DNA of 64,000 nucleotides, from positions 1 to 64,000 of IMG/VR virus record IMGVR_UViG_3300028801_000008. One strand, 5' to 3'. The stretch is from a virus. The notes beneath the pieces were generated by a model. It saw only the letters and a list, made by a program, of their open reading frames with translations, ran no database searches and had not been told where the DNA came from. Of this stretch, positions 1-64,000 are shown piece after piece (the first letter of the stretch is position 1; each line of letters opens with the position of its first letter). A program made the translations under genes and the position numbers.

Positions 1-121
1 GAGCGGGTTCTCGGACGCGGCGCATGTCGCCGGAGTTTCAAGTTCATTGACGTCCGCTTTGGTGGCTGAGGCCGTCGACAGGCGCGCCGCCATAGCCACG
101 GAGCGTAAGGACAATGCATAG
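1..121 (+). CDS. 3' end of an unidentified upstream gene (partial)
   Basis: One frame is open from base 2 to a TAG at 119-121, giving a 39-residue Ala- and Ser-rich tail that ends in a charged segment (ATERKDNA). It overlaps the start of the next gene by 8 bases, the packing seen throughout the window. Its position upstream of the head genes would suit a portal or head-assembly protein, but nothing in the fragment identifies it. Confidence 0.55.
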   Translation, partial: SGFSDAAHVAGVSSSLTSALVAEAVDRRAAIATERKDNA

Positions 122-773
122 AGTCGTTCAAACTCGAGTGGGAGAAACAGGAAATTGCTTCGCGGCGTGTTTAGCATCAATTTTGGATCTGCCACTTGAA
201 GCCGTGCCGGAGATGTCCACGGACGATCAGGCTGAGCGCGCCAACGACTTCCTGGCCGGTTACGGTCTGTCCTACCGCCGCGCATTCATCGACGGCAAGA
301 AACCCAGCGGCTACTCCACGATCGAGGGCGTCAGCCCGCGCGGCGGAATGCACGCCTGCGTCGCCCTGGACGGCGAGCTGCTGTGGGACCCGCATCCCAT
401 CGAGGACGGCACTGGCCAGGGCCTCGTGGAGCCGCGATACTACGGGCTGCTGGAGTCCATTCTGGGCGTCACCGGCAAGGAGCTGAAGAAGCACAAGTCG
501 CTGGGGCTGGACGCTCTGAGCCATAAAGATTTTGCGGACTCCGGCGTTCCAAAAGGATATACAAAAGCAACGTGGGCAGCGCACATAGAGAAGTGCAGAG
601 CTGCTGCCAAGAAGCGTCGTGAACTACTTCCGAAGAAGCCAGCAAAAGACCAGGCCGGTACGATGACGCAGCTTCGCAAGAAGGCGATGAAAGAAGGCCC
701 GTTCTTCATCCAGGAAACGACGGAGAGCGGCGCGGAGCGCACCATACCAGTGAAGAACCTGCGAAGGTATTAG
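114..773 (+). CDS. Papain-fold (peptidase C39-like) phage protein
   Basis: 219 aa. The N-terminal half has the layout of small cysteine hydrolases: Cys15 in a GNCFAACLASIL helix, a His in GGMHACVALDG, and an Asp in LLWDPHP, which together could form a Cys-His-Asp triad. The C-terminal ~90 residues are Lys/Arg-rich and of no recognised family. AAGGA at 107-111 precedes the ATG. The fold call rests on motif spacing. The substrate is unknown and could be a peptide or an isopeptide bond. Confidence 0.6.
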   Translation: MHRVVQTRVGETGNCFAACLASILDLPLEAVPEMSTDDQAERANDFLAGYGLSYRRAFIDGKKPSGYSTIEGVSPRGGMHACVALDGELLWDPHPIEDGTGQGLVEPRYYGLLESILGVTGKELKKHKSLGLDALSHKDFADSGVPKGYTKATWAAHIEKCRAAAKKRRELLPKKPAKDQAGTMTQLRKKAMKEGPFFIQETTESGAERTIPVKNLRRY

Positions 774-787
774 ATCGAGGCGCGTCG

Positions 788-994
788 ATGCCATACACCA
801 AGATGTCCTACTGCCGCGCCCGCGTGCCATTCCTTTGGAAGTGGACGCGCGAATGCGGCGTGCTGTACGCGCCGGGGGCGGACCATTGCGGCGTCTGCGG
901 CGCGCCGCGAACCGAGCTCGTAGTGCCGAAGCCCATCAAGATCCCGCCTGGCATGGTCTACATAATATACGAAAGCAAGAAGGAGAAGCAATGA
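788..994 (+). CDS. Small zinc-ribbon-like protein
   Basis: 68 aa with four cysteines arranged as Cys-Gly-Val then, 9 residues on, CGVCG, resembling a zinc ribbon. Its stop overlaps the next ATG (ATGA at 991-994), which supports it as a translated, coupled gene although the upstream Shine-Dalgarno is weak. Function unknown. Confidence 0.55.
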   Translation: MPYTKMSYCRARVPFLWKWTRECGVLYAPGADHCGVCGAPRTELVVPKPIKIPPGMVYIIYESKKEKQ

Positions 995-1143
995 TTGTAA
1001 TTATTTTGGTAGTTCTCATCCTCATGAACGGCGTCGGATTCGGCACCGCCCCGGTCGGTGGCTACCGCTACGGCTACGGCGGCCTCGGGTTCCTGCTGCT
1101 GATCCTGCTCATCCTCCAACTGCTCGGCTTCATCCATGCCTAG
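991..1143 (+). CDS. Small two-segment hydrophobic protein (DUF3309-like)
   Basis: 50 aa. It starts at the ATG at 991, preceded by AAGGAG at 980-985. It consists of two Leu/Ile/Val membrane-spanning stretches separated by a Gly/Tyr-rich turn (GGYRYGYGG). The order hydrophobic, G/Y-rich, LLLILLILQLLG resembles the short DUF3309 membrane peptides of bacteria. It is too short for an assured family call; membrane location is inferred from hydropathy. Confidence 0.6.
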   Translation: MIVIILVVLILMNGVGFGTAPVGGYRYGYGGLGFLLLILLILQLLGFIHA

Positions 1144-1309
1144 AGGCGTCAAACGAAAAGTGGAAGAAGTGCTGGTGTTCGGCCGTGGTCGTTTCACCGC
1201 CGCACCGGACTTCACTACCAAACCCTGTACTAACGGCAAGCACCACAAATGCTACAGCCTGAAGTGCGCATGCGACTGCCACAAGGCCACCGCAGATAAA
1301 GTGAAGTAG
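1136..1309 (+). CDS. Small basic Cys-rich protein
   Basis: 57 aa, ATG at 1136, overlapping the preceding stop by 8 bases. The N-terminus is basic (MPRGVKRK). The C-terminal half carries Cys31, Cys39, Cys45, Cys47 and Cys49 with several His residues (GKHHKCY, CACDCHK), suggesting metal binding. No family recognised. Confidence 0.5.
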   Translation: MPRGVKRKVEEVLVFGRGRFTAAPDFTTKPCTNGKHHKCYSLKCACDCHKATADKVK

Positions 1310-1336
1310 CAACCACACTTACAAGGATACCGCCAC

Positions 1337-2521
1337 GTGCCGATGCCCAACGTGTCAGACGAAAAACTGGCAGCCATAACAGAGGACGTCAAGTCTAGGC
1401 TGTATTCCAGCGACGAGATAATCGTAAGGAGACAGTGCGGAAGCGGTACGGTCGCGAAGGTGCGACGTCAACTGAAAGCGGAAGGATTAGACGTGTCGCT
1501 ACTGCGACGCAACACTCTGCCGGACATCACAGAATCTATGAAACCGGCAGTGCCCGAGACCGACCACCAGCAACTGCTGCGCAAGGCCCTGAAGAAGGGG
1601 CCGAAGACGGCCGAGGAGTTGGCGGACATACTTGACTGCGGTCCATCCAAGGTGCGCGCGCTGGTGGAGTCTATGCAACTGGGCGGCTCCATGCTGGCTT
1701 CGCGCAAAGATGGACTCATCCAGCTACTCGAGGGTGTGCACATTGAGCCGGCAACCACCGTGTTCAAAGGTGTTGTCGGCACGCAGCGGTTCGGACTGGT
1801 GTCCGACAACCACCTTTGCAACAAGCATTCCCGTCTCGACGTTCTCAACGCGGCATACGATCACTTCGAGCGCGAAGGCATCGCGGTCGTATACAACGGC
1901 GGCAACTGGATCGACGGCGAGGCGCGCTTCAACAAGACAGAGCTTATCACGCGTCCGGGCATGGACGCCCAGTGCGACTACATGATCGACAAGTACCCGA
2001 TCCGCAAGGGCATCGAGACGCAGTACATCGCCGGAGACGACCACGAAGGCTGGTACCAGCAGCGCGAGGGCGTCGAGATCGGCCGCTACCTGGAGCTTCG
2101 TGCGCGCGAGCAAGGACGTACAGACCTGAAATACCTGGGTTACGGCGAGCACGACATCAAGCTGCAGGTCAAGGGCGGCGGATCGGCTCCCATGCGGCTG
2201 GTGCATCCGGGCGGCGGCTCCAGTTACGCCACCAGCTACACGGCACAGAAGCTAGTTGAGAGCTACCAGGGCGGCGAGAAGCCGAAGGTGCTGCTCATCG
2301 GCCACTACCACAAGTTCGAGTACGGCTACCCGCGCGAGGTGCACGCCTTGCAGCTGGGATGCACCACCGACCAGAGCCTGTTCATGCGCAAGCTGAAATT
2401 GCAGGCCCACGTCGGGTACAGCGTCGTCTCCATCACGCAGGACGAGACTGGCACCGTGACGCGATTCGCCGTGGAGTTCTTCCCGTTCTACAACCTGGCG
2501 CTGTACGAGAAACGCTTCTAA
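1337..2521 (+). CDS. Calcineurin-like metallophosphoesterase with N-terminal winged-helix region
   Basis: 394 aa. Residues ~85-135 resemble a winged helix (KGPKTAEELADILDCGPSKVRALVESM). The rest is a metallophosphoesterase with the metal-ligand series in order: SDNHLC (D-x-H), VYNGGNW in place of GD, AGDDHEGW (the GNHD-like block) and IGHYHKFEYG (GHxH). The fold hydrolyses phosphomono- or diesters using two metal ions. It starts at GTG 1337 with AAGGA ~10 bases upstream; ATG 1343 is the alternative. The putative DNA-binding domain suggests a nucleic-acid substrate or a regulatory role, which is inference. Confidence 0.8.
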   Translation: MPMPNVSDEKLAAITEDVKSRLYSSDEIIVRRQCGSGTVAKVRRQLKAEGLDVSLLRRNTLPDITESMKPAVPETDHQQLLRKALKKGPKTAEELADILDCGPSKVRALVESMQLGGSMLASRKDGLIQLLEGVHIEPATTVFKGVVGTQRFGLVSDNHLCNKHSRLDVLNAAYDHFEREGIAVVYNGGNWIDGEARFNKTELITRPGMDAQCDYMIDKYPIRKGIETQYIAGDDHEGWYQQREGVEIGRYLELRAREQGRTDLKYLGYGEHDIKLQVKGGGSAPMRLVHPGGGSSYATSYTAQKLVESYQGGEKPKVLLIGHYHKFEYGYPREVHALQLGCTTDQSLFMRKLKLQAHVGYSVVSITQDETGTVTRFAVEFFPFYNLALYEKRF

Positions 2522-2532
2522 GGAGGCCGCTC

Positions 2533-2847
2533 GTGCACCTGTCCCACACGAAACTTCGCCGCGCGTTCCTGAAGTACAACGAACTGTACTTCGACAACAA
2601 ACTGCCGCTAGATACGGACGTGTTGTTTCGTCCACTGGACGGCAAGCACGCCTGCTGCGACTTCACGGACAGGGAAAACCACATCATCGAAGTGGACACC
2701 ATGCGCGCCATCTGCCGCACGCTGTGGAAGCAGGCGTTGCTGCACGAGATGGCGCACATCTCGAGCGGCGACTGCACGCACGGACGCAGGTGGCAGGCGG
2801 AGATAGACCGGCTGTACACTGTCGGTGCGTTCAAGGGACTGCTGTAG
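2533..2847 (+). CDS. SprT-like zinc metalloprotease
   Basis: 104 aa from a GTG start with AGGAGG at 2521-2526, 12 bases after the metallophosphoesterase stop. It has the SprT opening (YNELYFDNKLP) and the zinc-protease motif HEMAH, with a downstream His (CTHGRRW) as third ligand, so the catalytic core HExxH...H looks intact. It is shorter than bacterial SprT (~165 aa) and lacks the C-terminal zinc ribbon. SprT/Spartan relatives cleave DNA-bound proteins; the role here is unknown. Confidence 0.75.
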   Translation: MHLSHTKLRRAFLKYNELYFDNKLPLDTDVLFRPLDGKHACCDFTDRENHIIEVDTMRAICRTLWKQALLHEMAHISSGDCTHGRRWQAEIDRLYTVGAFKGLL

Positions 2848-2905
2848 CAACCTCGTCGTTCTAAACGACTGAGAAACTGAGTACGACTTTAGCAAGGAGT
2901 ATTAA

Positions 2906-3199
2906 ATGCCTCAAGGAAACTTCGCAGTGTCCGGTGCGACCGGAACTTCATTTGGCTTCGCAAGTACGGCGGTCGTCCTGCCCGGATCGGGAACGCTGCT
3001 TCGCGTGACGAACCTCGGTCCATGCCACATCACCGTGGCCATCGGCGGTTCCGGCGTAACCGTGAACCAAGGCAATGGACTTGTGATCGCAGCCGGTCAG
3101 ACCGAGTGGCTTACAGTCACGGCGGGTCAGTTCATCGCCGGAGTCGCGGCAGGTGGTCCCGGCAACGCGTCCACATGCAATTTGGCCACTGGTACTTAG
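2906..3199 (+). CDS. Putative head decoration or minor virion protein
   Basis: 97 aa, ATG after AAGGAG at 2895. Gly/Thr/Val-rich and beta-predicted, with no charged core, like small phage capsid decoration proteins. It directly precedes the tRNA and the head genes. No family recognised; the virion role is inferred from composition and place. Confidence 0.45.
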   Translation: MPQGNFAVSGATGTSFGFASTAVVLPGSGTLLRVTNLGPCHITVAIGGSGVTVNQGNGLVIAAGQTEWLTVTAGQFIAGVAAGGPGNASTCNLATGT

Positions 3200-3200
3200 C

Positions 3201-3274
3201 TTCGGCCTCGTCCAATGGTAGGACAAACGGTTTTGATCCGTTGAATCGGAGTTCGAATCTCTGGGCCGAAACCA
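3201..3274 (+). tRNA. tRNA-Gln (anticodon TTG)
   Basis: A complete cloverleaf can be drawn. Acceptor stem TTCGGCC/GGCCGAA (3201-3207 with 3264-3270), D stem GTCC/GGAC (3210-3213 with 3221-3224), anticodon stem AACGG/CCGTT with loop TTTTGAT (3231-3237) so the anticodon is TTG, a 4-base variable region, T stem CGGAG/CTCTG around TTCGAAT (3252-3258), discriminator A3271 and an encoded CCA at 3272-3274. It sits alone between two late genes, so it is probably cut from the late transcript. Confidence 0.93.
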
Positions 3275-3294
3275 ACATAGAAAAGGAGGGCGTC

Positions 3295-4566
3295 ATGCCC
3301 ATGAAGAACGGAAGACGAGTGGGCGACGACATCGAGCCGGTCGGCGAGGCCGACCCCGAGCGCGCCCTTGCGTTGGCGAAGCATGAGGAGGGCCTGACGC
3401 AGTCGCAGGACCGGCACAGGGCGAAGGACGTCCTCCCCGTCCCCATCAAGACCTCCAGCCTGGTTCCGCTTCCCTCCGGAGAGCGCAACGAGGTCTCGTA
3501 CGCGTCCGACCTGGCCGACCCCGACGACATGACGCTGCCCGAGCTCGAGAAGGAAATCAACTCGCTGCTGTCCAAGTACAAGCGAACCAAGCTGGAAGAG
3601 GCTCGCTTGCGGTTCCTTACCGACGCCGAAATGGACAAGAAGCGCAAGGCCACCAAGACCACCGACGGGCGTTCGCGCGACCGCGGCCGTTTCGTGAAGA
3701 TGCGCGATTCGAAAGAAAAGACAAAGGCGACAGACATGCTACGAACCAACCTGAATGAGCAGCGCAGTGGCTCCGAACCGGCCGACCACCTCTTCCGCGC
3801 CGCACAGTACGAGATCGGCGGCGACCGCGCTCGCGCCCTAGACTCATACCGCGCCGCAGCCGGTGGCTACCGTCGCGCGGGCGATCAAGCTGGCGAGCAG
3901 AAGGCCAAGGATGGCATCATGTTTTGTCAGTCCGCGTTCGACACGCAGTACGACCACCCCGGCATCGGACGCGTCCGCGTGTGCGACTCGGTTGACATCG
4001 CGCTGCGTACTGCGCTGGAGCGCACCCGCGCCGGAGAGCAGGTTCACGTCGAAGGCAAGACGGTTCGTCCGGGGTTCGCGCGCGCCAAAGATGGTGCACT
4101 ACACGCCTACGTGCCCGACAAAGATGACCGATGCGCAATTTGTGGCCGTCCTGCTAATGACAGTTCTACGCACAAAGACGCCGCACAATATGACGCGCAT
4201 GGTCGTGATGCTGCCGGAGCTTGTGAAAACTGCGGTGCCAAAACTTCGGGAGACAATTTCCTGTGTGGAAAATGCCGTGCTAAGGCAAAGGACGACACCG
4301 GCGGACCTCCTCCTGTGGACAATCCAGCCACTCCCGCCGTGCCGGATCCGGTGCCGACGGGGGATGCCATCACACCCGAGGAGAAGAAAGAACTTGCCGA
4401 GTTGAAGTCGTATCGCGGTCCAAACGGCAAATACTCGCTGACGAAAGAACAACGAGCCCGTGAAGTCGAGCTGTTGAAGAGAGCAAGGCAACCGTTCAAA
4501 GACTCAGACTTGAAGGCCTCAGACAAAGCCAAGGCCAGCGACAAGAGGGAGGTTCAACCCGTATGA
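3295..4566 (+). CDS. Large charged head-region protein with two zinc-ribbon motifs
   Basis: 423 aa. It starts at ATG 3295 behind a strong AGGAGG just after the tRNA; the frame is open further upstream but that part overlaps the tRNA and is not used. The N-terminal half is highly charged and helical, with a TPR-like stretch near residues 150-205. Two zinc-binding pairs follow (CAICGRPA; CENCGA then CGKC), then a Pro-rich linker and a Lys/Asp tail. A motif of the form [KR]A-x-D recurs about seven times. Not recognised as a family. Its position before the prohead protease suggests an internal head or scaffold component. Confidence 0.7.
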   Translation: MPMKNGRRVGDDIEPVGEADPERALALAKHEEGLTQSQDRHRAKDVLPVPIKTSSLVPLPSGERNEVSYASDLADPDDMTLPELEKEINSLLSKYKRTKLEEARLRFLTDAEMDKKRKATKTTDGRSRDRGRFVKMRDSKEKTKATDMLRTNLNEQRSGSEPADHLFRAAQYEIGGDRARALDSYRAAAGGYRRAGDQAGEQKAKDGIMFCQSAFDTQYDHPGIGRVRVCDSVDIALRTALERTRAGEQVHVEGKTVRPGFARAKDGALHAYVPDKDDRCAICGRPANDSSTHKDAAQYDAHGRDAAGACENCGAKTSGDNFLCGKCRAKAKDDTGGPPPVDNPATPAVPDPVPTGDAITPEEKKELAELKSYRGPNGKYSLTKEQRAREVELLKRARQPFKDSDLKASDKAKASDKREVQPV

Positions 4567-6296
4567 CCGAGACAGAGGAAGAACTCTCCGTCCTCTCCGC
4601 GACCAAATCGCCACACGGCTACCTGACCAGCCCGCTCACCGACAACATCCACATGACGGACGAGGGCTACCTCGTGGTCGTCGGGTGCCCCATCGCGCGC
4701 ACCGGTTGGCAGAAGTACGCCATCAAGGACCTACCGCAAGAGCGCGCGGCCGACCTCGGCGTGGACATGAGCAACCCGCACGCCACCATCGAGCTCTACC
4801 GCTCGGAGAAGGAGGTCTTCCATCCGGAGTTCCTCGCGTCGCTGAACGGCAAACCAATCACCAATGGCCATCCTCCCAACGGCGAGTTCGTCGATCCGAA
4901 GAACTTCAAGAAGCTAACCTGCGGGCATATACAGAACGTGCGCAAGGGTGCGGAGCCGCTGGAGGACGGGGAGTGGCCGATCATCGCCGACCTCATCATC
5001 AGCGACCACGAATTGATTGAGAAGGTCAAGAACAAGACGGCGCGGGAGATAAGTCTCGGCTACGACTTCTCGATTGACCGCATGGGCGACAAGATCGTGC
5101 AGTGCGGAATGATGGGAAACCACAACGCCGTGGTTCCCAACGGCCGAGCCGGTGACTTCGTATCCATCGTCGACGCCGCGCCGGAAGACATCAAGACCAC
5201 TGCCCCACTCGCTGAAGTCAAAGAGCTGAGCGTGGAGACCGCAGTGCTAACAAGTTTACCCTTAGAACCTACTGCGTCGGTGGAAGTCATCGAAACCACG
5301 TACAAACCAATAGTACTTCCACCAATCCCCAAGAAGGAGAAGCAAAACGTGGCCGAGACAAAGCCGAAGAAAGACTGGCTTCGCATCTTCAAAGGAAAGC
5401 ATCTCATTGAGATGGCGCGAGCCACCGATGCTGACCCCGAGGAGGTTCTTGATGCTGCCGCAGCGTTGAACGACGACGCCGAGGAGCCCAAGGACACCGA
5501 GAAGAACGAATTCAAGTCTGAAGACAAGAAGGGCGCTAAGGACGGAGAATTGCCCGAGGCGCTAAAGGAAAACGAAATCAAACCAAAAGCGGAGGACGCT
5601 AAAGTGGCAGATGCACGGAAGAAGATGCATGACGCCCTCGACCGTGCACTCGACGCCAAGGCAACCGATGCGAAGGCTTCGGACTCCAAGGCGAAGGACG
5701 CCGACATTGAAGAGCTCAAGGAGTTGCTTGACGAGTTCCTAGACGAGGAAGAGAAGGAGCCCGAGCACGTTGACGATGTAGCTGATTCGTCCGAGCTCGA
5801 AGATGCGCTCAAGGGTGGCAAGGACGCTGAGAAGTGCGAGGAATGCGGCGAGGCGCACGACTCCGAGGAGTGCCCCGGCGAGGAGATGGACGAGAGCGGC
5901 GAGGAAGACATCGACGACGAGGAAGGTGAAAGTCCCGACCCCGACTCCGACGATGACCAAGAGGACGTCGAGGACAAGAAGGGCAAGGACGCCCGCGCCA
6001 ACGACCGCGCCCGCGCGGCCGACAGCGTGAACGCCGTTCTCCGCATGCTGCGTCCGGGCGTCGCCCGTTCCAACGACAAGGCGCTGAAGGCCTCCTTCAA
6101 CCGCGCGCTTGATGCGGTTAAGAAGTCCAGCCGTGCATCCAGTGGTAGCTACGGTGCGTTTGCCGGCTCGGCGCGCGCCCGTGACAAGGCTCCGCGCAAC
6201 CCCAACCCCGATCGTGCCCGCGCCGCTGACGGTAAGGCTGATCCCATGACTAAGATGCAGGAGTTCTACAACTCCGCGCACAAGGGAGGTAAGTAA
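4563..6296 (+). CDS. DUF2213-type prohead protease fused to an acidic scaffold-like domain
   Basis: 577 aa, ATGA overlap with the previous gene. Residues ~15-210 match the DUF2213 head maturation protease pattern: a self-contained VVGCPIARTGWQKY start, ELYRSEKEVFHPEFLASLNGKPITNGHPP, and REISLGYDF. From ~270 to the end the protein is extremely rich in Glu, Asp, Lys and Ala, like a coiled-coil capsid scaffold, with a CEECGEAH...C zinc-like motif near 420. Protease plus scaffold in one reading frame is a classic phage arrangement. The protease assignment is strong; scaffold is inferred from composition. Confidence 0.8.
   Translation: MTETEEELSVLSATKSPHGYLTSPLTDNIHMTDEGYLVVVGCPIARTGWQKYAIKDLPQERAADLGVDMSNPHATIELYRSEKEVFHPEFLASLNGKPITNGHPPNGEFVDPKNFKKLTCGHIQNVRKGAEPLEDGEWPIIADLIISDHELIEKVKNKTAREISLGYDFSIDRMGDKIVQCGMMGNHNAVVPNGRAGDFVSIVDAAPEDIKTTAPLAEVKELSVETAVLTSLPLEPTASVEVIETTYKPIVLPPIPKKEKQNVAETKPKKDWLRIFKGKHLIEMARATDADPEEVLDAAAALNDDAEEPKDTEKNEFKSEDKKGAKDGELPEALKENEIKPKAEDAKVADARKKMHDALDRALDAKATDAKASDSKAKDADIEELKELLDEFLDEEEKEPEHVDDVADSSELEDALKGGKDAEKCEECGEAHDSEECPGEEMDESGEEDIDDEEGESPDPDSDDDQEDVEDKKGKDARANDRARAADSVNAVLRMLRPGVARSNDKALKASFNRALDAVKKSSRASSGSYGAFAGSARARDKAPRNPNPDRARAADGKADPMTKMQEFYNSAHKGGK
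5349..6296 (+). CDS. Nested in-frame scaffold protein (internal start in the protease gene)
   Basis: AAGGAG at 5334-5339 lies 9 bases before an in-frame GTG at 5349, at the junction between the protease domain and the acidic helical domain. Initiation there would make a separate 315-residue scaffold sharing the protease C-terminus, as in the lambda C/Nu3 gene pair. The ribosome-binding site and domain boundary are seen; expression is inferred. Confidence 0.55.
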   Translation: MAETKPKKDWLRIFKGKHLIEMARATDADPEEVLDAAAALNDDAEEPKDTEKNEFKSEDKKGAKDGELPEALKENEIKPKAEDAKVADARKKMHDALDRALDAKATDAKASDSKAKDADIEELKELLDEFLDEEEKEPEHVDDVADSSELEDALKGGKDAEKCEECGEAHDSEECPGEEMDESGEEDIDDEEGESPDPDSDDDQEDVEDKKGKDARANDRARAADSVNAVLRMLRPGVARSNDKALKASFNRALDAVKKSSRASSGSYGAFAGSARARDKAPRNPNPDRARAADGKADPMTKMQEFYNSAHKGGK

Positions 6297-7093
6297 TGCC
6301 ACAGTACAGCTTTGGCCAAGTTATCGGTGTAACAGGACCGAATAACGGCTTCCAGGGTACGGTCAGCCGGTTCGGCGATCGCGTCATTACGGCGCGTGAA
6401 TTCGTTCCCTACACGACCACCAACAACCTCAACTTCGGCGACCCTGCGGTCATCATTCCGAACAACCTCGGTGGTTACTTCGACTCCGTCGCCGACTTCG
6501 TAGCCCATTCGGCCGCGAACATCGGCCTCGTTGCCGCGTACTTCGCCGGTATGGCCGTCCGCGAGGTCAAGACGCAGCTCACCTACCCCGCCGGTCAGGC
6601 TCCTGGCATCCAGCAGGTCGGCTACTACGCCAACCTGCAGATGGCTGAGGTTCTGGAGCGCGGCAGCGGCACCATCGCGCTGGCCGTCGGCGCACCCAAC
6701 TCACAGGCGCAGGTTTACACCCGCGTGGTTCTGAACGGTGCCGTAACCGCTGGCACAGTCGGCGATTGGGAGACCAACCCCGCTGCTACTGACCTGTTCA
6801 GCACGACCGGTACTGCTGCTGTCAACGCCACGGCGCTCACCATTGCGTCGGCGACCAACACGCAGAACGGTCAGGTCGTTTCCGGCGCTGGCATCCAAGC
6901 TGGCACCTATGTCGTGTCGGGCGGCGGTACGGTGAATATCGTACTCAGCCTTCCCACCACGCAGGCGGTCGCGGCTGGCACGCCCGTAACGTTCAGCAAC
7001 TTGGTTGCGTTGACCGACGTGGTCGCGCGTACCGGCAACCTGGACGTCAACAACATCCTGGAAATCACACTCAAGGGACGCCACGCGGCGTAA
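6296..7093 (+). CDS. Head cement / minor structural protein
   Basis: 265 aa, TAATG overlap with the protease gene and GGGAGG upstream. The first ~150 residues (FGQVIGVTGPNNGFQGTVSR, SAANIGLVAAYFAGMAVREVK) resemble phage structural cement proteins encoded just before DUF2184-type capsids. Residues ~170-236 are a Thr/Gly/Val-rich module (GQVVSGAGIQAGTYV) found again in the baseplate J-like protein. Expected to stabilise the capsid shell; family match is moderate. Confidence 0.6.
   Translation: MPQYSFGQVIGVTGPNNGFQGTVSRFGDRVITAREFVPYTTTNNLNFGDPAVIIPNNLGGYFDSVADFVAHSAANIGLVAAYFAGMAVREVKTQLTYPAGQAPGIQQVGYYANLQMAEVLERGSGTIALAVGAPNSQAQVYTRVVLNGAVTAGTVGDWETNPAATDLFSTTGTAAVNATALTIASATNTQNGQVVSGAGIQAGTYVVSGGGTVNIVLSLPTTQAVAAGTPVTFSNLVALTDVVARTGNLDVNNILEITLKGRHAA
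6803..7003 (+). repeat. Thr/Gly-rich virion module, copy in cement protein
   Basis: Encodes about 67 residues with the core IASATNTQNGQVVSGAGIQA and a terminal AGTPVTFSNL. The same layout (VASATGIIAGQLVSGPGIAP ... GGAVSFSTL) recurs in the J-like baseplate protein. Confidence 0.5.
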
Positions 7094-7102
7094 GGAGAAC
7101 CA

Positions 7103-8149
7103 ATGAAGCGTACTATCCCAAATCGCGTACGGGCATTCGATGCCTCTGGCGCGTCAGGTCTGGCGTTCCTTCAGAGCCAACTGGAACTGATCGATACGGA
7201 CCTCGTCCGTCCTTTGCAGGCTGTCACGCACAAGCGCGACATCGCTGTTGAAGTAGGTGGAGGCTTCCCGGAGTTCATCTCCGCGTTCAGCTCCAACTAC
7301 GCCTCCACTGGTACCTCGTCCTACGGACTCCAGGGTACCAACAACACGGACATCCCCGAAGCACAGGCGGACATCCAGAAGGGCATCTGGCGCACGTACA
7401 CATGGGCGATGGGCATGACCATCACCTGGATCGACCTGCGCCGTATGGAGACTTCCCTTCGCACCGGCCAGGCACCGCCGTTCAGCTTGCAAGAGCTGTA
7501 CGAGGAGTCGGTCGAGACCACATGGGGCAAGGCTTTGGACTTCGTCACCTACGCTGGCTTCCTCGGAGACGCCGGGTTGATCAACAACCCCAACATCTTC
7601 GAGTCGGTCGCTCCGGCTGGCGCTTCCACCTTCACCACGTGGGCCAAGAAGACTCCACAGGAGATTCTCGCGGACATCAACTTCGCGCTGAATCAGACCG
7701 TGCAGAATTCTGGCTACTCGGCCGAGGAGGGCATGGCGGACCGCTTGCTGATCCCGTACACCCAGTTCGCCACGCTCACGCAGCCGATCGCAATCGGCGG
7801 CGCGCCCGTGGCGATGAGCACCATCGAGTACGTCGAGAAGAACTGCGTCGCGGCGCACCACGGCATCGACTTCAAGATCAACTTCCTGCCCAACCCATGG
7901 ATCAGCGGTACCGGCTCCGGCAACACCGCGGCTCCGGGATCGCCCACGGGCGGCAACGGGCTTGATCGCGGGTTCTTCTACAAGAACTCGAAGAAGAGCG
8001 TGTACCTCAAGGTGCCGCAGCCGTTCATCCAGGCCATCACCGTCCCCACGACCCGCGCAGGCGGGGCGTACGAGACTATGTTTGCCGGCTGTATCAGTCA
8101 GGTAATCTACAAACGGACCACGACTGCATACTATTTAGACGGTATCTAA
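7103..8149 (+). CDS. Major capsid protein (DUF2184-like)
   Basis: 348 aa, AAGGAG before ATG 7103. The order of segments fits the DUF2184 capsid family: FLQSQLELIDTDLVRPL, GTYTW-like WRTYTWAMGMTITWIDLRRME, GYSAEEGMADRLLIPYTQF, and a C-terminus ending YKRTTTAYYLDGI. Location after protease and cement genes agrees. It forms the icosahedral shell. No obvious propeptide precedes the fold, so processing of this protein itself is uncertain. Confidence 0.85.
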   Translation: MKRTIPNRVRAFDASGASGLAFLQSQLELIDTDLVRPLQAVTHKRDIAVEVGGGFPEFISAFSSNYASTGTSSYGLQGTNNTDIPEAQADIQKGIWRTYTWAMGMTITWIDLRRMETSLRTGQAPPFSLQELYEESVETTWGKALDFVTYAGFLGDAGLINNPNIFESVAPAGASTFTTWAKKTPQEILADINFALNQTVQNSGYSAEEGMADRLLIPYTQFATLTQPIAIGGAPVAMSTIEYVEKNCVAAHHGIDFKINFLPNPWISGTGSGNTAAPGSPTGGNGLDRGFFYKNSKKSVYLKVPQPFIQAITVPTTRAGGAYETMFAGCISQVIYKRTTTAYYLDGI

Positions 8150-8185
8150 AATGCCGGTGTCGTAGTCAAATTCGCTAAGACGAGC

Positions 8186-8191
8186 TATAAT
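8186..8191 (+). promoter_or_regulatory. -10 box (TATAAT) of the HNH endonuclease, leaderless arrangement
   Basis: GAGCTATAAT ends at 8191 and the ATG is at 8198, six bases later, so the expected transcription start falls on or next to the start codon. No TTGACA-like -35 box and no Shine-Dalgarno are visible. Confidence 0.6.
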
Positions 8192-8197
8192 TAATGC

Positions 8198-8725
8198 ATG
8201 GCTAAACCTAAGCATTCTATAGCTCGTCTACGCGAAGTTCTTGACTATAAACCACGTAAAGGCATCTTTGTATGGAAAATTCATACAAAGTGTCAAGGTA
8301 GATTTATAAACCCTGGTGATCGGGCAGGCAGCACTCCAACTGGTAGATCTGATGACAGAATAGGCATAGGATTTGAGGGTAGGCAGTATCGCGCTCACAT
8401 CTTAGCTTACGCTTTTATGAAAGGTCGTTGGCCGCCTAAAGGAAAGCTCGTTGACCATCACGATGGCAACGGCGCTAACAATAAGCGGACAAATTTGCGC
8501 GAAGCAACGCGCACACAGAATCGCTGGAACACACGTCGACTTCGTAAGAGTAATAGTAGCGGTAAGGCCGGTGTTTCGTGGAATTCACACAACCAGAAGT
8601 GGCTGTCGCAAATTGTCGTTCATGGTAAATGCCATGAGAACAAGCTGTTCATAGATAAAGACAAAGCGATTGCGCATCGTCTAATGCTGGAGAAGAAGTA
8701 CTTCGGCGAATACGCACCACAGTAA
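8198..8725 (+). CDS. Free-standing HNH homing endonuclease with AP2-like C-terminus
   Basis: 175 aa. Central HNH block: HILAYAFMKGRWPPKGKLVDHHDGNGANNKRTNLREAT with the paired DHH, Asn and N-x-x-NLR positions typical of phage HNH enzymes. The C-terminal segment SGKAGVSWNSHNQKW...IVVHGK...D-AIAHR is AP2-like DNA binding. It nicks or cuts DNA near its own site and spreads by homing. The gene is clearly more AT-rich than its neighbours and sits between capsid and neck genes as an inserted cassette. Confidence 0.88.
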   Translation: MAKPKHSIARLREVLDYKPRKGIFVWKIHTKCQGRFINPGDRAGSTPTGRSDDRIGIGFEGRQYRAHILAYAFMKGRWPPKGKLVDHHDGNGANNKRTNLREATRTQNRWNTRRLRKSNSSGKAGVSWNSHNQKWLSQIVVHGKCHENKLFIDKDKAIAHRLMLEKKYFGEYAPQ

Positions 8726-8734
8726 ATTAACCGC

Positions 8735-8777
8735 CGTACAAATGCCCAACGACATAAACGCGTTGGGCATTTGTACG
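8735..8777 (+). terminator. 17-bp perfect hairpin after the HNH gene
   Basis: CGTACAAATGCCCAACG (8735-8751) pairs perfectly with 8761-8777 around a 9-base loop. It begins 9 bases after the endonuclease stop. There is no clean U-tract, so it may be a weak terminator or an mRNA 3'-end stabiliser. The remaining bases to 8907 hold no gene I can support. Confidence 0.65.
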
Positions 8778-8907
8778 TTCGGACTCGATTTTCAACACAA
8801 GGTTGCGTAGGCAGCGTGGCGCTGAGTAAGGTGCCTCCTTGCCGCCAGGCTCTTCTGCCCCTGTCTACGCAGCACTACAACCCAAGCAGCAAGGAGAATA
8901 CAACGTT

Positions 8908-9345
8908 ATGCCAATGCAGCTAGTATTCAAGCGTTCGAAGAGCTTCGTCCACGAGGACGAGGGCACCAAGAGCTTTCTCGCGCAAGCCAATCCGTCGCAG
9001 TCCATAGCCGTTCCCTTTTGGGTTGCTCTCACGCCAACGTTCAAGTATGGCATCAAGGACGGCAGCATCATCAACCTCACGCCTGCTGATCAAATGCCGG
9101 GCTACAAGGCCGCGCTGCCAGCGCCCGTAATCGTGGAGAAGCCGACGGAGCCTGAAGCGGAAGTAGAGCTGTCCGAGGAAGATAAGCTCAAGGCCGAGAT
9201 CGCCGCGAAGGACGATGCAGAGGGCGCGGAGCAGGGTCCGGATGATAAGCCGAAGGCACCGTTCGGCGGGCAGCCCATGACTCCCGTGCAGCCCGCGCCG
9301 AAAGTCGGTGGCATCACTGCCAGCGTCGGTCGCACCAAGAAGTAA
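8908..9345 (+). CDS. Unidentified late protein, possibly head-tail region
   Basis: 145 aa from ATG 8908 (AAGGAG at 8891). The frame is open further upstream but without a credible start. The N-terminal ~75 residues look folded (SFVHEDEGTKSFLAQANPSQSIAVPFWVALTPTFKYGI). The remainder is Glu/Lys/Pro-rich and low-complexity, ending in a basic VGRTKK. Not recognised. Confidence 0.6.
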   Translation: MPMQLVFKRSKSFVHEDEGTKSFLAQANPSQSIAVPFWVALTPTFKYGIKDGSIINLTPADQMPGYKAALPAPVIVEKPTEPEAEVELSEEDKLKAEIAAKDDAEGAEQGPDDKPKAPFGGQPMTPVQPAPKVGGITASVGRTKK

Positions 9346-9403
9346 GCCACAGGGCGTTCGTTGAATCTGCGCGGACGCCCGACATATTCAGAGAGGATTC
9401 CCC

Positions 9404-10405
9404 ATGGGCGGTTACACAAGCGGTCTGACGTTGAACACGCCGAATTTCAATGCGTGGCTTGGCACGGCATGGGGAGCGGGTCACTCGTATGAAGTTGCTT
9501 GCGCCGAATTCTACGGTGCAAGCAACTTCGTATTCGGCCAGAATCCGCCATACTACATGGATCAGTTCAAGGCGATCCATCCAAAGTTCTTTGGCACGCC
9601 CACCGCATTGAGCGGCTGCAGCACGGAGATCGGACAGCCGACTGTCACCGTACCGTCAACGAACGGTTTGGACTACGGGCAGTTTCTGCAGGCGTGGGGA
9701 GTGTTCCCTCAGGGTACGTTCATCATCGGCATATCGGGCAACGTGATAACGCTGAATAACTCGGCCATCGTCACCAACGTCAACGCCACGTTGAACGTGT
9801 ACGCGTCTACGCCGATTCCCACCGGAGTAATCCAGATGTACTTGAATCTGGCTGTGGCTTCGCTGGTGCAGGCTCGCTGGTGCGAGATGTGGTGCGTGGC
9901 GATTGAGTTGTACATAGCGCACTTCTGCACGCTGTACGCTCGCTCCGACTCTAGCGAGGTGTTCGAGTCGCTGCAGACCATCGTGCACGGCGAGACGCCA
10001 GCCGGTATAGTGCCTGGCACCGTCTACACGCTTAGCGCAGCGCCTCCAGGCGGAACTTTGCAGTCGTTGAACATCAACGGCGTGTTCAAGATACCGGGGG
10101 TAGACTACACGCTCAGTGGAAACACCGTTACTTTGACGACGACCACCGTAATTGGTGACGATCTGTACGCTACATGGCTAACGCAGGAGTTGGTGTTGCA
10201 GGCTGCTCCGCTCAACGGCGCGCAGATCGCGTCGCAGGGATTAGCGTTCGGACTGCAAACGTCCAAGAGTGTTGGTGACGTCAGCGTTGGCTACACCACA
10301 CTGGAAGCTTTAGCCGACTGGGGGTCGTGGAACTTGACAATATACGGCCAGCAGTTGATCACGTTCGCAAGGGTCGTCGGCATGGGGCCAGGATTATTTT
10401 GGTAG
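9404..10405 (+). CDS. DUF4054-like head-tail adaptor with an inserted beta module
   Basis: 333 aa. The two outer parts match the DUF4054 connector pattern: an N-terminal PKFFG...T block with helices (VQARWCEMWCVAIELYIAHF) and a C-terminal SKSVGDVSVGYTTLEALADWGSWNLTIYGQQLI with the conserved SVGDVSV-Y. Residues ~205-260 are an inserted module (TYTLS-type strands, IPGVDYTLSGN) shared with two other proteins of this phage. A second insert lies near residues 85-135. It probably builds the connector ring below the portal. Confidence 0.7.
   Translation: MGGYTSGLTLNTPNFNAWLGTAWGAGHSYEVACAEFYGASNFVFGQNPPYYMDQFKAIHPKFFGTPTALSGCSTEIGQPTVTVPSTNGLDYGQFLQAWGVFPQGTFIIGISGNVITLNNSAIVTNVNATLNVYASTPIPTGVIQMYLNLAVASLVQARWCEMWCVAIELYIAHFCTLYARSDSSEVFESLQTIVHGETPAGIVPGTVYTLSAAPPGGTLQSLNINGVFKIPGVDYTLSGNTVTLTTTTVIGDDLYATWLTQELVLQAAPLNGAQIASQGLAFGLQTSKSVGDVSVGYTTLEALADWGSWNLTIYGQQLITFARVVGMGPGLFW
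10018..10180 (+). repeat. Shuffled beta module, copy 1
   Basis: Encodes a ~53-residue unit with pattern xYTLSxxPxxGTxxxxxNGxxxIPGxDYTLSGNxxTxTxxxxxGDxLYxTW inside the DUF4054-like protein. Related copies lie at 12502-12663 and 24564-24728. Similarity is at the protein level. Confidence 0.6.
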
Positions 10406-10427
10406 GTCCTACGGGCATTTAGTGAGC

Positions 10428-10433
10428 TATAAT
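10428..10433 (+). promoter_or_regulatory. -10 box (TATAAT) of the GIY-YIG endonuclease, leaderless arrangement
   Basis: GAGCTATAAT followed by six bases and ATG at 10440, the same spacing and the same TGC-ATG junction as at 8186. No -35 box or Shine-Dalgarno is seen. Confidence 0.6.
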
Positions 10434-10439
10434 AGCTGC

Positions 10440-11303
10440 ATGCCTGGTTTAGTGTATTTACTGGTTCACAGACCTACTCGTAGACCATATGTTGGTGCTA
10501 CTGAGTCCACCTTAAAGAAGCGCCTTTTAAATCACATAAGAGAAGCTAAACGCGCGTTCAGAAAAATAGACGAAATGCATTTACTGATGTCTGATGCTCT
10601 TTCTGATTGGGACTATGCCGTCCTAGAAACGGTTACCGATGGAGATAAACAGTATTTATGGAGTCGTGAGTCATTCTGGATAGAACGACTCGGTAGTCTC
10701 GTACCACTAGGCTTTAACATCGCACAACGTGGTAACGTAGCTACTGGACGGCGTAATCCGTTCTTTGGCAAACATCATAAATCTACTTCGATTGAGTTAA
10801 TAAGAACAGCCCGTATTGGCAGTAAACTAAGCGACGAGACGCGCAGAAGAATAAGTAAAAAAGGTCTTGGTAGAAAGCTTACGCCAGAACATTCTATTAA
10901 TATTGGCAATGGTAGGCGCGGTAAGACCACCAAAGCACTAGGAGTACCAAAGGCATCTGAACACGCCAGAAAAATAGCTCTGGCAAGGATAGGCAGTAAA
11001 CTTGTAGACGGTAAATTTGTAGAAGACAACGGAACTTACTTAGTAAGCAAGTCAACCTGTGTAGAGTGCAATAAAGTAATAGTATTTGGTAAAAAGTGGC
11101 TACATTTAAACCCCAGCGATGGACACACAGCACGCCCCACAACGGTGAGTACTGTAAACTGGCGTAAACTGCGTGCTTCAGCGTTGGTAGAATGCAAGAA
11201 TGTACTACGCTTTGAAAAAGCGCCATGGGTAAAAGTTTGCAGAAGCTTTAATACACCAAATAGAACCACTTGTTCAGAGTGTAAAGCCCGACTACGCGAC
11301 TAA
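10440..11303 (+). CDS. Free-standing GIY-YIG homing endonuclease with NUMOD3 repeats
   Basis: 287 aa. The N-terminal nuclease domain has the GIY-YIG-type pair VYLL...PYVGAT, then a basic helix (LKKRLLNHIREAK), a Glu in RESFWIERLG and the Asn in GFNIAQRGN. The middle carries several NUMOD3-type DNA-binding repeats (NPFFGKHHK, SDETRRRISKKGLGRKLTPEH, SEHARKIALARIG). The C-terminus has zinc-like Cys pairs (CVECNK, CSECKA). AT-rich compared with the flanking genes, as expected of an inserted selfish gene. Confidence 0.9.
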   Translation: MPGLVYLLVHRPTRRPYVGATESTLKKRLLNHIREAKRAFRKIDEMHLLMSDALSDWDYAVLETVTDGDKQYLWSRESFWIERLGSLVPLGFNIAQRGNVATGRRNPFFGKHHKSTSIELIRTARIGSKLSDETRRRISKKGLGRKLTPEHSINIGNGRRGKTTKALGVPKASEHARKIALARIGSKLVDGKFVEDNGTYLVSKSTCVECNKVIVFGKKWLHLNPSDGHTARPTTVSTVNWRKLRASALVECKNVLRFEKAPWVKVCRSFNTPNRTTCSECKARLRD

Positions 11304-11323
11304 ACCTAAGTTCGAAAGGAACT

Positions 11324-11350
11324 TGCCTCAGCCTCGACATGGCTGAGGCA
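11324..11350 (+). terminator. 10-bp hairpin after the GIY-YIG gene, overlapping the next ribosome-binding site
   Basis: TGCCTCAGCC (11324-11333) pairs with GGCTGAGGCA (11341-11350) around a 7-base loop, followed by TTCTT. The 3' arm contains the GAGG that serves as Shine-Dalgarno for ATG 11356, so it could be a weak terminator or a translation switch. Confidence 0.55.
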
Positions 11351-11355
11351 TTCTT

Positions 11356-11910
11356 ATGCCTAAGACAGGACCCACCATCACCGTAGCGCGTAAGTCTGGT
11401 GCCACCGCGTTGGCGAAGCGCATGGCTGGCCTTACGAAGCTGGCCGCTTATGTAGGGGTTCCAGCAGCTGGTAAAGACGCTCGTAAGCAGCAGTTGCTTG
11501 AGATGGCCGGCAAGACCGCCTCCAAAAAGAAGAAAGCCAAGCTTGCAAAAGCGGCGAAGGAAGACATCAACAACGCCGAGCTACTTTTTATCTTCGAGAA
11601 GGGCTCGCCCATCAATAAGCAGCCAGCGCGCCCGGTGTTGAAGCCGGCAATTGAGAACAACAAGGACTCCATCAATCGCGAGCTCAACGCCTCCATCAAA
11701 GCAAGCCTGGATGGAGACAAGGAGAAGGCCGCGAAGTTCATGCTGCGCGCCGCGCTCGCTGGTCAGAACGCCGCGCGTCGCATCTTCACCGAAGCGAATG
11801 GTTGGGAACCGAACGCCAAGTCGACGATAGCGCGCAAGGGCAGCGACGTGCCTGGCATCGACACCGGGGCGATGAGGGCGGCGATCGTAGGGGTCGTGAG
11901 AGAGGAATAG
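11356..11910 (+). CDS. Neck / head-completion protein (HK97 gp10-like)
   Basis: 184 aa. It contains the motif order of tail-completion proteins: a basic N-terminus, AELLFIFEKGSP...PARPVLKPAI, a helix with repeated charged residues, and a C-terminal DTGAMRAAIVGVVRE (the usual DTG-x-m-x-xSI position). Located after the connector gene, it is expected at the head-tail interface. The homing-gene hairpin overlaps its ribosome-binding site. Confidence 0.7.
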   Translation: MPKTGPTITVARKSGATALAKRMAGLTKLAAYVGVPAAGKDARKQQLLEMAGKTASKKKKAKLAKAAKEDINNAELLFIFEKGSPINKQPARPVLKPAIENNKDSINRELNASIKASLDGDKEKAAKFMLRAALAGQNAARRIFTEANGWEPNAKSTIARKGSDVPGIDTGAMRAAIVGVVREE

Positions 11911-11912
11911 CC

Positions 11913-12221
11913 ATGTTGGATTGGGGAGCACGGCAGCGCAAGCTCAGCAAGATTCGCGGGTATGATGCGCAGGAACAATCTACTATTACACTCACCATTA
12001 CTGGTCCCAAAGATTTCGTAGACAGGTTGGCGCGCCACATTTCATTCATCAAATGGCTGGGTGATATTGGTCATTCCTGCGTAGCCGGGATAAGCGTAGA
12101 CGGCGATGGCAGCGATCGAATCAAGGTGGCGGAGGAGCTCCCATCCATCAAAGAATCGGCGGTTAAAACGCACGGAACCTACCCAGACCAATGGGAGAAT
12201 GCTGAGAAGATGGACCTGTGA
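11913..12221 (+). CDS. Unidentified neck-region protein
   Basis: 102 aa from ATG 11913, two bases after the previous stop. Soluble, with a predicted mixed fold (STITLTITGPKDFVDRLARHISFIKWLGDIGHSC). Its stop overlaps the next GTG (GTGA). Not recognised. Position suggests a neck role. Confidence 0.6.
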   Translation: MLDWGARQRKLSKIRGYDAQEQSTITLTITGPKDFVDRLARHISFIKWLGDIGHSCVAGISVDGDGSDRIKVAEELPSIKESAVKTHGTYPDQWENAEKMDL

Positions 12222-12793
12222 TCTCAGTAGCCGATGTAGTCGTCGATCCCGACATGATAGCGCCGAAGCCGTTCACCATATTCCGCAGCACGGATACGTG
12301 GGTGCTGGGCGGAGTGCAGTCAACAGTTACACCGCTGCAGGCATTCGGTCCAGTCCAGCAATTGTCTCCGAAAGAAATACAGATGCTGCCAGAAGCCGAC
12401 CGCGTAGAAGGTGTGCGTGCTTTCTGGTGGACGCAAGCCTTATACGTAACGCGCGGAACTGCTCCGGTTCCCAGCACTCACGGTGAGGTTCCAGCTGGTT
12501 CTGGTACTACCTACACACTATCAGAAGTACCGCCTGAAGACACCGCCACCGTGTACGTCAACGGTTTGCTGCAGATTCCTGGCATCGACTACATGATAGT
12601 CGGCAACGTACTTACATTCACGAATTCCGTCGTCGGCACGCTCTACATCACGTGGCCATTCACGGCCTACGTAGGCGCGGCGGCCAGCGACATCTTGCAG
12701 TATGAGCATGAGCAGTACCGAGTGATCTCGGTCTACAGAGATCCAGGGGGCGGGTACTTCAAAGCCTTGGCCCGCAGAATGGACGCCGCCTAG
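12218..12793 (+). CDS. Head-closure-like connector protein with an inserted beta module
   Basis: 191 aa, GTG start overlapping the preceding TGA. The outer parts resemble phage head-closure/stopper proteins: VLGGVQSTVTPLQAFGPVQQLSPKEIQMLPEADRVEG and, at the end, DILQYEHEQYRVISVYRDPGGGYFKALARR. Residues ~95-148 (GTTYTLS...VYVNGLLQIPGIDY) are the shuffled beta module also present at 10018 and 24564. The module probably projects from the ring. Confidence 0.6.
   Translation: MISVADVVVDPDMIAPKPFTIFRSTDTWVLGGVQSTVTPLQAFGPVQQLSPKEIQMLPEADRVEGVRAFWWTQALYVTRGTAPVPSTHGEVPAGSGTTYTLSEVPPEDTATVYVNGLLQIPGIDYMIVGNVLTFTNSVVGTLYITWPFTAYVGAAASDILQYEHEQYRVISVYRDPGGGYFKALARRMDAA
12502..12663 (+). repeat. Shuffled beta module, copy 2
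   Basis: Second copy of the ~53-residue unit, with TYTLSEVPPEDTATVYVNG followed by the LQIPGIDY core, inside the head-closure-like protein. Confidence 0.55.
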
Positions 12794-13395
12794 TGCCGAC
12801 TTCTACGCCCTATCCCAATGGTCAAACACTTGTTTCCAGCGCACTTACGGTGGCGCAAATCAACGCCATCATACAGCCTATGACGTGCGGCATGATTGGC
12901 ATCAACCCACCGGATTACAGCGTGGTGCGTGTGGACTGGCAGACCGAGGGGCAGCCATTCATCGCTCGTCCAGATGTTGACGTCTGCTTCATCAGCTGCG
13001 TGCCAGAGAACGTGGACTACCGGCTGGTAAGAGATCGGACATTCTCTGGTACTGGGCCAGTGGTCGAGACATGGATGTACACACGCGGCTGGCGTGTCAA
13101 CTGGGTGCTGTATGGGCCGAACAGCACGGACCGAGCACGCGCCATCCACTCCGCATTCTTCATGGATTACTTCAACGACCTGCTTTCGTTGCAGCAGCTT
13201 TATCCAGTGTCCGACTTCGCCGAACCGACGCGCATCCCTGAACAAACAAATGCACAGTGGTTCGATCGGTCCGACTTCAGCGTAGTCATGTATGAGCAAA
13301 TCACAGAGACCATATCCGACGGCGCTGTTATAAGCGTTGAAAACAAGGTATTCACAGAAGACGGCCTGCTGGCCGACGTAACAACGAACGAATAA
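12793..13395 (+). CDS. Neck terminator-like protein (gp12 / LIC_12616 type)
   Basis: 200 aa. GTG at 12793 overlaps the preceding TAG by one base. It has the features of phage neck terminators: an N-terminal strand, VRVDWQTEGQPFIARPDVDVCFISCV, central strands (WRVNWVLYGPNSTDRARAIHSAFF), and a C-terminal beta hairpin. Such proteins cap the tail tube and sheath. Length fits the family. Confidence 0.65.
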   Translation: MPTSTPYPNGQTLVSSALTVAQINAIIQPMTCGMIGINPPDYSVVRVDWQTEGQPFIARPDVDVCFISCVPENVDYRLVRDRTFSGTGPVVETWMYTRGWRVNWVLYGPNSTDRARAIHSAFFMDYFNDLLSLQQLYPVSDFAEPTRIPEQTNAQWFDRSDFSVVMYEQITETISDGAVISVENKVFTEDGLLADVTTNE

Positions 13396-13404
13396 AGGAG
13401 AACC

Positions 13405-15033
13405 ATGGCCGTTACGCCGCCTCTGGCGCTATCCAACATCATTGACATCACGGTTACGGTGTCTCCCACAGCACCAGCCGTCAACTCTTTCAACGTAGGA
13501 TTGTTCGTAGGACCGAGCACCATCATTCCTTCGTACGGAGCCAACAGCCGCGTGCAGTTGTTCACCAGCACGTCGGCCATGCAACTTGCCGGATTCACAA
13601 CCAGTTCACCAGAGTACATTGCGGCACAGATCTACTTCTCGCAGAGCCCTGCGGCGGCCCAGTTCGCTGTCGGTCGGCAGGACCTCACCGCCATAGGCAC
13701 CGTCGTCCTGGACGGGCGCACCGTGAACGACGGCGCGATGTCCAGCGTCACCAACCCGACGTTCCTCACCTCCGCCACCGCCGCCTTCGTGTCCGGCGAC
13801 GTCGGAACCCCGGTCATCGTGGCCGGAGCCGGAGTGGCAGGGGCCGCACTGGTAACGACCGTCGCGTCGGTCACCAGCGGCACCGTCGCCGTACTGGCGG
13901 CGCCAGCCACCACCACCGTCACCACCGCGCAGACGAGCGTGGGCTACGTCGGCGAGGGCTTCGACGTCGGCGACCAGTTCAACATCGTGCAGGGCAGCGC
14001 CAACTACGGCGTGGGCCAGGCGCTCACGGTCGGCTCGACGGGGCAGATCCTGACGTTCAGCGTGCCGACGCAGGGCACCGGCTACAGCATGGCCAACGGT
14101 CTGACGTGCACGGCGATCTCGCCATCCACCGGAAACGGCCTGAAGGTGGACATCACCGCCATCGGCGAGTCGCTGCTGCAGGCCGCCACGGCGTGCCGGA
14201 TCGCCAGCGGCGCGTGGTACGGGCTCACGGTGAACGCGCCCGCTGACGCAGACAACATCGCCATCAGCGAGTGGGCCGACCCGCTGTGGCAGAGCACGCG
14301 CTACTACCCGTATTCGAATTCGGTCGGCATTCCAGCTGGCACTGCGAACAATGTAGCTCTGCAATTGCAAACGCTGTCGCTGCGCGTACTTGGCCAGTAC
14401 GGCACGACGCAGGGCGGATTGTTCCCGAACAATGTCTATGCGGCTGTGGCGTTGATGGGCGTGGAGATGGGCCTTAATACCGGACTCGCCGGGAGCTTCT
14501 TCACAGTGGCGCACAAGACACTGGTAGGTATCGCCCCAGAGCCGCTGTCGCAGACCCAGTACGCCAATATCCTGTCGGCCGGCTTCAATGTGTTCGGCAA
14601 CTTCCAGAACTTCGAGTTGGAGGAGCCGGGTTTCATGTCCAACGGGTCACCATCATACTTGTGGCTGAATCTGGCCATGTTGGTGGCGCAGATCCAGAGC
14701 GCGGAGATGGCCGTACTGCAGTCGGAGGCAGCTGTTCCGCAGACGAATGCTGGCGAGCATCTGCTTATCCAGGCCGCGAATTCGGCGTGCACGTTCATGG
14801 CGAATATCGGCTTCCTCGCCGGCAATACTTGGCAGGGCGCTTCGATCAACATTACAGGGTTGTCGATTACGAATGGCCAAGCTCTTCCTTCTGGCTTCCT
14901 GAACTTGTCACAGCCGTATTCGCAGCAATTGACGGCCGATCGCGACGCCGGCAAGGCCATGCCGATCTACACGTTCATCACCACGGCGGGTGCGGTTCAA
15001 AGCTTGACAATCGGAGTGTTTGTTCAACTGTAA
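13405..15033 (+). CDS. Tail sheath protein (DUF3383-like)
   Basis: 542 aa, AAGGAG before ATG 13405. The N-terminus (LSNIIDITVTVSPTAPAVNSFNVGLFVG) and the C-terminal half, with GLFPNNVYAAVALMGV and SFFTVAHKTLVGI, match DUF3383 contractile sheath proteins. The middle (residues ~95-265) is a Thr/Val/Gly insertion typical of shuffled virion surface domains (AFVSGDVGTPVIVAGAGVAG). That part (about 13.67-14.29 kb) is visibly richer in G and C at third codon positions than the rest, suggesting recombination. The sheath contracts to drive the tube into the host. Confidence 0.8.
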   Translation: MAVTPPLALSNIIDITVTVSPTAPAVNSFNVGLFVGPSTIIPSYGANSRVQLFTSTSAMQLAGFTTSSPEYIAAQIYFSQSPAAAQFAVGRQDLTAIGTVVLDGRTVNDGAMSSVTNPTFLTSATAAFVSGDVGTPVIVAGAGVAGAALVTTVASVTSGTVAVLAAPATTTVTTAQTSVGYVGEGFDVGDQFNIVQGSANYGVGQALTVGSTGQILTFSVPTQGTGYSMANGLTCTAISPSTGNGLKVDITAIGESLLQAATACRIASGAWYGLTVNAPADADNIAISEWADPLWQSTRYYPYSNSVGIPAGTANNVALQLQTLSLRVLGQYGTTQGGLFPNNVYAAVALMGVEMGLNTGLAGSFFTVAHKTLVGIAPEPLSQTQYANILSAGFNVFGNFQNFELEEPGFMSNGSPSYLWLNLAMLVAQIQSAEMAVLQSEAAVPQTNAGEHLLIQAANSACTFMANIGFLAGNTWQGASINITGLSITNGQALPSGFLNLSQPYSQQLTADRDAGKAMPIYTFITTAGAVQSLTIGVFVQL

Positions 15034-15064
15034 GTCCGCCTGAGCGGAAGAAAAGGAATCTGTC

Positions 15065-15520
15065 TTGGGACAAGGGGCAACTTATTCATTCAAGAGTCTG
15101 ACGGGCGTTCTAACGAACGACGTCTTTGGCGTAACCATCCCGCTGACCGGCGGCAACATCGGAGCCGGCAGCTTTTCCATTCGTATGTCGACCACCCGGT
15201 CGGCGCACGATGTGGCGGCAGATGGTACGGTAATGGTGTCGTACATCGCTGGTGATAACGGCGAGCTCGACATCAACGTGCAGGAGTCGTCTTCACTGCA
15301 CTCGGACCTGCTGGATCTGTGGAATCAGTGCTTGCTGGCCGCGAACAACGACGACGTCAGCGGCTGGGCGGCTACATCCATCAGCTTCCGTATGCTGACG
15401 GACGGTACGCAGCACACACTGACCGGCTGCAGTTTTGACAAGGTGCCAGACAAGCCATACGAGGCCAATGGCCAGCGTGTGACCTGGAAGCTGATGGCGG
15501 CCAACGTAATCAACCAGTAG
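15065..15520 (+). CDS. Tail tube protein (DUF3277-like)
   Basis: 151 aa. It starts at TTG 15065 with AAGGA ~8 bases upstream. Pattern of a myovirus tube subunit: YSFKSLTGVLTNDVFGVTIPLTGG, GDNGELDINVQESSSLHSDLLDLWNQ, and a C-terminal CSFDKVPDKPYEANGQRVTWKL that is typical of the DUF3277 family. It follows the sheath gene, as expected. Polymerises into the inner tail tube. Confidence 0.75.
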   Translation: MGQGATYSFKSLTGVLTNDVFGVTIPLTGGNIGAGSFSIRMSTTRSAHDVAADGTVMVSYIAGDNGELDINVQESSSLHSDLLDLWNQCLLAANNDDVSGWAATSISFRMLTDGTQHTLTGCSFDKVPDKPYEANGQRVTWKLMAANVINQ

Positions 15521-15533
15521 TAAGGAGCAAGAA

Positions 15534-16019
15534 ATGTCACGAAGCAAGGTAGTGGAGTTGAAGGGCGCGTCGTACGAGGTCCGCAAGCTGTCGCCAGACG
15601 TGGGCAGCTTCATCTTCATGCGTATGATGAGCATCAGCATGCGAATGATGCAGGAGCGCGCCGAACGGGAGTTAGAGGCAGCTTCCAAGCGGCGCGGGTC
15701 TGTAGAGCAGGTCGCGGAGCAGCCAACCGAGGAACAACCGGCCATCAGCGGCGAGGACCGGGTGCGCGCTCTGGCGTTCACTGTCCTGTCTGGTGGTGTG
15801 GAGTTCTCTGACTTCCAGTTCATCCAGACGGCGTGCTTGAAGGTGGCGTCGAAGAAGGATGAGAACGGAAATGCCATGCCCATTATGACGGACGGCGGTG
15901 TATGGACCAAGGATGGTTACGGCGTGCGGGACGACGTCGGTCTCGTGATGCAGCTGGTGTCCGAGGTCCTGGTGTTCTGCTTCGGCGCTTTTTTCGAGTC
16001 CACCGCCCCTGGTTTGTGA
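15534..16019 (+). CDS. Tail assembly chaperone, short (0-frame) form
   Basis: 161 aa, AAGGAG upstream of the ATG. Helical, with a charged, Gln/Glu-rich linker near residues 45-75 and a conserved VLVFCFGAFF end. It lies between tube and tape measure genes, the invariable place of G/GT-type chaperones, which bind the tape measure during tail assembly. Translation in the starting frame ends at TGA 16017-16019. Confidence 0.75.
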   Translation: MSRSKVVELKGASYEVRKLSPDVGSFIFMRMMSISMRMMQERAERELEAASKRRGSVEQVAEQPTEEQPAISGEDRVRALAFTVLSGGVEFSDFQFIQTACLKVASKKDENGNAMPIMTDGGVWTKDGYGVRDDVGLVMQLVSEVLVFCFGAFFESTAPGL

Positions 16020-16237
16020 TGCCGGGTGACGACGGGGACGGACCAGGATTCGAGGTGGCGGGGTTTCCAACCCTGAACGCCTTCCTGTGGCAACCCGTCG
16101 CTGCCGGTCTCTGGCGGCAGCATGAGATGTTCGACGGTACATACGACATCGGGGACTTGCTCGATGTGTTGGAGTACCTGGACACCAAAGAAGAGAACAT
16201 GCGGCGCGTCAGGGCGCATGCGGCGAAAGGAAACTGA
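15534..16237 (+). CDS. Tail assembly chaperone, long form made by -1 frameshift
   Basis: The heptamer T-TTT-TTC at 15989-15995 is in the correct register for tandem -1 slippage. Slipping joins residue 154 of the short form to an 80-residue extension (RVHRPWFVMPGDDGD...) that ends at TGA 16235-16237, giving 234 aa. The -1 frame is open across the whole region. ATG 16019 (TGATG) could alternatively start a separate 72-aa protein. Lambda G/GT precedent makes the frameshift the more likely reading. Confidence 0.75.
15989..15995 (+). promoter_or_regulatory. Programmed -1 frameshift slippery site (T-TTT-TTC)
   Basis: Canonical X-XXY-YYZ heptamer in register with the chaperone frame, about 22 bases before the 0-frame stop. 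A stimulatory structure downstream was not clear by eye. Confidence 0.75.
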
Positions 16238-17814
16238 TGGCAACGAGCTTCGTCGATGAATATCTAGTCAAGCTCGGTTCTAGCGTGGATCAGAGCGGCA
16301 TGGCCAGGTTCGCGCAGGCGCTGAAGGAGGCCACCTCCGTGGCCGGCAACAGCGCGTCCGCCATAGCGGGTGCGTTCTTCAAGGCGCAAATGGAAATCAC
16401 CGGTGGATTCCTGGCGATCGGGACAGCCGCGGTCGGCATGGTGGACAAGGTCGCCATGGCAGATCAGTCATACCGCCTGCTGGCCTTGAACATGCACATC
16501 AGCAAGGAAGCCGCGCGCGGTCTCCAAATCTCCATGGACGCGCTCGGCGCCACCCTAGACCAGATGACGTGGGACCCAGAGCTGCGCGCTCGCACCGCCG
16601 TGCTGATGCACGACATGCACGCCATGGCCCCGGACGGCGATTTCGACGCGCAGATGAAGAAGGTGCGCGACATTCGCTTCGAGTTCACGCGCATGGAGGT
16701 CGAGGGCGAGTTCCTGGCCATGAATGTGGTGAACACGTTCATGAAGGCGCTGGGTCTGGGTCCCGACACGCTGCTGGAGAAGCTGCAGCGCTTCAACAAC
16801 TGGGTGACCACCAGCATGCCGGAAATATCGGCCAAGATCACCAGCGTGTTCCTTCCGGTGTGGAAGGACGTCAAGGACGTGTTCCATACGGTCGGGAGCG
16901 CGGTGTCCGAGACCGCCTTGGCGTTCACCAATTTGGTCGGAATCTTCGACCATTCCGTCAGCGGCAGTACGTTCAATTTTCAAAAGTTCGCCAAGGCCTT
17001 GATCGACGTGATCCACCTGTTCGCGGTGTTCGTGGAGGGCGTGGCCACCGCCGAGGAGCGAGTGGCGCGCCTGTTCACGGCGGCGGCGCTAGCGTCCCAT
17101 GGCAGATTCTCCGAGGCCGGATCGGTGCTGAGCGCGCCCGTCAAAGACGGCTCTGGGGCCACCACCACGAACAGTCCGATACTGCCGAACATACCGGGGT
17201 TCAGTAGTGGAACGCAGGCGCAAGCGCAGGGCAATGCAGGCATCAACATACACGAGATGATAACGCATGTCGCTGAGCAGTTGGGAATCGATACGGACGT
17301 GGCGCACGCTCTCGCGCGTGGCGAAAGCGGCGAACGCCAGTACGACTCCAGCGGCAATTTGCTGCGCGGAAAAAACAAGGACGGCTCGCACACTTCCGCC
17401 GCCGGGGTGTTCCAGTTGCTGAAAGGCACGGCGCGCGGCCTTGGCGTAGATGCCGCTGACACTGGGCAGAACATTAAGGGCGGACTTACATACTTGGCGC
17501 AACTTCTGAAGATGTTTCACGGCAATGTCTACGAGGCCGTGGGCGCGTACCATGACGGTCCTGGCGCCATGAACAAGGCGCTGTACCGCCACGGCGCGCT
17601 AAGCTCGGAGGCGCAGGCCGAGATAGCGGCCATCGCGCGCGCCAAGGGAGTGTCGGGCGACATCCACGTCGGATCTATCGTGATCCACATAGACAAGCCG
17701 GGCCACACCAACGAGCACGTCGCGAACGCGGTCGTCTCCAAGCTGAACTCACTGAAAAACAAGCAGACGCAGCGCAACCTTTATGAGTTGCAAGATGCGG
17801 GAGCTACGGGGTAG
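16237..17814 (+). CDS. Tape measure protein with C-terminal lytic transglycosylase domain
   Basis: 525 aa, TGATG overlap with the chaperone. The N-terminal ~300 residues are helical with hydrophobic stretches (GGFLAIGTAAVGMVDKVAMA, ALIDVIHLFAVFVEGVATAE). Residues ~345-455 are an SLT-type muramidase: VAHALARGESGERQY with catalytic Glu, SAAGVFQLLKGTARGLGV and YEAVGAYHDGPGAM. At about 1.5 A per residue this implies a short tail, roughly 75-80 nm. The SLT domain would open peptidoglycan during DNA entry. Confidence 0.85.
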   Translation: MATSFVDEYLVKLGSSVDQSGMARFAQALKEATSVAGNSASAIAGAFFKAQMEITGGFLAIGTAAVGMVDKVAMADQSYRLLALNMHISKEAARGLQISMDALGATLDQMTWDPELRARTAVLMHDMHAMAPDGDFDAQMKKVRDIRFEFTRMEVEGEFLAMNVVNTFMKALGLGPDTLLEKLQRFNNWVTTSMPEISAKITSVFLPVWKDVKDVFHTVGSAVSETALAFTNLVGIFDHSVSGSTFNFQKFAKALIDVIHLFAVFVEGVATAEERVARLFTAAALASHGRFSEAGSVLSAPVKDGSGATTTNSPILPNIPGFSSGTQAQAQGNAGINIHEMITHVAEQLGIDTDVAHALARGESGERQYDSSGNLLRGKNKDGSHTSAAGVFQLLKGTARGLGVDAADTGQNIKGGLTYLAQLLKMFHGNVYEAVGAYHDGPGAMNKALYRHGALSSEAQAEIAAIARAKGVSGDIHVGSIVIHIDKPGHTNEHVANAVVSKLNSLKNKQTQRNLYELQDAGATG

Positions 17815-17817
17815 GCC

Positions 17818-18660
17818 ATGTCGACCGCACCAGCACCGATCGCCCAGTATCGTCCTCCGCAATGGGCCAAGATGCCGATGGTTTCCGTAACCGTACCGGC
17901 AAGTTACGGTCAGAGCAGCGTGGGAACGGAAGTCTCTGGTAGCAGTCCTGACACTCCGTTGCAGTTGTCGGTGACTTCGTCCACTACTTACGTATTCGAC
18001 GCCGTCTTATCACTAGAGCATGGACAGACGCTCACCAAGACCATGCACCCGGTGCAAAACGGCGCGGCCATAACCAGCCACGCCTACCTCAACCCGGCGT
18101 CGCTGGTCATATACGTGCTCATGTCAGACGTGACTCCGCAGTACGTCGCTTCCAATCAGACCAGTCCCCCTTACGTTCAGCAGTGGACCGGCAATTCGTC
18201 CAAGAGCGTGTCGGCGTACCAGCAGATGCTAGCGTTACAGGCTTCACGTGTGCCTCTTCAAGTTACTACTCGTCTGCGCACATATTCAAACATGCTGATA
18301 GCGGATATCTCGCCGCATGAGGACAATAAGTCCATAACCGGAGCGCGCTTCCGAGTCGAATTTAGCCAGTTGTTTTTGGCTGACGTGCAGACGGCACCCA
18401 CAAGTTCTCGTCCGAATGAGACGAATCAGACCGGACTTGGCGAGGTCAGCACCGCACCAACGACATCCACTATCGACAGTCAGTTCCTTGTGCCCCCAGG
18501 CTCCATGATCAATACGCTGAATGCCGATAGCATCAACAACCAGTTTCCGGCGATGCCTGGAACCTTGATAGGCAGTGCGCAGCAGAATCAAACTGCCGTT
18601 AACGTGCCGGGAGCTGGGTCATACAGCTCCACGCCGCAGCAGTTCGGAGGGTCGAACTGA
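17818..18660 (+). CDS. Baseplate or tail-tip protein, unidentified
   Basis: 280 aa, 3 bases after the tape measure. A beta-rich N-terminal half (TTYVFDAVLSLEHGQTLTKTMHPVQNGAAITSHAY) recalls the phage domain encoded between the tape measure and the baseplate plug in gp44-type clusters. The C-terminal ~80 residues are Ser/Thr/Gln-rich and disordered. Probably a tube-baseplate adaptor. Confidence 0.55.
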   Translation: MSTAPAPIAQYRPPQWAKMPMVSVTVPASYGQSSVGTEVSGSSPDTPLQLSVTSSTTYVFDAVLSLEHGQTLTKTMHPVQNGAAITSHAYLNPASLVIYVLMSDVTPQYVASNQTSPPYVQQWTGNSSKSVSAYQQMLALQASRVPLQVTTRLRTYSNMLIADISPHEDNKSITGARFRVEFSQLFLADVQTAPTSSRPNETNQTGLGEVSTAPTTSTIDSQFLVPPGSMINTLNADSINNQFPAMPGTLIGSAQQNQTAVNVPGAGSYSSTPQQFGGSN

Positions 18661-18995
18661 TGTCGTCGCAAATCATACCGCTAACGCAGAATCCTAACCA
18701 ATCATTCTCAGTTCAGTTGACCGTAGATGGTAACCCACTTACATTAGGATTCTTCCTATCATATTCGGTCATGTCCGGTTGGTGGCAGCTGCAAGTGACA
18801 AGTGCGCAGAATGCTATTCTAATCGCTTCACTGCCATTGGTCACCGGCTACTATCCATCGGCAAATATACTGGCGCAGTACGGTTACTTGAAGATCGGCA
18901 GTGCGTACATCTTGAACACTGGCAATGCGTCTTCCGATTACCCAGGTGCTGCTAACCTTACCAACTTCTCATTGTTGTGGGGCGATACCGCATGA
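18660..18995 (+). CDS. Baseplate plug-like protein
   Basis: 111 aa, TGATG overlap. Small beta-barrel pattern with YSVMSGWWQLQV, TGYYPSANILAQYGYLKIGSAYI and a terminal LLWGDTA, as in the short phage proteins of the baseplate plug family (DUF6983-type). Stop overlaps the next ATG (ATGA). Confidence 0.65.
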   Translation: MSSQIIPLTQNPNQSFSVQLTVDGNPLTLGFFLSYSVMSGWWQLQVTSAQNAILIASLPLVTGYYPSANILAQYGYLKIGSAYILNTGNASSDYPGAANLTNFSLLWGDTA

Positions 18996-20053
18996 GTACC
19001 ACATCTCAGATTCCGTTCTTCGGGCAGGCATGGGAGCTGATCATAACGTACACGGACGCCAACGGCGTAGACCAAGACCTTACCGTGTCCACCAACGCAT
19101 GGGAGCCGGAATCGCTGCGTATAACGTTTGAAATAGTGCAGTCCACGATACCGTCTCCTTGGTGGTACGCTGACATCGTCGTATACAACCTTAGTCAGGA
19201 GACAATCAACAACATAGTACTGGCGGCTACTAAGGTCAGGCTTAAGGCGGGTTTCCAGACCGGCCCAGCGCTGAGTTCGGTGGTGTGGGACGGCCCCATA
19301 TTCCAGGTATTGCTGGATGAAGAGAACGTCATCGACACGCGCGTAACACTGCACTGCGTGGCCAATCCGATATCCATGGCCAACCCGGTGGCCTTCTCCA
19401 TCGGCCCGTACGCGCAGCAGGCTCAGCTGCTTACACAGATGGCCGGCAACATTGGTCTGCCTCCTATGGAGAACAGTCAGAATACAGCCACGCTGAGCGA
19501 GCATGCGCAAGCAGCATTGACAGCCAAGCAGTATCCGCGTGGAAACACCGTGTTCCATACGATGGGCGACTACCTGGACATCGTATCATCCGACCAGAAC
19601 CTGTCAACGTTTCGCAAAGGCAATGCGGCGTACATGACCGAGATCGGCAATATCGGTTCTGGCCTAGCCACGCCTGCTCCTGATCTTATCTATGCATTGC
19701 CCACTCCAATAGGAACTGTAGCGTCGGGACTGCCGGCCGGAACTACGCAGAGTATCATAGGCACTCCTCGCCAAACTCCGCAAGGAATCATATTCACGGT
19801 GCTGCTAGACCCACGTCTCAAGGTGACACTGCCAGTGCAAGTAGTGCAGTTGGCCGGCAACCTGCTCATAACGCAACAAGTAATTCAAGTAGGTCAGTTC
19901 CAGAACCCGCTCAACACGCTGCAGTTCGTCGTACAAGTAAGGCATGTCGGCGACTCACGTGGAAACGACTGGTACACGGAAGTAACCGGCTGCAGTACCA
20001 CGTTCGCCTCCAACCTGCTGGATGGCCTGCTGTCGGCCACATCGCCAACCTAG
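18992..20053 (+). CDS. Baseplate hub protein (gp44 / protein D-like)
   Basis: 353 aa from ATG 18992 in an ATGA overlap; a GTG at 18977 is also in frame but less likely. Beta-rich hub fold (DLTVSTNAWEPESLRITFEIV, WYADIVVYNLSQETINNI, KAGFQ-like strands, YLDIVSSDQNLSTFRKG). It lies between plug and spike genes as in other contractile systems. It would form the ring on which the spike sits. Confidence 0.65.
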   Translation: MSTTSQIPFFGQAWELIITYTDANGVDQDLTVSTNAWEPESLRITFEIVQSTIPSPWWYADIVVYNLSQETINNIVLAATKVRLKAGFQTGPALSSVVWDGPIFQVLLDEENVIDTRVTLHCVANPISMANPVAFSIGPYAQQAQLLTQMAGNIGLPPMENSQNTATLSEHAQAALTAKQYPRGNTVFHTMGDYLDIVSSDQNLSTFRKGNAAYMTEIGNIGSGLATPAPDLIYALPTPIGTVASGLPAGTTQSIIGTPRQTPQGIIFTVLLDPRLKVTLPVQVVQLAGNLLITQQVIQVGQFQNPLNTLQFVVQVRHVGDSRGNDWYTEVTGCSTTFASNLLDGLLSATSPT

Positions 20054-20060
20054 GAGTCGC

Positions 20061-20816
20061 ATGTCAAGCACGCCCAACACGCCCGGTCTTACACTGGCAC
20101 AGGTAACGGCCTCAGACACCAGTCAGTGGAAGCTGATTGTCAAGCAAGCCTTGGCCAAGGCGCGCGTTGCCACACCGGCGTTCCTAACAGAAGACATCAA
20201 CGGCAGCGCGCAGACCGTAACCGTGCAGATAGCCATACAGGAGCGAGTGCGCTACAACGGGCAGCAGCAGTGGTGGGACGTGCCGCCCATCATCAACGTG
20301 CCAATCCTATTGCCGCGCGGAGGAGGATTTAGCGTGACATTGCCCTTGAAGAAGGGCGACCAGGGGATGCTGATATTCTGCGACACTTGCTTCGACAATT
20401 GGTGGCTGCACGGTCAGCAGAACGCCCCTCCGGCTCAGAATCCAAAGCCGGTGTCGTGGCCTATACCATCCGGCACGCAGCGCCAGCTTGAAGTCCGCAG
20501 GCACCATGTGCACGACTGCGGGTTCTTTCCAGGCATGTGGAGCCAGAACAACCTGCTTTCAGACTACTCCACCGACTCACTGCAGATTCGGTCAGACGAC
20601 GGTAATACTATCATCGACGTGGCAGAAGCAGGAGTCACCATCAGTGGAGCGTCTGTAACAGCTAAGAACGATGGTATGGCATTGGCGCTAGTAAACGATA
20701 CCTTCTACCAGTGGTTCGTTACCAATATCATGCCATATCTAGCTACACTGTCGCCGCCTTATACTGGTCCTGCCGTGCCTACAGGCTCAGAGACCACCAT
20801 TTTGAAGGGACAGTAG
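20061..20816 (+). CDS. Baseplate spike protein (Gp138-like / gpV-like)
   Basis: 251 aa; ATG 20061 with TAGGAG upstream. An OB-fold-like region has DVPPIINVPILLPRGGGFSVTLPLKKGDQGMLIFCDTCFDNWW, the Gp138 N-terminal pattern (P-x-GD-G). HHVHDCGFFPGMW follows, then beta-helical strands (IRSDDGNTIIDVAEAGVTISGASVTAKN). It pierces the outer membrane on sheath contraction. Confidence 0.75.
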   Translation: MSSTPNTPGLTLAQVTASDTSQWKLIVKQALAKARVATPAFLTEDINGSAQTVTVQIAIQERVRYNGQQQWWDVPPIINVPILLPRGGGFSVTLPLKKGDQGMLIFCDTCFDNWWLHGQQNAPPAQNPKPVSWPIPSGTQRQLEVRRHHVHDCGFFPGMWSQNNLLSDYSTDSLQIRSDDGNTIIDVAEAGVTISGASVTAKNDGMALALVNDTFYQWFVTNIMPYLATLSPPYTGPAVPTGSETTILKGQ

Positions 20817-20819
20817 TTC

Positions 20820-21218
20820 ATGGCCAACGTAGCCCCTACGATGCAGTACCTGCTGCTGGACGCAGGATACGACCCTATATTTGACCCCAACGCCAATCTT
20901 ACAGATACGTCTGCAGTAGCACAGGCCATCAAGACCCGTTTGAATCTGTTCCTTGGAGAGTGGTGGGAGAACCTGAATATCGGGCTACCAGTGTTCCAAG
21001 CCATACTTGGGCAACTCGGAACACCGCAAGGGCTGGCCGCCATGGAGCTGGCCATACGCCAGAACATCGAGGGCGGACCATATGTAACCGGCACCAACAA
21101 CGTGCAGGTGACGTTCACGAATGGTCGACTAGGCATAACGGCCAACACCACCACGCAATTTGGTCCGGTTGCCATAAATACAGCACCAGCCTTGAGCGAA
21201 TCAAGTCTAGACGCGTAA
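20820..21218 (+). CDS. Baseplate wedge protein (gp25 / gpW-like)
   Basis: 132 aa. Matches the short wedge proteins by DTSAVAQAIKTRLNLFLGEWWENLNIGLPVFQAILG, where the conserved L-x-x-x-xGEWF-like helix and PxFQ loop are clear. Located directly before the J-like gene, which is its structural partner in all known baseplates. Confidence 0.75.
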   Translation: MANVAPTMQYLLLDAGYDPIFDPNANLTDTSAVAQAIKTRLNLFLGEWWENLNIGLPVFQAILGQLGTPQGLAAMELAIRQNIEGGPYVTGTNNVQVTFTNGRLGITANTTTQFGPVAINTAPALSESSLDA

Positions 21219-21234
21219 AGCAGCAAGGAGAATC

Positions 21235-22653
21235 ATGAGCACACCCGCCTATGCTCCACCGTCCGTAACGGCGAGCGGACTCACCGTTCCCTCGTACCCG
21301 TCGATCCTTGCCGACAACCTGCAAGCGTTCTTGAACATATATGGCATCAATCAGTATGTTGGCCCAGACTCGGCCATCTACCAGCTGTTGAGCATCATCT
21401 CCCTGAAGCAATCCGACACCATGCAGGCTGCACAGTTGGCGTACAACCAGTCATCGCCACAAACGGCCGTGGGAGCTGGCCTAGATAGGCAAGTGAAGAT
21501 GAACGGGCTGGCGCGCGAGGCGTTCACATTCTCTACCGTACTGCTGAATCTAGTTGGCACAGGATTGTCGACTATTACGAACGGATTCGCACAGGATCAG
21601 AATGGTAACCTGTGGGCACTTCCTTCGACGGTTACATTTCCTCTCAGCGGGATAATCAGCGTAACGGCGACTTGCACCACTCCAGGAGCTATTGCCGCCG
21701 AGCCGGGGCAGGTCAACGTCATCAACACGCCGACGTCTGGTTGGAGTACTGTCACCAATCCAACAGCAGCGACTGTGGGCGACGTAGTGGAGTCCGACTC
21801 CAGTCTGCGTGCGCGTCAAGCGGTGTCAGTGGCGCTGCCATCTCTAACTCCTGTGGCATCCACCATAGCTGCCATTTTAGCCGCACCCGGAGTCATTCGC
21901 GTTGCTCCGGGTTACCCCACGCCAGGTGGCCCAGGGTCTTCTATCGAGAATCCGACGGGAGCCGTGGACAGTTGGGGCAACCCGCCCCACTCCATCTCAA
22001 TGGTCGTGCAATGCACCAACGTACTAAGTGTGGCCACGGCGATCTACCAGAAAAAGACGATCGGTTGCTTCACCAACGGTACCACGACGAATCCAGTGAT
22101 TGATCCAAATACTGGCGTGACCGAGGACATCAGCTTCTTTTTGCCAACGGTGTATCCCATATTCGTGCTCACCACGTTGACTGGCTACGGTACTACGCCT
22201 AACAGTGCCGTGCTAAGTGCGGTGCAGGCTGCGTTGGTAACGTACCTAAACGAACTGGCCATTGGCGAGACTGTGTCCATCGGAGCTATTTATTTCGAGA
22301 TCATGAACGTGAACACCAACCTGATCGCGCCGAACTTCGGAACAGTATCTGTACAACTTGGTGTAACAACGGCTTCTACCACGGGCACGTATGGCCTTGC
22401 CGCATCGTCTATGGTAGTGGCCTCAGCTACTGGCATCATAGCCGGTCAACTGGTCTCTGGTCCCGGCATCGCGCCTGGAACATTGACTGGAACCCCGTCA
22501 GGCACTACCATACCGTTGACAATTCCAACTACAGCTGCCAGTACCGGAGGCGCGGTTTCGTTCTCCACGCTCGGCGTCGTCGACATCGTTATGCCAAACT
22601 TCTACTATGCCGCTGAGGGTATCGCCGGCAACATAGGAGTGGTCACGGTATGA
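21235..22653 (+). CDS. Baseplate wedge protein J (gp47-like)
   Basis: 472 aa, AAGGAG upstream. N-terminal GAGLDRQVKMNGLAREAFTFSTV and the central VESDSSLRARQAVSVALPS are hallmarks of the baseplate J family. Residues ~378-445 (TGIIAGQLVSGPGIAPGTLTG) are an inserted module that resembles one in the cement protein at 6803-7003. It forms the wedge that triggers contraction. Confidence 0.85.
   Translation: MSTPAYAPPSVTASGLTVPSYPSILADNLQAFLNIYGINQYVGPDSAIYQLLSIISLKQSDTMQAAQLAYNQSSPQTAVGAGLDRQVKMNGLAREAFTFSTVLLNLVGTGLSTITNGFAQDQNGNLWALPSTVTFPLSGIISVTATCTTPGAIAAEPGQVNVINTPTSGWSTVTNPTAATVGDVVESDSSLRARQAVSVALPSLTPVASTIAAILAAPGVIRVAPGYPTPGGPGSSIENPTGAVDSWGNPPHSISMVVQCTNVLSVATAIYQKKTIGCFTNGTTTNPVIDPNTGVTEDISFFLPTVYPIFVLTTLTGYGTTPNSAVLSAVQAALVTYLNELAIGETVSIGAIYFEIMNVNTNLIAPNFGTVSVQLGVTTASTTGTYGLAASSMVVASATGIIAGQLVSGPGIAPGTLTGTPSGTTIPLTIPTTAASTGGAVSFSTLGVVDIVMPNFYYAAEGIAGNIGVVTV
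22366..22569 (+). repeat. Thr/Gly-rich virion module, copy in baseplate J-like protein
   Basis: About 68 residues resembling the 6803-7003 module; it lies between conserved J-family segments, so it is an insertion. Confidence 0.5.
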
Positions 22654-23285
22654 GTAGCAACCCGTACTACGGCACGCAAGGTTATGGCACCGGAGGCTAC
22701 GGCAATGAGCCGCTGGAAACACTGCCCATCGGATACTATATAGGGCTGCTGACGAGCCAGTACGCCAATTCCAAGAAGCTGAACGCGTTGCTCTACGTTC
22801 TGCTGAAGAAATTCGATGACGCCAGCCAGTGCCTGGTTCAAATGGACACGTCGCTCGACCTGGACAGCGCCATTGGCGCGCAACTGGACATGCTAGGAGC
22901 CACGGTCGGCGCATTCCGCACGGTGAACTTCCAGCCAAGCGGCGGAGTCAGCCCAATCCTGGACGACGCCACATTTCGCATCTACATCAAGGCGAAGATC
23001 GCGACCAACCAGTGGGATGGTACGATTGTCAGCCTGTACCCAATCTGGAAGCAACTATTTCCTGGCGGTACAATCGTGGTCATCGACAATCAGAATATGA
23101 CTGTGGATCTCACCCTTACAGGATCATTCACATCTATACTGCAGGATCTAATCGTGCACGGCTACATCGTACCGCGTCCCGAGGGCGTGCTCTATACGTA
23201 CCTGTTCGGTGTCTTGCCCTTCTTCGGATTTGGCAGCTCGCCGGGATTCATATCTGGATTCGACACGGGACACTGGGCCGGCTAA
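22650..23285 (+). CDS. DUF2612-like baseplate protein
   Basis: 211 aa, ATGA overlap with J. After a Gly/Tyr-rich lead, the DUF2612 pattern is clear: LDLDSAIGAQLDMLGATVGAFR, DDATFRIYIKAKIATNQWDGT, LTGSFTSILQDLIVHGYIVPRPEGV. In tails this protein follows J and connects the wedge to fibres. It ends in a Gly/Phe-rich tail. Confidence 0.8.
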   Translation: MSSNPYYGTQGYGTGGYGNEPLETLPIGYYIGLLTSQYANSKKLNALLYVLLKKFDDASQCLVQMDTSLDLDSAIGAQLDMLGATVGAFRTVNFQPSGGVSPILDDATFRIYIKAKIATNQWDGTIVSLYPIWKQLFPGGTIVVIDNQNMTVDLTLTGSFTSILQDLIVHGYIVPRPEGVLYTYLFGVLPFFGFGSSPGFISGFDTGHWAG

Positions 23286-23303
23286 CCGCGGGCAAGGAGC
23301 TAC

Positions 23304-24344
23304 ATGGCAACCACCAATCTTCTGCAGTGGAATCCCACCGCAGCGAATCAAGAGAATGATGCGGCCTACTTGGCCGACTCACAGCGCGCGGGAGGAGCGA
23401 CGGACCCCTCCCTGTTCCTTTCGCCGCTAGCGAACAAGGTGTTCTACCAGATGTCCACGTATCTGACTGCCCTGTTCACGGCGTTCGCTGCCAAGGGCTT
23501 CACTACGTCGGACTCCAATCTGTCTACGCTTACCGCCCAGTGCGCCAACTTCCTGACGTCGGCGGACTTCAGGGCCAATTTGCAGCTGGTGACGTACGCG
23601 CCAAATGTAACGTTCGACATGTCGCAGTCGCTGGGATTCGAAGTAAGACTCACCGGTAATGCGGATATAACGATAATCAATCAGCAAGTTGGCGATTTAC
23701 TGACTGTGGTACTATCTCAGGATGCCACGGGCGGGAGAACAGTCACGTGGTCCGGCGATGTAATTGGCGCAGGCGCTCTGGATACGTCGCCGAACGCGGA
23801 GTGCATATTGCTGTTCAAGGTCGACGTCAACAGCAATCTGGTTCCAGCCGCGCCCGTGCTATCCGATATTAACGGTATAGTAGGCACCGCCATAGGTGCC
23901 GCCGCGCCGTCGACCGGAGCGTTCACCACGCTGACGTTGGCCGCACCGGGTGCGGCTGGCCAGGTGCTGACGAACGTCGGTGGGTTCTTTGTGCCGCAAT
24001 CGCCAGGTTTTTCACGCGTAACAAACTCAAACGGTAGTTACAGAATCTCTCCTGATGGAACCATAGAAGTGTGGGGTAGCATCAACGTCCCATCCACCGG
24101 CAACCAGTTTGCGAATGCTGCTATTGTCTTTCCACACGGTTTTACAGCAGTGCCAGGACTGCAGGTAACCGTACAAGGCTTGCCAAGTCCTAGCGCACAC
24201 GCCAACGATATAGCTTCCGCCAGCGCGGTGTCAGTAACCACCACCGGAGCACAAGTATTCCTACAATGCTCCGTTCCTACAGGTGGTGGTGGTGCAAACT
24301 TCGACCAGGCAGTCACACTGGCGTTCTACGCGATAGGAAACTAA
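23304..24344 (+). CDS. Tail fibre protein with gp53-like C-terminal domain
   Basis: 346 aa; AAGGAG upstream. N-terminal attachment region, a middle with STGAFTTLTLAAPG (a linker motif also present in the next spikes), and a C-terminal globular domain (SPDGTIEVWGSINVP, FPHGFTAVPGLQVTVQG) that resembles the gp53-like C-terminal fibre domain used for receptor contact. Likely adsorption protein. Confidence 0.7.
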   Translation: MATTNLLQWNPTAANQENDAAYLADSQRAGGATDPSLFLSPLANKVFYQMSTYLTALFTAFAAKGFTTSDSNLSTLTAQCANFLTSADFRANLQLVTYAPNVTFDMSQSLGFEVRLTGNADITIINQQVGDLLTVVLSQDATGGRTVTWSGDVIGAGALDTSPNAECILLFKVDVNSNLVPAAPVLSDINGIVGTAIGAAAPSTGAFTTLTLAAPGAAGQVLTNVGGFFVPQSPGFSRVTNSNGSYRISPDGTIEVWGSINVPSTGNQFANAAIVFPHGFTAVPGLQVTVQGLPSPSAHANDIASASAVSVTTTGAQVFLQCSVPTGGGGANFDQAVTLAFYAIGN

Positions 24345-24347
24345 ATC

Positions 24348-24728
24348 ATGGCCAGTGAGACGACGACTCCGAATATAGGACTGCAAATTCCGGCGTACAA
24401 CCAGCCGAACTGGCAGGTTCCTACAAACTACAATTGGAACCTGCTGGATCTGATGCTTGGCGGCATCATACCGATGCCCGCCTTGGCCGACTTCATCATC
24501 ACGAATCTGGGCGAACAGATTGCCGCCAACGCCGTCACGGAGACCCCCGTGGGGGTCATACCTGGAAACTCTTACACATGCAGCCAGGTGCCTAACTTCA
24601 TATTCGGATTCTACTGGAACGGCATCCTACAACGCGACGGTATTGATTTTACGCTCTCCGGAGCCGTTATCACGATGACCAACAATGCAACTGCTACTGG
24701 AGACAATGTTTATGTCAAGTACATCTAA
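24348..24728 (+). CDS. Short fibre or collar protein ending in the shuffled beta module
   Basis: 126 aa. The N-terminus NIGLQIPAYNQPNWQVPTNYNWNLLD is a common tail-fibre start in phages. The last ~54 residues (GNSYTCSQVP...DGIDFTLSGA) are the third copy of the beta module. It probably anchors or caps a spike; it overlaps the next gene by 17 bases. Confidence 0.65.
   Translation: MASETTTPNIGLQIPAYNQPNWQVPTNYNWNLLDLMLGGIIPMPALADFIITNLGEQIAANAVTETPVGVIPGNSYTCSQVPNFIFGFYWNGILQRDGIDFTLSGAVITMTNNATATGDNVYVKYI
24564..24728 (+). repeat. Shuffled beta module, copy 3
   Basis: Third copy of the ~53-residue unit, preceded by the same ETPxGxxPGxxYT lead as copy 1. Confidence 0.55.
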
Positions 24729-27700
24729 GCGTGCGCTGCTTTGCTTTCTGCTCTTCTTTTGCGCCGCTTTCGCCGTCTCCGCGCAGACTGTGATAAACCC
24801 CGCGTCGCAAATTCGGTGGCCGGCAATCACAGGCACGGTGGATCCGGTGTCGCCATTGTGGACGTGCACCTCGGTCAACTATGGGCAACCGTACACCAAC
24901 ACTGTAAGCAACACGTTATTCGTGTGCTCTTCCGCCGGATGGGTGAATACGGCTGGCGCTGGAACGGCCATTAGCGTCAATGGCTCAGGCCCGCTGTCGT
25001 CACCCGTGAACTTCGCCAACTCGAGCGGCAATGGGGCGATCAACGTCACCAACCCTTCGGGAATCAATGTACTAGAGACTCTGGCGAACCCCTTCTCTCT
25101 CATCAACGGGGTCAATTGCCCCCTGGGTAGTGCCGGATGCGCCATACCTCCCTTCTGCGCTGGCCCAACCTGCGCTAATCTCGACCAGAATAACCCCGGA
25201 TTCAGCGTCGGCGCAGCTCTTACTACGACTGCCTCAATCACCTCGACATCCCTTGTCATTCCAGTAGCGTCCACCGCAGGATGGCCGTCTACGGGATGTG
25301 GATGGACGAACGGAGCGGTGGAGTTTATATGCTGGGATTCGACAACCCCCACGTCGCTTGTATTGAATCAGCTAAGCCTTCGTCGCGGAGGTAACGCATA
25401 CGCGGCTGTGTCTCATCCGATCAACACCAATATTATCGGAGCCGTCTACACACAGGCATCTAGTCCCACGACCCAGCAGAATTTTCAGGTGGCCTCGTCG
25501 GGTCAAGGTGGCTTGTTCAATGGAATCAATCCGGGCGTAACATTCCAGACGTCATTCGGCGGCACGGTTTACATGCCCGACCTGCTCGCAGCAGAGGGGG
25601 GGATATACGCTCCGAATGGAATCGCGTTCCAGCCGGGTGGAGGAAACTTCGTTAATAGCAAGTCGAGCGCTACGTCGCAGTTCGTCACCTGCACGCCCGT
25701 AGGAACGCCCAGTGGGCTGTTCTGTAACGATGAGGGGAACTGGGTTGCGGCGGGTGGCGGATTCTCTTTGACGGCGGGATTTCTCCCCTATGCTGTAACA
25801 TCTTCTACGCTCGGTGACTCGCCCATCGACAACGGAATCACCAACCCAGGCGATGTGACCATATCCCTACCCCTGACCGTGGGTCCCCAAGACAATACTA
25901 ATCAACCATCTCTCTATGTTTACGAAGAGAACTTTGGATCAGGCGGAGAACTTTCTCCGATGTTAGGAGTGCAAGGTGCCGCAGGAGTCCCGTTCAGGAT
26001 AGAGGGAAGCTTGGCGACAAATAGCGCGTGGACGGATGTGGTAAATGGGATTTACATGGGTCCACTTGACGACGAATCCGAAAGCTCTTTCCCAACTGGT
26101 AGTATCTGTTCATCGCAGGCTCAAGTCGGCGGGGGGAATCCTTTTGCTTGCGAAACATTTCTGACCAATACGATCACATTCAACACCGCAGCGGTTAGTG
26201 GTGCGCCCGGCGGCTCCGTTACTTTTCAGAACGCCGGATCTACAATCACCACGATTGTACCTACCGGCCTAGAACTCAACTACCTAACCCCCAGCACCAG
26301 CCCGCTCTGCTATCCCGCAGGCTCTCCTGCGGTGGTAACTAACGTTGGCTGCACGGGCGGTGGACTCTCCGGCCTCACCACGGGATTCTTTCCGATTGCA
26401 ACGTCATCCACGACTGTGGGCAATTCCCTGCTCGACTACAACGTTACAAATCCAGGCTACTTCACGTTTGGAGCGCCGATTCTCGCGGCTACGGGTAGCG
26501 AGGTAAACGGATCGCTAATCTGCACGGCGGCGAACGCGGTATGTCCAGCGACCGCAGGAATAACGTCCGTCATCGGCCCTGTCACGACCGTTACCGGCCC
26601 TTCAATCTCCATCGTTGGAGCCGGGGTAACGCAGACGGGAAGCACCTTCACCATCGGTGGGGGAGGCTCGGGCTGCGCTATCGGAACTTGCGTGAACAAC
26701 GCCGGAACCAGCAATCAGTTCGTCACGCAGTCAACTGGCACGTCCTACGGATTCACCGAAACCAACACGACGCCGAGCAACAGCTTCCAATTCGATCAGA
26801 CGGCGTTCGACAGCTTCAGCCCCGGTCACAATAGCGGTCAGAGTTTCAACGGCAACAGCGACTGGTCGGTGTTTTCGGTTCACCCGGGTTCATTCGAGTC
26901 CGCAACTGCTGGCATCAGTCAGTATGAGGGCTGTCTCTTCGCGCACACCTCCGAGGGCGACACCCACTGCAGCTACGACTACATGTCCGCGGTCATAAAC
27001 TTGGTGAACGCTAATGACGAGGGCGGCTGCTGGAAGTGCGTCCACATCAAGCAAGTGGGCGAACTATTCGGTCCCGTGGTATCTGCCACCTCGGGGGCCA
27101 ATAGTACTACGCTGCTCGTGGTTACCGGGCCATCGCAGGCGGGCGACTGGAGTGAAATGCCCGCTAATTCCAACCAGTTTCCGGTTGGGCTGTTTATGGT
27201 CAATCAGACCACCGGGGTCTCGGGGCCATATACGGTAAGCGTCTACACGCCCAACGTGGACGGAGCCAATGAGTACACCCTAAGTTCGGGTACCGTAACG
27301 CCCTCGACGGCCTATGGAACCATCGCGAGCTGCACGAGTTCGCTCCAAGGAAACTTCGGCGTGTACGGCGCGCAGAACTGCACGATCAACGTCCTCGGTG
27401 GAACGAACGTAGCAGGCTTCGCGACGGGCTCAGATATCTTCCAAGTCGGAACGAAGGAGGAAGAGGACACTGTCACCAGCGTCGGGACACTCGGCGGCGG
27501 AACTCAGACCATCGTGCTTGAATCGCAGTATCCATTCCACACGGGAGACTTTATCGGGCAGGGCGGCCCGGGCGGGCAGGTTCTAGGCCCGAACGGTTCA
27601 ACAGTGGCCACGGTCGATTTCATCGCTGGCGCCATCGACTCCACCCATGTAATCTTCGGGCATTGCGTAAAGGGAAGCTGCGCGGGCAACGGAAACGTCG

Positions 27701-29229
27701 TCAAGCCAAGCGCGAACCTCCTGCCCAACCTGTCGCTCTCACGCAACAGCGGCACGGGCGTGGTGACGGCCACGGCTCCGAACACCAACTTTCCCCCCTA
27801 CTTCTGGCCCGCCGGTTCGACCATCGTCGTCAGCGGGGCGACACCGTCCGACCTGAACGGGACTTTCACCGTCGCTTCGAACACGCTAAACCTCTACAAC
27901 ATCGTCCTCACGTGGACACAGTCCGGAGCGACCGAGACGGGCACCGGAGCCACCATCACGTCGCCACTGCCCCAGATCAAGATGTACGGGGCTGCAATGA
28001 TCTGCGGCACCAACAACGGCACGCAGGGCGACGCTAACCTTTGCACCAACCACGCGACTTGGAACGTGGCTGACTCGGTCGTTGGTTCCTCCTCGTCTGA
28101 GTACGAGGCCCAGGGTGCGACGATACGAATGGCGCAGTATACGGGGATCGACTTCAGCTTTCCCAGCGTCGGTATTACGCTGAATGACATCGGGCCGGTC
28201 GACGTCCTGTATGGGATGCGCGTGCAAAACAATCCGGGAAATGGGGTCGCCAACACTGCGTATGACATCGACGGCTCATACTCCCAATTCATCCATTCGT
28301 ACTTCACGCCAGGCAACAACGGGTGCGTGCTGTGCGTTGTCGACGCGAATCCTAACGGCGGAACCCCGCTCCCGTACTTTATCTTCGACGAGCTGGGCTC
28401 CAACGGCGGCATCCTCTACACCTACTCGGCGAACAGCTACACGTTCGGAAACAACGGCCCCACTGGAACGGTGATAGCCAAGGAGGTGACTGCCACAAGC
28501 GCGGCGAGTTCCTTCGCTGCGGGAACGACCATCGGTGGCATCCTTCCATGCCTGCAGAATGGAACAGATTGTCCGAGCGTAAGTATTCCATGGGCGACCC
28601 CGGGTGCAATCGGATCCACGACGCCGAATAGCGGAGCGTTCACCACTTTGACGGCAACGAGCCTTGCGCTCGGTTCATCACCTCCGACCTGTGGCGCTGG
28701 AGTATCTGGTTGTGGCGCCTTTGCGGAAGCAGGAACGCCCGTTACCGCAGCGGCTGGTGTGGACACTATCCGCGCAGACTCCTCTCACTTGTTCAAGCTG
28801 ACTCTAAACGGCGGGTCGGAATTCACGTCCCTCATGAACTTCTCCACCGTCAATTTGGCCAGCGGCTCGGCTGGAGGAGTCACCGGACTTCTACCGAACG
28901 CGAACATAGCGCACCCATACACCGCCATCTCCAATCCGATCACCTCCGCCGGAGGCGGCAGTGGAACGGGAACGATCACCTGCCTGACGGCGACGTGCAC
29001 GAATCTGCGAGGAACTTACTCTGTCGCGGGTGGCACGTTTGCGACTGGTACGTTCTTGACGTTGGTGTGGCCCACGACTACTACGGCGTACGCTTGCACC
29101 GCTACGCAGAACGGCGGGGCTAGTCTAGGCATCGGGAACTCAGTCGCAACGGCAACAGGCGTCAGCTTCACCAACACCGCCACAATCCTGGGCACCACAG
29201 TAACCATTAACTACCAGTGCCAACCTTAA
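24712..29229 (+). CDS. Giant tail spike / adhesin with N-terminal signal peptide
   Basis: 1505 aa from ATG 24712, with GGAG ~10 bases upstream. Residues 1-23 are a Sec-type signal (basic SKR, then ALLCFLLFFCAAFAVSA and AQT). The rest is Thr/Ser/Gly/Asn-rich and beta-structured, with many Cys, a rarity in phage fibres. Motifs include repeated GxxTG(F/S)FPIATSS units and near the C-terminus a PGAIGSTTPNSGAFTTLTATS linker. Its length and site between fibre and lysis genes mark it as a host-recognition protein. The catalytic activity, if any, is unknown. Confidence 0.75.
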   Translation: MSSTSKRALLCFLLFFCAAFAVSAQTVINPASQIRWPAITGTVDPVSPLWTCTSVNYGQPYTNTVSNTLFVCSSAGWVNTAGAGTAISVNGSGPLSSPVNFANSSGNGAINVTNPSGINVLETLANPFSLINGVNCPLGSAGCAIPPFCAGPTCANLDQNNPGFSVGAALTTTASITSTSLVIPVASTAGWPSTGCGWTNGAVEFICWDSTTPTSLVLNQLSLRRGGNAYAAVSHPINTNIIGAVYTQASSPTTQQNFQVASSGQGGLFNGINPGVTFQTSFGGTVYMPDLLAAEGGIYAPNGIAFQPGGGNFVNSKSSATSQFVTCTPVGTPSGLFCNDEGNWVAAGGGFSLTAGFLPYAVTSSTLGDSPIDNGITNPGDVTISLPLTVGPQDNTNQPSLYVYEENFGSGGELSPMLGVQGAAGVPFRIEGSLATNSAWTDVVNGIYMGPLDDESESSFPTGSICSSQAQVGGGNPFACETFLTNTITFNTAAVSGAPGGSVTFQNAGSTITTIVPTGLELNYLTPSTSPLCYPAGSPAVVTNVGCTGGGLSGLTTGFFPIATSSTTVGNSLLDYNVTNPGYFTFGAPILAATGSEVNGSLICTAANAVCPATAGITSVIGPVTTVTGPSISIVGAGVTQTGSTFTIGGGGSGCAIGTCVNNAGTSNQFVTQSTGTSYGFTETNTTPSNSFQFDQTAFDSFSPGHNSGQSFNGNSDWSVFSVHPGSFESATAGISQYEGCLFAHTSEGDTHCSYDYMSAVINLVNANDEGGCWKCVHIKQVGELFGPVVSATSGANSTTLLVVTGPSQAGDWSEMPANSNQFPVGLFMVNQTTGVSGPYTVSVYTPNVDGANEYTLSSGTVTPSTAYGTIASCTSSLQGNFGVYGAQNCTINVLGGTNVAGFATGSDIFQVGTKEEEDTVTSVGTLGGGTQTIVLESQYPFHTGDFIGQGGPGGQVLGPNGSTVATVDFIAGAIDSTHVIFGHCVKGSCAGNGNVVKPSANLLPNLSLSRNSGTGVVTATAPNTNFPPYFWPAGSTIVVSGATPSDLNGTFTVASNTLNLYNIVLTWTQSGATETGTGATITSPLPQIKMYGAAMICGTNNGTQGDANLCTNHATWNVADSVVGSSSSEYEAQGATIRMAQYTGIDFSFPSVGITLNDIGPVDVLYGMRVQNNPGNGVANTAYDIDGSYSQFIHSYFTPGNNGCVLCVVDANPNGGTPLPYFIFDELGSNGGILYTYSANSYTFGNNGPTGTVIAKEVTATSAASSFAAGTTIGGILPCLQNGTDCPSVSIPWATPGAIGSTTPNSGAFTTLTATSLALGSSPPTCGAGVSGCGAFAEAGTPVTAAAGVDTIRADSSHLFKLTLNGGSEFTSLMNFSTVNLASGSAGGVTGLLPNANIAHPYTAISNPITSAGGGSGTGTITCLTATCTNLRGTYSVAGGTFATGTFLTLVWPTTTTAYACTATQNGGASLGIGNSVATATGVSFTNTATILGTTVTINYQCQP
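28591..28827 (+). repeat. Shared spike linker module, copy in the giant spike
   Basis: Encodes about 79 residues beginning WATPGAIGSTTPNSGAF and continuing through a GVDTIRAD core. A homologous unit starts the next spike at 29456. Confidence 0.6.
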
Positions 29230-29239
29230 GGTGAAACCG

Positions 29240-32053
29240 ATGACTATGAGAAAGCTTCTCTTCTTGCTGGGGCTGCTCTTTGCGGCAGCTCCAGCCGTCG
29301 TTTCTGCGCAGACCAACCTGCAGCCTGTGCAGTATCAAAACTACACGCCTACCGGCGCGTGCACGCAGCCAAATTGGCTCGTCGTTACGGTCAATGTTGG
29401 AACGTTTCAGTGCATCAACGGCGCGTGGGTTCAACTCGGTAGCGGCACGGTAAACTGGGCATCACCCGGCGCGATCGGCACCGGCACGCCTAACTCTGGC
29501 ATATTCACGTCCCTAGCAGCCACGGGTGGCCTAGCTCTGGGAACCACACCACCTACATCCTGTTCGCACACCACTGGATGCGCTGCGTTTGGTGAATCCG
29601 TCACGTCAGGAGCACCCACCGCGGGCGTCGACTACATTCGAGCAGACGCCACCACGCACAGCTTTCTTCAATCACTGAATGGCGGCGCGGAGACGCCTTT
29701 AAGCATTGGATTGACTAGCTTTACCGTGGCCAATCTTTCGCCGCTGTTTACGGCGGCCTTGGGGGCTAATCCGACTACGGCACCAGCCCTGGCATTTACG
29801 CTCAGCAATGCGTCCGGGAGCACACTGTTCGGCAACTGCACAGGCTCTACAGCGGCACCGAGTTACTGTGCGCTTACGGTGGCCATGCTGCCAACAGGAA
29901 TACCGAATAGCAACCTAGCGACTCCCTTTGTGCAACTCTCTGGCGATGCAACCAGCACCTCTACAGGCGGAGCCACTACAGTAAAGGGAATCAACGGCAC
30001 GCTGCTGTCTGGGTTGGGGACTGGGTTGCTTTGGAATACAACTTCTACCGGAGTGCCGTCCATTGCAACAGCCGCGCAGGTGCTTGGATCGTTCAGCACT
30101 AATGTCGTCTATGCATCCAAGATCATCGGCGTGACTCCCGGAGTTGCAGTAGTGCCGGGAAGTTCAGCAACCGGAACCGTCGACTCGGCAGGGCCAATCA
30201 ATTCCACCCTCGCTTCGGGGAACATCCACTTGATGATGGATACTGGGGTTGCTCTGAGCACATCTTTAGTCGTTGGATCGAATACATGGATTGAATGTAC
30301 GTCCCCTCAGTACGGATTCATCATGCAGGCGGCGGCGAACGTTCCGGTTATCGTCAATGCCCATCAGAACGCCCCGACTACTACGAGCGGAACGGGTGGT
30401 TATTTAGTCTCGAACCAGACCGATTCCAATATCCGAATCACGGGTTGCACGCTAAATGCGAACTCGCTTCAAGCGGTGACAGGCAGTGGCAACGGACAAG
30501 GAACGGCGCACACCACAAACGGGTCGAATCTTTGGATCTTCGGCGTCCAACTGCTCAGTGTAAATGGCGTCGTCATGGACTATGACGAAATCTATGACTC
30601 AGGCACGTACAGCGCGATGTTCTCGAACGATTCGAACGTTTGGCTGAACCACAATTATCTACATCAGATCGTTCCGATGGTTCTCAAGAAGAACACGGAT
30701 GGCTTTCACTTCACCGGCCCTGACTCTAATATCTACGAGAGCGAAAATGTCATCGTGTCTGGAGACGACGCCTTAGCTTGGAATCCCGACGACGGGAACG
30801 AGACCTGCTCGACGTGCTATCCAACTGCCATTCACTTTGGATGGATTCAGCATGTGTTCGCAGATAACAACTTGATCGACGGGGCCGCTGCCGGGCCTCT
30901 TGTCTACAGCAGCACCGAACTCGCCGATGATATTCATATCAACAATACGAGCGGGACAGTGCTTGGCAACGACATAGAGATTGCCAAGTTCACGACGGGG
31001 AACGGAAATGTTGGATCGGTGCATATCCACCAACACACATCCCAGTCCAACGGCTCTCAAAATCCATATTCTCAGCCTTATCTCGGCTACTATATCAATG
31101 CGAATTACAAACTAATCGACATCGATGGGCCGACCCTGGTGAATCCAGCGGCTGCCGTTTCTGGCTGGAATTGGATCACGCACAACGTAGTCACTCCGGG
31201 CGTTCTTTCTATTCACAACGCGACCATCAACACGACGGCAACCACAGTTACGGCGAACCTGATTCAAATCACCGGAGGCGCAGCTCCGCAGATTCAACTT
31301 GGTGGAATCAACTGGGAGGACATCAACACTGGAGCCGCAGCGGTGCTTGGTGGGAGCGTAGTACCGACAAGCCTCACGGCTTCGAATTGCAGCCTACCGG
31401 GTGCTGGACGACTTCTTGCCGGAGGCTTCGCCCCGACCTACCAGAACGGCGATTGCTTCACCAACCTATACCCCGGCGGTGCGACAGTCTACGTAAACAC
31501 GATATTCAACGAAGCTGGATCAGGTACGTTGCTTGCAGGAACTGTTCCTGCTACCTGTACGGCGGGCAGCGGCTGCACATGGGCTTTGACAGGTGGACAA
31601 GACTTCGCTTATGCATCCGGCGGTGGCGTGTCCATCTCGGTACCCAACACCACCGGCAACGAAGACCTAATCAACACCGGCCAGACAAACGAAACGATTC
31701 GTTTCAATCTAGCCACTTGCACTGGGACTTCCACTTCCGCTGTGTGCCAGATTGGAGTGCGCTGGACTAACTCCTCCAACTTCACCGCCATCAATATATT
31801 GGCAACGACCGGGGCTTACCAAATCTACGATGTGGTGAGCGGAACCGCGAACCTAAAATACACCAGCGCCACAGGTACTGGAACTGGCAACTACACCATT
31901 ACACTTTCCAGCACAAGCATCACAGTTGCAGGCCCACAGGCCACAAGCCCTGCCGAGACCATTGCAAACACCGGGACTGACATGGGCATCACGATGCAGG
32001 GATCGACAGCTACCGGCATGAAGCTGTCATCCATGTCGGCAAAGAGCTTCTAA
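29240..32053 (+). CDS. Signal-peptide-bearing beta-helix spike with GH28-like (polygalacturonase-type) active site
   Basis: 937 aa from ATG 29240 (AAGG 8 bases upstream; an upstream GTG at 29231 is less likely). Residues 1-25 form a signal peptide (RKLLFLLGLLFAAAPAVVSA). A parallel beta-helix follows at ~300-650, carrying GH28-like catalytic blocks NTDGFHF and SGDDALAWN (the paired Asp residues), which hydrolyse uronic or other polysaccharides. The C-terminal ~200 residues resemble a carbohydrate-binding beta-sandwich. Likely a capsule or slime depolymerase. Confidence 0.75.
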   Translation: MTMRKLLFLLGLLFAAAPAVVSAQTNLQPVQYQNYTPTGACTQPNWLVVTVNVGTFQCINGAWVQLGSGTVNWASPGAIGTGTPNSGIFTSLAATGGLALGTTPPTSCSHTTGCAAFGESVTSGAPTAGVDYIRADATTHSFLQSLNGGAETPLSIGLTSFTVANLSPLFTAALGANPTTAPALAFTLSNASGSTLFGNCTGSTAAPSYCALTVAMLPTGIPNSNLATPFVQLSGDATSTSTGGATTVKGINGTLLSGLGTGLLWNTTSTGVPSIATAAQVLGSFSTNVVYASKIIGVTPGVAVVPGSSATGTVDSAGPINSTLASGNIHLMMDTGVALSTSLVVGSNTWIECTSPQYGFIMQAAANVPVIVNAHQNAPTTTSGTGGYLVSNQTDSNIRITGCTLNANSLQAVTGSGNGQGTAHTTNGSNLWIFGVQLLSVNGVVMDYDEIYDSGTYSAMFSNDSNVWLNHNYLHQIVPMVLKKNTDGFHFTGPDSNIYESENVIVSGDDALAWNPDDGNETCSTCYPTAIHFGWIQHVFADNNLIDGAAAGPLVYSSTELADDIHINNTSGTVLGNDIEIAKFTTGNGNVGSVHIHQHTSQSNGSQNPYSQPYLGYYINANYKLIDIDGPTLVNPAAAVSGWNWITHNVVTPGVLSIHNATINTTATTVTANLIQITGGAAPQIQLGGINWEDINTGAAAVLGGSVVPTSLTASNCSLPGAGRLLAGGFAPTYQNGDCFTNLYPGGATVYVNTIFNEAGSGTLLAGTVPATCTAGSGCTWALTGGQDFAYASGGGVSISVPNTTGNEDLINTGQTNETIRFNLATCTGTSTSAVCQIGVRWTNSSNFTAINILATTGAYQIYDVVSGTANLKYTSATGTGTGNYTITLSSTSITVAGPQATSPAETIANTGTDMGITMQGSTATGMKLSSMSAKSF
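29456..29697 (+). repeat. Shared spike linker module, copy in the GH28-like spike
   Basis: About 80 residues beginning WASPGAIGTGTPNSGIF and continuing through GVDYIRAD, homologous to the C-terminal region of the preceding spike. Confidence 0.6.
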
Positions 32054-34215
32054 TGAGACTCCTACTCCTATCTACGCTGCTTCTGATGTGCTCGGCCCCC
32101 GCGTGGGGCACGACTTGGTTCGTCCGCCCTGGCGGCGGAACGAGGTACTCGACCTCGGTGACCGCAGGCCAGTGCAACGGGCAGGCGGACGCCGATTATC
32201 CTGGCACGGGCACAGATCAGCCATGCGCCTACAACGACATCCGATACCTATGGAGCGACAACAGCGGGAGCAACCCGGCATGGGTCATCGCTGGCGGGGA
32301 TACGGTAGTCATCCGTGGATGTCACGCGCTCGCGGGGCAAACAAACCCATCGAATCCCAACTGCCGGCTGGGCTACGACAACGCGTTGAACGGCAATCCG
32401 CCCAACCAATGGTGCGGTTCCGGCAACGGTAACACAGGGTGCTTCAACCCCCCAATCCCAGCGGGAACCTCGGGAGCGCACACGAAGATCCTCGGAGGCT
32501 GCGCGTACGGGACCTACACATGCACGCCAATCAACAACAACTACCCCTATGGCGCTACCAATGAGACACAGTTGTTCGGGGGCTTCGGGCTTGTCTTCAC
32601 GTTCAACCTGCAATCGACGCAGCATGTGGACATCCAGGGCATCGAGTTGACGACGCACAACGGCGTCTGCACCTACCAGACGGGTTCCCCGGCCTATCCG
32701 CGCGGCTGCTCCAACAGCCCTCCCTACGACGACTACGCGGTGACGGGCTTCATCTTCAACAATCAGTCTGCGGACATCAACCTTCAGGATGTCTATGTTC
32801 ACGGATTTACGGCCTCGGGACTGTTCGGACCTATTGGCGGAACGATCAATTTAACTAGGGTTTTCTCTGGCTTCAACGCATTTGCTGGATGGAATTTCGA
32901 CGATGCCAACCTCTTTAATAACAACAGCACACAATATTCCATAGACAGTAGCAATAACGTAACTATAATTGCTCCCGCAGGCACGCCAAACCCTACAAAT
33001 GGCTTGAATCCAGGAATGATCGTAACCCTCTCCGCCTTTGGAACCTCAACGTTCCTAAACGGTCAAGTGATCTCTATAACTTCTGTTACTTCAACACAGT
33101 TCACTGGTCCCCTCCAAACACCTCATGCCGCTGTGGGTCTCACCACAGAGAGCGGTCATTGGATCAACAATTCTACCCCTGACTATCCAGGGTCAAGCAT
33201 CAACGCACAGTACGTGACGCAAATCTTCAATGGCTGCTACGAGCAGTATCCCATCACCAATACCTACCCGGCGCAGGTCTGCTACGACACCAACTCAGCA
33301 GGCTTTGGAGATAGTTGGAGCGGGCAGAACACGCCCTTGGTCTCGTTCACCTGCAACTATTGCGTGGACGACTACAACACGAAGGACGGCTTCATTGGCC
33401 CACACGTCGAGACCGCGAACATCACGATCACCAACTCCGTTGCAATTGGCAACATGGGATCGAACTGGAAGTGGGGCGGGGACGACTCGGTGGTCAACAC
33501 GACCCTATTCGAGAACAACCTCACGGTCAATAACTGTTCAAGGATGAGCGCGTCCATCACCGGAGCTCCGTCAACCTACAACCAGTACCTGACGGGCTTC
33601 TGCCGCGCTGGCGGCAACGGCATGGCCTCGGTGATCCCAACGGGCTCGACCTGGAACCTGATCAACAACACATTCATCACGGCTCAGCAGATAGCCATAT
33701 TCGTGGCCTGCAACGGCGCGGACTCCACCTGCCCATCGACCATCAACTCCACCAACAACGTGTTCCTTGGCTACGTCGATCCGAACAACCCCTACGGTGG
33801 AACCAACGTCCCCACGGTCTACGACTTCACCAACGGGCCGGGAACGGGGCCATCGGGCATCACGCTGAACGTCTCGCACAATGATGAGTTTGGCATGCGG
33901 AGTGGAACATGTCCATCGACTACGAATGGAACGATTTGCGTCAGTCCGCTTCTGTTGAATCAGCCCTCGCAGACGTGGGTGAGCGAAGCGGCTCTGGACG
34001 TGTTCAACCCCCTTGTAGCAAGAAACTCCTTCTACCCAACATCTGGCAGCCCCCTGCTGGCGTCAGACACGACAGGCGGCCCGTCAACCGACTACTACAT
34101 GGTGACCCGGCCAGTACCGGGAGCCATCGGAGCGGTTGAGTACCTTGCACCACCCGCCTTCATAGGCTCCCAGTTTTCCAGCGGCTCGGCATTCAGCAAA
34201 GGAACTTCATTCTAA
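32053..34215 (+). CDS. Signal-peptide-bearing right-handed beta-helix spike
   Basis: 720 aa, TAATG overlap with the previous gene. Residues 1-19 are a signal peptide (LLLLSTLLLMCSAPAWG). It then opens TTWFVRPGGGTRYS, the start of many secreted beta-helix proteins of soil bacteria. Recurrent Asn-rich turns (NITITNSVAIGN, TLFENNLTVNN) make a parallel beta-helix. Many Cys pairs suggest disulphides. It ends with a short Ser/Gly tail (SSGSAFSKGTSF). Third consecutive signal-bearing spike; possible depolymerase. Confidence 0.75.
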   Translation: MRLLLLSTLLLMCSAPAWGTTWFVRPGGGTRYSTSVTAGQCNGQADADYPGTGTDQPCAYNDIRYLWSDNSGSNPAWVIAGGDTVVIRGCHALAGQTNPSNPNCRLGYDNALNGNPPNQWCGSGNGNTGCFNPPIPAGTSGAHTKILGGCAYGTYTCTPINNNYPYGATNETQLFGGFGLVFTFNLQSTQHVDIQGIELTTHNGVCTYQTGSPAYPRGCSNSPPYDDYAVTGFIFNNQSADINLQDVYVHGFTASGLFGPIGGTINLTRVFSGFNAFAGWNFDDANLFNNNSTQYSIDSSNNVTIIAPAGTPNPTNGLNPGMIVTLSAFGTSTFLNGQVISITSVTSTQFTGPLQTPHAAVGLTTESGHWINNSTPDYPGSSINAQYVTQIFNGCYEQYPITNTYPAQVCYDTNSAGFGDSWSGQNTPLVSFTCNYCVDDYNTKDGFIGPHVETANITITNSVAIGNMGSNWKWGGDDSVVNTTLFENNLTVNNCSRMSASITGAPSTYNQYLTGFCRAGGNGMASVIPTGSTWNLINNTFITAQQIAIFVACNGADSTCPSTINSTNNVFLGYVDPNNPYGGTNVPTVYDFTNGPGTGPSGITLNVSHNDEFGMRSGTCPSTTNGTICVSPLLLNQPSQTWVSEAALDVFNPLVARNSFYPTSGSPLLASDTTGGPSTDYYMVTRPVPGAIGAVEYLAPPAFIGSQFSSGSAFSKGTSF

Positions 34216-34736
34216 TGGCCAACTTCGACGTCAGCTACGCATGGATCATGACTTCGGAAGACCCGACATATCATTACGCCATGGTGCCCGATCCGCCACC
34301 TGGCGCGCACGCCATCTCCGGCATCAACAGTCACTCCTTCCCGTCTGAATTCGCCGCCATAAACGCCGTACCACAAGCAGATCGCGGACCAGCCGTGCGA
34401 AACTTCTATCAGACCAAGTTCTGGAACCAGTGGTACGCGGCGCTGGCTACCGACGACCTAGCCAAGCGAGTATTCGATGAGGCGGTCAACGGCGGACCTG
34501 GTACGGCGGTATTCATGCTGCAGCGCGCCGTCAACACGCTGCTGCCGGAGGATGCTCAGATAAATGTGGATGGCGGTTGGGGCTCGAATACGGTAGGAGC
34601 GGCTAACTACTGCGACCAACCAACCCTGGTAGCAAACTTCATCACGGCGCGCATCACGCACTACAAGGCGATAGCGTCCGGCAACCCAACTCTCGCATCT
34701 GACTTGCCTGAGTGGATAGCGAGGGCAGAACGATGA
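34215..34736 (+). CDS. Endolysin (GH108-type muramidase with peptidoglycan-binding tail)
   Basis: 173 aa, TAATG overlap. The pattern fits glycoside hydrolase 108: ITSEDPTYHY-like start with a candidate catalytic Glu, GAHAISGINSHSFP, a helix VRNFYQTKFWNQWY, and a C-terminal domain (FMLQRAVNTLLPEDAQINVDGGWGSNTVGAAN) typical of the paired PG-binding region. It cleaves the glycan backbone at lysis. No signal peptide, so it needs a holin, encoded two genes on. Confidence 0.8.
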   Translation: MANFDVSYAWIMTSEDPTYHYAMVPDPPPGAHAISGINSHSFPSEFAAINAVPQADRGPAVRNFYQTKFWNQWYAALATDDLAKRVFDEAVNGGPGTAVFMLQRAVNTLLPEDAQINVDGGWGSNTVGAANYCDQPTLVANFITARITHYKAIASGNPTLASDLPEWIARAER

Positions 34737-34975
34737 ACTCACACACGTACGCATTGACCGACCCGGTAGCGCTGGTCGCCAAGCTGCGATCACTGGGCGG
34801 TCCAGCCGTGGATCCCACGCAGCCCACCGGAACGGCCACCGCCGACGGCGTGACGCTGGCATGGTCTGTCACTGCGAAGCAGGTCACCATCATCATAATC
34901 AAGCTGCCGTTCTTCGTCTCAAATGACGAAGTCTGGAGCCACGTAGAGAAAGTACTAGGAGACCCAATCGCATGA
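34733..34975 (+). CDS. Unidentified small protein of the lysis cassette
   Basis: 80 aa, ATGA overlaps at both ends, so it is part of the lysis operon. It has an Ile-rich strand (VTIIIIKLPFF) but no clear membrane helix. Function unknown. Confidence 0.55.
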   Translation: MNSHTYALTDPVALVAKLRSLGGPAVDPTQPTGTATADGVTLAWSVTAKQVTIIIIKLPFFVSNDEVWSHVEKVLGDPIA

Positions 34976-35253
34976 ACCTGACCATCAACGGCAAAGCAAT
35001 CAAGAAGCAAACCCTGATCATCCTGGGCTTGATCGCCACGGGTGCCGCCGCGAGCCAAGTTACGGCCGTCAACCATTTTCTCAGCTACCATCCACGCCTA
35101 GCGCCGCTCGGTCAGTTTCTATTGGCCGCGATCGCAGTTCTGCACACTCCATACGTCGAACAGATCCTGTTTCACCAACAGGAGCAACAACCGGACGGAA
35201 CGGAAGTAGACACCAAGGTGTCGGTTACCCCTGGCGCACCACCAACCAAGTAA
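34972..35253 (+). CDS. Putative holin
   Basis: 93 aa. Two hydrophobic segments (TLIILGLIATGAAASQVTAV and LAPLGQFLLAAIAVLHT) with a basic N-terminus and a hydrophilic acidic C-terminus fit a small holin. It sits three genes after the spikes and directly downstream of the endolysin. Assigned by topology and context only. Confidence 0.55.
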   Translation: MNLTINGKAIKKQTLIILGLIATGAAASQVTAVNHFLSYHPRLAPLGQFLLAAIAVLHTPYVEQILFHQQEQQPDGTEVDTKVSVTPGAPPTK

Positions 35254-35268
35254 GCAAGGAGACTGAAT

Positions 35269-35808
35269 ATGAAAAATCTTATCGCAGGAATTACAAAGGG
35301 CTCGGTAGTCGCCGCCCTTTGCCTAACACTGTGCGCCGCGCCAATGGTGGGCTGCACCGGCTCGCAAGTGGTCAATGAGGTCAACGTGGTACTGACCGAG
35401 GCAGTGAACATTCTGGCGGTAGCGCAGCCTAATGCTCCTTGGGCACCGCAGTTGAAGGCTGCAGTGGCCGCACTGCAGACCGCAGAGGCGACGTGGCAGG
35501 CTGGCGGTACGGTGGTCATCGTAGAGGACGCGCTCAATACCATCGTAGCTATTACGGCAGCCATCCCGCTTACGGCCGCATACTCTCCGCTGATCGATGT
35601 GCTAGTTGCCGGTATTGAGGCAATCCTGGCTGCACTGCCGCCGAGCACTGTGGCGCCTACACCAGTAGTGGCAGCCTCCCATAACCCGCACATCGGGCGC
35701 GTGCAAATCAAGCACCACATGCTGCATAGTCGCGTCAGTGACTTCAAGGCAGCCTGGAACGCCGCCGTGAAGGCCGACTCGCGTTTGGCCGGTGCTGAAC
35801 TAAAGTAA
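35269..35808 (+). CDS. Putative lipoprotein of the lysis region
   Basis: 179 aa; AAGGAG upstream. Signal peptide with a lipobox-like site (LCAAPMVGC). The body is Ala/Val-rich and helical, without recognised domains, ending in a His-rich and basic tail. Could be an outer-membrane spanin-like partner or a superinfection-exclusion lipoprotein; the sequence does not decide. Confidence 0.6.
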   Translation: MKNLIAGITKGSVVAALCLTLCAAPMVGCTGSQVVNEVNVVLTEAVNILAVAQPNAPWAPQLKAAVAALQTAEATWQAGGTVVIVEDALNTIVAITAAIPLTAAYSPLIDVLVAGIEAILAALPPSTVAPTPVVAASHNPHIGRVQIKHHMLHSRVSDFKAAWNAAVKADSRLAGAELK

Positions 35809-35821
35809 CCTTCGGCAAGCA

Positions 35822-35857
35822 GGGAGTCGGCCTTCGGGTCGGCTCCCTTTCTTCTTT
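35822..35857 (+). terminator. Rho-independent terminator with TTCG tetraloop
   Basis: GGGAGTCGGCC pairs with GGTCGGCTCCC (11 bp, two G-U) around TTCG, followed by TTTCTTCTTT. Ends the lysis transcript. Confidence 0.85.
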
Positions 35858-35883
35858 GCACGCAACATTGGAAGGACTGAAAC

Positions 35884-36645
35884 ATGGGATTCAAATACGG
35901 AAAGAACGCCCCGAAGCGCAGGCTGAGTATGCCGTCACTTAGCGATTTCCTGGACAAGGCTGATACGTGGCCTGTCGCGCCCGCGCACGGCTGGGAGTAC
36001 GCCGTGCCAGACGCCGCGCTCAGCATCCTGGGTAACGACCAGTGGGGTGACTGTGCGTGCGCCGGGGCACTGCACCTTATACAAGCGCAGAGCTACAACA
36101 CTGGCCGTCCAGTGCAGCCGACCACCGCCGATGCGCTCAGTCTGTATTCCGCCGTAACCGGGTTCAACATAAACGCCGGTCCATCCGGAGACAACCCGAC
36201 CGACCAAGGCACGGCTCTGACCGACCTGTTGACCTACTGGCAAAAGATTGGCGTGCAAGTGGGAGTCTCCGCGCACAAGATACTCGCCTACGCGGCGCTG
36301 GATGTATCCAGCCTTGCGCAGATGAAGTGGGCCGCGTACACGTTCGGTGGACTGTACCTTGGCATACAGTGCCCGGAGCAGTGCCAGCAGAACACGTCCA
36401 ATTGGAACTTCGCGCCGGGTCTGAAGCCCGAAGGTGGCCACTGCATCGTGCAGCTCGGCGAAGGTGCGGCCGGCGGCACTGTCAATAGCTGGGGCATGAA
36501 GATTCCGATGTCGAACGAGTTCATGCTTGGCTACATCGACGAAGGGTACGTCATTGTCACGGAGGACTGGGTGAACCAAAACAGCGGCAAGACGCCGTCT
36601 GGACTTGACCTGACCGGCCTGCTGGCAGCGGCCAAGAAGGTGTAG
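35884..36645 (+). CDS. Papain-like cysteine protease family protein
   Basis: 253 aa. The C1-type order is visible: GNDQWGDCACAGALHLIQ (candidate catalytic Cys), GGHCIVQLG (His) and VNSWGMKI (Asn in the NSWG motif of papain). Lies outside the lysis terminator in its own short operon. There is no signal peptide. The target is unknown; related proteins occur in soil bacteria and their phages. Confidence 0.7.
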   Translation: MGFKYGKNAPKRRLSMPSLSDFLDKADTWPVAPAHGWEYAVPDAALSILGNDQWGDCACAGALHLIQAQSYNTGRPVQPTTADALSLYSAVTGFNINAGPSGDNPTDQGTALTDLLTYWQKIGVQVGVSAHKILAYAALDVSSLAQMKWAAYTFGGLYLGIQCPEQCQQNTSNWNFAPGLKPEGGHCIVQLGEGAAGGTVNSWGMKIPMSNEFMLGYIDEGYVIVTEDWVNQNSGKTPSGLDLTGLLAAAKKV

Positions 36646-36647
36646 CC

Positions 36648-37190
36648 ATGACTGAAAGCACGTACGCTCTTGTGTGGGATCGCAGCTGGGCTCTGCAATT
36701 CGACCAGAACCAGAAATATCTGGTAATACGCTTTATCGATGAACCAGGAATAATATCCGGGCTCATCACGTGGACCACCGACAGTAAGTGGTGCCACACC
36801 GAGGCTCTAAGCCGCGATGGTCAACACTGGGTAGGGGCACATTCCGGAACAGGAGTTAACTCTAGGCCACTGAACTGGTGCAAACCGACGCGGGAACGCC
36901 GCTACGCCATACCGGTCACGGATGCCGAGTACGAGACGGCCATGACCTGGCTGGAATCGAAGATCGGGTGCCCGTACGACTACGCGGACATAGTTGGTCT
37001 ATTCATACACGCGCGCATCGGTGTGGACAACCATCTGCTGATATGCTCCGCGTTGATGACGCTGTTCATGCAGCAGGCAGACAAGTGGCCGCTCAACTGT
37101 CTAGAGGACGAAGACAACCTCGTCACACCCGAGACGCTGCACCTGAGCCCTCTATTCATGAACCACTGCATTTACGCGTTGGCAGCGTAG
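36648..37190 (+). CDS. Permuted papain-fold (YiiX / NlpC-P60-like) hydrolase
   Basis: 180 aa, two bases after the previous stop. It has the permuted NlpC/P60 order: WCHTEALSRDG (catalytic His first), IGCPYDYADIVGLF, and LLICSALMT (catalytic Cys), with a C-terminal TPETLHLSPLF. Members act on lipids or peptide links. Pairing with the preceding papain-like gene is notable. Confidence 0.65.
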   Translation: MTESTYALVWDRSWALQFDQNQKYLVIRFIDEPGIISGLITWTTDSKWCHTEALSRDGQHWVGAHSGTGVNSRPLNWCKPTRERRYAIPVTDAEYETAMTWLESKIGCPYDYADIVGLFIHARIGVDNHLLICSALMTLFMQQADKWPLNCLEDEDNLVTPETLHLSPLFMNHCIYALAA

Positions 37191-37197
37191 ACAAGTA

Positions 37198-37249
37198 AGA
37201 CCCGGCTGGCTGGTACTCAGAACATCGAGTGCCAGCCAGCCGGGTCTTT
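37198..37249. terminator. Bidirectional terminator between the convergent halves
   Basis: A 22-bp stem (37198-37219 with 37228-37249, one G-U pair) with an 8-base loop, followed by TTTT on the plus side. It lies between the stops of the plus-strand gene (37190) and the minus-strand gene (37256), so it can end both transcripts. Confidence 0.9.
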
Positions 37250-37255
37250 TGTCGT

Positions 37256-37540
37256 TTAAGACTTCTCATCCGGATAGTACACTTCGATCAGCTTCTGTAG
37301 GAAGTGCTGTGCTTTCTTCAGGTCTTCCAGGCCGTTCTTACCGAGGAAGCGTAATGTGTACTTGGCCACCTGTCCAACCAAGTATGGCATCTTGGCATAC
37401 AGATCCCAGTGCTGAATAATTTTATGACAGTGAGGACACACCGCCGACGCCTCTTGATAGTGACTACCTCCTACCTGCGTATCGTTAGCCTTGCTACTCG
37501 AAGACGTTGAATTCCGGACCTGCTTCACTACGGGTTTCAC
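37256..37540 (-). CDS. DUF3310 protein
   Basis: 94 aa from GTG 37540 with AAGGAG 7 bases upstream. The core VGGSHYQ, QHWDLYAKMPYLVGQVAKYTLRFLGKNGLEDLKKAQHFL is characteristic of DUF3310, a small phage family often linked to nucleotide metabolism. Last gene of the minus-strand half; it overlaps the HD gene by 47 bases. Confidence 0.8.
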   Translation of the reverse strand: MKPVVKQVRNSTSSSSKANDTQVGGSHYQEASAVCPHCHKIIQHWDLYAKMPYLVGQVAKYTLRFLGKNGLEDLKKAQHFLQKLIEVYYPDEKS

Positions 37541-38072
37541 GATAGATCTCCTTTATAGCTTCGTACATGTTAGAGGCGCGCAGCGCGATGTCCAAGGGTA
37601 CTTCCGTATTTACCGTGAGTGTTTCGATGTATGAACAGAATCGCTTCCAGATCAGCATGACGTTCTTGTTACCTAAGGCAAGCTCACGGCAGCAATACAG
37701 CAGACCATCAAAGCAGTCAGCCAGCTTAAGGATGAGCAACTCCTCCGGATCCAACCATTGCTCATAATCCAGGTCGTACTTACGCAGCGTCTTCTGCTCC
37801 CAGTCATGGACTAGGTCAGACAGGCCCATCATGCGCTTGGCTGGAGCGCTGATGTCTGACGCTGCTTGCTCGGCCAGATCATGCGTTAGCGCTGCCATAA
37901 GCAACATGGCGCTGGCTTGCGTACGACCCTCGGCATCTTTGCCGGCCAGTAAACTGCACCAAAGAGCAACGCCGAACGAGTGTGACGCATCGGTGTCTGT
38001 GCGTAAGCCTGGACGTGCGTGGTAGCGAATTACACTACCGCCCTCGTAAATGAATTGCAGGAGTTCTTTCAC
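37494..38072 (-). CDS. HD-domain phosphohydrolase (YfbR-like)
   Basis: 192 aa from GTG 38072 in a GTGA overlap, with GGAGG just upstream. HD signature: SHSFGVALWCSLL (H), ALTHDLAE (the HD pair) and LKLADCFDGLLYC (final D). Such proteins remove phosphate from deoxynucleoside monophosphates. Its overlap with the thymidylate-synthase-like gene suggests a role in shaping the nucleotide pool, perhaps by depleting a competing dNMP. Confidence 0.75.
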   Translation of the reverse strand: MKELLQFIYEGGSVIRYHARPGLRTDTDASHSFGVALWCSLLAGKDAEGRTQASAMLLMAALTHDLAEQAASDISAPAKRMMGLSDLVHDWEQKTLRKYDLDYEQWLDPEELLILKLADCFDGLLYCCRELALGNKNVMLIWKRFCSYIETLTVNTEVPLDIALRASNMYEAIKEIYRETRSEAGPEFNVFE

Positions 38073-39166
38073 TTCCGCCTCCGTTCTTTCCACTCGTAGC
38101 ACGCGCGCTTCCAGTCCGGCGCGTCAATGCCATCGAGGCAAGTGTTGCTGCTGTATTCATCCTTCCACTTTCGGAACACCCAGAACAGGAACATCGGAAT
38201 GGCTACCGCATGGAAGAATGGCGTCTTGCAGGCGGGGACGTTCGCTGCAAGCTGCGTAGCTTCTGGTAATACGTCTGACGGGAACGTTGCCGGCGGTGGG
38301 GTGGCACGTATCACCTTCAGCGCCCACGGCATGAACAGCTTCAGGTCGTCGTCGAATCCTTCTGTGATAGAGGGTCCAAGAGGTTCCAACTGATCGAGCG
38401 TAACGCACTCGTATTCAATGGCGTTCAGCTTGTCAATACTGAACTTGTCGGTATACGTATGCAGATTGTTCGTGAACTGATAGTAACTGCCCATCGGCAC
38501 ACCGATACGCATCGCCATGTACTCCAACAGGAAGCTGAAGTGGACCGCGTTCGCGCCGAATGCGCCCCACATACTGTCGTTGCTGCGGTTCATGACGGTC
38601 ATGTTCAGCTTGCCGGCTCGTATGGCGAAGTAAGCGTGCGTGTTGCACGGAACGGCTTTACCACCGTTGCACGCAACGCCAAGATCATCGCTGTACTGTA
38701 CGCCACTTTTCGCCTCCCATTGCGGGGCGCTTGGCGCAATATCAGCGTTCCACATCGCCAATACGCAGCGCCTGCTTCCCGGATTCGACTTGAGCTCCTC
38801 CACTATGGCATCGAGCTGGTCATAGCCGAAGAATTCTCGCCAGCGCCATCCGTAAGAGTCCCACATAGTCTTGCCATCATCTGAAAACTGCGAGTATGAG
38901 GCATTAAAGAAAACCGGAAACTCCAGTTCGTTGCTCCCCGAGAAAAACCACAACGCCTCCATCACATGGAATACGTGGTTCGCATCGCGCGTTGGTGAAT
39001 ACAGCACTCGCTGCCTTGGGTCGGTATACTCGATACACACCGGCCCTGGCGCTACTAGCACTGGACCTACTCTGGAGTCCTCTTTGATTCCACTGTGTAA
39101 CAAATGCTGTAGTCCAAGTGAAAGCGCCTCATTTACGTCTCTAGCTTTGTAACTGTACATCTTCAC
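38069..39166 (-). CDS. Thymidylate-synthase-family enzyme (dUMP methylase or hydroxymethylase)
   Basis: 365 aa. Catalytic segment NGGKAVPCNTHAYFAIRAGKLNMTVMNRSNDSMWGAFGANAVHFSFLLEYMA contains the nucleophile in a PCNTH rather than the PPCH of ordinary ThyA, and the Asn in GAN that in this fold favours dUMP over dCMP. The N-terminal half is unlike host ThyA. A C-terminal basic extension is present. Given the neighbouring aGPT-PPlase-like gene, a dUMP hydroxymethylase is likelier than ThyA, but the motif alone cannot prove it. Confidence 0.75.
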   Translation of the reverse strand: MKMYSYKARDVNEALSLGLQHLLHSGIKEDSRVGPVLVAPGPVCIEYTDPRQRVLYSPTRDANHVFHVMEALWFFSGSNELEFPVFFNASYSQFSDDGKTMWDSYGWRWREFFGYDQLDAIVEELKSNPGSRRCVLAMWNADIAPSAPQWEAKSGVQYSDDLGVACNGGKAVPCNTHAYFAIRAGKLNMTVMNRSNDSMWGAFGANAVHFSFLLEYMAMRIGVPMGSYYQFTNNLHTYTDKFSIDKLNAIEYECVTLDQLEPLGPSITEGFDDDLKLFMPWALKVIRATPPPATFPSDVLPEATQLAANVPACKTPFFHAVAIPMFLFWVFRKWKDEYSSNTCLDGIDAPDWKRACYEWKERRRK

Positions 39167-39185
39167 TTCCTTTCGCTGCTATGGG

Positions 39186-40058
39186 TTAATTATAAGCTTC
39201 GCCGCTGGCGCGGAACTTCTGCTTCGCTCTGCCGCCGTTGTACTTCACCTTGCAGTATTTGCTGAATTCACACAGACAGTTCTGTAGATTCTGCGCATCC
39301 AACACTGGGCATTTCAACTTTGGCTGAGCTACCTTCATCAAATCCAGCAGCGTAGCATGCCATTCCTCTTCGTTCCAGCGCGCAGTTGGTTCTCTTCCCA
39401 CGAGCCAGTTTAACCCTCTACGACTTCCTGGCCCTGACATTGCGAACGTCATCCAGTCTTCAGCCTTCTTCATAGAAGGCAGGTGCTTAATATCCGCCAC
39501 GACCTGCGCACTCATGAACCCACCTCCGAAGCCGTGATGTAACATGAGCGCTTCTTGCAACGTACTAAGCTCACACCCGGTACGCACCAAGTTACCTAGC
39601 AGCTTACGGCTGTTCCACAACGGCCCAAGCACCTGGTCGGCCAAGTACGACGCCTTGGACTGTCCTTTGGTAGCACCGACGGCGTTTATCATGTATGCCC
39701 CTGTGAACGTCGCCATGCCGTCCTTCTTGCGCGCCTCCATCAGCTTCACAAACCGCTTCGGATTCCATTTTGATGGATAACCGAGCGCTTCCAGGCTCGC
39801 CGGCAAGTTCACCAACCGTGCCAGCGCCATTGCGAAGACTACCGTGTCGTAGTCCTCCGCGTGCGGCTGTAACCAGTTTTCGTGTATACACTTAGTGACC
39901 CTGTCGTCTTCGCGACGTACGTTGGTAAAGCGGTATTCCAACAGGATAGGATCCTTCGTCCACGGAGCAGGCTTCCCAGCCAATCGCTTCTGATGTATGG
40001 ACCAACGCTCGTTCACGAAGTACACGAACTCTTCAAGCCTTGGGAACTGCTTGCTCAT
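39186..40058 (-). CDS. Alpha-glutamyl/putrescinyl thymine pyrophosphorylase-like protein (aGPT-PPlase clade)
   Basis: 290 aa. The N-terminus follows the family order closely: FVYFVNERWSIHQKRLAG, PWTKDPILLEYRFTNVRREDDRVTKCI, then ALARLVNLPASLEALGY. The C-terminal half has KAEDWMTFAMSGPGSRRGLNWL and CEFSKYCK. These DNA-glycosylase-fold proteins take part in turning 5-hydroxymethyluracil in phage DNA into amino-acid or polyamine hypermodified thymine. Its overlap with the nucleotidyltransferase gene supports one pathway. Confidence 0.75.
   Translation of the reverse strand: MSKQFPRLEEFVYFVNERWSIHQKRLAGKPAPWTKDPILLEYRFTNVRREDDRVTKCIHENWLQPHAEDYDTVVFAMALARLVNLPASLEALGYPSKWNPKRFVKLMEARKKDGMATFTGAYMINAVGATKGQSKASYLADQVLGPLWNSRKLLGNLVRTGCELSTLQEALMLHHGFGGGFMSAQVVADIKHLPSMKKAEDWMTFAMSGPGSRRGLNWLVGREPTARWNEEEWHATLLDLMKVAQPKLKCPVLDAQNLQNCLCEFSKYCKVKYNGGRAKQKFRASGEAYN
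39189..39194 (-). promoter_or_regulatory. -10 promoter box (TATAAT) before the thymidylate-synthase-like gene
   Basis: GAAGCTTATAATTAA on the minus strand, 22 bases before the ATG, immediately next to the stop codon of the upstream gene. No -35 box is seen. Confidence 0.5.
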
Positions 40059-40752
40059 ACGCCTCCAGTTCAGCCGGTGTGCCTACGTGGTTGAATTCAT
40101 CGGCTGCGATCACCATGGCCGTGGTCAACTGCAAATTGTTGTGGCACGGTGCCAGATAGTACTCACCGTTAGTCATCGTACTGAGAATCACCATCTCGTA
40201 GATGGCGCGCTTGGCAAGCTCCCACGACTGGAATGCATGAACGCCGCAAGAAGCAATACCGCTTATGCGCTGCTTCTCCACCACCTGCGTCACTAAGTGA
40301 TCCTTCATGATAACGAAACTGTAGCGCTCGCTGTCATCCTTAGGACGGAAGCACAGCATAGAAGACTGCACGCCAGACTTGAAGCAAGCCTCACTAAACT
40401 CAGAGAACTTAGCAAGCACACCACTCTTGAAGATGGTGTCACAGTCCATGACCAGCACCGGATCGGTATCGCGAATCACACCTGACGCCGCCAACAAAGA
40501 CATGGCCGCACCCTTCTGCACGAACCGAATGGGCACGCGGATCGGATGCATGTTCTTCGGCGTTTGCTTGTGAAGCTCACTGTACAAATCCACCAAGCAC
40601 ACAACGACAGGCGTCTTGATGATTTCAGACGCCTGGACCAGCGCATGCTGTATCATCGTGCGACCGCGCGCTGGGAGCAGCGGTTTAGGCGTCATTACCC
40701 CGTTACTGACAAATCGTTCACCGCGTCCTGCCGCCAGAATAACTACTTGCAT
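40033..40752 (-). CDS. Sugar-nucleotidyltransferase-like protein
   Basis: 239 aa. The NTP-transferase signature MQVVILAAGRGERFVSNG followed by PKPLLPARGRTMIQHAL gives the GxGxR...K binding loop. VLVMDCDTIF supplies the metal-binding Asp. Such enzymes form NDP-sugars or CDP-/UDP-activated groups. It overlaps the kinase gene by 10 bases and the aGPT-PPlase-like gene by 26. The activated substrate is unknown. Confidence 0.8.
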   Translation of the reverse strand: MQVVILAAGRGERFVSNGVMTPKPLLPARGRTMIQHALVQASEIIKTPVVVCLVDLYSELHKQTPKNMHPIRVPIRFVQKGAAMSLLAASGVIRDTDPVLVMDCDTIFKSGVLAKFSEFSEACFKSGVQSSMLCFRPKDDSERYSFVIMKDHLVTQVVEKQRISGIASCGVHAFQSWELAKRAIYEMVILSTMTNGEYYLAPCHNNLQLTTAMVIAADEFNHVGTPAELEAYEQAVPKA

Positions 40753-41480
40753 GCATCCACTCTCATTTCCGTGCGAAGTTCTTCCGCCAAATTACGCAGG
40801 CCCGATACGACGTCAATGGCCCATACACGCGCCTGCGGCTGCACACCATACAGCCGAATGATGTGCGTCAGCATGTAGTAGATACAGAGGTCCAGGTTCA
40901 ATTTTTGCTCGACCAAGAACTTACGTATCATGTAACGTTCCGACTCCAGGCAAGGGCGACCGTAGTGGAAGTACGACTGCAGCAGCTTGCCGCCGTCAAG
41001 CTCGGCCTCTTGTGGCAATGGACGCGTACTAGGGTCTAGCCAATAACCGTCGCGTACGTAGTTCTCCAGGGTGGGATCACCATGTACGACCTGTGCTCCT
41101 TTGCTTTGCGTACTACCAATTCGTTCGTACCACGTCGTCAGCGCCGACCGGATAATAGGCGGAAAGCCTTCTGTGCGAGTGAACGGCTCTACTTGGACTA
41201 CGTGGTGGCGACGGCGGCCCTCATAATCGTAGACATGCGCCACCGGCAGGTCCCATAAAGCAGCCAACCGGGCCAGCGCCAACGGCAGGTCCAGTACCGG
41301 CGATGGTTCGCCCATTACCGGCATGACGTAGCCGCCAGTCGTTATACCTAGCACCGGCACAAATACGTCCGGATAGGCGCGCATCTTAGCGCCTTGCGTC
41401 GGCACACCATGGCCACTCTTATAGATACACGGCTCTAGGGCTGCTCCGCTGTTGCGCTGAATCTTGTGGTGAATGATCAC
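40743..41480 (-). CDS. APH-fold small-molecule kinase
   Basis: 245 aa from GTG 41480 (GTGA overlap). The C-lobe motif QVVHGDPTLENYVRDGYWLDPS matches the HGDxxxxN catalytic loop plus the DFG-position Asp of aminoglycoside phosphotransferase / choline kinase-type enzymes; the N-lobe is reduced. Kinase plus nucleotidyltransferase parallels the LicA/LicC logic of phosphorylating and then activating a small alcohol. Substrate not identifiable. Confidence 0.65.
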   Translation of the reverse strand: MIIHHKIQRNSGAALEPCIYKSGHGVPTQGAKMRAYPDVFVPVLGITTGGYVMPVMGEPSPVLDLPLALARLAALWDLPVAHVYDYEGRRRHHVVQVEPFTRTEGFPPIIRSALTTWYERIGSTQSKGAQVVHGDPTLENYVRDGYWLDPSTRPLPQEAELDGGKLLQSYFHYGRPCLESERYMIRKFLVEQKLNLDLCIYYMLTHIIRLYGVQPQARVWAIDVVSGLRNLAEELRTEMRVDACK

Positions 41481-41644
41481 GCCGTGCCTCCCATCATCTT
41501 CCGTACGACGACGCGGTAATCCTCCGTGCCGCTCTTGTGCGCGTCCTCCACCAGTTTGCGATTACCACGCCGCACCCACCGGTTGAAGCAGCCAAGGTTA
41601 CAGAACCGATTCGCACACTTCTTCTTGCAATTTTCGCACTTCAT
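41477..41644 (-). CDS. Tiny Cys-rich zinc-finger protein
   Basis: 55 aa between kinase and glycosyltransferase genes with ATGA and GTGA overlaps at its two ends. The N-terminus MKCENCKKKCANRFCNLGCF gives five Cys (3, 6, 10, 15, 19), a likely zinc site, followed by a basic helix (NRWVRRGNRK). Not recognised; possibly a subunit that brings the modification enzymes to DNA, which is inference. Confidence 0.7.
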   Translation of the reverse strand: MKCENCKKKCANRFCNLGCFNRWVRRGNRKLVEDAHKSGTEDYRVVVRKMMGGTA

Positions 41645-42564
41645 GCCGTCACCGCTTTCTTTGCTGCCTTCCGTACGCTTGGAACCTTGGGCTGAGCCAG
41701 AGAGGAGAGGTAAGCCTTCTTCCAGGCTACCACGACCTCCTTACGCACAGCCGTCGTGGTGTACGCGCGGTCCACCACCTTCACGAAGCCGGGGTGTAGC
41801 TTGGCCAACTCGAAGCACTGGGCGTCGCTGTACTCCATACTGCGCTCGCCGCTGCACCCTCCCGCCGCGCCGAATGTGCCGTACTCGTTGTTGAGTAGCT
41901 CGACGTAGTTGTGGCACTCATGGCCTTTACGCAACATGGACAACACCACGTGGAAGTCCTCGCGCAGACCTATGGCGTCGAAGCGAATCTTCTCTTTGAG
42001 ATAGAGCTCTCGGTTGACACCGAAAGCATACATCATCCTTGCGTTCTTCTCCCACGCCGCTTTCTTCTTGTCAGAGTGACGCCGATGCGCGATGCCGATC
42101 ATACCGAGGTCGTGCTCTTTACCAGCGTAGGAATCCATCTCCTGGAATAGCTTCAAGAGGACCTTGTCCTTAGGATAGCGACGCATCATCAGCGAGGTTC
42201 CAGCCGGTGCGTCCGGAGCTACGGCGTACGCCTTGCGATGCTCCTCCCACACGCGCCACTTAGCCGGGCAGCGCTCGAAGAACGCCAGGTCGTCGTCCAT
42301 CATAAATAGAAACTTGCCGGCTACGTTCTTCATAATCCAGTGACGCTTCGTAGCGATGGATGTAGTGCCCTTGGCTGTAAGCACTTGGTTAGCCGGGTAC
42401 AGCTTCTTCAGCGCCTTGGCTTCGTCAGGCAACGAAGCCACGAGGATGACCTCGGCCTGGAGCGCAGTCGGCAGCGCCTGGAGCGTTATCTGCTTGTTAA
42501 CACGACCGTGCGTGGGGATGATGAGTGTTAGGTTTTTCAGGATCGTTCTCCTCTTACGTGGCAA
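41641..42564 (-). CDS. GT-A-like glycosyltransferase
   Basis: 307 aa. Opens LTLIIPTHGRVNKQ, a GT-A Rossmann start, then VAGKFLFMMDDDLAFF, the Asp triad that holds the nucleotide-sugar metal. RFDAIGLREDFHVVLSMLRKGH is like the acceptor-side region. Clearly related to phage DNA-modifying or capsular transferases. The start is uncertain: TTG 42564 lacks a Shine-Dalgarno, whereas GAGGAG stands 7 bases before an in-frame CTG at 42540. Confidence 0.7.
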   Translation of the reverse strand: MPRKRRTILKNLTLIIPTHGRVNKQITLQALPTALQAEVILVASLPDEAKALKKLYPANQVLTAKGTTSIATKRHWIMKNVAGKFLFMMDDDLAFFERCPAKWRVWEEHRKAYAVAPDAPAGTSLMMRRYPKDKVLLKLFQEMDSYAGKEHDLGMIGIAHRRHSDKKKAAWEKNARMMYAFGVNRELYLKEKIRFDAIGLREDFHVVLSMLRKGHECHNYVELLNNEYGTFGAAGGCSGERSMEYSDAQCFELAKLHPGFVKVVDRAYTTTAVRKEVVVAWKKAYLSSLAQPKVPSVRKAAKKAVTA

Positions 42565-42593
42565 AGGCGTCTAAGACACCCGGGGAAATACAA

Positions 42594-42617
42594 AGACGCC
42601 CGATGTTCTGGGCGTCT
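42594..42617 (-). terminator. Hairpin terminator before the modification cluster
   Basis: On the minus strand AGACGCCC pairs with GGGCGTCT around the loop AGAACATC, followed by TTGTATTT. It separates the early operon from the DNA-modification cluster. Confidence 0.75.
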
Positions 42618-42650
42618 CATACTCTTCGTGTTCAGGCTATCTGTAGTGGT

Positions 42651-42845
42651 TTACTTGCTTCTAGCCGACTTGCGCGCCGCCAGAAACTTCGCATGACGCG
42701 GCGCTCGTTCGGCTCGTATGGCGTCTTCCATCTTAGAACGAGCAGACGAGCTCATTTCCTCGAAGCGACGCTTCGTAACGCCGTCAACGGTTATGGAAGG
42801 CAGGATGCCAATGCGGCGGATACGACGAGCTAGAGAGGTAGGCAT
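42651..42845 (-). CDS. Small basic protein
   Basis: 64 aa, ATG after AAGGATT. Arg/Lys-rich and helical (RFEEMSSSARSKMEDAIRAERAPRHAKFLAARK); may bind nucleic acid. Not recognised. Last gene before the hairpin at 42594. Confidence 0.6.
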   Translation of the reverse strand: MPTSLARRIRRIGILPSITVDGVTKRRFEEMSSSARSKMEDAIRAERAPRHAKFLAARKSARSK

Positions 42846-42911
42846 GATGTCAATCCTTTTCAGGCTGAGATGTGTCCGGATAACGCGCCGGACTCGCGCT
42901 ACTACGCTGAA

Positions 42912-43268
42912 CTACTCGATGACGGACAGGTAGCCCTGCTTCACCAGCCACGCCACTTCCAGCTTGCGACCGCTGGGATTCAGCTTGGACTTGTCCAGCT
43001 TGGCCTGAGCCTCGCTCACGGTCTTGGAGCCGATGATGGCCTCAACTTGACCGTAGCAGAAGCTGCCTTCGCGGGGCAACGACTCCGACTTCAACGTTAC
43101 TAACGCCTTGATCTTGCGATCGGCGGCTGCGGCGCGCGGTGCCTTGTCGGCCTTCTTGGTTACGGTTGCCTTGACCTTGGTCGTGACAGCGTTCTTCGCG
43201 GTCTTCTTGGCTGTTCCAGCGGGAGGTGCGAATTTCTGCTTCTTGGTTTCAACGGTTGCAGTGGTCAT
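42912..43268 (-). CDS. Possible separate product of an internal start in the 519-aa gene
   Basis: ATG 43268 is in frame with the long gene and is preceded by AAGGAG at a spacing of 6. It would yield a 118-aa protein: basic Lys/Ala N-terminus and a compact C-terminal domain (SFCYGQVEAIIGSKTVSEAQAKLDKS). Could be an alternative product or the remnant of two once-separate genes. Confidence 0.4.
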   Translation of the reverse strand: MTTATVETKKQKFAPPAGTAKKTAKNAVTTKVKATVTKKADKAPRAAAADRKIKALVTLKSESLPREGSFCYGQVEAIIGSKTVSEAQAKLDKSKLNPSGRKLEVAWLVKQGYLSVIE

Positions 43269-44471
43269 GATGTTCTCCTTGCAGTGATCTAACACCGCTG
43301 TAAGGTGGCGTTCAGCCACGGACGAAACTACAACTCCAGCCGTAATGGGGTGTAGTAACTGATTTACGTCTCTCACTAGATCGCTACTTGTGATCTGACG
43401 CAGTGTTCTCAGAACTTCTGTCGGTACTACTCCGGCAGCAACGCGACTCCCGTTATTATACACGCAAATCGCGCCCTGCGAATTGGGTTTTTCCAACTGT
43501 AGCAAAACGATACCATTATTGGGATCTTCCAGCAGGAATATCTCGTCCAGGTTGACGTAGATATCAGCATCCGACTTCGGCTGCGCCATTGGCATGTTCG
43601 CCGTTTCGCGCTCCGCACGCTTGACTCGTGCCGCCAGTTCCAGCTTGAAATCGGCGCTGTCCTTGGCTTCTTGCTTCTTGTTCATCTTCTTGGGCGCGTC
43701 CAGGATCGGCTTGCCATCGAATACGACGCGGGTGTGTACCGTCTTCCGAAGCTCGTCAGCGATTACAGCCTTCTCTACCTTCGCTACCGCGCGCTCCGTC
43801 TTGCTGGCACTCTTCGCGAGCTCCATGCACTTCGCGCTGAATGCCGACTCCATACCGGCCACGGACGACTTCGCGATGCCGAGCGCGACGTAGAACTCGG
43901 TCAGCACTTTGTTGACGCCGCTCTCCTTGACCAGTACCTTGTCAGTCTTACGTAGCAGCTTCAGAAGCTGCACGCGCGCCTTGTAGTTGGCGTCGCCAGC
44001 CAGATCGCTGATGCGATACTTGCCAGCCGTCAGCTTACGTAGCGCGTCCAGCGCGGCCACGACGTTGCTAGGTAACGGAGCCGGTCCCTTAGCGTCGTAC
44101 ATGGTCTTTACGAATTGCTGAGCGTTCTTGCCTTCAGCCGTGGAGCCGTCCGCAAACTTCACCTGCCACGCGGTGTTGATGCTGGACGAACTGCCAGCGT
44201 GCGTGAATAGAAGCGCCGCACCGTCTTCGCGTGTATAGCCATGAGCGGTATTGTTATCTACCTCCTCAGTGCGGCTGTATACGAATCCGGCCTTGACGAA
44301 CGCCTGAGTCAGCGGCGTTACGGGCGCGGTGGGAGCGAGCGACTTATTGTGGATGTCGTGCGTGGCTACGACTGTTTCGCCCTTAGCCGTCTTGATCAAC
44401 TTCTTGCCAACAGCCTTGACAGCTTTCGCGCTCGGTGCTGCCTTGATGTTCTTCAGGATTGACTTTGCCAT
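42912..44471 (-). CDS. Large unidentified early protein with basic Ala/Lys regions
   Basis: 519 aa from ATG 44471, one base after the TAA of the 51-aa gene. It has a basic Lys/Ala N-terminus, a central helical, charged region (residues ~165-290), and a beta-rich stretch (ADIYVNLDEIFLLEDPNNGIVLLQL). A second Lys/Ala linker leads to a C-terminal domain with LVKQGYLSVIE. The layout suggests a DNA-associated or capsid-internal protein. No domain recognised. Confidence 0.65.
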   Translation of the reverse strand: MAKSILKNIKAAPSAKAVKAVGKKLIKTAKGETVVATHDIHNKSLAPTAPVTPLTQAFVKAGFVYSRTEEVDNNTAHGYTREDGAALLFTHAGSSSSINTAWQVKFADGSTAEGKNAQQFVKTMYDAKGPAPLPSNVVAALDALRKLTAGKYRISDLAGDANYKARVQLLKLLRKTDKVLVKESGVNKVLTEFYVALGIAKSSVAGMESAFSAKCMELAKSASKTERAVAKVEKAVIADELRKTVHTRVVFDGKPILDAPKKMNKKQEAKDSADFKLELAARVKRAERETANMPMAQPKSDADIYVNLDEIFLLEDPNNGIVLLQLEKPNSQGAICVYNNGSRVAAGVVPTEVLRTLRQITSSDLVRDVNQLLHPITAGVVVSSVAERHLTAVLDHCKENIMTTATVETKKQKFAPPAGTAKKTAKNAVTTKVKATVTKKADKAPRAAAADRKIKALVTLKSESLPREGSFCYGQVEAIIGSKTVSEAQAKLDKSKLNPSGRKLEVAWLVKQGYLSVIE

Positions 44472-44472
44472 G

Positions 44473-44628
44473 TTAGCGTCCACCCTTCGCGATGGCGGCT
44501 TCGGTGAACTGGATCATGCGGGCGAGGTTCTCAGCCTTCTTGAACTCTTCCTGCGCGATGCGGCTGATGAGTGCTGACTTGAGAAGTTCGAGGGAGTTCT
44601 TGCGCTTCTGTTGCATGGACTGTGGCAT
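44473..44628 (-). CDS. Small helical protein
   Basis: 51 aa, start 44628 with AAGGAG upstream. Mostly one amphipathic charged helix (LELLKSALISRIAQEEFKKAENLARMIQF). TAA-C-ATG junction with the 519-aa gene. Function unknown. Confidence 0.65.
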   Translation of the reverse strand: MPQSMQQKRKNSLELLKSALISRIAQEEFKKAENLARMIQFTEAAIAKGGR

Positions 44629-44694
44629 TTTGTTTCTCCTTAGCGGCCTGTACCGCTATATCTACGAAGGTTAGAGAGGCGTGAAGACGAGCTA

Positions 44695-45078
44695 CTAGCG
44701 GCTGGAAGCAATGAACGACTGCGCGGCGTCCAGGGTGGTGAATGCAACCAGCGTGGCACCAGCGTGAAGGTGAGCGTACCACGTACCGTTAGGAGAGCAA
44801 TCGACCGTCGCGATCAGCTTGCCGGCCGAACGGAACTCGTACGTAGTGGGCGACGCCTTGTACCAACCGTTACCTACCACTACGAGCTTCGCACCCGGCT
44901 TGATCGGACCGTCGTTCGCGAAGAGCGACGCGGTAACGGGCTGAGCGGTAGGCACTACGAATGACGTAGACGGCGCGGTGGTGGCGAGCGACACCGGCTT
45001 GACGGTCGGGGTCTGTGACAGACCGATGGAGGCGATTCCAACTAGGGCGGCGATTGTGAGTTTATCGGTGAGGTTCAT
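44695..45078 (-). CDS. Secreted or periplasmic protein with signal peptide
   Basis: 127 aa; AAGGAG before the ATG. Signal-like N-terminus (KLTIAALVGIASIGLSQTPT), then Thr/Pro-rich linker and a C-terminal beta domain (WYKASPTTYEFRSAGKLIATVDCSPNGTWYAHLHAGATLVAF). It is controlled by its own promoter with an inverted repeat upstream. Function unknown; an early exported phage protein could alter the host envelope. Confidence 0.6.
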   Translation of the reverse strand: MNLTDKLTIAALVGIASIGLSQTPTVKPVSLATTAPSTSFVVPTAQPVTASLFANDGPIKPGAKLVVVGNGWYKASPTTYEFRSAGKLIATVDCSPNGTWYAHLHAGATLVAFTTLDAAQSFIASSR

Positions 45079-45116
45079 TTGAGGCTCCTTTTGAGTGGCT
45101 TCTTGCCACTGAAATG

Positions 45117-45122
45117 ATTATA
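45117..45122 (-). promoter_or_regulatory. -10 promoter box (TATAAT) of the exported-protein gene
   Basis: GGAGTATAATC on the minus strand, 38 bases before the ATG. Directly adjoins the inverted repeat at 45122-45162. Confidence 0.6.
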
Positions 45123-45162
45123 CTCCAGAAAACAGAGAATCTGAAAACTATTTTTCTGGAGT
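45122..45162. promoter_or_regulatory. Inverted-repeat operator candidate
   Basis: ACTCCAGAAAA (45122-45132) and its exact complement TTTTCTGGAGT (45152-45162), 11 bp each with a 19-base spacer, lie immediately upstream of the -10 box. The same half-site, TCCAGAAAA, occurs beside the promoter at 46247. Confidence 0.55.
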
Positions 45163-45185
45163 GCAACTGGCCCAATTTCAACGAC

Positions 45186-46217
45186 TTAGCTTAGATTTCC
45201 AGCAGTCTTACCAGACTTCAGCTGGTCGTCAAGGCCGATTTTCTCCGCCGTTGCCGACCCGGCCCGATACGCTCCGTGGTCACGTCGCGAAGCTTCACGA
45301 TACGCCTTGCGATCCTGAGCCTCCCAATACCGTTCGCTGTACTTAGCGCGCCGTTCCGCTTCACGCGCTTCCGCTTTCAGACGCTTGGCTTTCTGCGCAG
45401 GCGTTTCCAGTGCCAATTTCGCTTCCAGTTCCGCGAGCTCCTTGGCTTCGCGTTCAGCGTTCAACTTGTCCTGCGCGGCCCAACGCTCTTCGTTCGCCTT
45501 CATACGTGCGGCGCGCGCCGCCCACGCACCCGCGCCGTTCTGGAAGTCGTAGTTCCCGATCTCCTCAGCGGTAGCGACGTTCCGTAACGCGATGGCCGTG
45601 GTGTAAGCAGCTTCTCCCTGAGTGGCGTAATCCGCTTTCTTCATGGCTTCGGCCTTCGCCTGGATGCGCTGAATCAGACGATCAGAGCAGCCCTCGCGCC
45701 AGCTGCTAGCCGACCGGCTGAGTCGCTCTTTCTGTTCGTACGGTAGTAGACGTTCAATCGTGTCCATCAAGTAGTCCACCATCATCAAGACCGACATCGT
45801 GTTGGCGGTGCGTCCAAGCACCTTATGACGCTTCACCCAACGCTTCTGCATGGCCTCGTCATCATCGTACTTCCGTTTGCTCTTCGGAATGTAGAGCTCT
45901 TCCTGTACCTCGGCCGTCCAGTAGATGCAGTAGTTCGCCTCGGCCAAAGCGCGCACAAGATTCCGCTGCCACTGGTACATGGCTGAACGCTTCGTTACGG
46001 CGTAATCACGCTTCGCCATGGCGTCGTCCGGCGTGTTCGTACCGCCCTTGACGACTTTGTCTTGTACGGTGGCGAGGTCCAGGTTGTACTGTGCTAGAAG
46101 CTCTTGAGCCTTCGCCATGGCGGCGGCGGCTTCCACTTCGTTACCAGCGGCGCGCTCTGCGAGTTGGAGGAGGAGTTGAATCTTGCGGACGATGTTTTCT
46201 GAGATCACTTCAGGCAT
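45186..46217 (-). CDS. DUF2786 domain protein
   Basis: 343 aa, AAGGAG upstream. The N-terminus (IVRKIQLLLQLAERAAGNEVEAAAAMAKAQELLAQYNLDL) is the DUF2786 pattern, a domain in many phage and plasmid proteins of unknown role. The C-terminal ~100 residues form a long charged coiled coil (ERWAAQDKLNAEREAKELAELEAK), probably for oligomerisation. Confidence 0.75.
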   Translation of the reverse strand: MPEVISENIVRKIQLLLQLAERAAGNEVEAAAAMAKAQELLAQYNLDLATVQDKVVKGGTNTPDDAMAKRDYAVTKRSAMYQWQRNLVRALAEANYCIYWTAEVQEELYIPKSKRKYDDDEAMQKRWVKRHKVLGRTANTMSVLMMVDYLMDTIERLLPYEQKERLSRSASSWREGCSDRLIQRIQAKAEAMKKADYATQGEAAYTTAIALRNVATAEEIGNYDFQNGAGAWAARAARMKANEERWAAQDKLNAEREAKELAELEAKLALETPAQKAKRLKAEAREAERRAKYSERYWEAQDRKAYREASRRDHGAYRAGSATAEKIGLDDQLKSGKTAGNLS

Positions 46218-46246
46218 TGGGTAGCGCTCCTTGTGCGCTGATTAGG

Positions 46247-46252
46247 ATTATA
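46247..46252 (-). promoter_or_regulatory. -10 promoter box (TATAAT) of the DUF2786 gene
   Basis: GAGCTATAATCC on the minus strand, 29 bases before ATG 46217. It contains the TAA stop of the upstream 62-aa gene. Confidence 0.6.
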
Positions 46253-46436
46253 GCTCGTTTTCTGGAACTACGACTTTCTCCAGAAAATCTGGATTCGCGA
46301 ACACCAACCGGCCATCCGCTTTGTGCCGAATCGCCAAAAGCCCGTCATCCTCCAGACGACCATTCACTACGACCGCCTGGAACGACGTTCCATTGGGCGC
46401 TGTATACACGACCTCAGTCCCACGATCCGGTGTCAT
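46248..46436 (-). CDS. Small beta protein
   Basis: 62 aa, ATG 46436 in an ATGA overlap with the next gene upstream and GAGG before it. SH3-like strand pattern (TEVVYTAPNGTSFQAVVVNGRLEDDGLLAIRHKADGRLVFANP). Not recognised. Confidence 0.6.
   Translation of the reverse strand: MTPDRGTEVVYTAPNGTSFQAVVVNGRLEDDGLLAIRHKADGRLVFANPDFLEKVVVPENEL
46258..46293. promoter_or_regulatory. Operator candidate with TCCAGAAAA half-sites
   Basis: TTTTCTGGA (46258-46266) and TCCAGAAAA (46279-46287) form a 9-bp inverted repeat. TCCAGA-AAA-TCTGGA at 46279-46293 is a further palindrome. It sits just upstream of the -10 box at 46247. Confidence 0.5.
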
Positions 46437-46717
46437 CCCGCCCTCCTCAGCGCCGCGCGGAACAGGTCGTCGAACGTCGTCCAGCCGTTGCCGACCACCT
46501 CAGTTACCGCACGCTGCGCTACCTTCTTCTTGTAACCGAGATTCATCAACGCGCTGATCACATCGTCGGTCAACGTGGAATGCTCTACGCGCTGCGTGCG
46601 TTCCACTTTGAGCTCAGCCGTAATCAGTGGGCGCTTCTTCGCTTGATGCAGGCGGTAGATCGCCAGCCACAGCAGCCACATCGTGAGTATGTTCGTTACG
46701 AATAGTAGGAAGATCAT
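46433..46717 (-). CDS. Membrane-anchored protein with RuvA-C / UBA-like helical domain
   Basis: 94 aa from ATG 46717 (ATGA overlap, GGAG upstream); an in-frame GTG at 46729 is less likely. One transmembrane helix (IFLLFVTNILTMWLLWLAIYRL), then a short basic linker and LTDDVISALMNLGYKKKVAQRAVTEV, resembling the RuvA domain III / UBA three-helix unit. A membrane-tethered version is unusual. Confidence 0.6.
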   Translation of the reverse strand: MIFLLFVTNILTMWLLWLAIYRLHQAKKRPLITAELKVERTQRVEHSTLTDDVISALMNLGYKKKVAQRAVTEVVGNGWTTFDDLFRAALRRAG

Positions 46718-46905
46718 CGCCGTCTCCACTCATTCAGTGCCAACCGCACAAAGTACGCCGTCTTCACGCCGTACTGCGTTTGAAGTTCGTGGAGGGTCGT
46801 GGTCATAGTCGCAGCGTGCTTATCGCTGGAAAGCGTGATTTCTTGTCCATGCGGTATGATCAGGTTGTACTCCGTGCCGTTGACGACCACGCGTTGTTTA
46901 GCCAT
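46714..46905 (-). CDS. Small protein
   Basis: 63 aa, ATG 46905. An N-terminal beta part (VVVNGTEYNLIIPHGQEI) and a C-terminal helix ending WRRR. Overlaps the genes on both sides. Function unknown. Confidence 0.6.
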   Translation of the reverse strand: MAKQRVVVNGTEYNLIIPHGQEITLSSDKHAATMTTTLHELQTQYGVKTAYFVRLALNEWRRR

Positions 46906-47077
46906 GGAGGAACTCCCTCTTCGTTGGCTGTACCAGCCGCGCGTTCTTTCCGCCGATGCGGATGTACGCGTCCTCTACAGTGGACCGCCACTTGTCAACT
47001 TCGAATGGCGAATCCAGTACGCGCGCTAGGACGACTTCAAGCTCTTCCAAGGTGATTGGATCGCTCAAGAGTTTCAT
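46898..47077 (-). CDS. Small acidic-helical protein
   Basis: 59 aa, ATG 47077 overlapping the end of the upstream gene (47074). Contains ITLEELEVVLARVLDSPFEVDKWRSTVEDAYIRIGG. Tight overlaps with both neighbours support it as a gene. Function unknown. Confidence 0.6.
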   Translation of the reverse strand: MKLLSDPITLEELEVVLARVLDSPFEVDKWRSTVEDAYIRIGGKNARLVQPTKREFLHG

Positions 47078-47304
47078 GCAAACCCCTTGTACTCCGAGAG
47101 ATCCAAACGCTCCGGTTCGCGGTAGAACTTCTTACAATCGCTGCAGAATCCGCTGGATGGTAGCTTCCGATGATGCGTTGGGCACGTTGGATATTGCTCC
47201 CAATGCGGCGCGCACGACGAACAGAAGTCGCGCATAGAGTGGCCGGCAAGACCGTCGTTGGTAACGCCGGGGCAAGGAACCATGACGGAGAATGGCTTAC
47301 TCAT
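47074..47304 (-). CDS. Zinc-binding small protein
   Basis: 76 aa from ATG 47304 (ATGA overlap). Two Cys/His clusters (RDFCSSCAPHW, PTCPTHHRKLPSSGFCSDCKKF) suggest two zinc sites. Function unknown. Confidence 0.6.
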   Translation of the reverse strand: MSKPFSVMVPCPGVTNDGLAGHSMRDFCSSCAPHWEQYPTCPTHHRKLPSSGFCSDCKKFYREPERLDLSEYKGFA

Positions 47305-47501
47305 CTCGCTCCAATCCGCGCTTTTGCCAGCGCCAGTAAGCATTGTTCCATGTTGATAAGCAACTTTTCTTCGCTGATGTCTAGAGTTTCAAACTGACTG
47401 TCACGAAGCGAGTTAATGTGATCGGCCATTGTCTTGAAACGCTTAGAGAGAATAGTGGAGCGTCTTTGCTCTGCAGCTATGCGTCTAGATTGTTCACTCA
47501 T
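47301..47501 (-). CDS. Small helical protein
   Basis: 66 aa in a chain of ATGA overlaps. Basic N-terminal helix (RRIAAEQRRSTILSKRFKTMADHI) then an amphipathic helix. Not recognised. Confidence 0.6.
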   Translation of the reverse strand: MSEQSRRIAAEQRRSTILSKRFKTMADHINSLRDSQFETLDISEEKLLINMEQCLLALAKARIGAR

Positions 47502-47722
47502 AGCCGCGCCTCCGCATCCACTTCAAACTCGTGCTGGTGGTAGTGCCATTTGACGTAGGAGCCGATGGTACCGTCGAACGACTCCTTGAACTTCAAGCCC
47601 TGTTCCCGCCAGCGCGGCTCGCGGCCCTTCCAGTCCACGACGGCGGCGAACTCGGCGAACTGCTCGGATGAGTAGACGCCTATCGGATAGTCGTTCAGGC
47701 AAAGGACGGTGAGCTTAGGCAT
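47498..47722 (-). CDS. Small protein, alpha/beta
   Basis: 74 aa from ATG 47722; the frame is open farther upstream but ATG 47722 overlaps the neighbouring gene by a few bases, the local rule. VLCLNDYPIGVYSSEQFAEFAAVVDW then a Trp/His-rich end (YVKWHYHQHEFEVD). Function unknown. Confidence 0.6.
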   Translation of the reverse strand: MPKLTVLCLNDYPIGVYSSEQFAEFAAVVDWKGREPRWREQGLKFKESFDGTIGSYVKWHYHQHEFEVDAEARL

Positions 47723-47900
47723 CGCTGGCCGCCTTCTTTGCGCACGTGCAAGGCTGCGCGGTCCAGCCACTAGTCTTCGTCGACTTCTGAGCTTCTGGAC
47801 ACCAATAAGCCCACACACCGTATTCAGAACGTTCACCACGCATGCGCCCTTTACAGTTCGCAACGCGTGTCTTGTGATGCCGTGCCATTATCTTTGTCAT
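47715..47900 (-). CDS. Small basic Cys-containing protein
   Basis: 61 aa, first gene after the promoter at 47932. ARHHKTRVANCKGRM, WCPEAQKS and PCTCAKK give four Cys that could bind zinc. ATG 47888 is a second possible start. Confidence 0.55.
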   Translation of the reverse strand: MTKIMARHHKTRVANCKGRMRGERSEYGVWAYWCPEAQKSTKTSGWTAQPCTCAKKAASDA

Positions 47901-47931
47901 GTCTTGGCGGCCCCTTCAGTCCGCTGAAAAC

Positions 47932-47937
47932 ATTATA
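47932..47937 (-). promoter_or_regulatory. -10 promoter box (TATAAT)
   Basis: AGGTATAATG on the minus strand, 31 bases before ATG 47900. Holds the TAA stop of the upstream 63-aa gene. Confidence 0.5.
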
Positions 47938-48124
47938 CCTCTGAACGCAGCTTCTCGCGGAGTTTACGTAAAACTCCAAGAAAATACGCATTGTGCTTGA
48001 CGAACGGCTTGTTGCCGTCACGCACGGCAACGTACTGCGCTTGACGCATCTCAGTTGCCAACAGGTCTAATCCGCGCAGTAACATCGTGACCTCTTCTTC
48101 GGTGTACTCTTGCTCAAAGGTCAT
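47933..48124 (-). CDS. Small helical protein
   Basis: 63 aa from ATG 48124 (GGAGG upstream, ATGA overlap). Amphipathic helices EYTEEEVTMLLRGLDLLATEMRQ and YFLGVLRKLREKLRSEV. Function unknown. Confidence 0.6.
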   Translation of the reverse strand: MTFEQEYTEEEVTMLLRGLDLLATEMRQAQYVAVRDGNKPFVKHNAYFLGVLRKLREKLRSEV

Positions 48125-48615
48125 ACCATCCTCCCTGCACACTCGGGGCCAAGACCCGCCGCGATGGAGCCTGGAACCGTAAGCTTCCGACCGCACCGAC
48201 CGCACGCTCCCTCATGCCAGACCGCCAGCGTATCGCCAAGCACCTCGCGCCCACACTTCATGGCGTCCACGAACCAGACCAGCGCCTTGTACGCCGCCGC
48301 TTGCCGGCCGACCTTGCCGCTGGTAGCCGTCCAGAAGAAGCGCGCCGGGTCTTTACGAAGAACACCCATGTACGCAAAGTCCGACGTGTTGTCGGGGCCA
48401 CGCAGTAGGTTTGCGAAGTACACAGTGTCGTCGGCCGGATTCTCTTTGCGCTTGGTGACCTTGTACGTGAAGCGTACGCCCGTCTTCAGCGACACCAGGG
48501 TGAACGTCGCCTTGCCGGCAAAGATGAATGCCTGGACCTCGGCCCACGTAGCCAAGAGTCCAGGCTGCGGCACTACTTCTACCGCGTTTACGGGGAGTTC
48601 CAGCTGCTCAACCAT
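48121..48615 (-). CDS. DUF6011-like protein with C-terminal zinc site
   Basis: 164 aa from ATG 48615 with GGAGG upstream. Middle part: TVYFANLLRGPDNTSDFAYMGVLR; end: WHEGACGRCGRKLTVPGSIAAGLGPECAG, a treble-clef-like Cys set seen in phage proteins annotated DUF6011. Probably nucleic-acid-associated; not proven. Confidence 0.65.
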   Translation of the reverse strand: MVEQLELPVNAVEVVPQPGLLATWAEVQAFIFAGKATFTLVSLKTGVRFTYKVTKRKENPADDTVYFANLLRGPDNTSDFAYMGVLRKDPARFFWTATSGKVGRQAAAYKALVWFVDAMKCGREVLGDTLAVWHEGACGRCGRKLTVPGSIAAGLGPECAGRMV

Positions 48616-48898
48616 TGGAGACCTCCCGCAGGAACTTCTCAACGTCCTTGTTCAACTTGCTGTCAACGCGAAGCTGGGCTTGCGCACGTTTCAGTAGCGC
48701 AATAGCGCACGGTAGACAGCTAAACTTCTTTACGCGCTCCTTCTGCGCGGCATCCCACTTGGCGCTTCGCTCTTCAGCTTTCCTAGCCACATTTTCTGGA
48801 TTGTGCTGCGTACAGTAACCGCCCACGCATGCGGCGCGTAAGCACGAGCGCATACTAACGCTGCGCCCACCCATGGGAACTCTCGCGATGCAGTTCAT
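48608..48898 (-). CDS. Small Cys/basic protein
   Basis: 96 aa; AAGGAGG upstream and its own TATAAT promoter. N-terminal Cys set (MNCI, SCLRAACVGGYCTQH) then a charged helix with CLPCAIALL. Possibly zinc-binding and host-directed. Function unknown. Confidence 0.6.
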   Translation of the reverse strand: MNCIARVPMGGRSVSMRSCLRAACVGGYCTQHNPENVARKAEERSAKWDAAQKERVKKFSCLPCAIALLKRAQAQLRVDSKLNKDVEKFLREVSNG

Positions 48899-48929
48899 TT
48901 TCAGAGCGCCTCCTTCTGACGCTCTTTGA

Positions 48930-48935
48930 ATTATA
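48930..48935 (-). promoter_or_regulatory. -10 promoter box (TATAAT)
   Basis: GCGCTATAATTC on the minus strand, 31 bases before ATG 48898. The TAA stop of the HNH gene lies inside it. Confidence 0.6.
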
Positions 48936-49386
48936 GCGCCTTCGCTCTTGCTGCTTTATTTATCGCTCTGGTGATGTGGCCAAGCTTCACAGCGGCAGAC
49001 TTCGCTGCGAGCTCTTCTTTAGTCCACACTTTCTTCGCGTAAGCATCCTTTATACGCTTCTTCTGTGCTTTGTGAAACTTCGGATCGGCCCACATACTTC
49101 TAGATGATTCAGCTTTCTTAGCACGCATTTCAGACGTCCACTCTACCTGTCGTTTTCTACCCTTGCGAATCATGTCACGAACATTGTCAAGCTGCGTACC
49201 AAGAAAATGATGCGTATCCACGATACATTGCGGTTGATCACATTTATGGCAAACGTATATGTGACTGGGTACGTAGCCATGACGTAGAATGTAAACGCGT
49301 CTGGCTACATTTCGCGAAGGATGAAGACGACACTTGCCTACTTTCGTAGCTTCGCGTAAGTATTGTGCTTCAGTTTTACTGCTCAC
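48931..49386 (-). CDS. HNH homing endonuclease (third homing gene)
   Basis: 151 aa from GTG 49386 (GTGA overlap). ARRVYILRHGYVPSHIYVCHKCDQPQCIVDTHHFLGTQLDNVRDMIRKGR is a classic HNH_3-type core with the Cys pair and the HHFLGT-x-xDN block. The C-terminal helices (SEMRAKKAESSRSMWADPKFHKAQ) are like NUMOD DNA-binding units. Relatively AT-rich. Lies in the replication operon next to the helicase. Confidence 0.85.
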   Translation of the reverse strand: MSSKTEAQYLREATKVGKCRLHPSRNVARRVYILRHGYVPSHIYVCHKCDQPQCIVDTHHFLGTQLDNVRDMIRKGRKRQVEWTSEMRAKKAESSRSMWADPKFHKAQKKRIKDAYAKKVWTKEELAAKSAAVKLGHITRAINKAARAKAL

Positions 49387-50879
49387 TTCTTCCCTTTCTT
49401 ACCACCAGCTCTTTCTTCCGAGTACTCCTTCATGGACGCTAGAAACGCCTTCTGCCCAGTTTCCTTAGACCTTAAATTTCGAATCTTTGGTATGTCCACC
49501 GTATTGTTGACGACGAAGTGGTGCTTCATGACCCACGCCGATTTGTTGCCTTGGCGCAATACACGCAGGAAGAATTGGTGATAAAGATCGTAGTTGTCTG
49601 GTATGTCGAAGTAACCGACGTGTCTAGAGCTGAACTTCTGCATATTCAAACTATGCGCCATGCTGGCCGGGTGACCTAGCAGCAACGGCAATTGGCCCTT
49701 ATTCCACCGCTCGATGTAGTCCGCCGCTTGCGACCGTGTGGTTTGCCCGTTGATGCATGGAACGTCCTTACCCAGCGCCAACCGCAGCGCCGTTACGTCA
49801 TGCTGGAAACCGATACCAAGTAGTAACGGCTCACCCTGTAGCTCACGTACAAGGTCCACTACCGCTTCCACCTTGGCCGTGTGCACTACCTTAACTGGTC
49901 GTTGCTTGTTACCCCAATTCTCTTCCGGGTCGTAGTCCAGGTATACCGATCCGTTGGCAATCTGGCAGCACTTCGACCGCGCGCTGGCTGAATTCACCAA
50001 CGGCTGCGTGAAGAGTGTACTGAGTAGCGAGTTCTCAATCTTGTCATATTCAACGCGCGCCGCCGTGGGTAGATCAACCCGGTGGGTGCGCTCCATCTCC
50101 TTAGGCAGCTTCAGATAGTCCTTGGCGTCCAGACGCATCATCATGGGCGCTACCAGCGCGTCGATCTTCTTCTCAGCACCTGGCAGTATCTGCCACTCGC
50201 GCATCTGGTAGCCGGTAGGGAAGAAGTACGTATTGCGATAGCTGGATATGTACTCTCCCAGCGCTGCACCCTGATCCAGTAGATACACCTGCCCATGCAA
50301 GTCCAGATAGTTACGAGGACGAGGGCTACCTGTGAGTATATGTCGCCGCTTAAACGTACGCAGGTGCTTCCGCAAAGCGCGGAAACGCACCGTTGCACTA
50401 CTCTTCCATAGAGACGATTCATCAATATCCAGCACATCAGCTTCCAGCAATTTAGCGCGCTTCATGGTCTCGAATAACCATGGAATGCCCTCAGGATTAA
50501 TAATGCAGATCTGATGCTCTGGTTGCAAATTGCGTAGATTCTTCTCCTTGTCGGCACCATGCAACAGAGCGATACGCATGTCTTTGAAGTCTGTCCAATC
50601 ACACACCTCCGCTGGCCAAGTATAGTAGCACGCCCGTAACGGTGCGATGACCAACATGCGCTTGGCTAACTTCTTCTTCAGTAATATCTTGAACATAGCC
50701 AATGAAACGCTTGTCTTGCCCATTCCAGGATCGAGCAGCAAGCCAGACCGAGGATTCTCTAGCATGAACTTCAGTGTGCGTTCCTGATACGGCCATGGCG
50801 TCCACGGTTTAGCCGCTTTCCGCCACTGCTCCATCTTCAGAGCCAGTGATTTTGGTACGAGGTCAGTCGGCAAGGTCAA
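49383..50879 (-). CDS. SNF2-like superfamily 2 helicase
   Basis: 498 aa. Q-motif-like YQERTLKFMLENPRSGLLLDPGMGKTSVSLAMF with Walker A GMGKT, then VLDIDESSLWKSS (DEXX box as DESS), HILTGSPRPRNYLDL (motif III, S/T-G-S) and GHPASMAHSLNMQ near motif V. Unwinds or remodels DNA at replication forks. Two in-frame TTG starts (50879, 50873) are possible; the GGAAGG spacing favours 50873. Confidence 0.85.
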   Translation of the reverse strand: MTLPTDLVPKSLALKMEQWRKAAKPWTPWPYQERTLKFMLENPRSGLLLDPGMGKTSVSLAMFKILLKKKLAKRMLVIAPLRACYYTWPAEVCDWTDFKDMRIALLHGADKEKNLRNLQPEHQICIINPEGIPWLFETMKRAKLLEADVLDIDESSLWKSSATVRFRALRKHLRTFKRRHILTGSPRPRNYLDLHGQVYLLDQGAALGEYISSYRNTYFFPTGYQMREWQILPGAEKKIDALVAPMMMRLDAKDYLKLPKEMERTHRVDLPTAARVEYDKIENSLLSTLFTQPLVNSASARSKCCQIANGSVYLDYDPEENWGNKQRPVKVVHTAKVEAVVDLVRELQGEPLLLGIGFQHDVTALRLALGKDVPCINGQTTRSQAADYIERWNKGQLPLLLGHPASMAHSLNMQKFSSRHVGYFDIPDNYDLYHQFFLRVLRQGNKSAWVMKHHFVVNNTVDIPKIRNLRSKETGQKAFLASMKEYSEERAGGKKGKK

Positions 50880-51105
50880 GTCCCTTCCTACTGGTTATGC
50901 TTACGCTGTTTTCTTTAACAATTGCGTAATCCTTCGCCGTCTCAGCCGTTACCGTCTGCACCCACTGCGCGCCCTTCTCATAACCCACAGCGCCTCGCTC
51001 CAGGTACACGTGACCATTCTTCTCGTTCAACGCTGCCACACGCCACTTGATACCGTGCGCCTTCACCTCGTCGCCAATCTTTACGCCTTCAATTACTGGA
51101 GTCAT
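50863..51105 (-). CDS. Small beta protein
   Basis: 80 aa; GGAAGG 6 bases before ATG 51105. Strand-rich GDEVKAHGIKWRVAALNEKNGHVYLERGAVGYEKGAQWVQT. Overlaps the helicase gene by 17 bases. Function unknown. Confidence 0.6.
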   Translation of the reverse strand: MTPVIEGVKIGDEVKAHGIKWRVAALNEKNGHVYLERGAVGYEKGAQWVQTVTAETAKDYAIVKENSVSITSRKGLDLAD

Positions 51106-51235
51106 TTCTAACCTTCCGTCTCAGTTTCAAAAGTTCATGCAACAGTTCTACGATGATAAAGCCGTCTTGCGTTTGCTCGACGCGATCGATGATTTCTTCG
51201 ACTTCTTCGTCCTGGATGGTGCGGTTTGCGGACAT
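51089..51235 (-). CDS. Very small helical protein
   Basis: 48 aa, ATG 51235 (AGG upstream), overlapping the VRR-NUC gene by 88 bases and the next gene by 17. Charged helices IQDEEVEEIIDRVEQ and ELLHELLKLRRKVR. The long overlap makes it less certain. Confidence 0.5.
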   Translation of the reverse strand: MSANRTIQDEEVEEIIDRVEQTQDGFIIVELLHELLKLRRKVRNDSSN

Positions 51236-51531
51236 TCCAGCCTACCTTTCATGACCTCTAGAAACGCTTCCTTGGTGTCCCAGCAGTACGCCTCGTAGCC
51301 GTATTCAATCAGCTTAGTCAGGTAGTACGGTTGAGTCTCAGCCTGGAGCCCCTTACCCTTCTTACCTTTGGCTTTGAACTCGCCGATGATTGGCGCTCCA
51401 CTGGGTAAGAAGAAGATACGATCCGGAATGCCATTACAGCCGGTCATCTTGGCCACTACGACACCACGGAATCGTGCCCATGCCACGCACCACGCCTCCG
51501 TGGGGGATTCACGCCTATACCGCGAGGCCAA
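51148..51531 (-). CDS. VRR-NUC nuclease
   Basis: 127 aa from TTG 51531. Core SPTEAWCVAWARFRGVVVAKMTGCNGIPDRIFFLPSGAPIIGEFKAKGKKGKGLQAETQPYYLTKL carries the GxPDRxF and E-x-K catalytic elements plus the Q of the VRR-NUC fold. The C-terminal 30 residues are Ser/Lys-rich and overlap another gene. Typical partner of phage SNF2-type helicases, probably cutting replication or repair structures. Confidence 0.8.
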   Translation of the reverse strand: MASRYRRESPTEAWCVAWARFRGVVVAKMTGCNGIPDRIFFLPSGAPIIGEFKAKGKKGKGLQAETQPYYLTKLIEYGYEAYCWDTKEAFLEVMKGRLECPQTAPSRTKKSKKSSIASSKRKTALSS

Positions 51532-51769
51532 AGTGAACCTTCCCAGCAGATGTTAGACGTCCCTCAAGGTAACTAGATTGTTCGTCTACTTCAATTAACT
51601 CTAAGCGCAACCAACCTTGCTCTTCTCCATAGCCTGCACTTCGCACTAGAAATTCACGTCTACGATCGTCCAGACGTATAAAATCAGCTTTGCCGTCAAC
51701 GAATACTCGGCGCAAACTCGCTTCGAACTCTTCTTCTATCGTTTCGTACCCAGCACTAACTTTTAGCAC
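51515..51769 (-). CDS. Small alpha/beta protein
   Basis: 84 aa from GTG 51769 with GGAG 7 bases upstream. Contains EEFEASLRRVFVDGKADFIRLDDRRREFLVRSAGYG. Overlaps both neighbours. Function unknown. Confidence 0.6.
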   Translation of the reverse strand: MLKVSAGYETIEEEFEASLRRVFVDGKADFIRLDDRRREFLVRSAGYGEEQGWLRLELIEVDEQSSYLEGRLTSAGKVHFGLAV

Positions 51770-51932
51770 GCCGCTTCTCCCTTCGTAGCGCCTTCTGATA
51801 CTGCGCGTACATGCTCTGTAGATCCGCTATCCATTCTCCTAGTTGCTCTACCTTCGGCGGTACAGCCTTGGTCAAGAAGAACAGATCAACTAGGAGTGCG
51901 TCCGACGAGCGATACTTCGCAGTTCTACCCAC
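51756..51932 (-). CDS. Small helical protein
   Basis: 58 aa from GTG 51932 in a TAGTG overlap with the nuclease gene; TTG 51956 is the alternative (66 aa). Helices SDALLVDLFFLTKAVPPKVEQLGEWIADL and a basic tail. Function unknown. Confidence 0.55.
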   Translation of the reverse strand: MGRTAKYRSSDALLVDLFFLTKAVPPKVEQLGEWIADLQSMYAQYQKALRREKRRAKS

Positions 51933-52723
51933 TAGGACTTCTGCTCCGCCTCGCAAGGCCCACCGTTAGAAGCCCTAAACCTGCACCACCGACAATGGTA
52001 ACCCGGCTTCGGCTCGTACTTTGTATCGGCCATCATTTGCTTGGTACGCGTCAACCACTCACTCTTCAGCGGCTTCAGATCCTTGAGTGAATACTCCTCC
52101 GTCGCCGACTGGGTGGTGTCGGTGTATAGATGCTCGGCTACTACCTTGGTATCCTTGTTTCCACCGGCTAGTAAGCCGAGCTCGACTAGCTGCAGTCCTC
52201 CCAGCGCGTACAGGCTACGCTGTTGCTTATGCTCCTCATACACCTTACCGCTCTTCCAATCCGTTATATGTACCAGCGGTGGCGCCTTCTTGGTGGCTTC
52301 CGTAACCGCGCAGACGTCAACCTTGATACGCAACCAGCAATGAGTCCAATCATTCCACTTGGTGGGAACCCATTCTTTCGTGAACGCCCAGTCTTGCTCC
52401 ACCATGGCTTTGACCTTGCGATACGTAGTCACACGATCTTGCACTTGCTTTAAGCCTGGATGGATTGGCTCCTTGGCCGGAAGTCTTCCGGCGATGTAAT
52501 CCTCGGCAAATTTGTGGACAGCGTTGCCCTTGACGAATGCTGGGTTCTCCGGCTCGAATATCTTTATACGTTTAATCTTGTCGTAGCACACCGCTGCTGG
52601 GCAGCGCAGCCACGAAGTGTACACCGAATATGACCACGAGGAAAGGGTCGCTAACTTCTGCGGCACTGTGAATGTAGTTGTTGTCTTCTTGACCTCGGGT
52701 GCGGGTACTTTCTTAGGTGCCAT
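51932..52723 (-). CDS. PD-(D/E)XK exonuclease (RecB/Cas4-like)
   Basis: 263 aa from ATG 52723 (AAAGG upstream). SWSYSVYTSWLRCPAAVCYDKIKRI is the typical N-terminal motif. KVDVCAV then HITDWKSGKVYEEHKQQRSLYALGGLQ gives the D...DxK...Q catalytic line. C-terminal YHCRWCRFRASNGGPCE has Cys residues that might hold an Fe-S cluster as in Cas4. Probably resects DNA ends in recombination. Confidence 0.8.
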   Translation of the reverse strand: MAPKKVPAPEVKKTTTTFTVPQKLATLSSWSYSVYTSWLRCPAAVCYDKIKRIKIFEPENPAFVKGNAVHKFAEDYIAGRLPAKEPIHPGLKQVQDRVTTYRKVKAMVEQDWAFTKEWVPTKWNDWTHCWLRIKVDVCAVTEATKKAPPLVHITDWKSGKVYEEHKQQRSLYALGGLQLVELGLLAGGNKDTKVVAEHLYTDTTQSATEEYSLKDLKPLKSEWLTRTKQMMADTKYEPKPGYHCRWCRFRASNGGPCEAEQKS

Positions 52724-52733
52724 TGTGCCTTTC

Positions 52734-52868
52734 TTACTCAGTGGTTGGTTCGCCGTCGTCTTGCGTACTTGGCAAGTGATAGACATGCTCAGGATCAAGC
52801 AGTGAATCTACTTCATGCAGTAACCCGGTCAGCACAGTGGTCCAGGCTGCCTCTTTACTACTGCTAAT
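52734..52868 (-). CDS. Possible small acidic protein with an ATT start
   Basis: Between nuclease and polymerase a frame of 44 residues runs from ATT 52868 (GGA 7 bases upstream) to TAA, fitting the gap exactly; GTG inside it would give 33 residues. Acidic end (STQDDGEPTTE). Alternative: non-coding spacer. Confidence 0.3.
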   Translation of the reverse strand: MSSSKEAAWTTVLTGLLHEVDSLLDPEHVYHLPSTQDDGEPTTE

Positions 52869-52871
52869 GTT

Positions 52872-54851
52872 TTAATCCTGCCATTTTGTCAAAGTCCCCC
52901 AATTAACACCAGATTCGCCTTCCGACAACATGGGAACGTCGGTGGCGATACTACGCATACAATCTTGCATTATTTTCTGTTCTTCTTTCATTGCTTTAGC
53001 AGGTGCACTGAAATTAACTTCGTCATACACAGTGACGACGAATCTGCTATTCTTCTTGGCTTCGTTATAACGTATCAATGTTTCTTTCGTTACATCAGCT
53101 CCGCTACCTTGCATGAGGTAGTTGAGAAGTTTATATGAAAATGTCATGTCTCTGCCATACAGAGGACTGTACTTCGGCTCTTCACAATAGTACAGACGTG
53201 ACCCAAACGTGCGAATCGGCAAGCCTTCATCCGAGAGCGCCTTCAAACGATTGTCCAGTTCCTTGATCGATGGCACAGCCGCGTTGATAGAAGCCTGGAT
53301 GATCTGCGCAATAGGCTTCTCTTCATCTAGTAGCTGTAGAAGCTGCATCAGGCCGGTTATACCCTGGCCATACAGACGACCGAACACGCAACTCTTGGCA
53401 GTGTCACGGTCGAATCCTTCGCGTAAACACGCTTCAATCAAACGCCGTTCTACTTCTGCACGCACCAGTTCATGGATGTCGTATTTGCGTTCTGCGTGAA
53501 ATTTGCCACCAACGCATTGTTTACCTACAGGTGCGCCGCACTTAGAGCATGGCAAATCTATTTGGGCAGATAAGAAACCTGCCATAACGGGTCCTTCTTC
53601 AAAGTGGCCGAACAATCTCAATTCTTGTTGATCGAAATCCCTTTTGCCCCACCGCTGACCCTTATCCGGTAAGCAGTAACTACGTACGTACGGCAATTCT
53701 GGAACCTTCAAGAATGCTGGATGGACGTAACCGGCAGAAGCTGCGCGCTTCCATTTCTTCGGAATATTTAAGAAGTTAGGCTTTGAGCAAATGATGCGAC
53801 CGCTGCGCGCTCCTCCTGTATCGTTGTTACCCTTCGGACTGCGCACCTGCGACCAGTTAGGGTGAATGGTACCCTTGCCGGCTGTACCAAGTTCCAACCA
53901 AGGCTTGATAAACATCGAGATGGACGTACTCATCTGACCGCGATACTGCAGGGCTTGATACACCTTCGGGTCTTTGAACTTATTCAACGTAAGTGTCTTC
54001 TTACTCACCGACAGATGGCCCTTGGCTGTCTTCTTAAAGTCGCTTACGATTCCTTTATTGTAAAGCGCCTCGCCAAGCTGCCGATCACTGTCGATGTTCT
54101 CAATACCCAGCTTCTTGCGCAGCCAGACATCGGTCTTCTCTACGCCAGCTATCATCGCCGGCAAGTCACGCTCTAGGCCATTCATGTCCACGCGCATCCC
54201 CACCCGCTCGTTCTCCAGCAGTATTGGCATGAGCTTCAATTCACGTTGATACGCTTCCAGCATTCCGGACTCGACGATATACGGGTAGATCTTATTGAAC
54301 AACCGACCCATGCGCGTGAGATCGCCTTTGTGGTAGGGCTTGACAATTCGATAAGGCGCTTCGCAGATATACGCACCCCATGTGCTGGGCTTCTTACGCG
54401 CCGCCTCGATGTTGGCTAGGATCCACTCCTTCAGCTTGTCCTGCTCCTCAGGCGCAATCCCTAGTATGCGCTGGGCCGATTCCTTCAACGCTAGAGACGG
54501 AGCATGAGGGTTCTCGAGGAAGAGAAGATACATAGTATCGTGACGCTTCCGCCAATCCGGGATTGGTAGTTCCCAATGTATTTCGGCGACGTCCAGATCG
54601 AATTTCTCGTTCTGCCAAAGCACTGGATACTTGCTTTCCTGTGCCTTCTTGAGCTCGCCGCGCGCTTCCTTCTCTGTGCAATTGTTGTCGAACGCACGCG
54701 TTCCATCCCCATGACCCCATGCCATGAGTTTGTAATCTGACTGATCGGGCCACTTAAGAGCGAGCGAACCCGGCTTCGGTGGGTACTTTGGCCGCGACTG
54801 AATACCCTTCGTTTCAAAATCTGCGAGAATCACCTGCGGCGCACGTGGCAT
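52872..54851 (-). CDS. Family A DNA polymerase with an inserted zinc site
   Basis: 659 aa. The N-terminal 3'-5' exonuclease part has ILADFETKG (Exo I) and WQNEKFDLDV (Exo II). In the polymerase part motif A is KRDFDQQELRLFGHF, motif B RDTAKSCVFGRLYGQG, and motif C VTVYDEVNF (Tyr where most have His). Between A and B lies LPCSKCGAPVGKQCVGGKFHAERK, a C-x2-C...C...H site not found in ordinary Pol I. Replicates the phage genome. Confidence 0.9.
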   Translation of the reverse strand: MPRAPQVILADFETKGIQSRPKYPPKPGSLALKWPDQSDYKLMAWGHGDGTRAFDNNCTEKEARGELKKAQESKYPVLWQNEKFDLDVAEIHWELPIPDWRKRHDTMYLLFLENPHAPSLALKESAQRILGIAPEEQDKLKEWILANIEAARKKPSTWGAYICEAPYRIVKPYHKGDLTRMGRLFNKIYPYIVESGMLEAYQRELKLMPILLENERVGMRVDMNGLERDLPAMIAGVEKTDVWLRKKLGIENIDSDRQLGEALYNKGIVSDFKKTAKGHLSVSKKTLTLNKFKDPKVYQALQYRGQMSTSISMFIKPWLELGTAGKGTIHPNWSQVRSPKGNNDTGGARSGRIICSKPNFLNIPKKWKRAASAGYVHPAFLKVPELPYVRSYCLPDKGQRWGKRDFDQQELRLFGHFEEGPVMAGFLSAQIDLPCSKCGAPVGKQCVGGKFHAERKYDIHELVRAEVERRLIEACLREGFDRDTAKSCVFGRLYGQGITGLMQLLQLLDEEKPIAQIIQASINAAVPSIKELDNRLKALSDEGLPIRTFGSRLYYCEEPKYSPLYGRDMTFSYKLLNYLMQGSGADVTKETLIRYNEAKKNSRFVVTVYDEVNFSAPAKAMKEEQKIMQDCMRSIATDVPMLSEGESGVNWGTLTKWQD

Positions 54852-55283
54852 CTACAGCGCCCCCGTAATGGCCACTTGGCCCTGGTACTTGCCGCGATAA
54901 GGCTCGGTGGCGCTGGTAAGCTTCGCGAAGATGACGTGGGCGAATCGCTGTCCAACAGGCACGTAACCCGGCGCGCCGAACTTGGCTATCTCCAGGGTGA
55001 TACTGCCCTGGAAGCCAGCGTCTATCACAGTCGGTGGCATGATGAAGCCCATACGCGCCCAAGTGGACCGTATTTGCACGAACGCCATAAGGTCGTCAGG
55101 CATGGTTATAATCTCGCGCGTACGACCTAACGTGAATCCACCTGCGGCCAACAAGTCGCTCTCCACCTGACTCACAATCATGTCAATGCCGTTTTGCTGA
55201 AACTGATCGTCAGCCAATGCTGGCTCGAACCGTAGCGCACCCCGCTCTACGTACTTCATAAGATCTTGCCGCGATAGAATCAA
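54852..55283 (-). CDS. dCTP deaminase / dUTPase-family enzyme
   Basis: 143 aa from TTG 55283 (TTGA overlap with the tiny membrane gene, GGAG 6 bases upstream). Pattern: LSRQDLMKYVERGALRFEP, QQNGIDMIVSQVES, FVQIRSTWARMGF, TVIDAGFQGSITLEIAKFG and GQRFAHVIFAKL...YRGKYQGQ, as in the trimeric Dcd/dUTPase fold. It would supply dUMP or dUTP control for the thymidylate branch. TAG-ATG junction to the polymerase. Confidence 0.85.
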   Translation of the reverse strand: MILSRQDLMKYVERGALRFEPALADDQFQQNGIDMIVSQVESDLLAAGGFTLGRTREIITMPDDLMAFVQIRSTWARMGFIMPPTVIDAGFQGSITLEIAKFGAPGYVPVGQRFAHVIFAKLTSATEPYRGKYQGQVAITGAL

Positions 55284-55384
55284 AACAATCTCCGCTTCGT
55301 AAATAGTGCAGGGCCAAAAACCAACGCAAAAGGAATCAAACAAATGATGAGGAAGATGCGCGGGATCAGTAAGATCAGTTTCAT
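55280..55384 (-). CDS. Tiny membrane protein
   Basis: 34 aa, ATG 55384 with AAGGAG at a spacing of 4. One hydrophobic segment (LILLIPRIFLIICLIPFALV) and a basic end (TKRRLF). Coupled to the deaminase gene by TTGA. Function unknown. Confidence 0.65.
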   Translation of the reverse strand: MKLILLIPRIFLIICLIPFALVFGPALFTKRRLF

Positions 55385-55449
55385 AGTACTCCTTTCTTCG
55401 CCGTACTTGGCCAGCAGTGAGGGCTACCGACCAAGTACGACTTAGAATT

Positions 55450-56268
55450 CTACCGCCGTGTAGTCTTCTTGCCGGCGAACTTGGAATTGGACTTCGACGC
55501 AGCCGGAGCCTTCTTCGCGGTCTTATCGGCCACGGAGAACGGCTTCTGAAGTTGCTCCTGCACCTTGAGCACACGCTTCTCAAGAGCCTGGAGAACGTCG
55601 TCGTCGTCAATCAGAGACACCATCTTGAACTCCAGACGAATCTGTGTCTTCGGATCATCGTAACTGGCAATCTCCGTCACCACGGCCCACGGCGGACGAC
55701 CATACTCCTCTTCCAACAGGTCGGTGTACTTCTTGTAATGGTTCAGGTTGGTAGGGCTGACACCGGCATTGGCCATCTCCGCAGCGGCGACGCTGTCAGC
55801 GTCCTCGGTGGCGTCATTGCCGGTCAGCAGGCCGAGACGAATAGTATTGCCGCATGCCTTGCCCTTGCCAACGCGCGCCGTACCGAACTGGTTCTTTTCA
55901 CAATCGGCGCACTTCACAGCTTGCTTGTCAGGTGCCGACGGGTGAGGAGCCATCTCTGGGTCGTCCGAGATGACAGAGAACGCGTAGCAATCCGGCGGCA
56001 GCGGATTGGACGCATCAAACGGCTGCTCGTTCCAGCGATTGAGCGCGCAGCTGCCGACAATGACGCACTCCAGCTTGCCGCCCTTGACTTCGACGTCGCC
56101 GATAGAGATGCGTCCACGGCCGAACTTAATACTGACGCCGCCGACTCCGATGTTCTTGGTCTGTTCCTTTGTTTCTTTGGCGTACTTCGCAAATTTTTCC
56201 GTCCAAGGAATTATCGCCGTGGACGTTGTCTTCTTACCTTTGGCTGCTGTCTTCTTTACTACTGGCAT
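55450..56268 (-). CDS. Putative ssDNA-binding-like protein with a zinc motif
   Basis: 272 aa; AAGGAG upstream. Basic N-terminus (KKTAAKGKKTT), a beta core, and KCADCEKNQFGTARVGKGKACGNTIRLGLL (Cys set typical of a phage protein encoded beside polymerases). Acidic region near 155-165 and a Lys-rich tail. The single-stranded-DNA-binding role is inferred from place and composition. Confidence 0.55.
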   Translation of the reverse strand: MPVVKKTAAKGKKTTSTAIIPWTEKFAKYAKETKEQTKNIGVGGVSIKFGRGRISIGDVEVKGGKLECVIVGSCALNRWNEQPFDASNPLPPDCYAFSVISDDPEMAPHPSAPDKQAVKCADCEKNQFGTARVGKGKACGNTIRLGLLTGNDATEDADSVAAAEMANAGVSPTNLNHYKKYTDLLEEEYGRPPWAVVTEIASYDDPKTQIRLEFKMVSLIDDDDVLQALEKRVLKVQEQLQKPFSVADKTAKKAPAASKSNSKFAGKKTTRR

Positions 56269-56330
56269 TCAGTTCTCCTTGTGCTGCGTTCGTATTGGTG
56301 CTTGGTTTCTGCGACGCTGAGCAACCCGAC

Positions 56331-56591
56331 CTAATCGAGCTCGATCATAGCAGCAATGCTGATACTGTGAATGTGCATAATCTGCGCCTTCTCAAAGTCA
56401 GGACGATTGGGCATACCGACGACACGTATCGAGCCGCCGTATATAAAGTCTCGATTCTTGTCTTTCACTTCGGCAATCACCACTTCCGTAAACACCGGAC
56501 TACCAGCAATCATGACGGCAACCGGACGGCCGAACGTGATCAACATTTTCTTTTGGTACAATTCCACTTCATCGCTTGCTTCGTTGTTCAT
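56331..56591 (-). CDS. Small beta protein
   Basis: 86 aa; AAGGAG upstream of the ATG. Strand-rich (VAVMIAGSPVFTEVVIAEVKDKNRDFIYGGSIRVVG) with an acidic C-terminus. Not recognised. The leader region 56269-56330 shows a TATGAT-like -10 box only. Confidence 0.6.
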   Translation of the reverse strand: MNNEASDEVELYQKKMLITFGRPVAVMIAGSPVFTEVVIAEVKDKNRDFIYGGSIRVVGMPNRPDFEKAQIMHIHSISIAAMIELD

Positions 56592-56603
56592 ACTTTCTCC
56601 TTA

Positions 56604-57515
56604 TCACTTCGCCGCCAGCATATGCAACTGCGCGTTGGCCATCGTCGCCTGGAAGTTCTGCAAGCCCTCCGGTCCAGAGGGCATAAAGACCATGGTGGTG
56701 TTGTCAGAGCCGCCGACCTTCTGCATCATGTCGGTCCAGTTGGTGAACAGCAGCAGGAACGTAGCGTCGTTATCCGACAGGTCGGTACTGCCCTTTATCT
56801 TGTCGATCGAGTCAGCCCACCCGTCAGCGATGGCCTTACGCTCGTTAGCCACGCCCAAACCTTCTTGGCGCTTGACCTCGGCATCAGCCTCAGCCTGCCG
56901 CACCTTGAGTATATACTCCGCGTCACCTTGTGCCTTATTAGCCACGGCCAGCCGGGTCTGCTCGTTGATACTGTTCATGGCCTTGACCACTCCGGCGTCC
57001 GGTTGGATGTCAGTGATCATTACTTTGGTGATTTCGACACCGAACTTGGACATCTGTAGTTCAAGTTCTGCCGACGCCTTGTCCGATACCTGCTGCTGCG
57101 ACGTGAAGAGTGTGTCCAGGTCCATGTCCGGAATGTGTCCCAACAGGATGTTGGACAGGTAGGAGCTGATCTGCTCGTTGTTGGTTAGCTTGTAATGATA
57201 GTCCTGGATGGCTTGATCCGAACTACCCACCTGCCACTGGCAGGACACCGGCAGCGTGACGAACACGTTGTCCTTGGTCTTCGTCTCAATGGTGTCGTCT
57301 AGCTGGTACGTGGCCAGCCTAACTAACTCGACAGAGTCCACGAATGGCCGCTTGAAGTTGAGCCCTGGCCGTGCGATGTGACTGAACTTGCCGAAGCGCG
57401 CTACTACAGCCGCTTCCTGCGTAGGCACCGTGTAGAACGACCCGAAGAATATGCTCAGGACTATGATGGCTAGAACGCCCAGTCCCACGTACATTGCGAT
57501 TGTTGCGAAATCCAT
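56604..57515 (-). CDS. SPFH/stomatin-like membrane protein
   Basis: 303 aa from ATG 57515 (AAGGAG 4 bases upstream). One N-terminal transmembrane helix (GLGVLAIIVLSIFFGSFYTV). Then the SPFH domain: VPTQEAAVVARFGKFSHIARPGLNFKRPFVDSVELV, DNVFVTLPVSCQW, and KFGVEITKVMITDIQPDAGVVKAMNSINEQTRLAVANKAQGDAEYILKVRQAEADAEVKR. The coiled coil drives ring assembly. Host relatives are HflK/HflC and stomatins. Phage copies are rare; it could shield the phage from FtsH-like proteolysis or organise the membrane. Confidence 0.85.
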   Translation of the reverse strand: MDFATIAMYVGLGVLAIIVLSIFFGSFYTVPTQEAAVVARFGKFSHIARPGLNFKRPFVDSVELVRLATYQLDDTIETKTKDNVFVTLPVSCQWQVGSSDQAIQDYHYKLTNNEQISSYLSNILLGHIPDMDLDTLFTSQQQVSDKASAELELQMSKFGVEITKVMITDIQPDAGVVKAMNSINEQTRLAVANKAQGDAEYILKVRQAEADAEVKRQEGLGVANERKAIADGWADSIDKIKGSTDLSDNDATFLLLFTNWTDMMQKVGGSDNTTMVFMPSGPEGLQNFQATMANAQLHMLAAK

Positions 57516-57528
57516 AATGCTCCTTGCA

Positions 57529-57747
57529 CTACATTTTCTTGGTGTGTTTTGGTATCGTGAACGTTGCATCGGTAGTAGTAAGATCGCTACCTGACGACGT
57601 AATGCTAAGTACGGTACCATCTTCAAATTCAAACGTGTAGGTACCGGGTCCATCGCAGTTGACCTGCGCCTTTGTGATTCGCTGACCGACCAGATGATTC
57701 AACTGAATTCGTTCGTCTCGACAGTCTTCGCAGAAATGTTCTCTCAT
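57529..57747 (-). CDS. Small protein with N-terminal zinc motif
   Basis: 72 aa from ATG 57747 with AAGGA 7 bases upstream. FCEDCRDERIQLNHL then beta strands (TYTFEFEDGTVLSITSS). Function unknown. Confidence 0.6.
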   Translation of the reverse strand: MREHFCEDCRDERIQLNHLVGQRITKAQVNCDGPGTYTFEFEDGTVLSITSSGSDLTTTDATFTIPKHTKKM

Positions 57748-57798
57748 TAGCAATTCCTTAGTAGATGGAGGGAAGAATATCTTCTGGATCGACCGGAG

Positions 57799-58317
57799 TT
57801 ACTTCCCGCTCAACTTCGTCACACTCACTTTCTTTGCATGGAACTTGTCTACGCCCGGAACTTGCTTCTTCGCGTCCCAGCGCTCCTGTACCGCCGCTCG
57901 GTTCACTGCTCGATTGAGTAATTCGAATTCCCCCTTCTTCTTGATGTGGGCGTAGAACTTCTCCCAATCCTTCACAACCGGAATAATGGACTCCGTCACC
58001 TGCACGCGGCTCTTCAGCCCTTGCACGCCGCTGGACTCGCCCACGGCCAGCTTCTGCACAAAATGCTCTTCCGTAGCTTTCACCGACGGAAGTAGTAGGT
58101 CGTCGAATGGTACTGTAATACTGTTGAGAATCTTGCTGAGTTGTTTCAGATCATAGAGCGAATCGGCAAGTGCGCCGTACGGAATGCTGTCGGCGTCGAA
58201 TCCAGCCAGTATCTTCGTCAGTCGCTTCACAGCCGGAGACAGTGCCTTGCTGGCCGCTGTAACCTCCGGAGTGATGTCCAGCTTGAGTGCGGTCTTAGTG
58301 GCCACGCGCTTCACCAA
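57799..58317 (-). CDS. Helical early protein
   Basis: 172 aa; start within TTG 58317 / GTG 58314. Ala/Lys/Leu-rich helices (AVKRLTKILAGFDADSIPYGALADSLYDLKQLSKILNSI). It overlaps the upstream gene by 23 bases. No family recognised. An alternative short frame at its 3' end has no start codon and is not called. Confidence 0.6.
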   Translation of the reverse strand: MVKRVATKTALKLDITPEVTAASKALSPAVKRLTKILAGFDADSIPYGALADSLYDLKQLSKILNSITVPFDDLLLPSVKATEEHFVQKLAVGESSGVQGLKSRVQVTESIIPVVKDWEKFYAHIKKKGEFELLNRAVNRAAVQERWDAKKQVPGVDKFHAKKVSVTKLSGK

Positions 58318-58579
58318 CCTCGCTCGTACGAGCCGACGTAGTGTGCAGTTCCAGACTCAGACGAGGTGCCTGCGCCCTCGACGCCTTCAGCACCAACGCT
58401 TGCTGCTTGCCGTCAATCTGCTCCATCGCCAAACGAGCCTTGGACCAAGTCTGCCGAACTTGCTTTCCGTCGGCGAACAAGTTCCAACGCTTCGTTGTAG
58501 GATGCTCAAATAGCACGAAATGAATCCCCTGCCAGCTTGCTGTGTAATCATTGCCTTGCTGTTTCCACTGCATGATCAT
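58295..58579 (-). CDS. Small protein, WD/beta-like start
   Basis: 94 aa from ATG 58579 (GAGG 8 bases upstream); an in-frame GTG at 58621 would add 14 residues. QWKQQGNDYTASWQGIHFVLFEHPTTKRWNLFADGK is a beta meander. First gene after the promoter at 58667. Function unknown. Confidence 0.6.
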   Translation of the reverse strand: MIMQWKQQGNDYTASWQGIHFVLFEHPTTKRWNLFADGKQVRQTWSKARLAMEQIDGKQQALVLKASRAQAPRLSLELHTTSARTSEVGEARGH

Positions 58580-58666
58580 TCTGTAGTCCTCGGCTTCTGA
58601 GTTACGGTGTAGTTTGGTCACGTACGTCTTGGTATCTAGTTACTGTAAAGTTTGGTTGCTGGCTTA

Positions 58667-58672
58667 ATTATA
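58667..58672 (-). promoter_or_regulatory. -10 promoter box (TATAAT)
   Basis: GGGTTATAATTAA on the minus strand between the ligase stop and the next gene. No -35 box. Confidence 0.5.
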
Positions 58673-58683
58673 ACCCGGATGGG

Positions 58684-59682
58684 CTACAGGTCGCGCGGGT
58701 CCCGCCAGCCCAGAAATATCGGCTGTCTAGGTGCGTCCTTGGTGCCTATAAGCTGGTAGCGGAACTTGATGATCTTACCCGGTAGCGTATTACGCTTCTT
58801 CCAGAGCTCCAGGCGCACCGCGTCCGTAAGACCCTGACCGGTGCCGATGCTGAACTGTCGCAGACACGCCTCGGACCTGTCACGAAGACATGCTTCACAA
58901 GCACACGCCAACGGTCTTACCGTGAACCCTCCCAGTGTCCCCTTCCCGACCTTACCGGCCTTGTGGCTGGAGCGCTTCATCTTGCCGAGTTCGTTAACCA
59001 CCCGCTGATTCGTGTTCTCCATTTGCTCGTACGTGCCGATCACCACGGCCTCGGCGTCCACGAACCGCTTGACGGCGATCAGCCCGCCCTCCTTGACCGT
59101 GGAGCGGCCGTGCTTGTACGCGCCGATTGGGTCGCGCAACATGATTCCTTCGTGGCCTAAGCCTGTCTGCTTTCCTTCGTAAGAGGCCAGCTGCTCCAGA
59201 GTCTTGATAACCGTGTGCGGCACGCGACGTATGAAGCGCTCAGTAGTAGAGTGGTTACCAGCAAGATTCATGAATGGTCGTTGATCGGCCGTCGATGTCG
59301 CATTACTCAGTCGAATCTCGAAGGGCTCCATCTCGTCGTAGCAATCAAATATGTTGAACGTAGCATCGTCGGCTGGTTTATCCCGGCTCATGACCACGCT
59401 GGTGGAGCGATTGAAGCAGTCCTCAGCCGTGGGCGATCCAACGATAACTTCTCCATCAAGACCGTCGAGCTCCTCACGCCCCCATAGCTGCTGCATGGCC
59501 TTATTGGGGATGAGCTTCAACGATCGGCTGTACAGCCTGCCGTTCTGCACCGTTACGCGTATGCCGTCCAGCTTCGGCGACGCCAGCCACGTGCGACCGA
59601 GCGTGAAGAGCTTCTCCAGGGTGGCGTCTAGTTCCTTGGGATCGGGTTTGGCGGCGAGCATAGGTTTCCAGAGGTTAGCCAC
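58684..59682 (-). CDS. ATP-dependent DNA ligase
   Basis: 332 aa from GTG 59682 (GAGG upstream). Nucleotidyl-transferase motifs in order: motif I ASPKLDGIR with the adenylated Lys, GEVIVGSP (motif IIIa region), motif IV LGHEGIMLR, motif V LIAVKRF. An OB-like C-terminal part carries CACEACLRDRSEACL, extra Cys. Seals nicks in replication. Not NAD-dependent (no NAD-specific Ia domain). Confidence 0.9.
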   Translation of the reverse strand: MANLWKPMLAAKPDPKELDATLEKLFTLGRTWLASPKLDGIRVTVQNGRLYSRSLKLIPNKAMQQLWGREELDGLDGEVIVGSPTAEDCFNRSTSVVMSRDKPADDATFNIFDCYDEMEPFEIRLSNATSTADQRPFMNLAGNHSTTERFIRRVPHTVIKTLEQLASYEGKQTGLGHEGIMLRDPIGAYKHGRSTVKEGGLIAVKRFVDAEAVVIGTYEQMENTNQRVVNELGKMKRSSHKAGKVGKGTLGGFTVRPLACACEACLRDRSEACLRQFSIGTGQGLTDAVRLELWKKRNTLPGKIIKFRYQLIGTKDAPRQPIFLGWRDPRDL

Positions 59683-59947
59683 GCGGCACCTCGAGAAATA
59701 CGTGCCAAACGAAGGGTTCCATCACGACTGAACCTAGATACTTCTTTTGTAGCATGCCGTTAATTTCACGCCCAGTACCATGAATAAACAGCTTGTGCGG
59801 CTTCTTAGCCGCGTTTGGGTTCAGGACCTGTACCCAGATACAAAGCTCGCCATTATTCGCGCCAGTGAATAGTATGGTAGAGCATAATGGCAGCTCCACC
59901 GTTTGCTCATCCTCTATCTGTAGTGCATACTTGAAAATCTTCACCAC
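59675..59947 (-). CDS. DUF7352-like small protein
   Basis: 90 aa. Beta-rich IFKYALQIEDEQTVELPLCSTILFTGANNGELCIWVQV and FIHGTGREI, a short phage/bacterial family of unknown role. Overlaps the ligase gene by 8 bases. Confidence 0.6.
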   Translation of the reverse strand: MVKIFKYALQIEDEQTVELPLCSTILFTGANNGELCIWVQVLNPNAAKKPHKLFIHGTGREINGMLQKKYLGSVVMEPFVWHVFLEVPRG

Positions 59948-59959
59948 AGCCTCCAGAGT

Positions 59960-60118
59960 TTACTCATCGGATTCTTCCTCCCCACAGGTTACACACCGGC
60001 CCTTGCCATCCTCATTGCCGACATCCTTGTACTTATGACTGCCGATAAGACAGCGCAATGCCTCTATCTCATAGTCAGTTAACGGCGCACCGTAGTCCGT
60101 GCCATGCTCCCTTGTCAT
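59960..60118 (-). CDS. Small acidic zinc-motif protein
   Basis: 52 aa; GGAGG upstream and one base after the previous TGA. Ends RCVTCGEEESDE; a Cys at LRCLIGSH may complete a zinc site. Function unknown. Confidence 0.6.
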   Translation of the reverse strand: MTREHGTDYGAPLTDYEIEALRCLIGSHKYKDVGNEDGKGRCVTCGEEESDE

Positions 60119-60119
60119 C

Positions 60120-60308
60120 TCAAACCTCCTTCTTCACCCTCGTCCTGAACTTCTTCGGCTTTTCCTGCGTGGCAGTCCACTTGAACCGCACGCCCTTGCG
60201 GTCGCGTCGCTTGTAGCCGCGCAGCACGGTCTGCCTGTTCTCGTCCGTAGCCTGCGTGATCAGCTCCCATTCGTCCTTCGGCACCGACCATCTCCACAAG
60301 TGCGCCAT
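60120..60308 (-). CDS. Small basic protein
   Basis: 62 aa from ATG 60308 (TGATG overlap). Trp/Lys/Arg-rich (HLWRWSVPKDEWELITQ, RRDRKGVRFKWTATQEKPKKFRTRVKK); probably binds nucleic acid. Not recognised. Confidence 0.6.
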   Translation of the reverse strand: MAHLWRWSVPKDEWELITQATDENRQTVLRGYKRRDRKGVRFKWTATQEKPKKFRTRVKKEV

Positions 60309-60655
60309 CAGCGTTTCACCAAGCTTTTCCAGTCGACGACACACCGCGCGGCCTGCGCATCGGTGAATGCCGTAACTACGTTGTCGCCAACTTCGCCGTT
60401 AAGCGGTCTCCATTGCACCTTTGGCTTGAATCCTGCCGGGCACCGCACACAGACCTGCCATGTATCGTGTTTTCCGCAATAAAGGTGAACGTCCAGACTT
60501 GGACGCAAAGAGCAACCGGTCAAGCCAACTACTACTAACAGAAGTGGTATCAGCTTCATGCTTGTATTCCGCTTCTTGACTGGATGGCTGCGCAACCACA
60601 CGTTCAGGCCGAACAACAATACGAACAGCGCGCTTAGAATCTTGATCTCCGTCAT
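60308..60655 (-). CDS. Membrane protein with embedded lipoprotein start
   Basis: 115 aa from ATG 60655 (AGAGGA upstream, ATGA overlap). The first 22 residues form a transmembrane helix. An in-frame ATG at 60559 opens a typical lipoprotein signal (KLIPLLLVVVGLTGC) followed by a Cys-rich domain. Either a membrane-anchored protein with a second hydrophobic segment or two products, inner- and outer-membrane. Confidence 0.55.
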   Translation of the reverse strand: MTEIKILSALFVLLFGLNVWLRSHPVKKRNTSMKLIPLLLVVVGLTGCSLRPSLDVHLYCGKHDTWQVCVRCPAGFKPKVQWRPLNGEVGDNVVTAFTDAQAARCVVDWKSLVKR

Positions 60656-61579
60656 TTTGTCCTCTCATAGTCGTACAACCCGAGCATGTGATTCACCAAC
60701 TCGATGCGGAACCCAGCGGCATGCTTGTGGCCTCCTCCGCCGTACTTCTTGGCTATCTCGCTGACGTCAGCGCCATCCTCCCTGGAGCGCAGGCTGAACA
60801 CCGCAAAGCCGTCCTTGTCGCTGTAGTACGTGGCGGCGAATGGCTTACCCTCCGCCATCAAGTTCGCTGCATCCGAGGCCAGCGTATACGGCATGTTGGC
60901 ACACGGCACCATGATTCCGCCGATGCTACGACGCATCTTCGTCATGCCGATAAGCTCGCGAACGTCCTTGTCCTGCTTGCGAAGGATGGCTCGACCGGCC
61001 TCCAGCATGCTGGCAAGACCAGGAATAGACTCCATTTGTCGCGATAAGGAACCCCATATTTTGAAGTCGTAGTCGTAGCTGAACAATACGGCGTTTAGTT
61101 CTTTGGTGTACGCGAGAGAAAAGCGCCACAGGTCGCGGTCCTCCACTGCCCTGACCAGCATGGGAACCTCGGTGTGCGGATGGAACCACTCCCATGCCAA
61201 CCGCGCGCCGGACTTGGTCATGTCGAAGATGCACGTCACGTTCGTGACCCCCTTTGCAGTCGTTCAGCGACCAGAGATTGGACAGGTCCTTCTCGGCCGT
61301 CTTGTGGTGGTCCAAGATGGTGATGCTCTTGGCGACACGCTGCATGGCGTCGATGACTTCCAGCTTGTAGCTGAAGTCCAACAGGTACACGTCACGATCG
61401 GTGCAATCCGGAGGAGCCTGTCCGTACACGCCCGGCACGAACTCGGCGTCAGGGTACTGCAGCCACATGGCCCACGCAGCGGTGAAGCCGTCAAGACATG
61501 GACTGTGGTGTATTACTAGAGGCGGCTTAGACGTCAGGTTCAAACCTACTCCTTGGTCGTACATTGCGTCAAATGGCAT
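60652..61579 (-). CDS. DHH-family phosphoesterase, broken by a frame change
   Basis: N-terminal half from ATG 61579 (GGAG upstream) has LVIHHSPCLDGFTAAWAMW, VYLLDFSYKLEVID and TILDHHKTAEKDL (the DHH triad). The C-terminal DHHA1 half (CIFDMTKSGARLAWEWF ... GGGGHKHAAGF) lies in the +1 frame. The change falls at a run of five G (61246-61250). One base fewer would restore a single ~308-aa protein of the RecJ/NrnA type. Without it the N-terminal frame ends at 60926. Could be a real mutation, an assembly error or programmed shifting. Confidence 0.7.
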
Positions 61580-61601
61580 GCTACTTCTCCTTCTGCACCG
61601 G

Positions 61602-62048
61602 TCAGACGTACTCCAGGTCTGCCGGCTCCTTCCAGTTGAACTTCCCATACCACGCTGCATCCTTCCGCAGTAGATTGCTGCGATGCGACGCATGGAACTT
61701 CCTACTACCTAGCCACGTTGGACTCGTCGATGTCTTTATCAAGCGCACAGCGACTACGTTGAACAGCCGCAGAAGATTAGCCTCCATGGCCTCGTTCTTG
61801 AATCCGCGTCGCTTCCACTCGTCGCATACAATGCAAGCGTATTGGTACAAAACGCCTTCATGGCCTTTCCACATCAACGCTGCCGGATGGTTGGTCCATC
61901 CTTTGCGCACGGCGGATCCTGGCTTGTGCGTCAAGCCTAGCAGCGCGTTCAGCAGCTGGTAGGCTTCCACGCGCTGCTTGCCCAACCGCTTATTATCCAG
62001 GCACGCGGCCGATTTGACGAACGACTTGTAGGGAAGGAAGGTCTGCAT
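61602..62048 (-). CDS. Pyrimidine-dimer-DNA-glycosylase-like protein
   Basis: 148 aa from ATG 62048. MQTFLPYKSFVKSAACLDNKRLGKQRVEAYQLLNALLG and GWTNHPAALMWKGHEGVLYQYACIVCDEWKRRGFKN match the family of MSMEG_6728-type proteins with the T4 DenV (pyrimidine dimer glycosylase) fold. The conserved LGKQRVEA block is intact. May act on modified or damaged thymines; relevant given the thymine-modification cluster. Confidence 0.75.
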   Translation of the reverse strand: MQTFLPYKSFVKSAACLDNKRLGKQRVEAYQLLNALLGLTHKPGSAVRKGWTNHPAALMWKGHEGVLYQYACIVCDEWKRRGFKNEAMEANLLRLFNVVAVRLIKTSTSPTWLGSRKFHASHRSNLLRKDAAWYGKFNWKEPADLEYV

Positions 62049-62049
62049 G

Positions 62050-62517
62050 TCAGCCCCAGTAGCTTGTAAGCCACCACTTGAATTCAGTGGGTAGGTTGTA
62101 CTTCTTGCAAAATTCACGCAGCACTATCTGCCTCAGTGGGCGGATGCGCGTGTCCAGCGTCAACTCCTTCGGATATCCACGATTGGCCGTCTGCACCGTT
62201 CCAGGCACGGCCAGTATGTACATGGGGCAATCACCGCTGCGGTAATTAACCAATTCGAACGGCAATGGGTTCAGCTTCATCCACGCGGTTTTGTGCGCGT
62301 AGTACTCACGCACCTTCGCACGCGGCGGCTCTACACCGCCGATGTAGTCGCCATCTTCTGTGAAGAGCTCAAACGGCGGCTTGTAGCCGTTCACCTTCAG
62401 CCACCACTCCTCTTCGTCACAGTCAACGTCTGCCGCCATCCAAGGCAGCTCAAATTCCTCCGCCTCGTCATTTAGCAGTACTCCAAAGCAAACTTCTCCA
62501 TTCGTTGTTGTGCTCAT
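62050..62517 (-). CDS. Unidentified soluble protein
   Basis: 155 aa from ATG 62517 (GGAG upstream). Acidic N-terminal part (DEAEEFELPWMAADVDCDEEEWW) and a C-terminal end REFCKKYNLPTEFKWWLTSYWG. No family recognised. Stop precedes the next ATG by one base. Confidence 0.6.
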   Translation of the reverse strand: MSTTTNGEVCFGVLLNDEAEEFELPWMAADVDCDEEEWWLKVNGYKPPFELFTEDGDYIGGVEPPRAKVREYYAHKTAWMKLNPLPFELVNYRSGDCPMYILAVPGTVQTANRGYPKELTLDTRIRPLRQIVLREFCKKYNLPTEFKWWLTSYWG

Positions 62518-62533
62518 CTCTTTCTCCTTGATC

Positions 62534-62746
62534 TTACGCTTCTCTGGACCTACCACTCACCACTCGCAGCGCACCCGGATGGAAAGGGCACCCGCGTCCC
62601 GCGCTGCTCTGTCCGAGAGAACCCTCCGGACACTCGGTAGGTTGTTGCGGTAGGTCCAGAGAAGCGTACGTCCAGTTTCCTGGTCCGTAGCTCCTTAGTC
62701 GGCAGACACTTCGCACCCGGTCTGCCAGCGAGCTGAGGTCACGCAT
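62534..62746 (-). CDS. Possible small Cys-containing protein across an inverted repeat
   Basis: 70 aa from ATG 62746, 7 bases after the previous stop and ending 16 bases before the next ATG, which fits the tight operon. Helix SLADRVRSVCRL then ECPEGSLGQ and GCPFHPGALRVV. No clear Shine-Dalgarno. The frame includes both arms of a perfect 20-bp inverted repeat, so a structured RNA is an alternative reading. Confidence 0.45.
   Translation of the reverse strand: MRDLSSLADRVRSVCRLRSYGPGNWTYASLDLPQQPTECPEGSLGQSSAGRGCPFHPGALRVVSGRSREA
62535..62668 (-). ncRNA. Candidate structured RNA closed by a perfect 20-bp stem
   Basis: Arms 62535-62554 and 62649-62668 are exact reverse complements. Inside are two further helices: GCAGCGC/GCGCTGC (62566-62572 with 62601-62607) and TGTCCG/CGGACA (62610-62615 with 62627-62632), giving a three-way junction. 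Outside, 62672-62683 forms a CCAG-GAAA-CTGG GNRA-type hairpin only when read on the minus strand, and 62701-62726 another 7-bp hairpin. Could be a leader element for the 62517 gene. Confidence 0.4.
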
Positions 62747-62753
62747 TGCGAAC

Positions 62754-63008
62754 TTAGTGCACCGCCACCACGCGCATATCGCGTACGTCGACCCACGCGC
62801 TCCACCTGTTCAGACCGCGATAGCGTACCACCGGTTGTTGCGTGGTGGCGTCTGCTGCGACCGCGCCAATCGGCCACGGCCCTTCAATCTTAGTTCGACC
62901 AGTTACAGCCGCCATACCGAGCGTGGGTGAGTATGCCACTACGGTCTGACCTTGCTTGATTGCTGCGCGGAGTTCTGTCTTATTGGCGAAATCGATCGAT
63001 GCGTACAT
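62754..63008 (-). CDS. Small beta protein
   Basis: 84 aa from ATG 63008 (AAGGAG upstream). IDFANKTELRAAIKQGQTVVAYSPTLGMAAVTGRTKIEGPWP and WSAWVDVRDMRVVAVH are strand-rich. Function unknown. Confidence 0.6.
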   Translation of the reverse strand: MYASIDFANKTELRAAIKQGQTVVAYSPTLGMAAVTGRTKIEGPWPIGAVAADATTQQPVVRYRGLNRWSAWVDVRDMRVVAVH

Positions 63009-63052
63009 TCGTAAAGCTCCTTCTTTCAACCAAACGAATTGTTGTTGCTGCG

Positions 63053-63163
63053 TTAGAGGCCCAGGCGCTTGTAGCGCCAATTTCTAAACACTATCTTTAA
63101 AGCAAGTTTCCTGCTGGCCCCGTAGTAGCGCGCTATCCGCCATTCCTTACGCAGCGTCTTCAT
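63053..63163 (-). CDS. Very small basic protein
   Basis: 36 aa, TGATG overlap with the gene upstream and GGAGG before it. Arg/Lys/Trp-rich (KTLRKEWRIARYYGASRK), likely helical. Function unknown. Confidence 0.5.
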   Translation of the reverse strand: MKTLRKEWRIARYYGASRKLALKIVFRNWRYKRLGL

Positions 63164-63618
63164 CACTTAGTGATTTCCTCCTTGAAGTACGATGGTGCTT
63201 CGGCGTTCAAATACCACTGCACTAACCCTGGCAAATATCTGTCCTCGTAGCTGACGAGCTCAGTAGAACCGCGTACCACGTAGTCCGCCGTGTGCAAGTG
63301 GTATTGGTCGAAAATTTTGCACGTCCACATCGGCTCGCGCCAAATAGTGTCAGTCTTGCGAAGAAGAGCCACGTAATCGTCAATTATCTCAGCTTGATAA
63401 TACTCACGCGTAACCATGGACAGCATTACGACGTCCAGCAGCGCGGCTGGTGGAAGCCGTTCAACTTCCAACGGTTTACCTGCCATGAGTGCAGTAATCA
63501 GCTGGCTCCGTAGAACAGGACTACGCTGACACTTGAAGAATACTTCCCAGTAAGGGGCACGGTCGTGGTTGGTTGGCTGAACTACTGTTTCTTGCTGTTT
63601 CTGTTTTCTCTTGGCCAT
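63163..63618 (-). CDS. Unidentified early protein
   Basis: 151 aa; AAGGAGG upstream, near a TATAAT promoter. Basic N-terminus (KRKQKQQE), then helical segments with Trp and Tyr (EVFFKCQRSPVLRSQLITALM, DRYLPGLVQWYLNAEAPSYF). Not recognised. Confidence 0.6.
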   Translation of the reverse strand: MAKRKQKQQETVVQPTNHDRAPYWEVFFKCQRSPVLRSQLITALMAGKPLEVERLPPAALLDVVMLSMVTREYYQAEIIDDYVALLRKTDTIWREPMWTCKIFDQYHLHTADYVVRGSTELVSYEDRYLPGLVQWYLNAEAPSYFKEEITK

Positions 63619-63636
63619 AACGACCTCCTTGCTTCA

Positions 63637-63642
63637 ATTATA
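63637..63642 (-). promoter_or_regulatory. -10 promoter box (TATAAT)
   Basis: CACGCTATAATTG on the minus strand, 18 bases before ATG 63618, giving a leader of roughly 12 bases that just holds the Shine-Dalgarno. Confidence 0.6.
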
Positions 63643-63655
63643 GCGTGACCGGTTT

Positions 63656-64000
63656 TCAGCCATCACGCGTGCGTCCCTCTCCCTTGCAATCCTTGCACTC
63701 CGTTATCTTGCCCTTGAACATACGTGTACCGACCACGCCCGAGCCTGCGCACTTGCCACACTGCCCTGACAGCAGAAACTGCGACGCCGCCCACTGTGCA
63801 CGCAGCGCGTCAGTCTTGATGGCTGAGTACGCTTCGGTGATGCGGTGCCACTGGAAGTTCAACTTCTCCTGCGACGCCTCTGGCATTCCACGCCGCGCAT
63901 CCGGATGGCAGTACCGCGCCAGCCCATGGTATAATTTACGAATGATCTCGTCAGAGTCGTTTGGCTTCGCCAACAGTATGCAGTAGGGCGTCACAACCAC
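63656..64000 (-). CDS. J-domain protein with zinc-finger repeats (5' end may run off the window)
   Basis: 114 aa seen. DnaJ core: IIRKLYHGLARYCHPDARRGMPEASQEKLNFQWHRITEAYSAIK with the HPD triad. C-terminal CGKCAGSGV and CKDCKGEGR are the CxxCxGxG repeats of DnaJ. It would recruit host DnaK for phage assembly or replication. The true start lies at GTG 64000 or beyond. Confidence 0.8.
   Translation of the reverse strand: MVVTPYCILLAKPNDSDEIIRKLYHGLARYCHPDARRGMPEASQEKLNFQWHRITEAYSAIKTDALRAQWAASQFLLSGQCGKCAGSGVVGTRMFKGKITECKDCKGEGRTRDG

Follow-up and report, generated by a model that had tools for sequence, protein, structure and literature searches.

Assembly of tailed-phage virions is assumed to take place entirely in the cytoplasm. 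Signal peptides occur on virion proteins of the filamentous phages, whose coat proteins are assembled at the inner membrane by extrusion. The joining of separately made parts is described for T4, in which long fibres attach to fibreless particles (PMC3004832), and disulfides in tail parts are described for Agrobacterium phage Milano, in which they cross-link the baseplate and the receptor-binding proteins (PMC10811340). Among bacterial proteins, WceF of Pantoea stewartii is an exported, glycan-related beta-helix protein (PMC7949094).

The three-gene cassette and its signal peptides

The DNA analysed here, referred to as the window, covers positions 1 to 64,000 of a viral record of 101,166 bases from a soil phage. 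It contains a contractile-tail (myophage) module with capsid, sheath, tape measure, baseplate hub and wedge, and a DUF2612 baseplate protein. A conventional tail fibre without a signal (23304..24344; 346 residues, with a sub-threshold H-lectin-like C terminus) is followed by a signal-less adaptor of 126 residues (24348..24728), three large genes on the same strand, and an endolysin (34215..34736; phrog_315, E 3e-17; PG_binding_3), the start of which overlaps the gene 3 stop; all lie on the plus strand. In relatives too, a counterpart of the 346-residue fibre stands upstream of the adaptor.

Gene 1 (24706..29229) is predicted to encode an exported fibre-like protein of 1481 mature residues with 38 Cys, and has relatives with exchanged modules; its ORF spans 24685–29229, and the start was placed at 24706 or 24712 from the signal score and an upstream GGAG. 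The predicted product of gene 2 (29231..32053), also fibre-like and exported, has 914 mature residues and 16 Cys and shares with that of gene 1 a 98-residue stretch at 50% identity. Gene 3 (32053..34215) would encode an exported right-handed beta-helix protein of 701 mature residues and 20 Cys, from a family shared with host secreted proteins. All three genes lie inside the tail module, beside baseplate and lysis genes, as is expected of tail fibre genes. The overlap of adaptor and gene 1 in different frames led us to consider a programmed frameshift fusing the two; it was ruled out, gene 1 having its own start, ribosome site and signal.

Other features of the window were also recorded. Beside the endolysin is a conserved pair of genes (35884–37190; L002 13002–14297; L023 19232–20527). 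In relatives (L002) one of the two encodes a papain-like C1 peptidase; the other encodes a small conserved protein, which in the window is phrog_1128-like. Homing-type endonucleases of the HNH and GIY-YIG/NUMOD3 kinds (8198–8725 and 10422–11303) lie within the head-tail gene block, and ARAGORN placed a tRNA-Gln (3201–3274, plus strand) inside the ORF at 3022–4566. On the minus strand are a phage SPFH/Band 7 protein with an N-terminal membrane segment, outside the tail module (56604–57653; Pfam E 4e-30), and, near thymidylate synthase, a possible DNA base hypermodification cluster (40033–42564) with a nucleotidyltransferase (40033–40752) and a TET-associated glycosyltransferase, TAGT (41641–42564).

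Signal peptides were predicted with a home-made scorer, which has n-, h- and c-region terms and a threshold of 14; in a trial, OmpA, PhoA, MBP and Bla scored 14.5–23, versus −14 to 6 for GFP, LacZ and a T4 fibre. The signals of gene 1 (24706..24783, plus strand; MFMSSTSKRALLCFLLFFCAAFAVSA, followed by QT), gene 2 (29231..29308, plus strand; MKPMTMRKLLFLLGLLFAAAPAVVSA, followed by QT) and gene 3 (32053..32109, plus strand; MRLLLLSTLLLMCSAPAWG, followed by TT) scored 28.1, 28.3 and 18.8, respectively, equal to or above textbook signals. Each has the n-, h- and c-regions and the AxA-type cleavage site of a Sec preprotein, with cleavage predicted between VSA and QT in genes 1 and 2 and between AWG and TT in gene 3. 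The next-best ORF of the window scored 10.6 and is spurious. Chance signals were ruled out: no shuffle matched its gene's score (0 of 2000), only 1 of 4000 random internal 45-mers scored 14, and the 2 of 94 control phage proteins of at least 250 residues that scored above 14 carry annotations as an OmpA-like protein and a lipoprotein. Relatives of gene 1 keep a signal although these signals share just 25% identity. An earlier, sequence-only reading had described three consecutive Cys-rich genes with strong Sec signals and had proposed signal-peptide prediction as a check; all three genes were positive, far above the rest of the window, and their 38, 16 and 20 mature Cys compare with a Cys content of 0–1.5% in the structural genes for head and tail of this window.

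Because exported bacterial proteins favour an even number of Cys (PMC7678975), parity was counted in complete proteins of at least 200 residues and at least 4 Cys. After clustering at 60% identity, the mature forms of signal-bearing viral proteins gave an even:odd ratio of 42:2 (44 clusters; p = 1e-10), and after clustering at 35% a ratio of 34:2; relatedness lowers the independence of these counts despite the clustering. With the signals left on, the same proteins gave 22:22, and of the 22 cases with an odd Cys count in the signal itself, 21 had an even mature part. Non-signal proteins of the same contigs gave 86:75, and control phages 24:17. Of the two odd exceptions, that in L028 is real and that in L043 is an antisense ORF. 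Most Cys of gene 3 are near-invariant across 20 relatives. Export, cleavage and complete disulfide pairing would be expected to produce just such a rule, one seen only once the signal is cut off where predicted; if the signals were relics, the rule would decay. Sequence statistics give good, if indirect, support to functional signals and to probable export, cleavage and disulfide bonding of the proteins.

The putative docking module, the adaptor and related phages

In relatives of gene 1, pairwise identity is 0.54–0.35 over residues 1–60 and about 0.17, the background level, beyond, so that a conserved N-terminal, putatively virion-proximal module is joined to a variable remainder. The mature protein begins with this module (24784..24957, plus strand; 58 residues, QTxINPxxQIxWPxITG...C...YGQPY...C..GW), which has a conserved Cys pair and is a putative docking domain. 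A profile of the module recovered 26 ORFs over all fetched loci, all 26 with a signal (a few scoring 10–14), and in every one the module starts at the cleavage site or at most 3 residues away. Among 396 Acidobacteriota genomes, for which the top candidates per genome were scored, the module was found in none; the positive control recovered it in 5 of 5 viral records. Blast gave no match to genes 1 and 2, the docking module or the adaptor in 50,697 phage records.

The next complete gene after the adaptor is signal-bearing in nearly all of 26 loci, with one exception (L079), and the docking module directly follows the adaptor in nearly all complete cases; in L058 it lies in the second gene. The C-terminal half of the adaptor is found again in two other head-tail genes (9404–10405, DUF4054/phrog_302, and 12218–12793). 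In L082 and L084 its N-terminal half forms part of a fibre fusion and is preceded by a signal peptide. Modules are exchanged among the signal-bearing fibre-like proteins, and one such relative (L022) matches three tail-fibre PHROGs, with a best E of 2.5e-10.

Relatives were drawn from IMG/VR, and all their ORFs were scored for signals. Runs of two to six consecutive signal-bearing genes proved to be the rule and recur across many contigs; L023 and L025, for example, have six such genes, L002, L010 and L022 have four to five, and L007 has three. Several cassettes are closed by a small signal-bearing protein of 126–134 residues with two Cys (...SAQTKHxMLxVxF...VYRC), Ig-like with a weak Pfam match (L002 10627–11031, L022 18883–19278, L023 16877–17260 and L028 5780–6160).

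Signals were also found in isolated phages. In the podovirus-like Tunturi_1 and Tunturi_2, which infect Tunturiibacter psychrotolerans X5P2, they are carried by gp12, gp13, gp14, gp16 and gp17, the score for gp13 (12.8) being slightly below threshold; gp13 of Tunturi_1 combines its signal with what by eye is a similar adaptor-like motif. In the siphovirus-like Tunturi_4, they are carried by gp113, gp114 and, from an upstream start absent in the annotation, gp111. The deposited start of gp111 (14864; L031 14507–17602) removes 119 residues including the signal peptide, and the restored N terminus is a paralogue of that of gp113 (54% over 103 residues). The ‘virion structural protein’ labels in the Tunturi records are computational predictions. 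In the early region of Tunturi_1, gp78 (L048 11745–12947) is annotated as a tail protein and starts with a lipoprotein-type signal (LLLTGC); its sequence suggests an exported lipoprotein more than a component of the tail. A search for Tunturi_1-like viral contigs via gp11 found none.

Fibres of Tunturi_3, T7, crAss001, half of phi14:2 and B124-14 were scored and had no signals; the scan covered Tunturi_4 outside its middle part and a minor part of Tunturi_5. Since Tunturi_3 infects the same strain as Tunturi_1, yet has signal-less fibres, export is not demanded by the host. From the relatives of gene 3 and the Tunturi phages, we infer that the window phage infects Acidobacteriota.

Folds and origins of genes 2 and 3

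For gene 2, the GH28-type catalytic motifs put forward in the sequence-only reading found no support. No GH28 match was obtained from Pfam even at E = 10, nor from PDB sequence search, and the assignment to polygalacturonases of this family was set aside for lack of support; the strings NTDG and GDD do occur but alone prove nothing. Pfam gave a sub-threshold Beta_helix match (0.066), and the structure model reached a pLDDT of 35, there being few relatives, with a C-terminal beta-sandwich modelled in part.

As a single chain, gene 3 was modelled by AlphaFold as a right-handed beta-helix (pLDDT 75, pTM 0.79), for which the nearest Foldseek matches were GH110, GH136 and PL9 enzymes, followed more weakly by phage tailspikes, all at low TM-scores of 0.2–0.4. 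Of the beta-helical character that had been ascribed to all three proteins, the part concerning gene 3 is therefore borne out by the model, and that concerning genes 1 and 2 is not. The gene 3 family is present as chromosomal genes in 14 of 297 Acidobacteriota genomes, with some copies on megabase contigs; those in L034 and L036 lie among housekeeping-like genes and are secreted or lipoprotein forms. In the gene 3 tree, host copies are interspersed with viral ones, with at least two moves between the groups. Taken together, the chromosomal copies and the interleaved tree support host capture, or repeated exchange, for gene 3 only among the three, so that support for the origin from host secreted proteins suggested earlier does not extend to genes 1 and 2.

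Possible virion fibres or free enzymes, and known systems

We incline, by a little, to the reading that the cassette encodes receptor-binding fibres or spikes that are Sec-exported, fold under oxidising conditions and become attached to virions when the cell lyses. The proteins would be made as Sec preproteins, exported late in infection with removal of the signal, and folded in the oxidising periplasm with nearly all Cys in disulfides. At lysis, for which the endolysin is encoded next door, they would come together with completed particles; gene 1, at least, may dock via its N-terminal module on the signal-less adaptor built in the cytoplasm. By analogy with T4, whose fibreless particles accept long fibres, such late joining seems feasible. 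Beta-helical and other distal domains would bind or cut host surface polysaccharide; more speculatively, the proteins could, while in the periplasm, trim the receptor polysaccharide of the dying cell, and action on nascent polysaccharide there could keep progeny off debris. Gene 3, exchanged with host secreted proteins, could act as a spike or as a free enzyme. In Tunturi_1, no evident fibre candidate lacks a signal, the remaining large structural ORFs being adaptor-, nozzle- or internal-like by eye and without PHROGs matches, so its receptor-binding proteins are probably signal-bearing; in Tunturi_2 too, the signal-bearing proteins are the evident fibre candidates. Against the reading as exported fibres stand the fused forms in L082 and L084, in which the adaptor domain is itself exported, and gene 3, which lacks the docking module and is closely related to host proteins. 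The window phage has its signal-less 346-residue fibre, so the exported set need not be its receptor-binding set; that fibre could be its receptor-binding protein instead. Whether podo-, sipho- and myophages of Acidobacteriota share a two-compartment assembly, with heads and tails made in the cytoplasm and fibres exported, disulfide-bonded in the periplasm and attached at lysis, we regard as evenly balanced.

A mixed cassette, in which genes 1 and 2 are exported virion fibres and gene 3 is a free secreted depolymerase of host origin, is quite possible: the docking module is found in gene 1 only, and gene 3 begins directly with the host-shared fold. Gene 3-type proteins nevertheless also stand first after the adaptor (L058) and behind long fibre-like N-terminal parts (L011 and L017). 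We think it rather unlikely that all three are secreted non-virion enzymes or adhesins that act on or around the infected cell, by loosening exopolysaccharide, blocking or destroying receptors or feeding the host, and never join the particle. The functional-looking signals and predicted disulfides would suit such proteins, as would the closer likeness of gene 3 to GH110, GH136 and PL9 enzymes than to tailspikes, its secreted host relatives, the presence of another fibre in the window phage, and the example of bacterial WceF, a free exported enzyme with a tailspike fold (PMC7949094). These points are opposed by the virus-only N-terminal module with its variable remainder, the adaptor fusions, the tail-fibre PHROG matches and the investment of up to six genes and several thousand residues; moreover, no evident receptor-binding protein would remain in Tunturi_1.

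The sequence-only reading of all three genes as free depolymerases is countered by the virus-only, anchor-like module of gene 1, its adaptor partner and the signals on all evident candidates of Tunturi_1 and Tunturi_2; its premise, that export is not to be expected of virion proteins, may itself be at fault in this case. That the signals are vestigial or decorative remnants of host secreted genes, on proteins that assemble in the cytoplasm, is very improbable. Gene 3 does have host relatives, but clusters below 35% identity still follow the even-Cys rule, which shows only once the signal is removed, signal character is kept at 25% identity, and the boundary between module and signal is constant.

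Prior export of fibres would divide assembly between two compartments and open disulfide chemistry to adhesins, and receptor-active proteins would function within the host envelope before the cell lyses. A signal peptide is not enough to class a soil-virus gene as an auxiliary metabolic enzyme, and gene callers can miss signal-bearing starts, as with Tunturi_4 gp111. Three isolated phages, Tunturi_1, Tunturi_2 and Tunturi_4, open the exported-fibre idea to direct testing.

A literature search found no paper that presents signal peptides of tail fibres in this way, and as far as found an exported-fibre route is undescribed for tailed phages; subscription journals and preprints were outside its coverage, and the absence is weak. 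The genes resemble those of tailed-phage fibres and tailspikes in their position in the tail module, the conserved N-terminal module with a variable remainder (gene 1), the beta-helix (gene 3) and, in a relative, the tail-fibre PHROG matches. They differ from the known fibres checked (T7, crAss001 and Tunturi_3), which have no signals, in carrying a Sec signal and in being rich in Cys that are probably paired. The likeness to Milano covers disulfides in tail or receptor-binding parts, here predicted from Cys parity. With WceF they share an exported, glycan-related beta-helix protein, but WceF is a bacterial, Tat-exported free glycanase, whereas the genes described here are phage-encoded, have a Sec-type signal and lie in a tail operon. 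Unlike the filamentous phages, whose virion proteins also have signal peptides, the present phage is tailed and encodes an endolysin.
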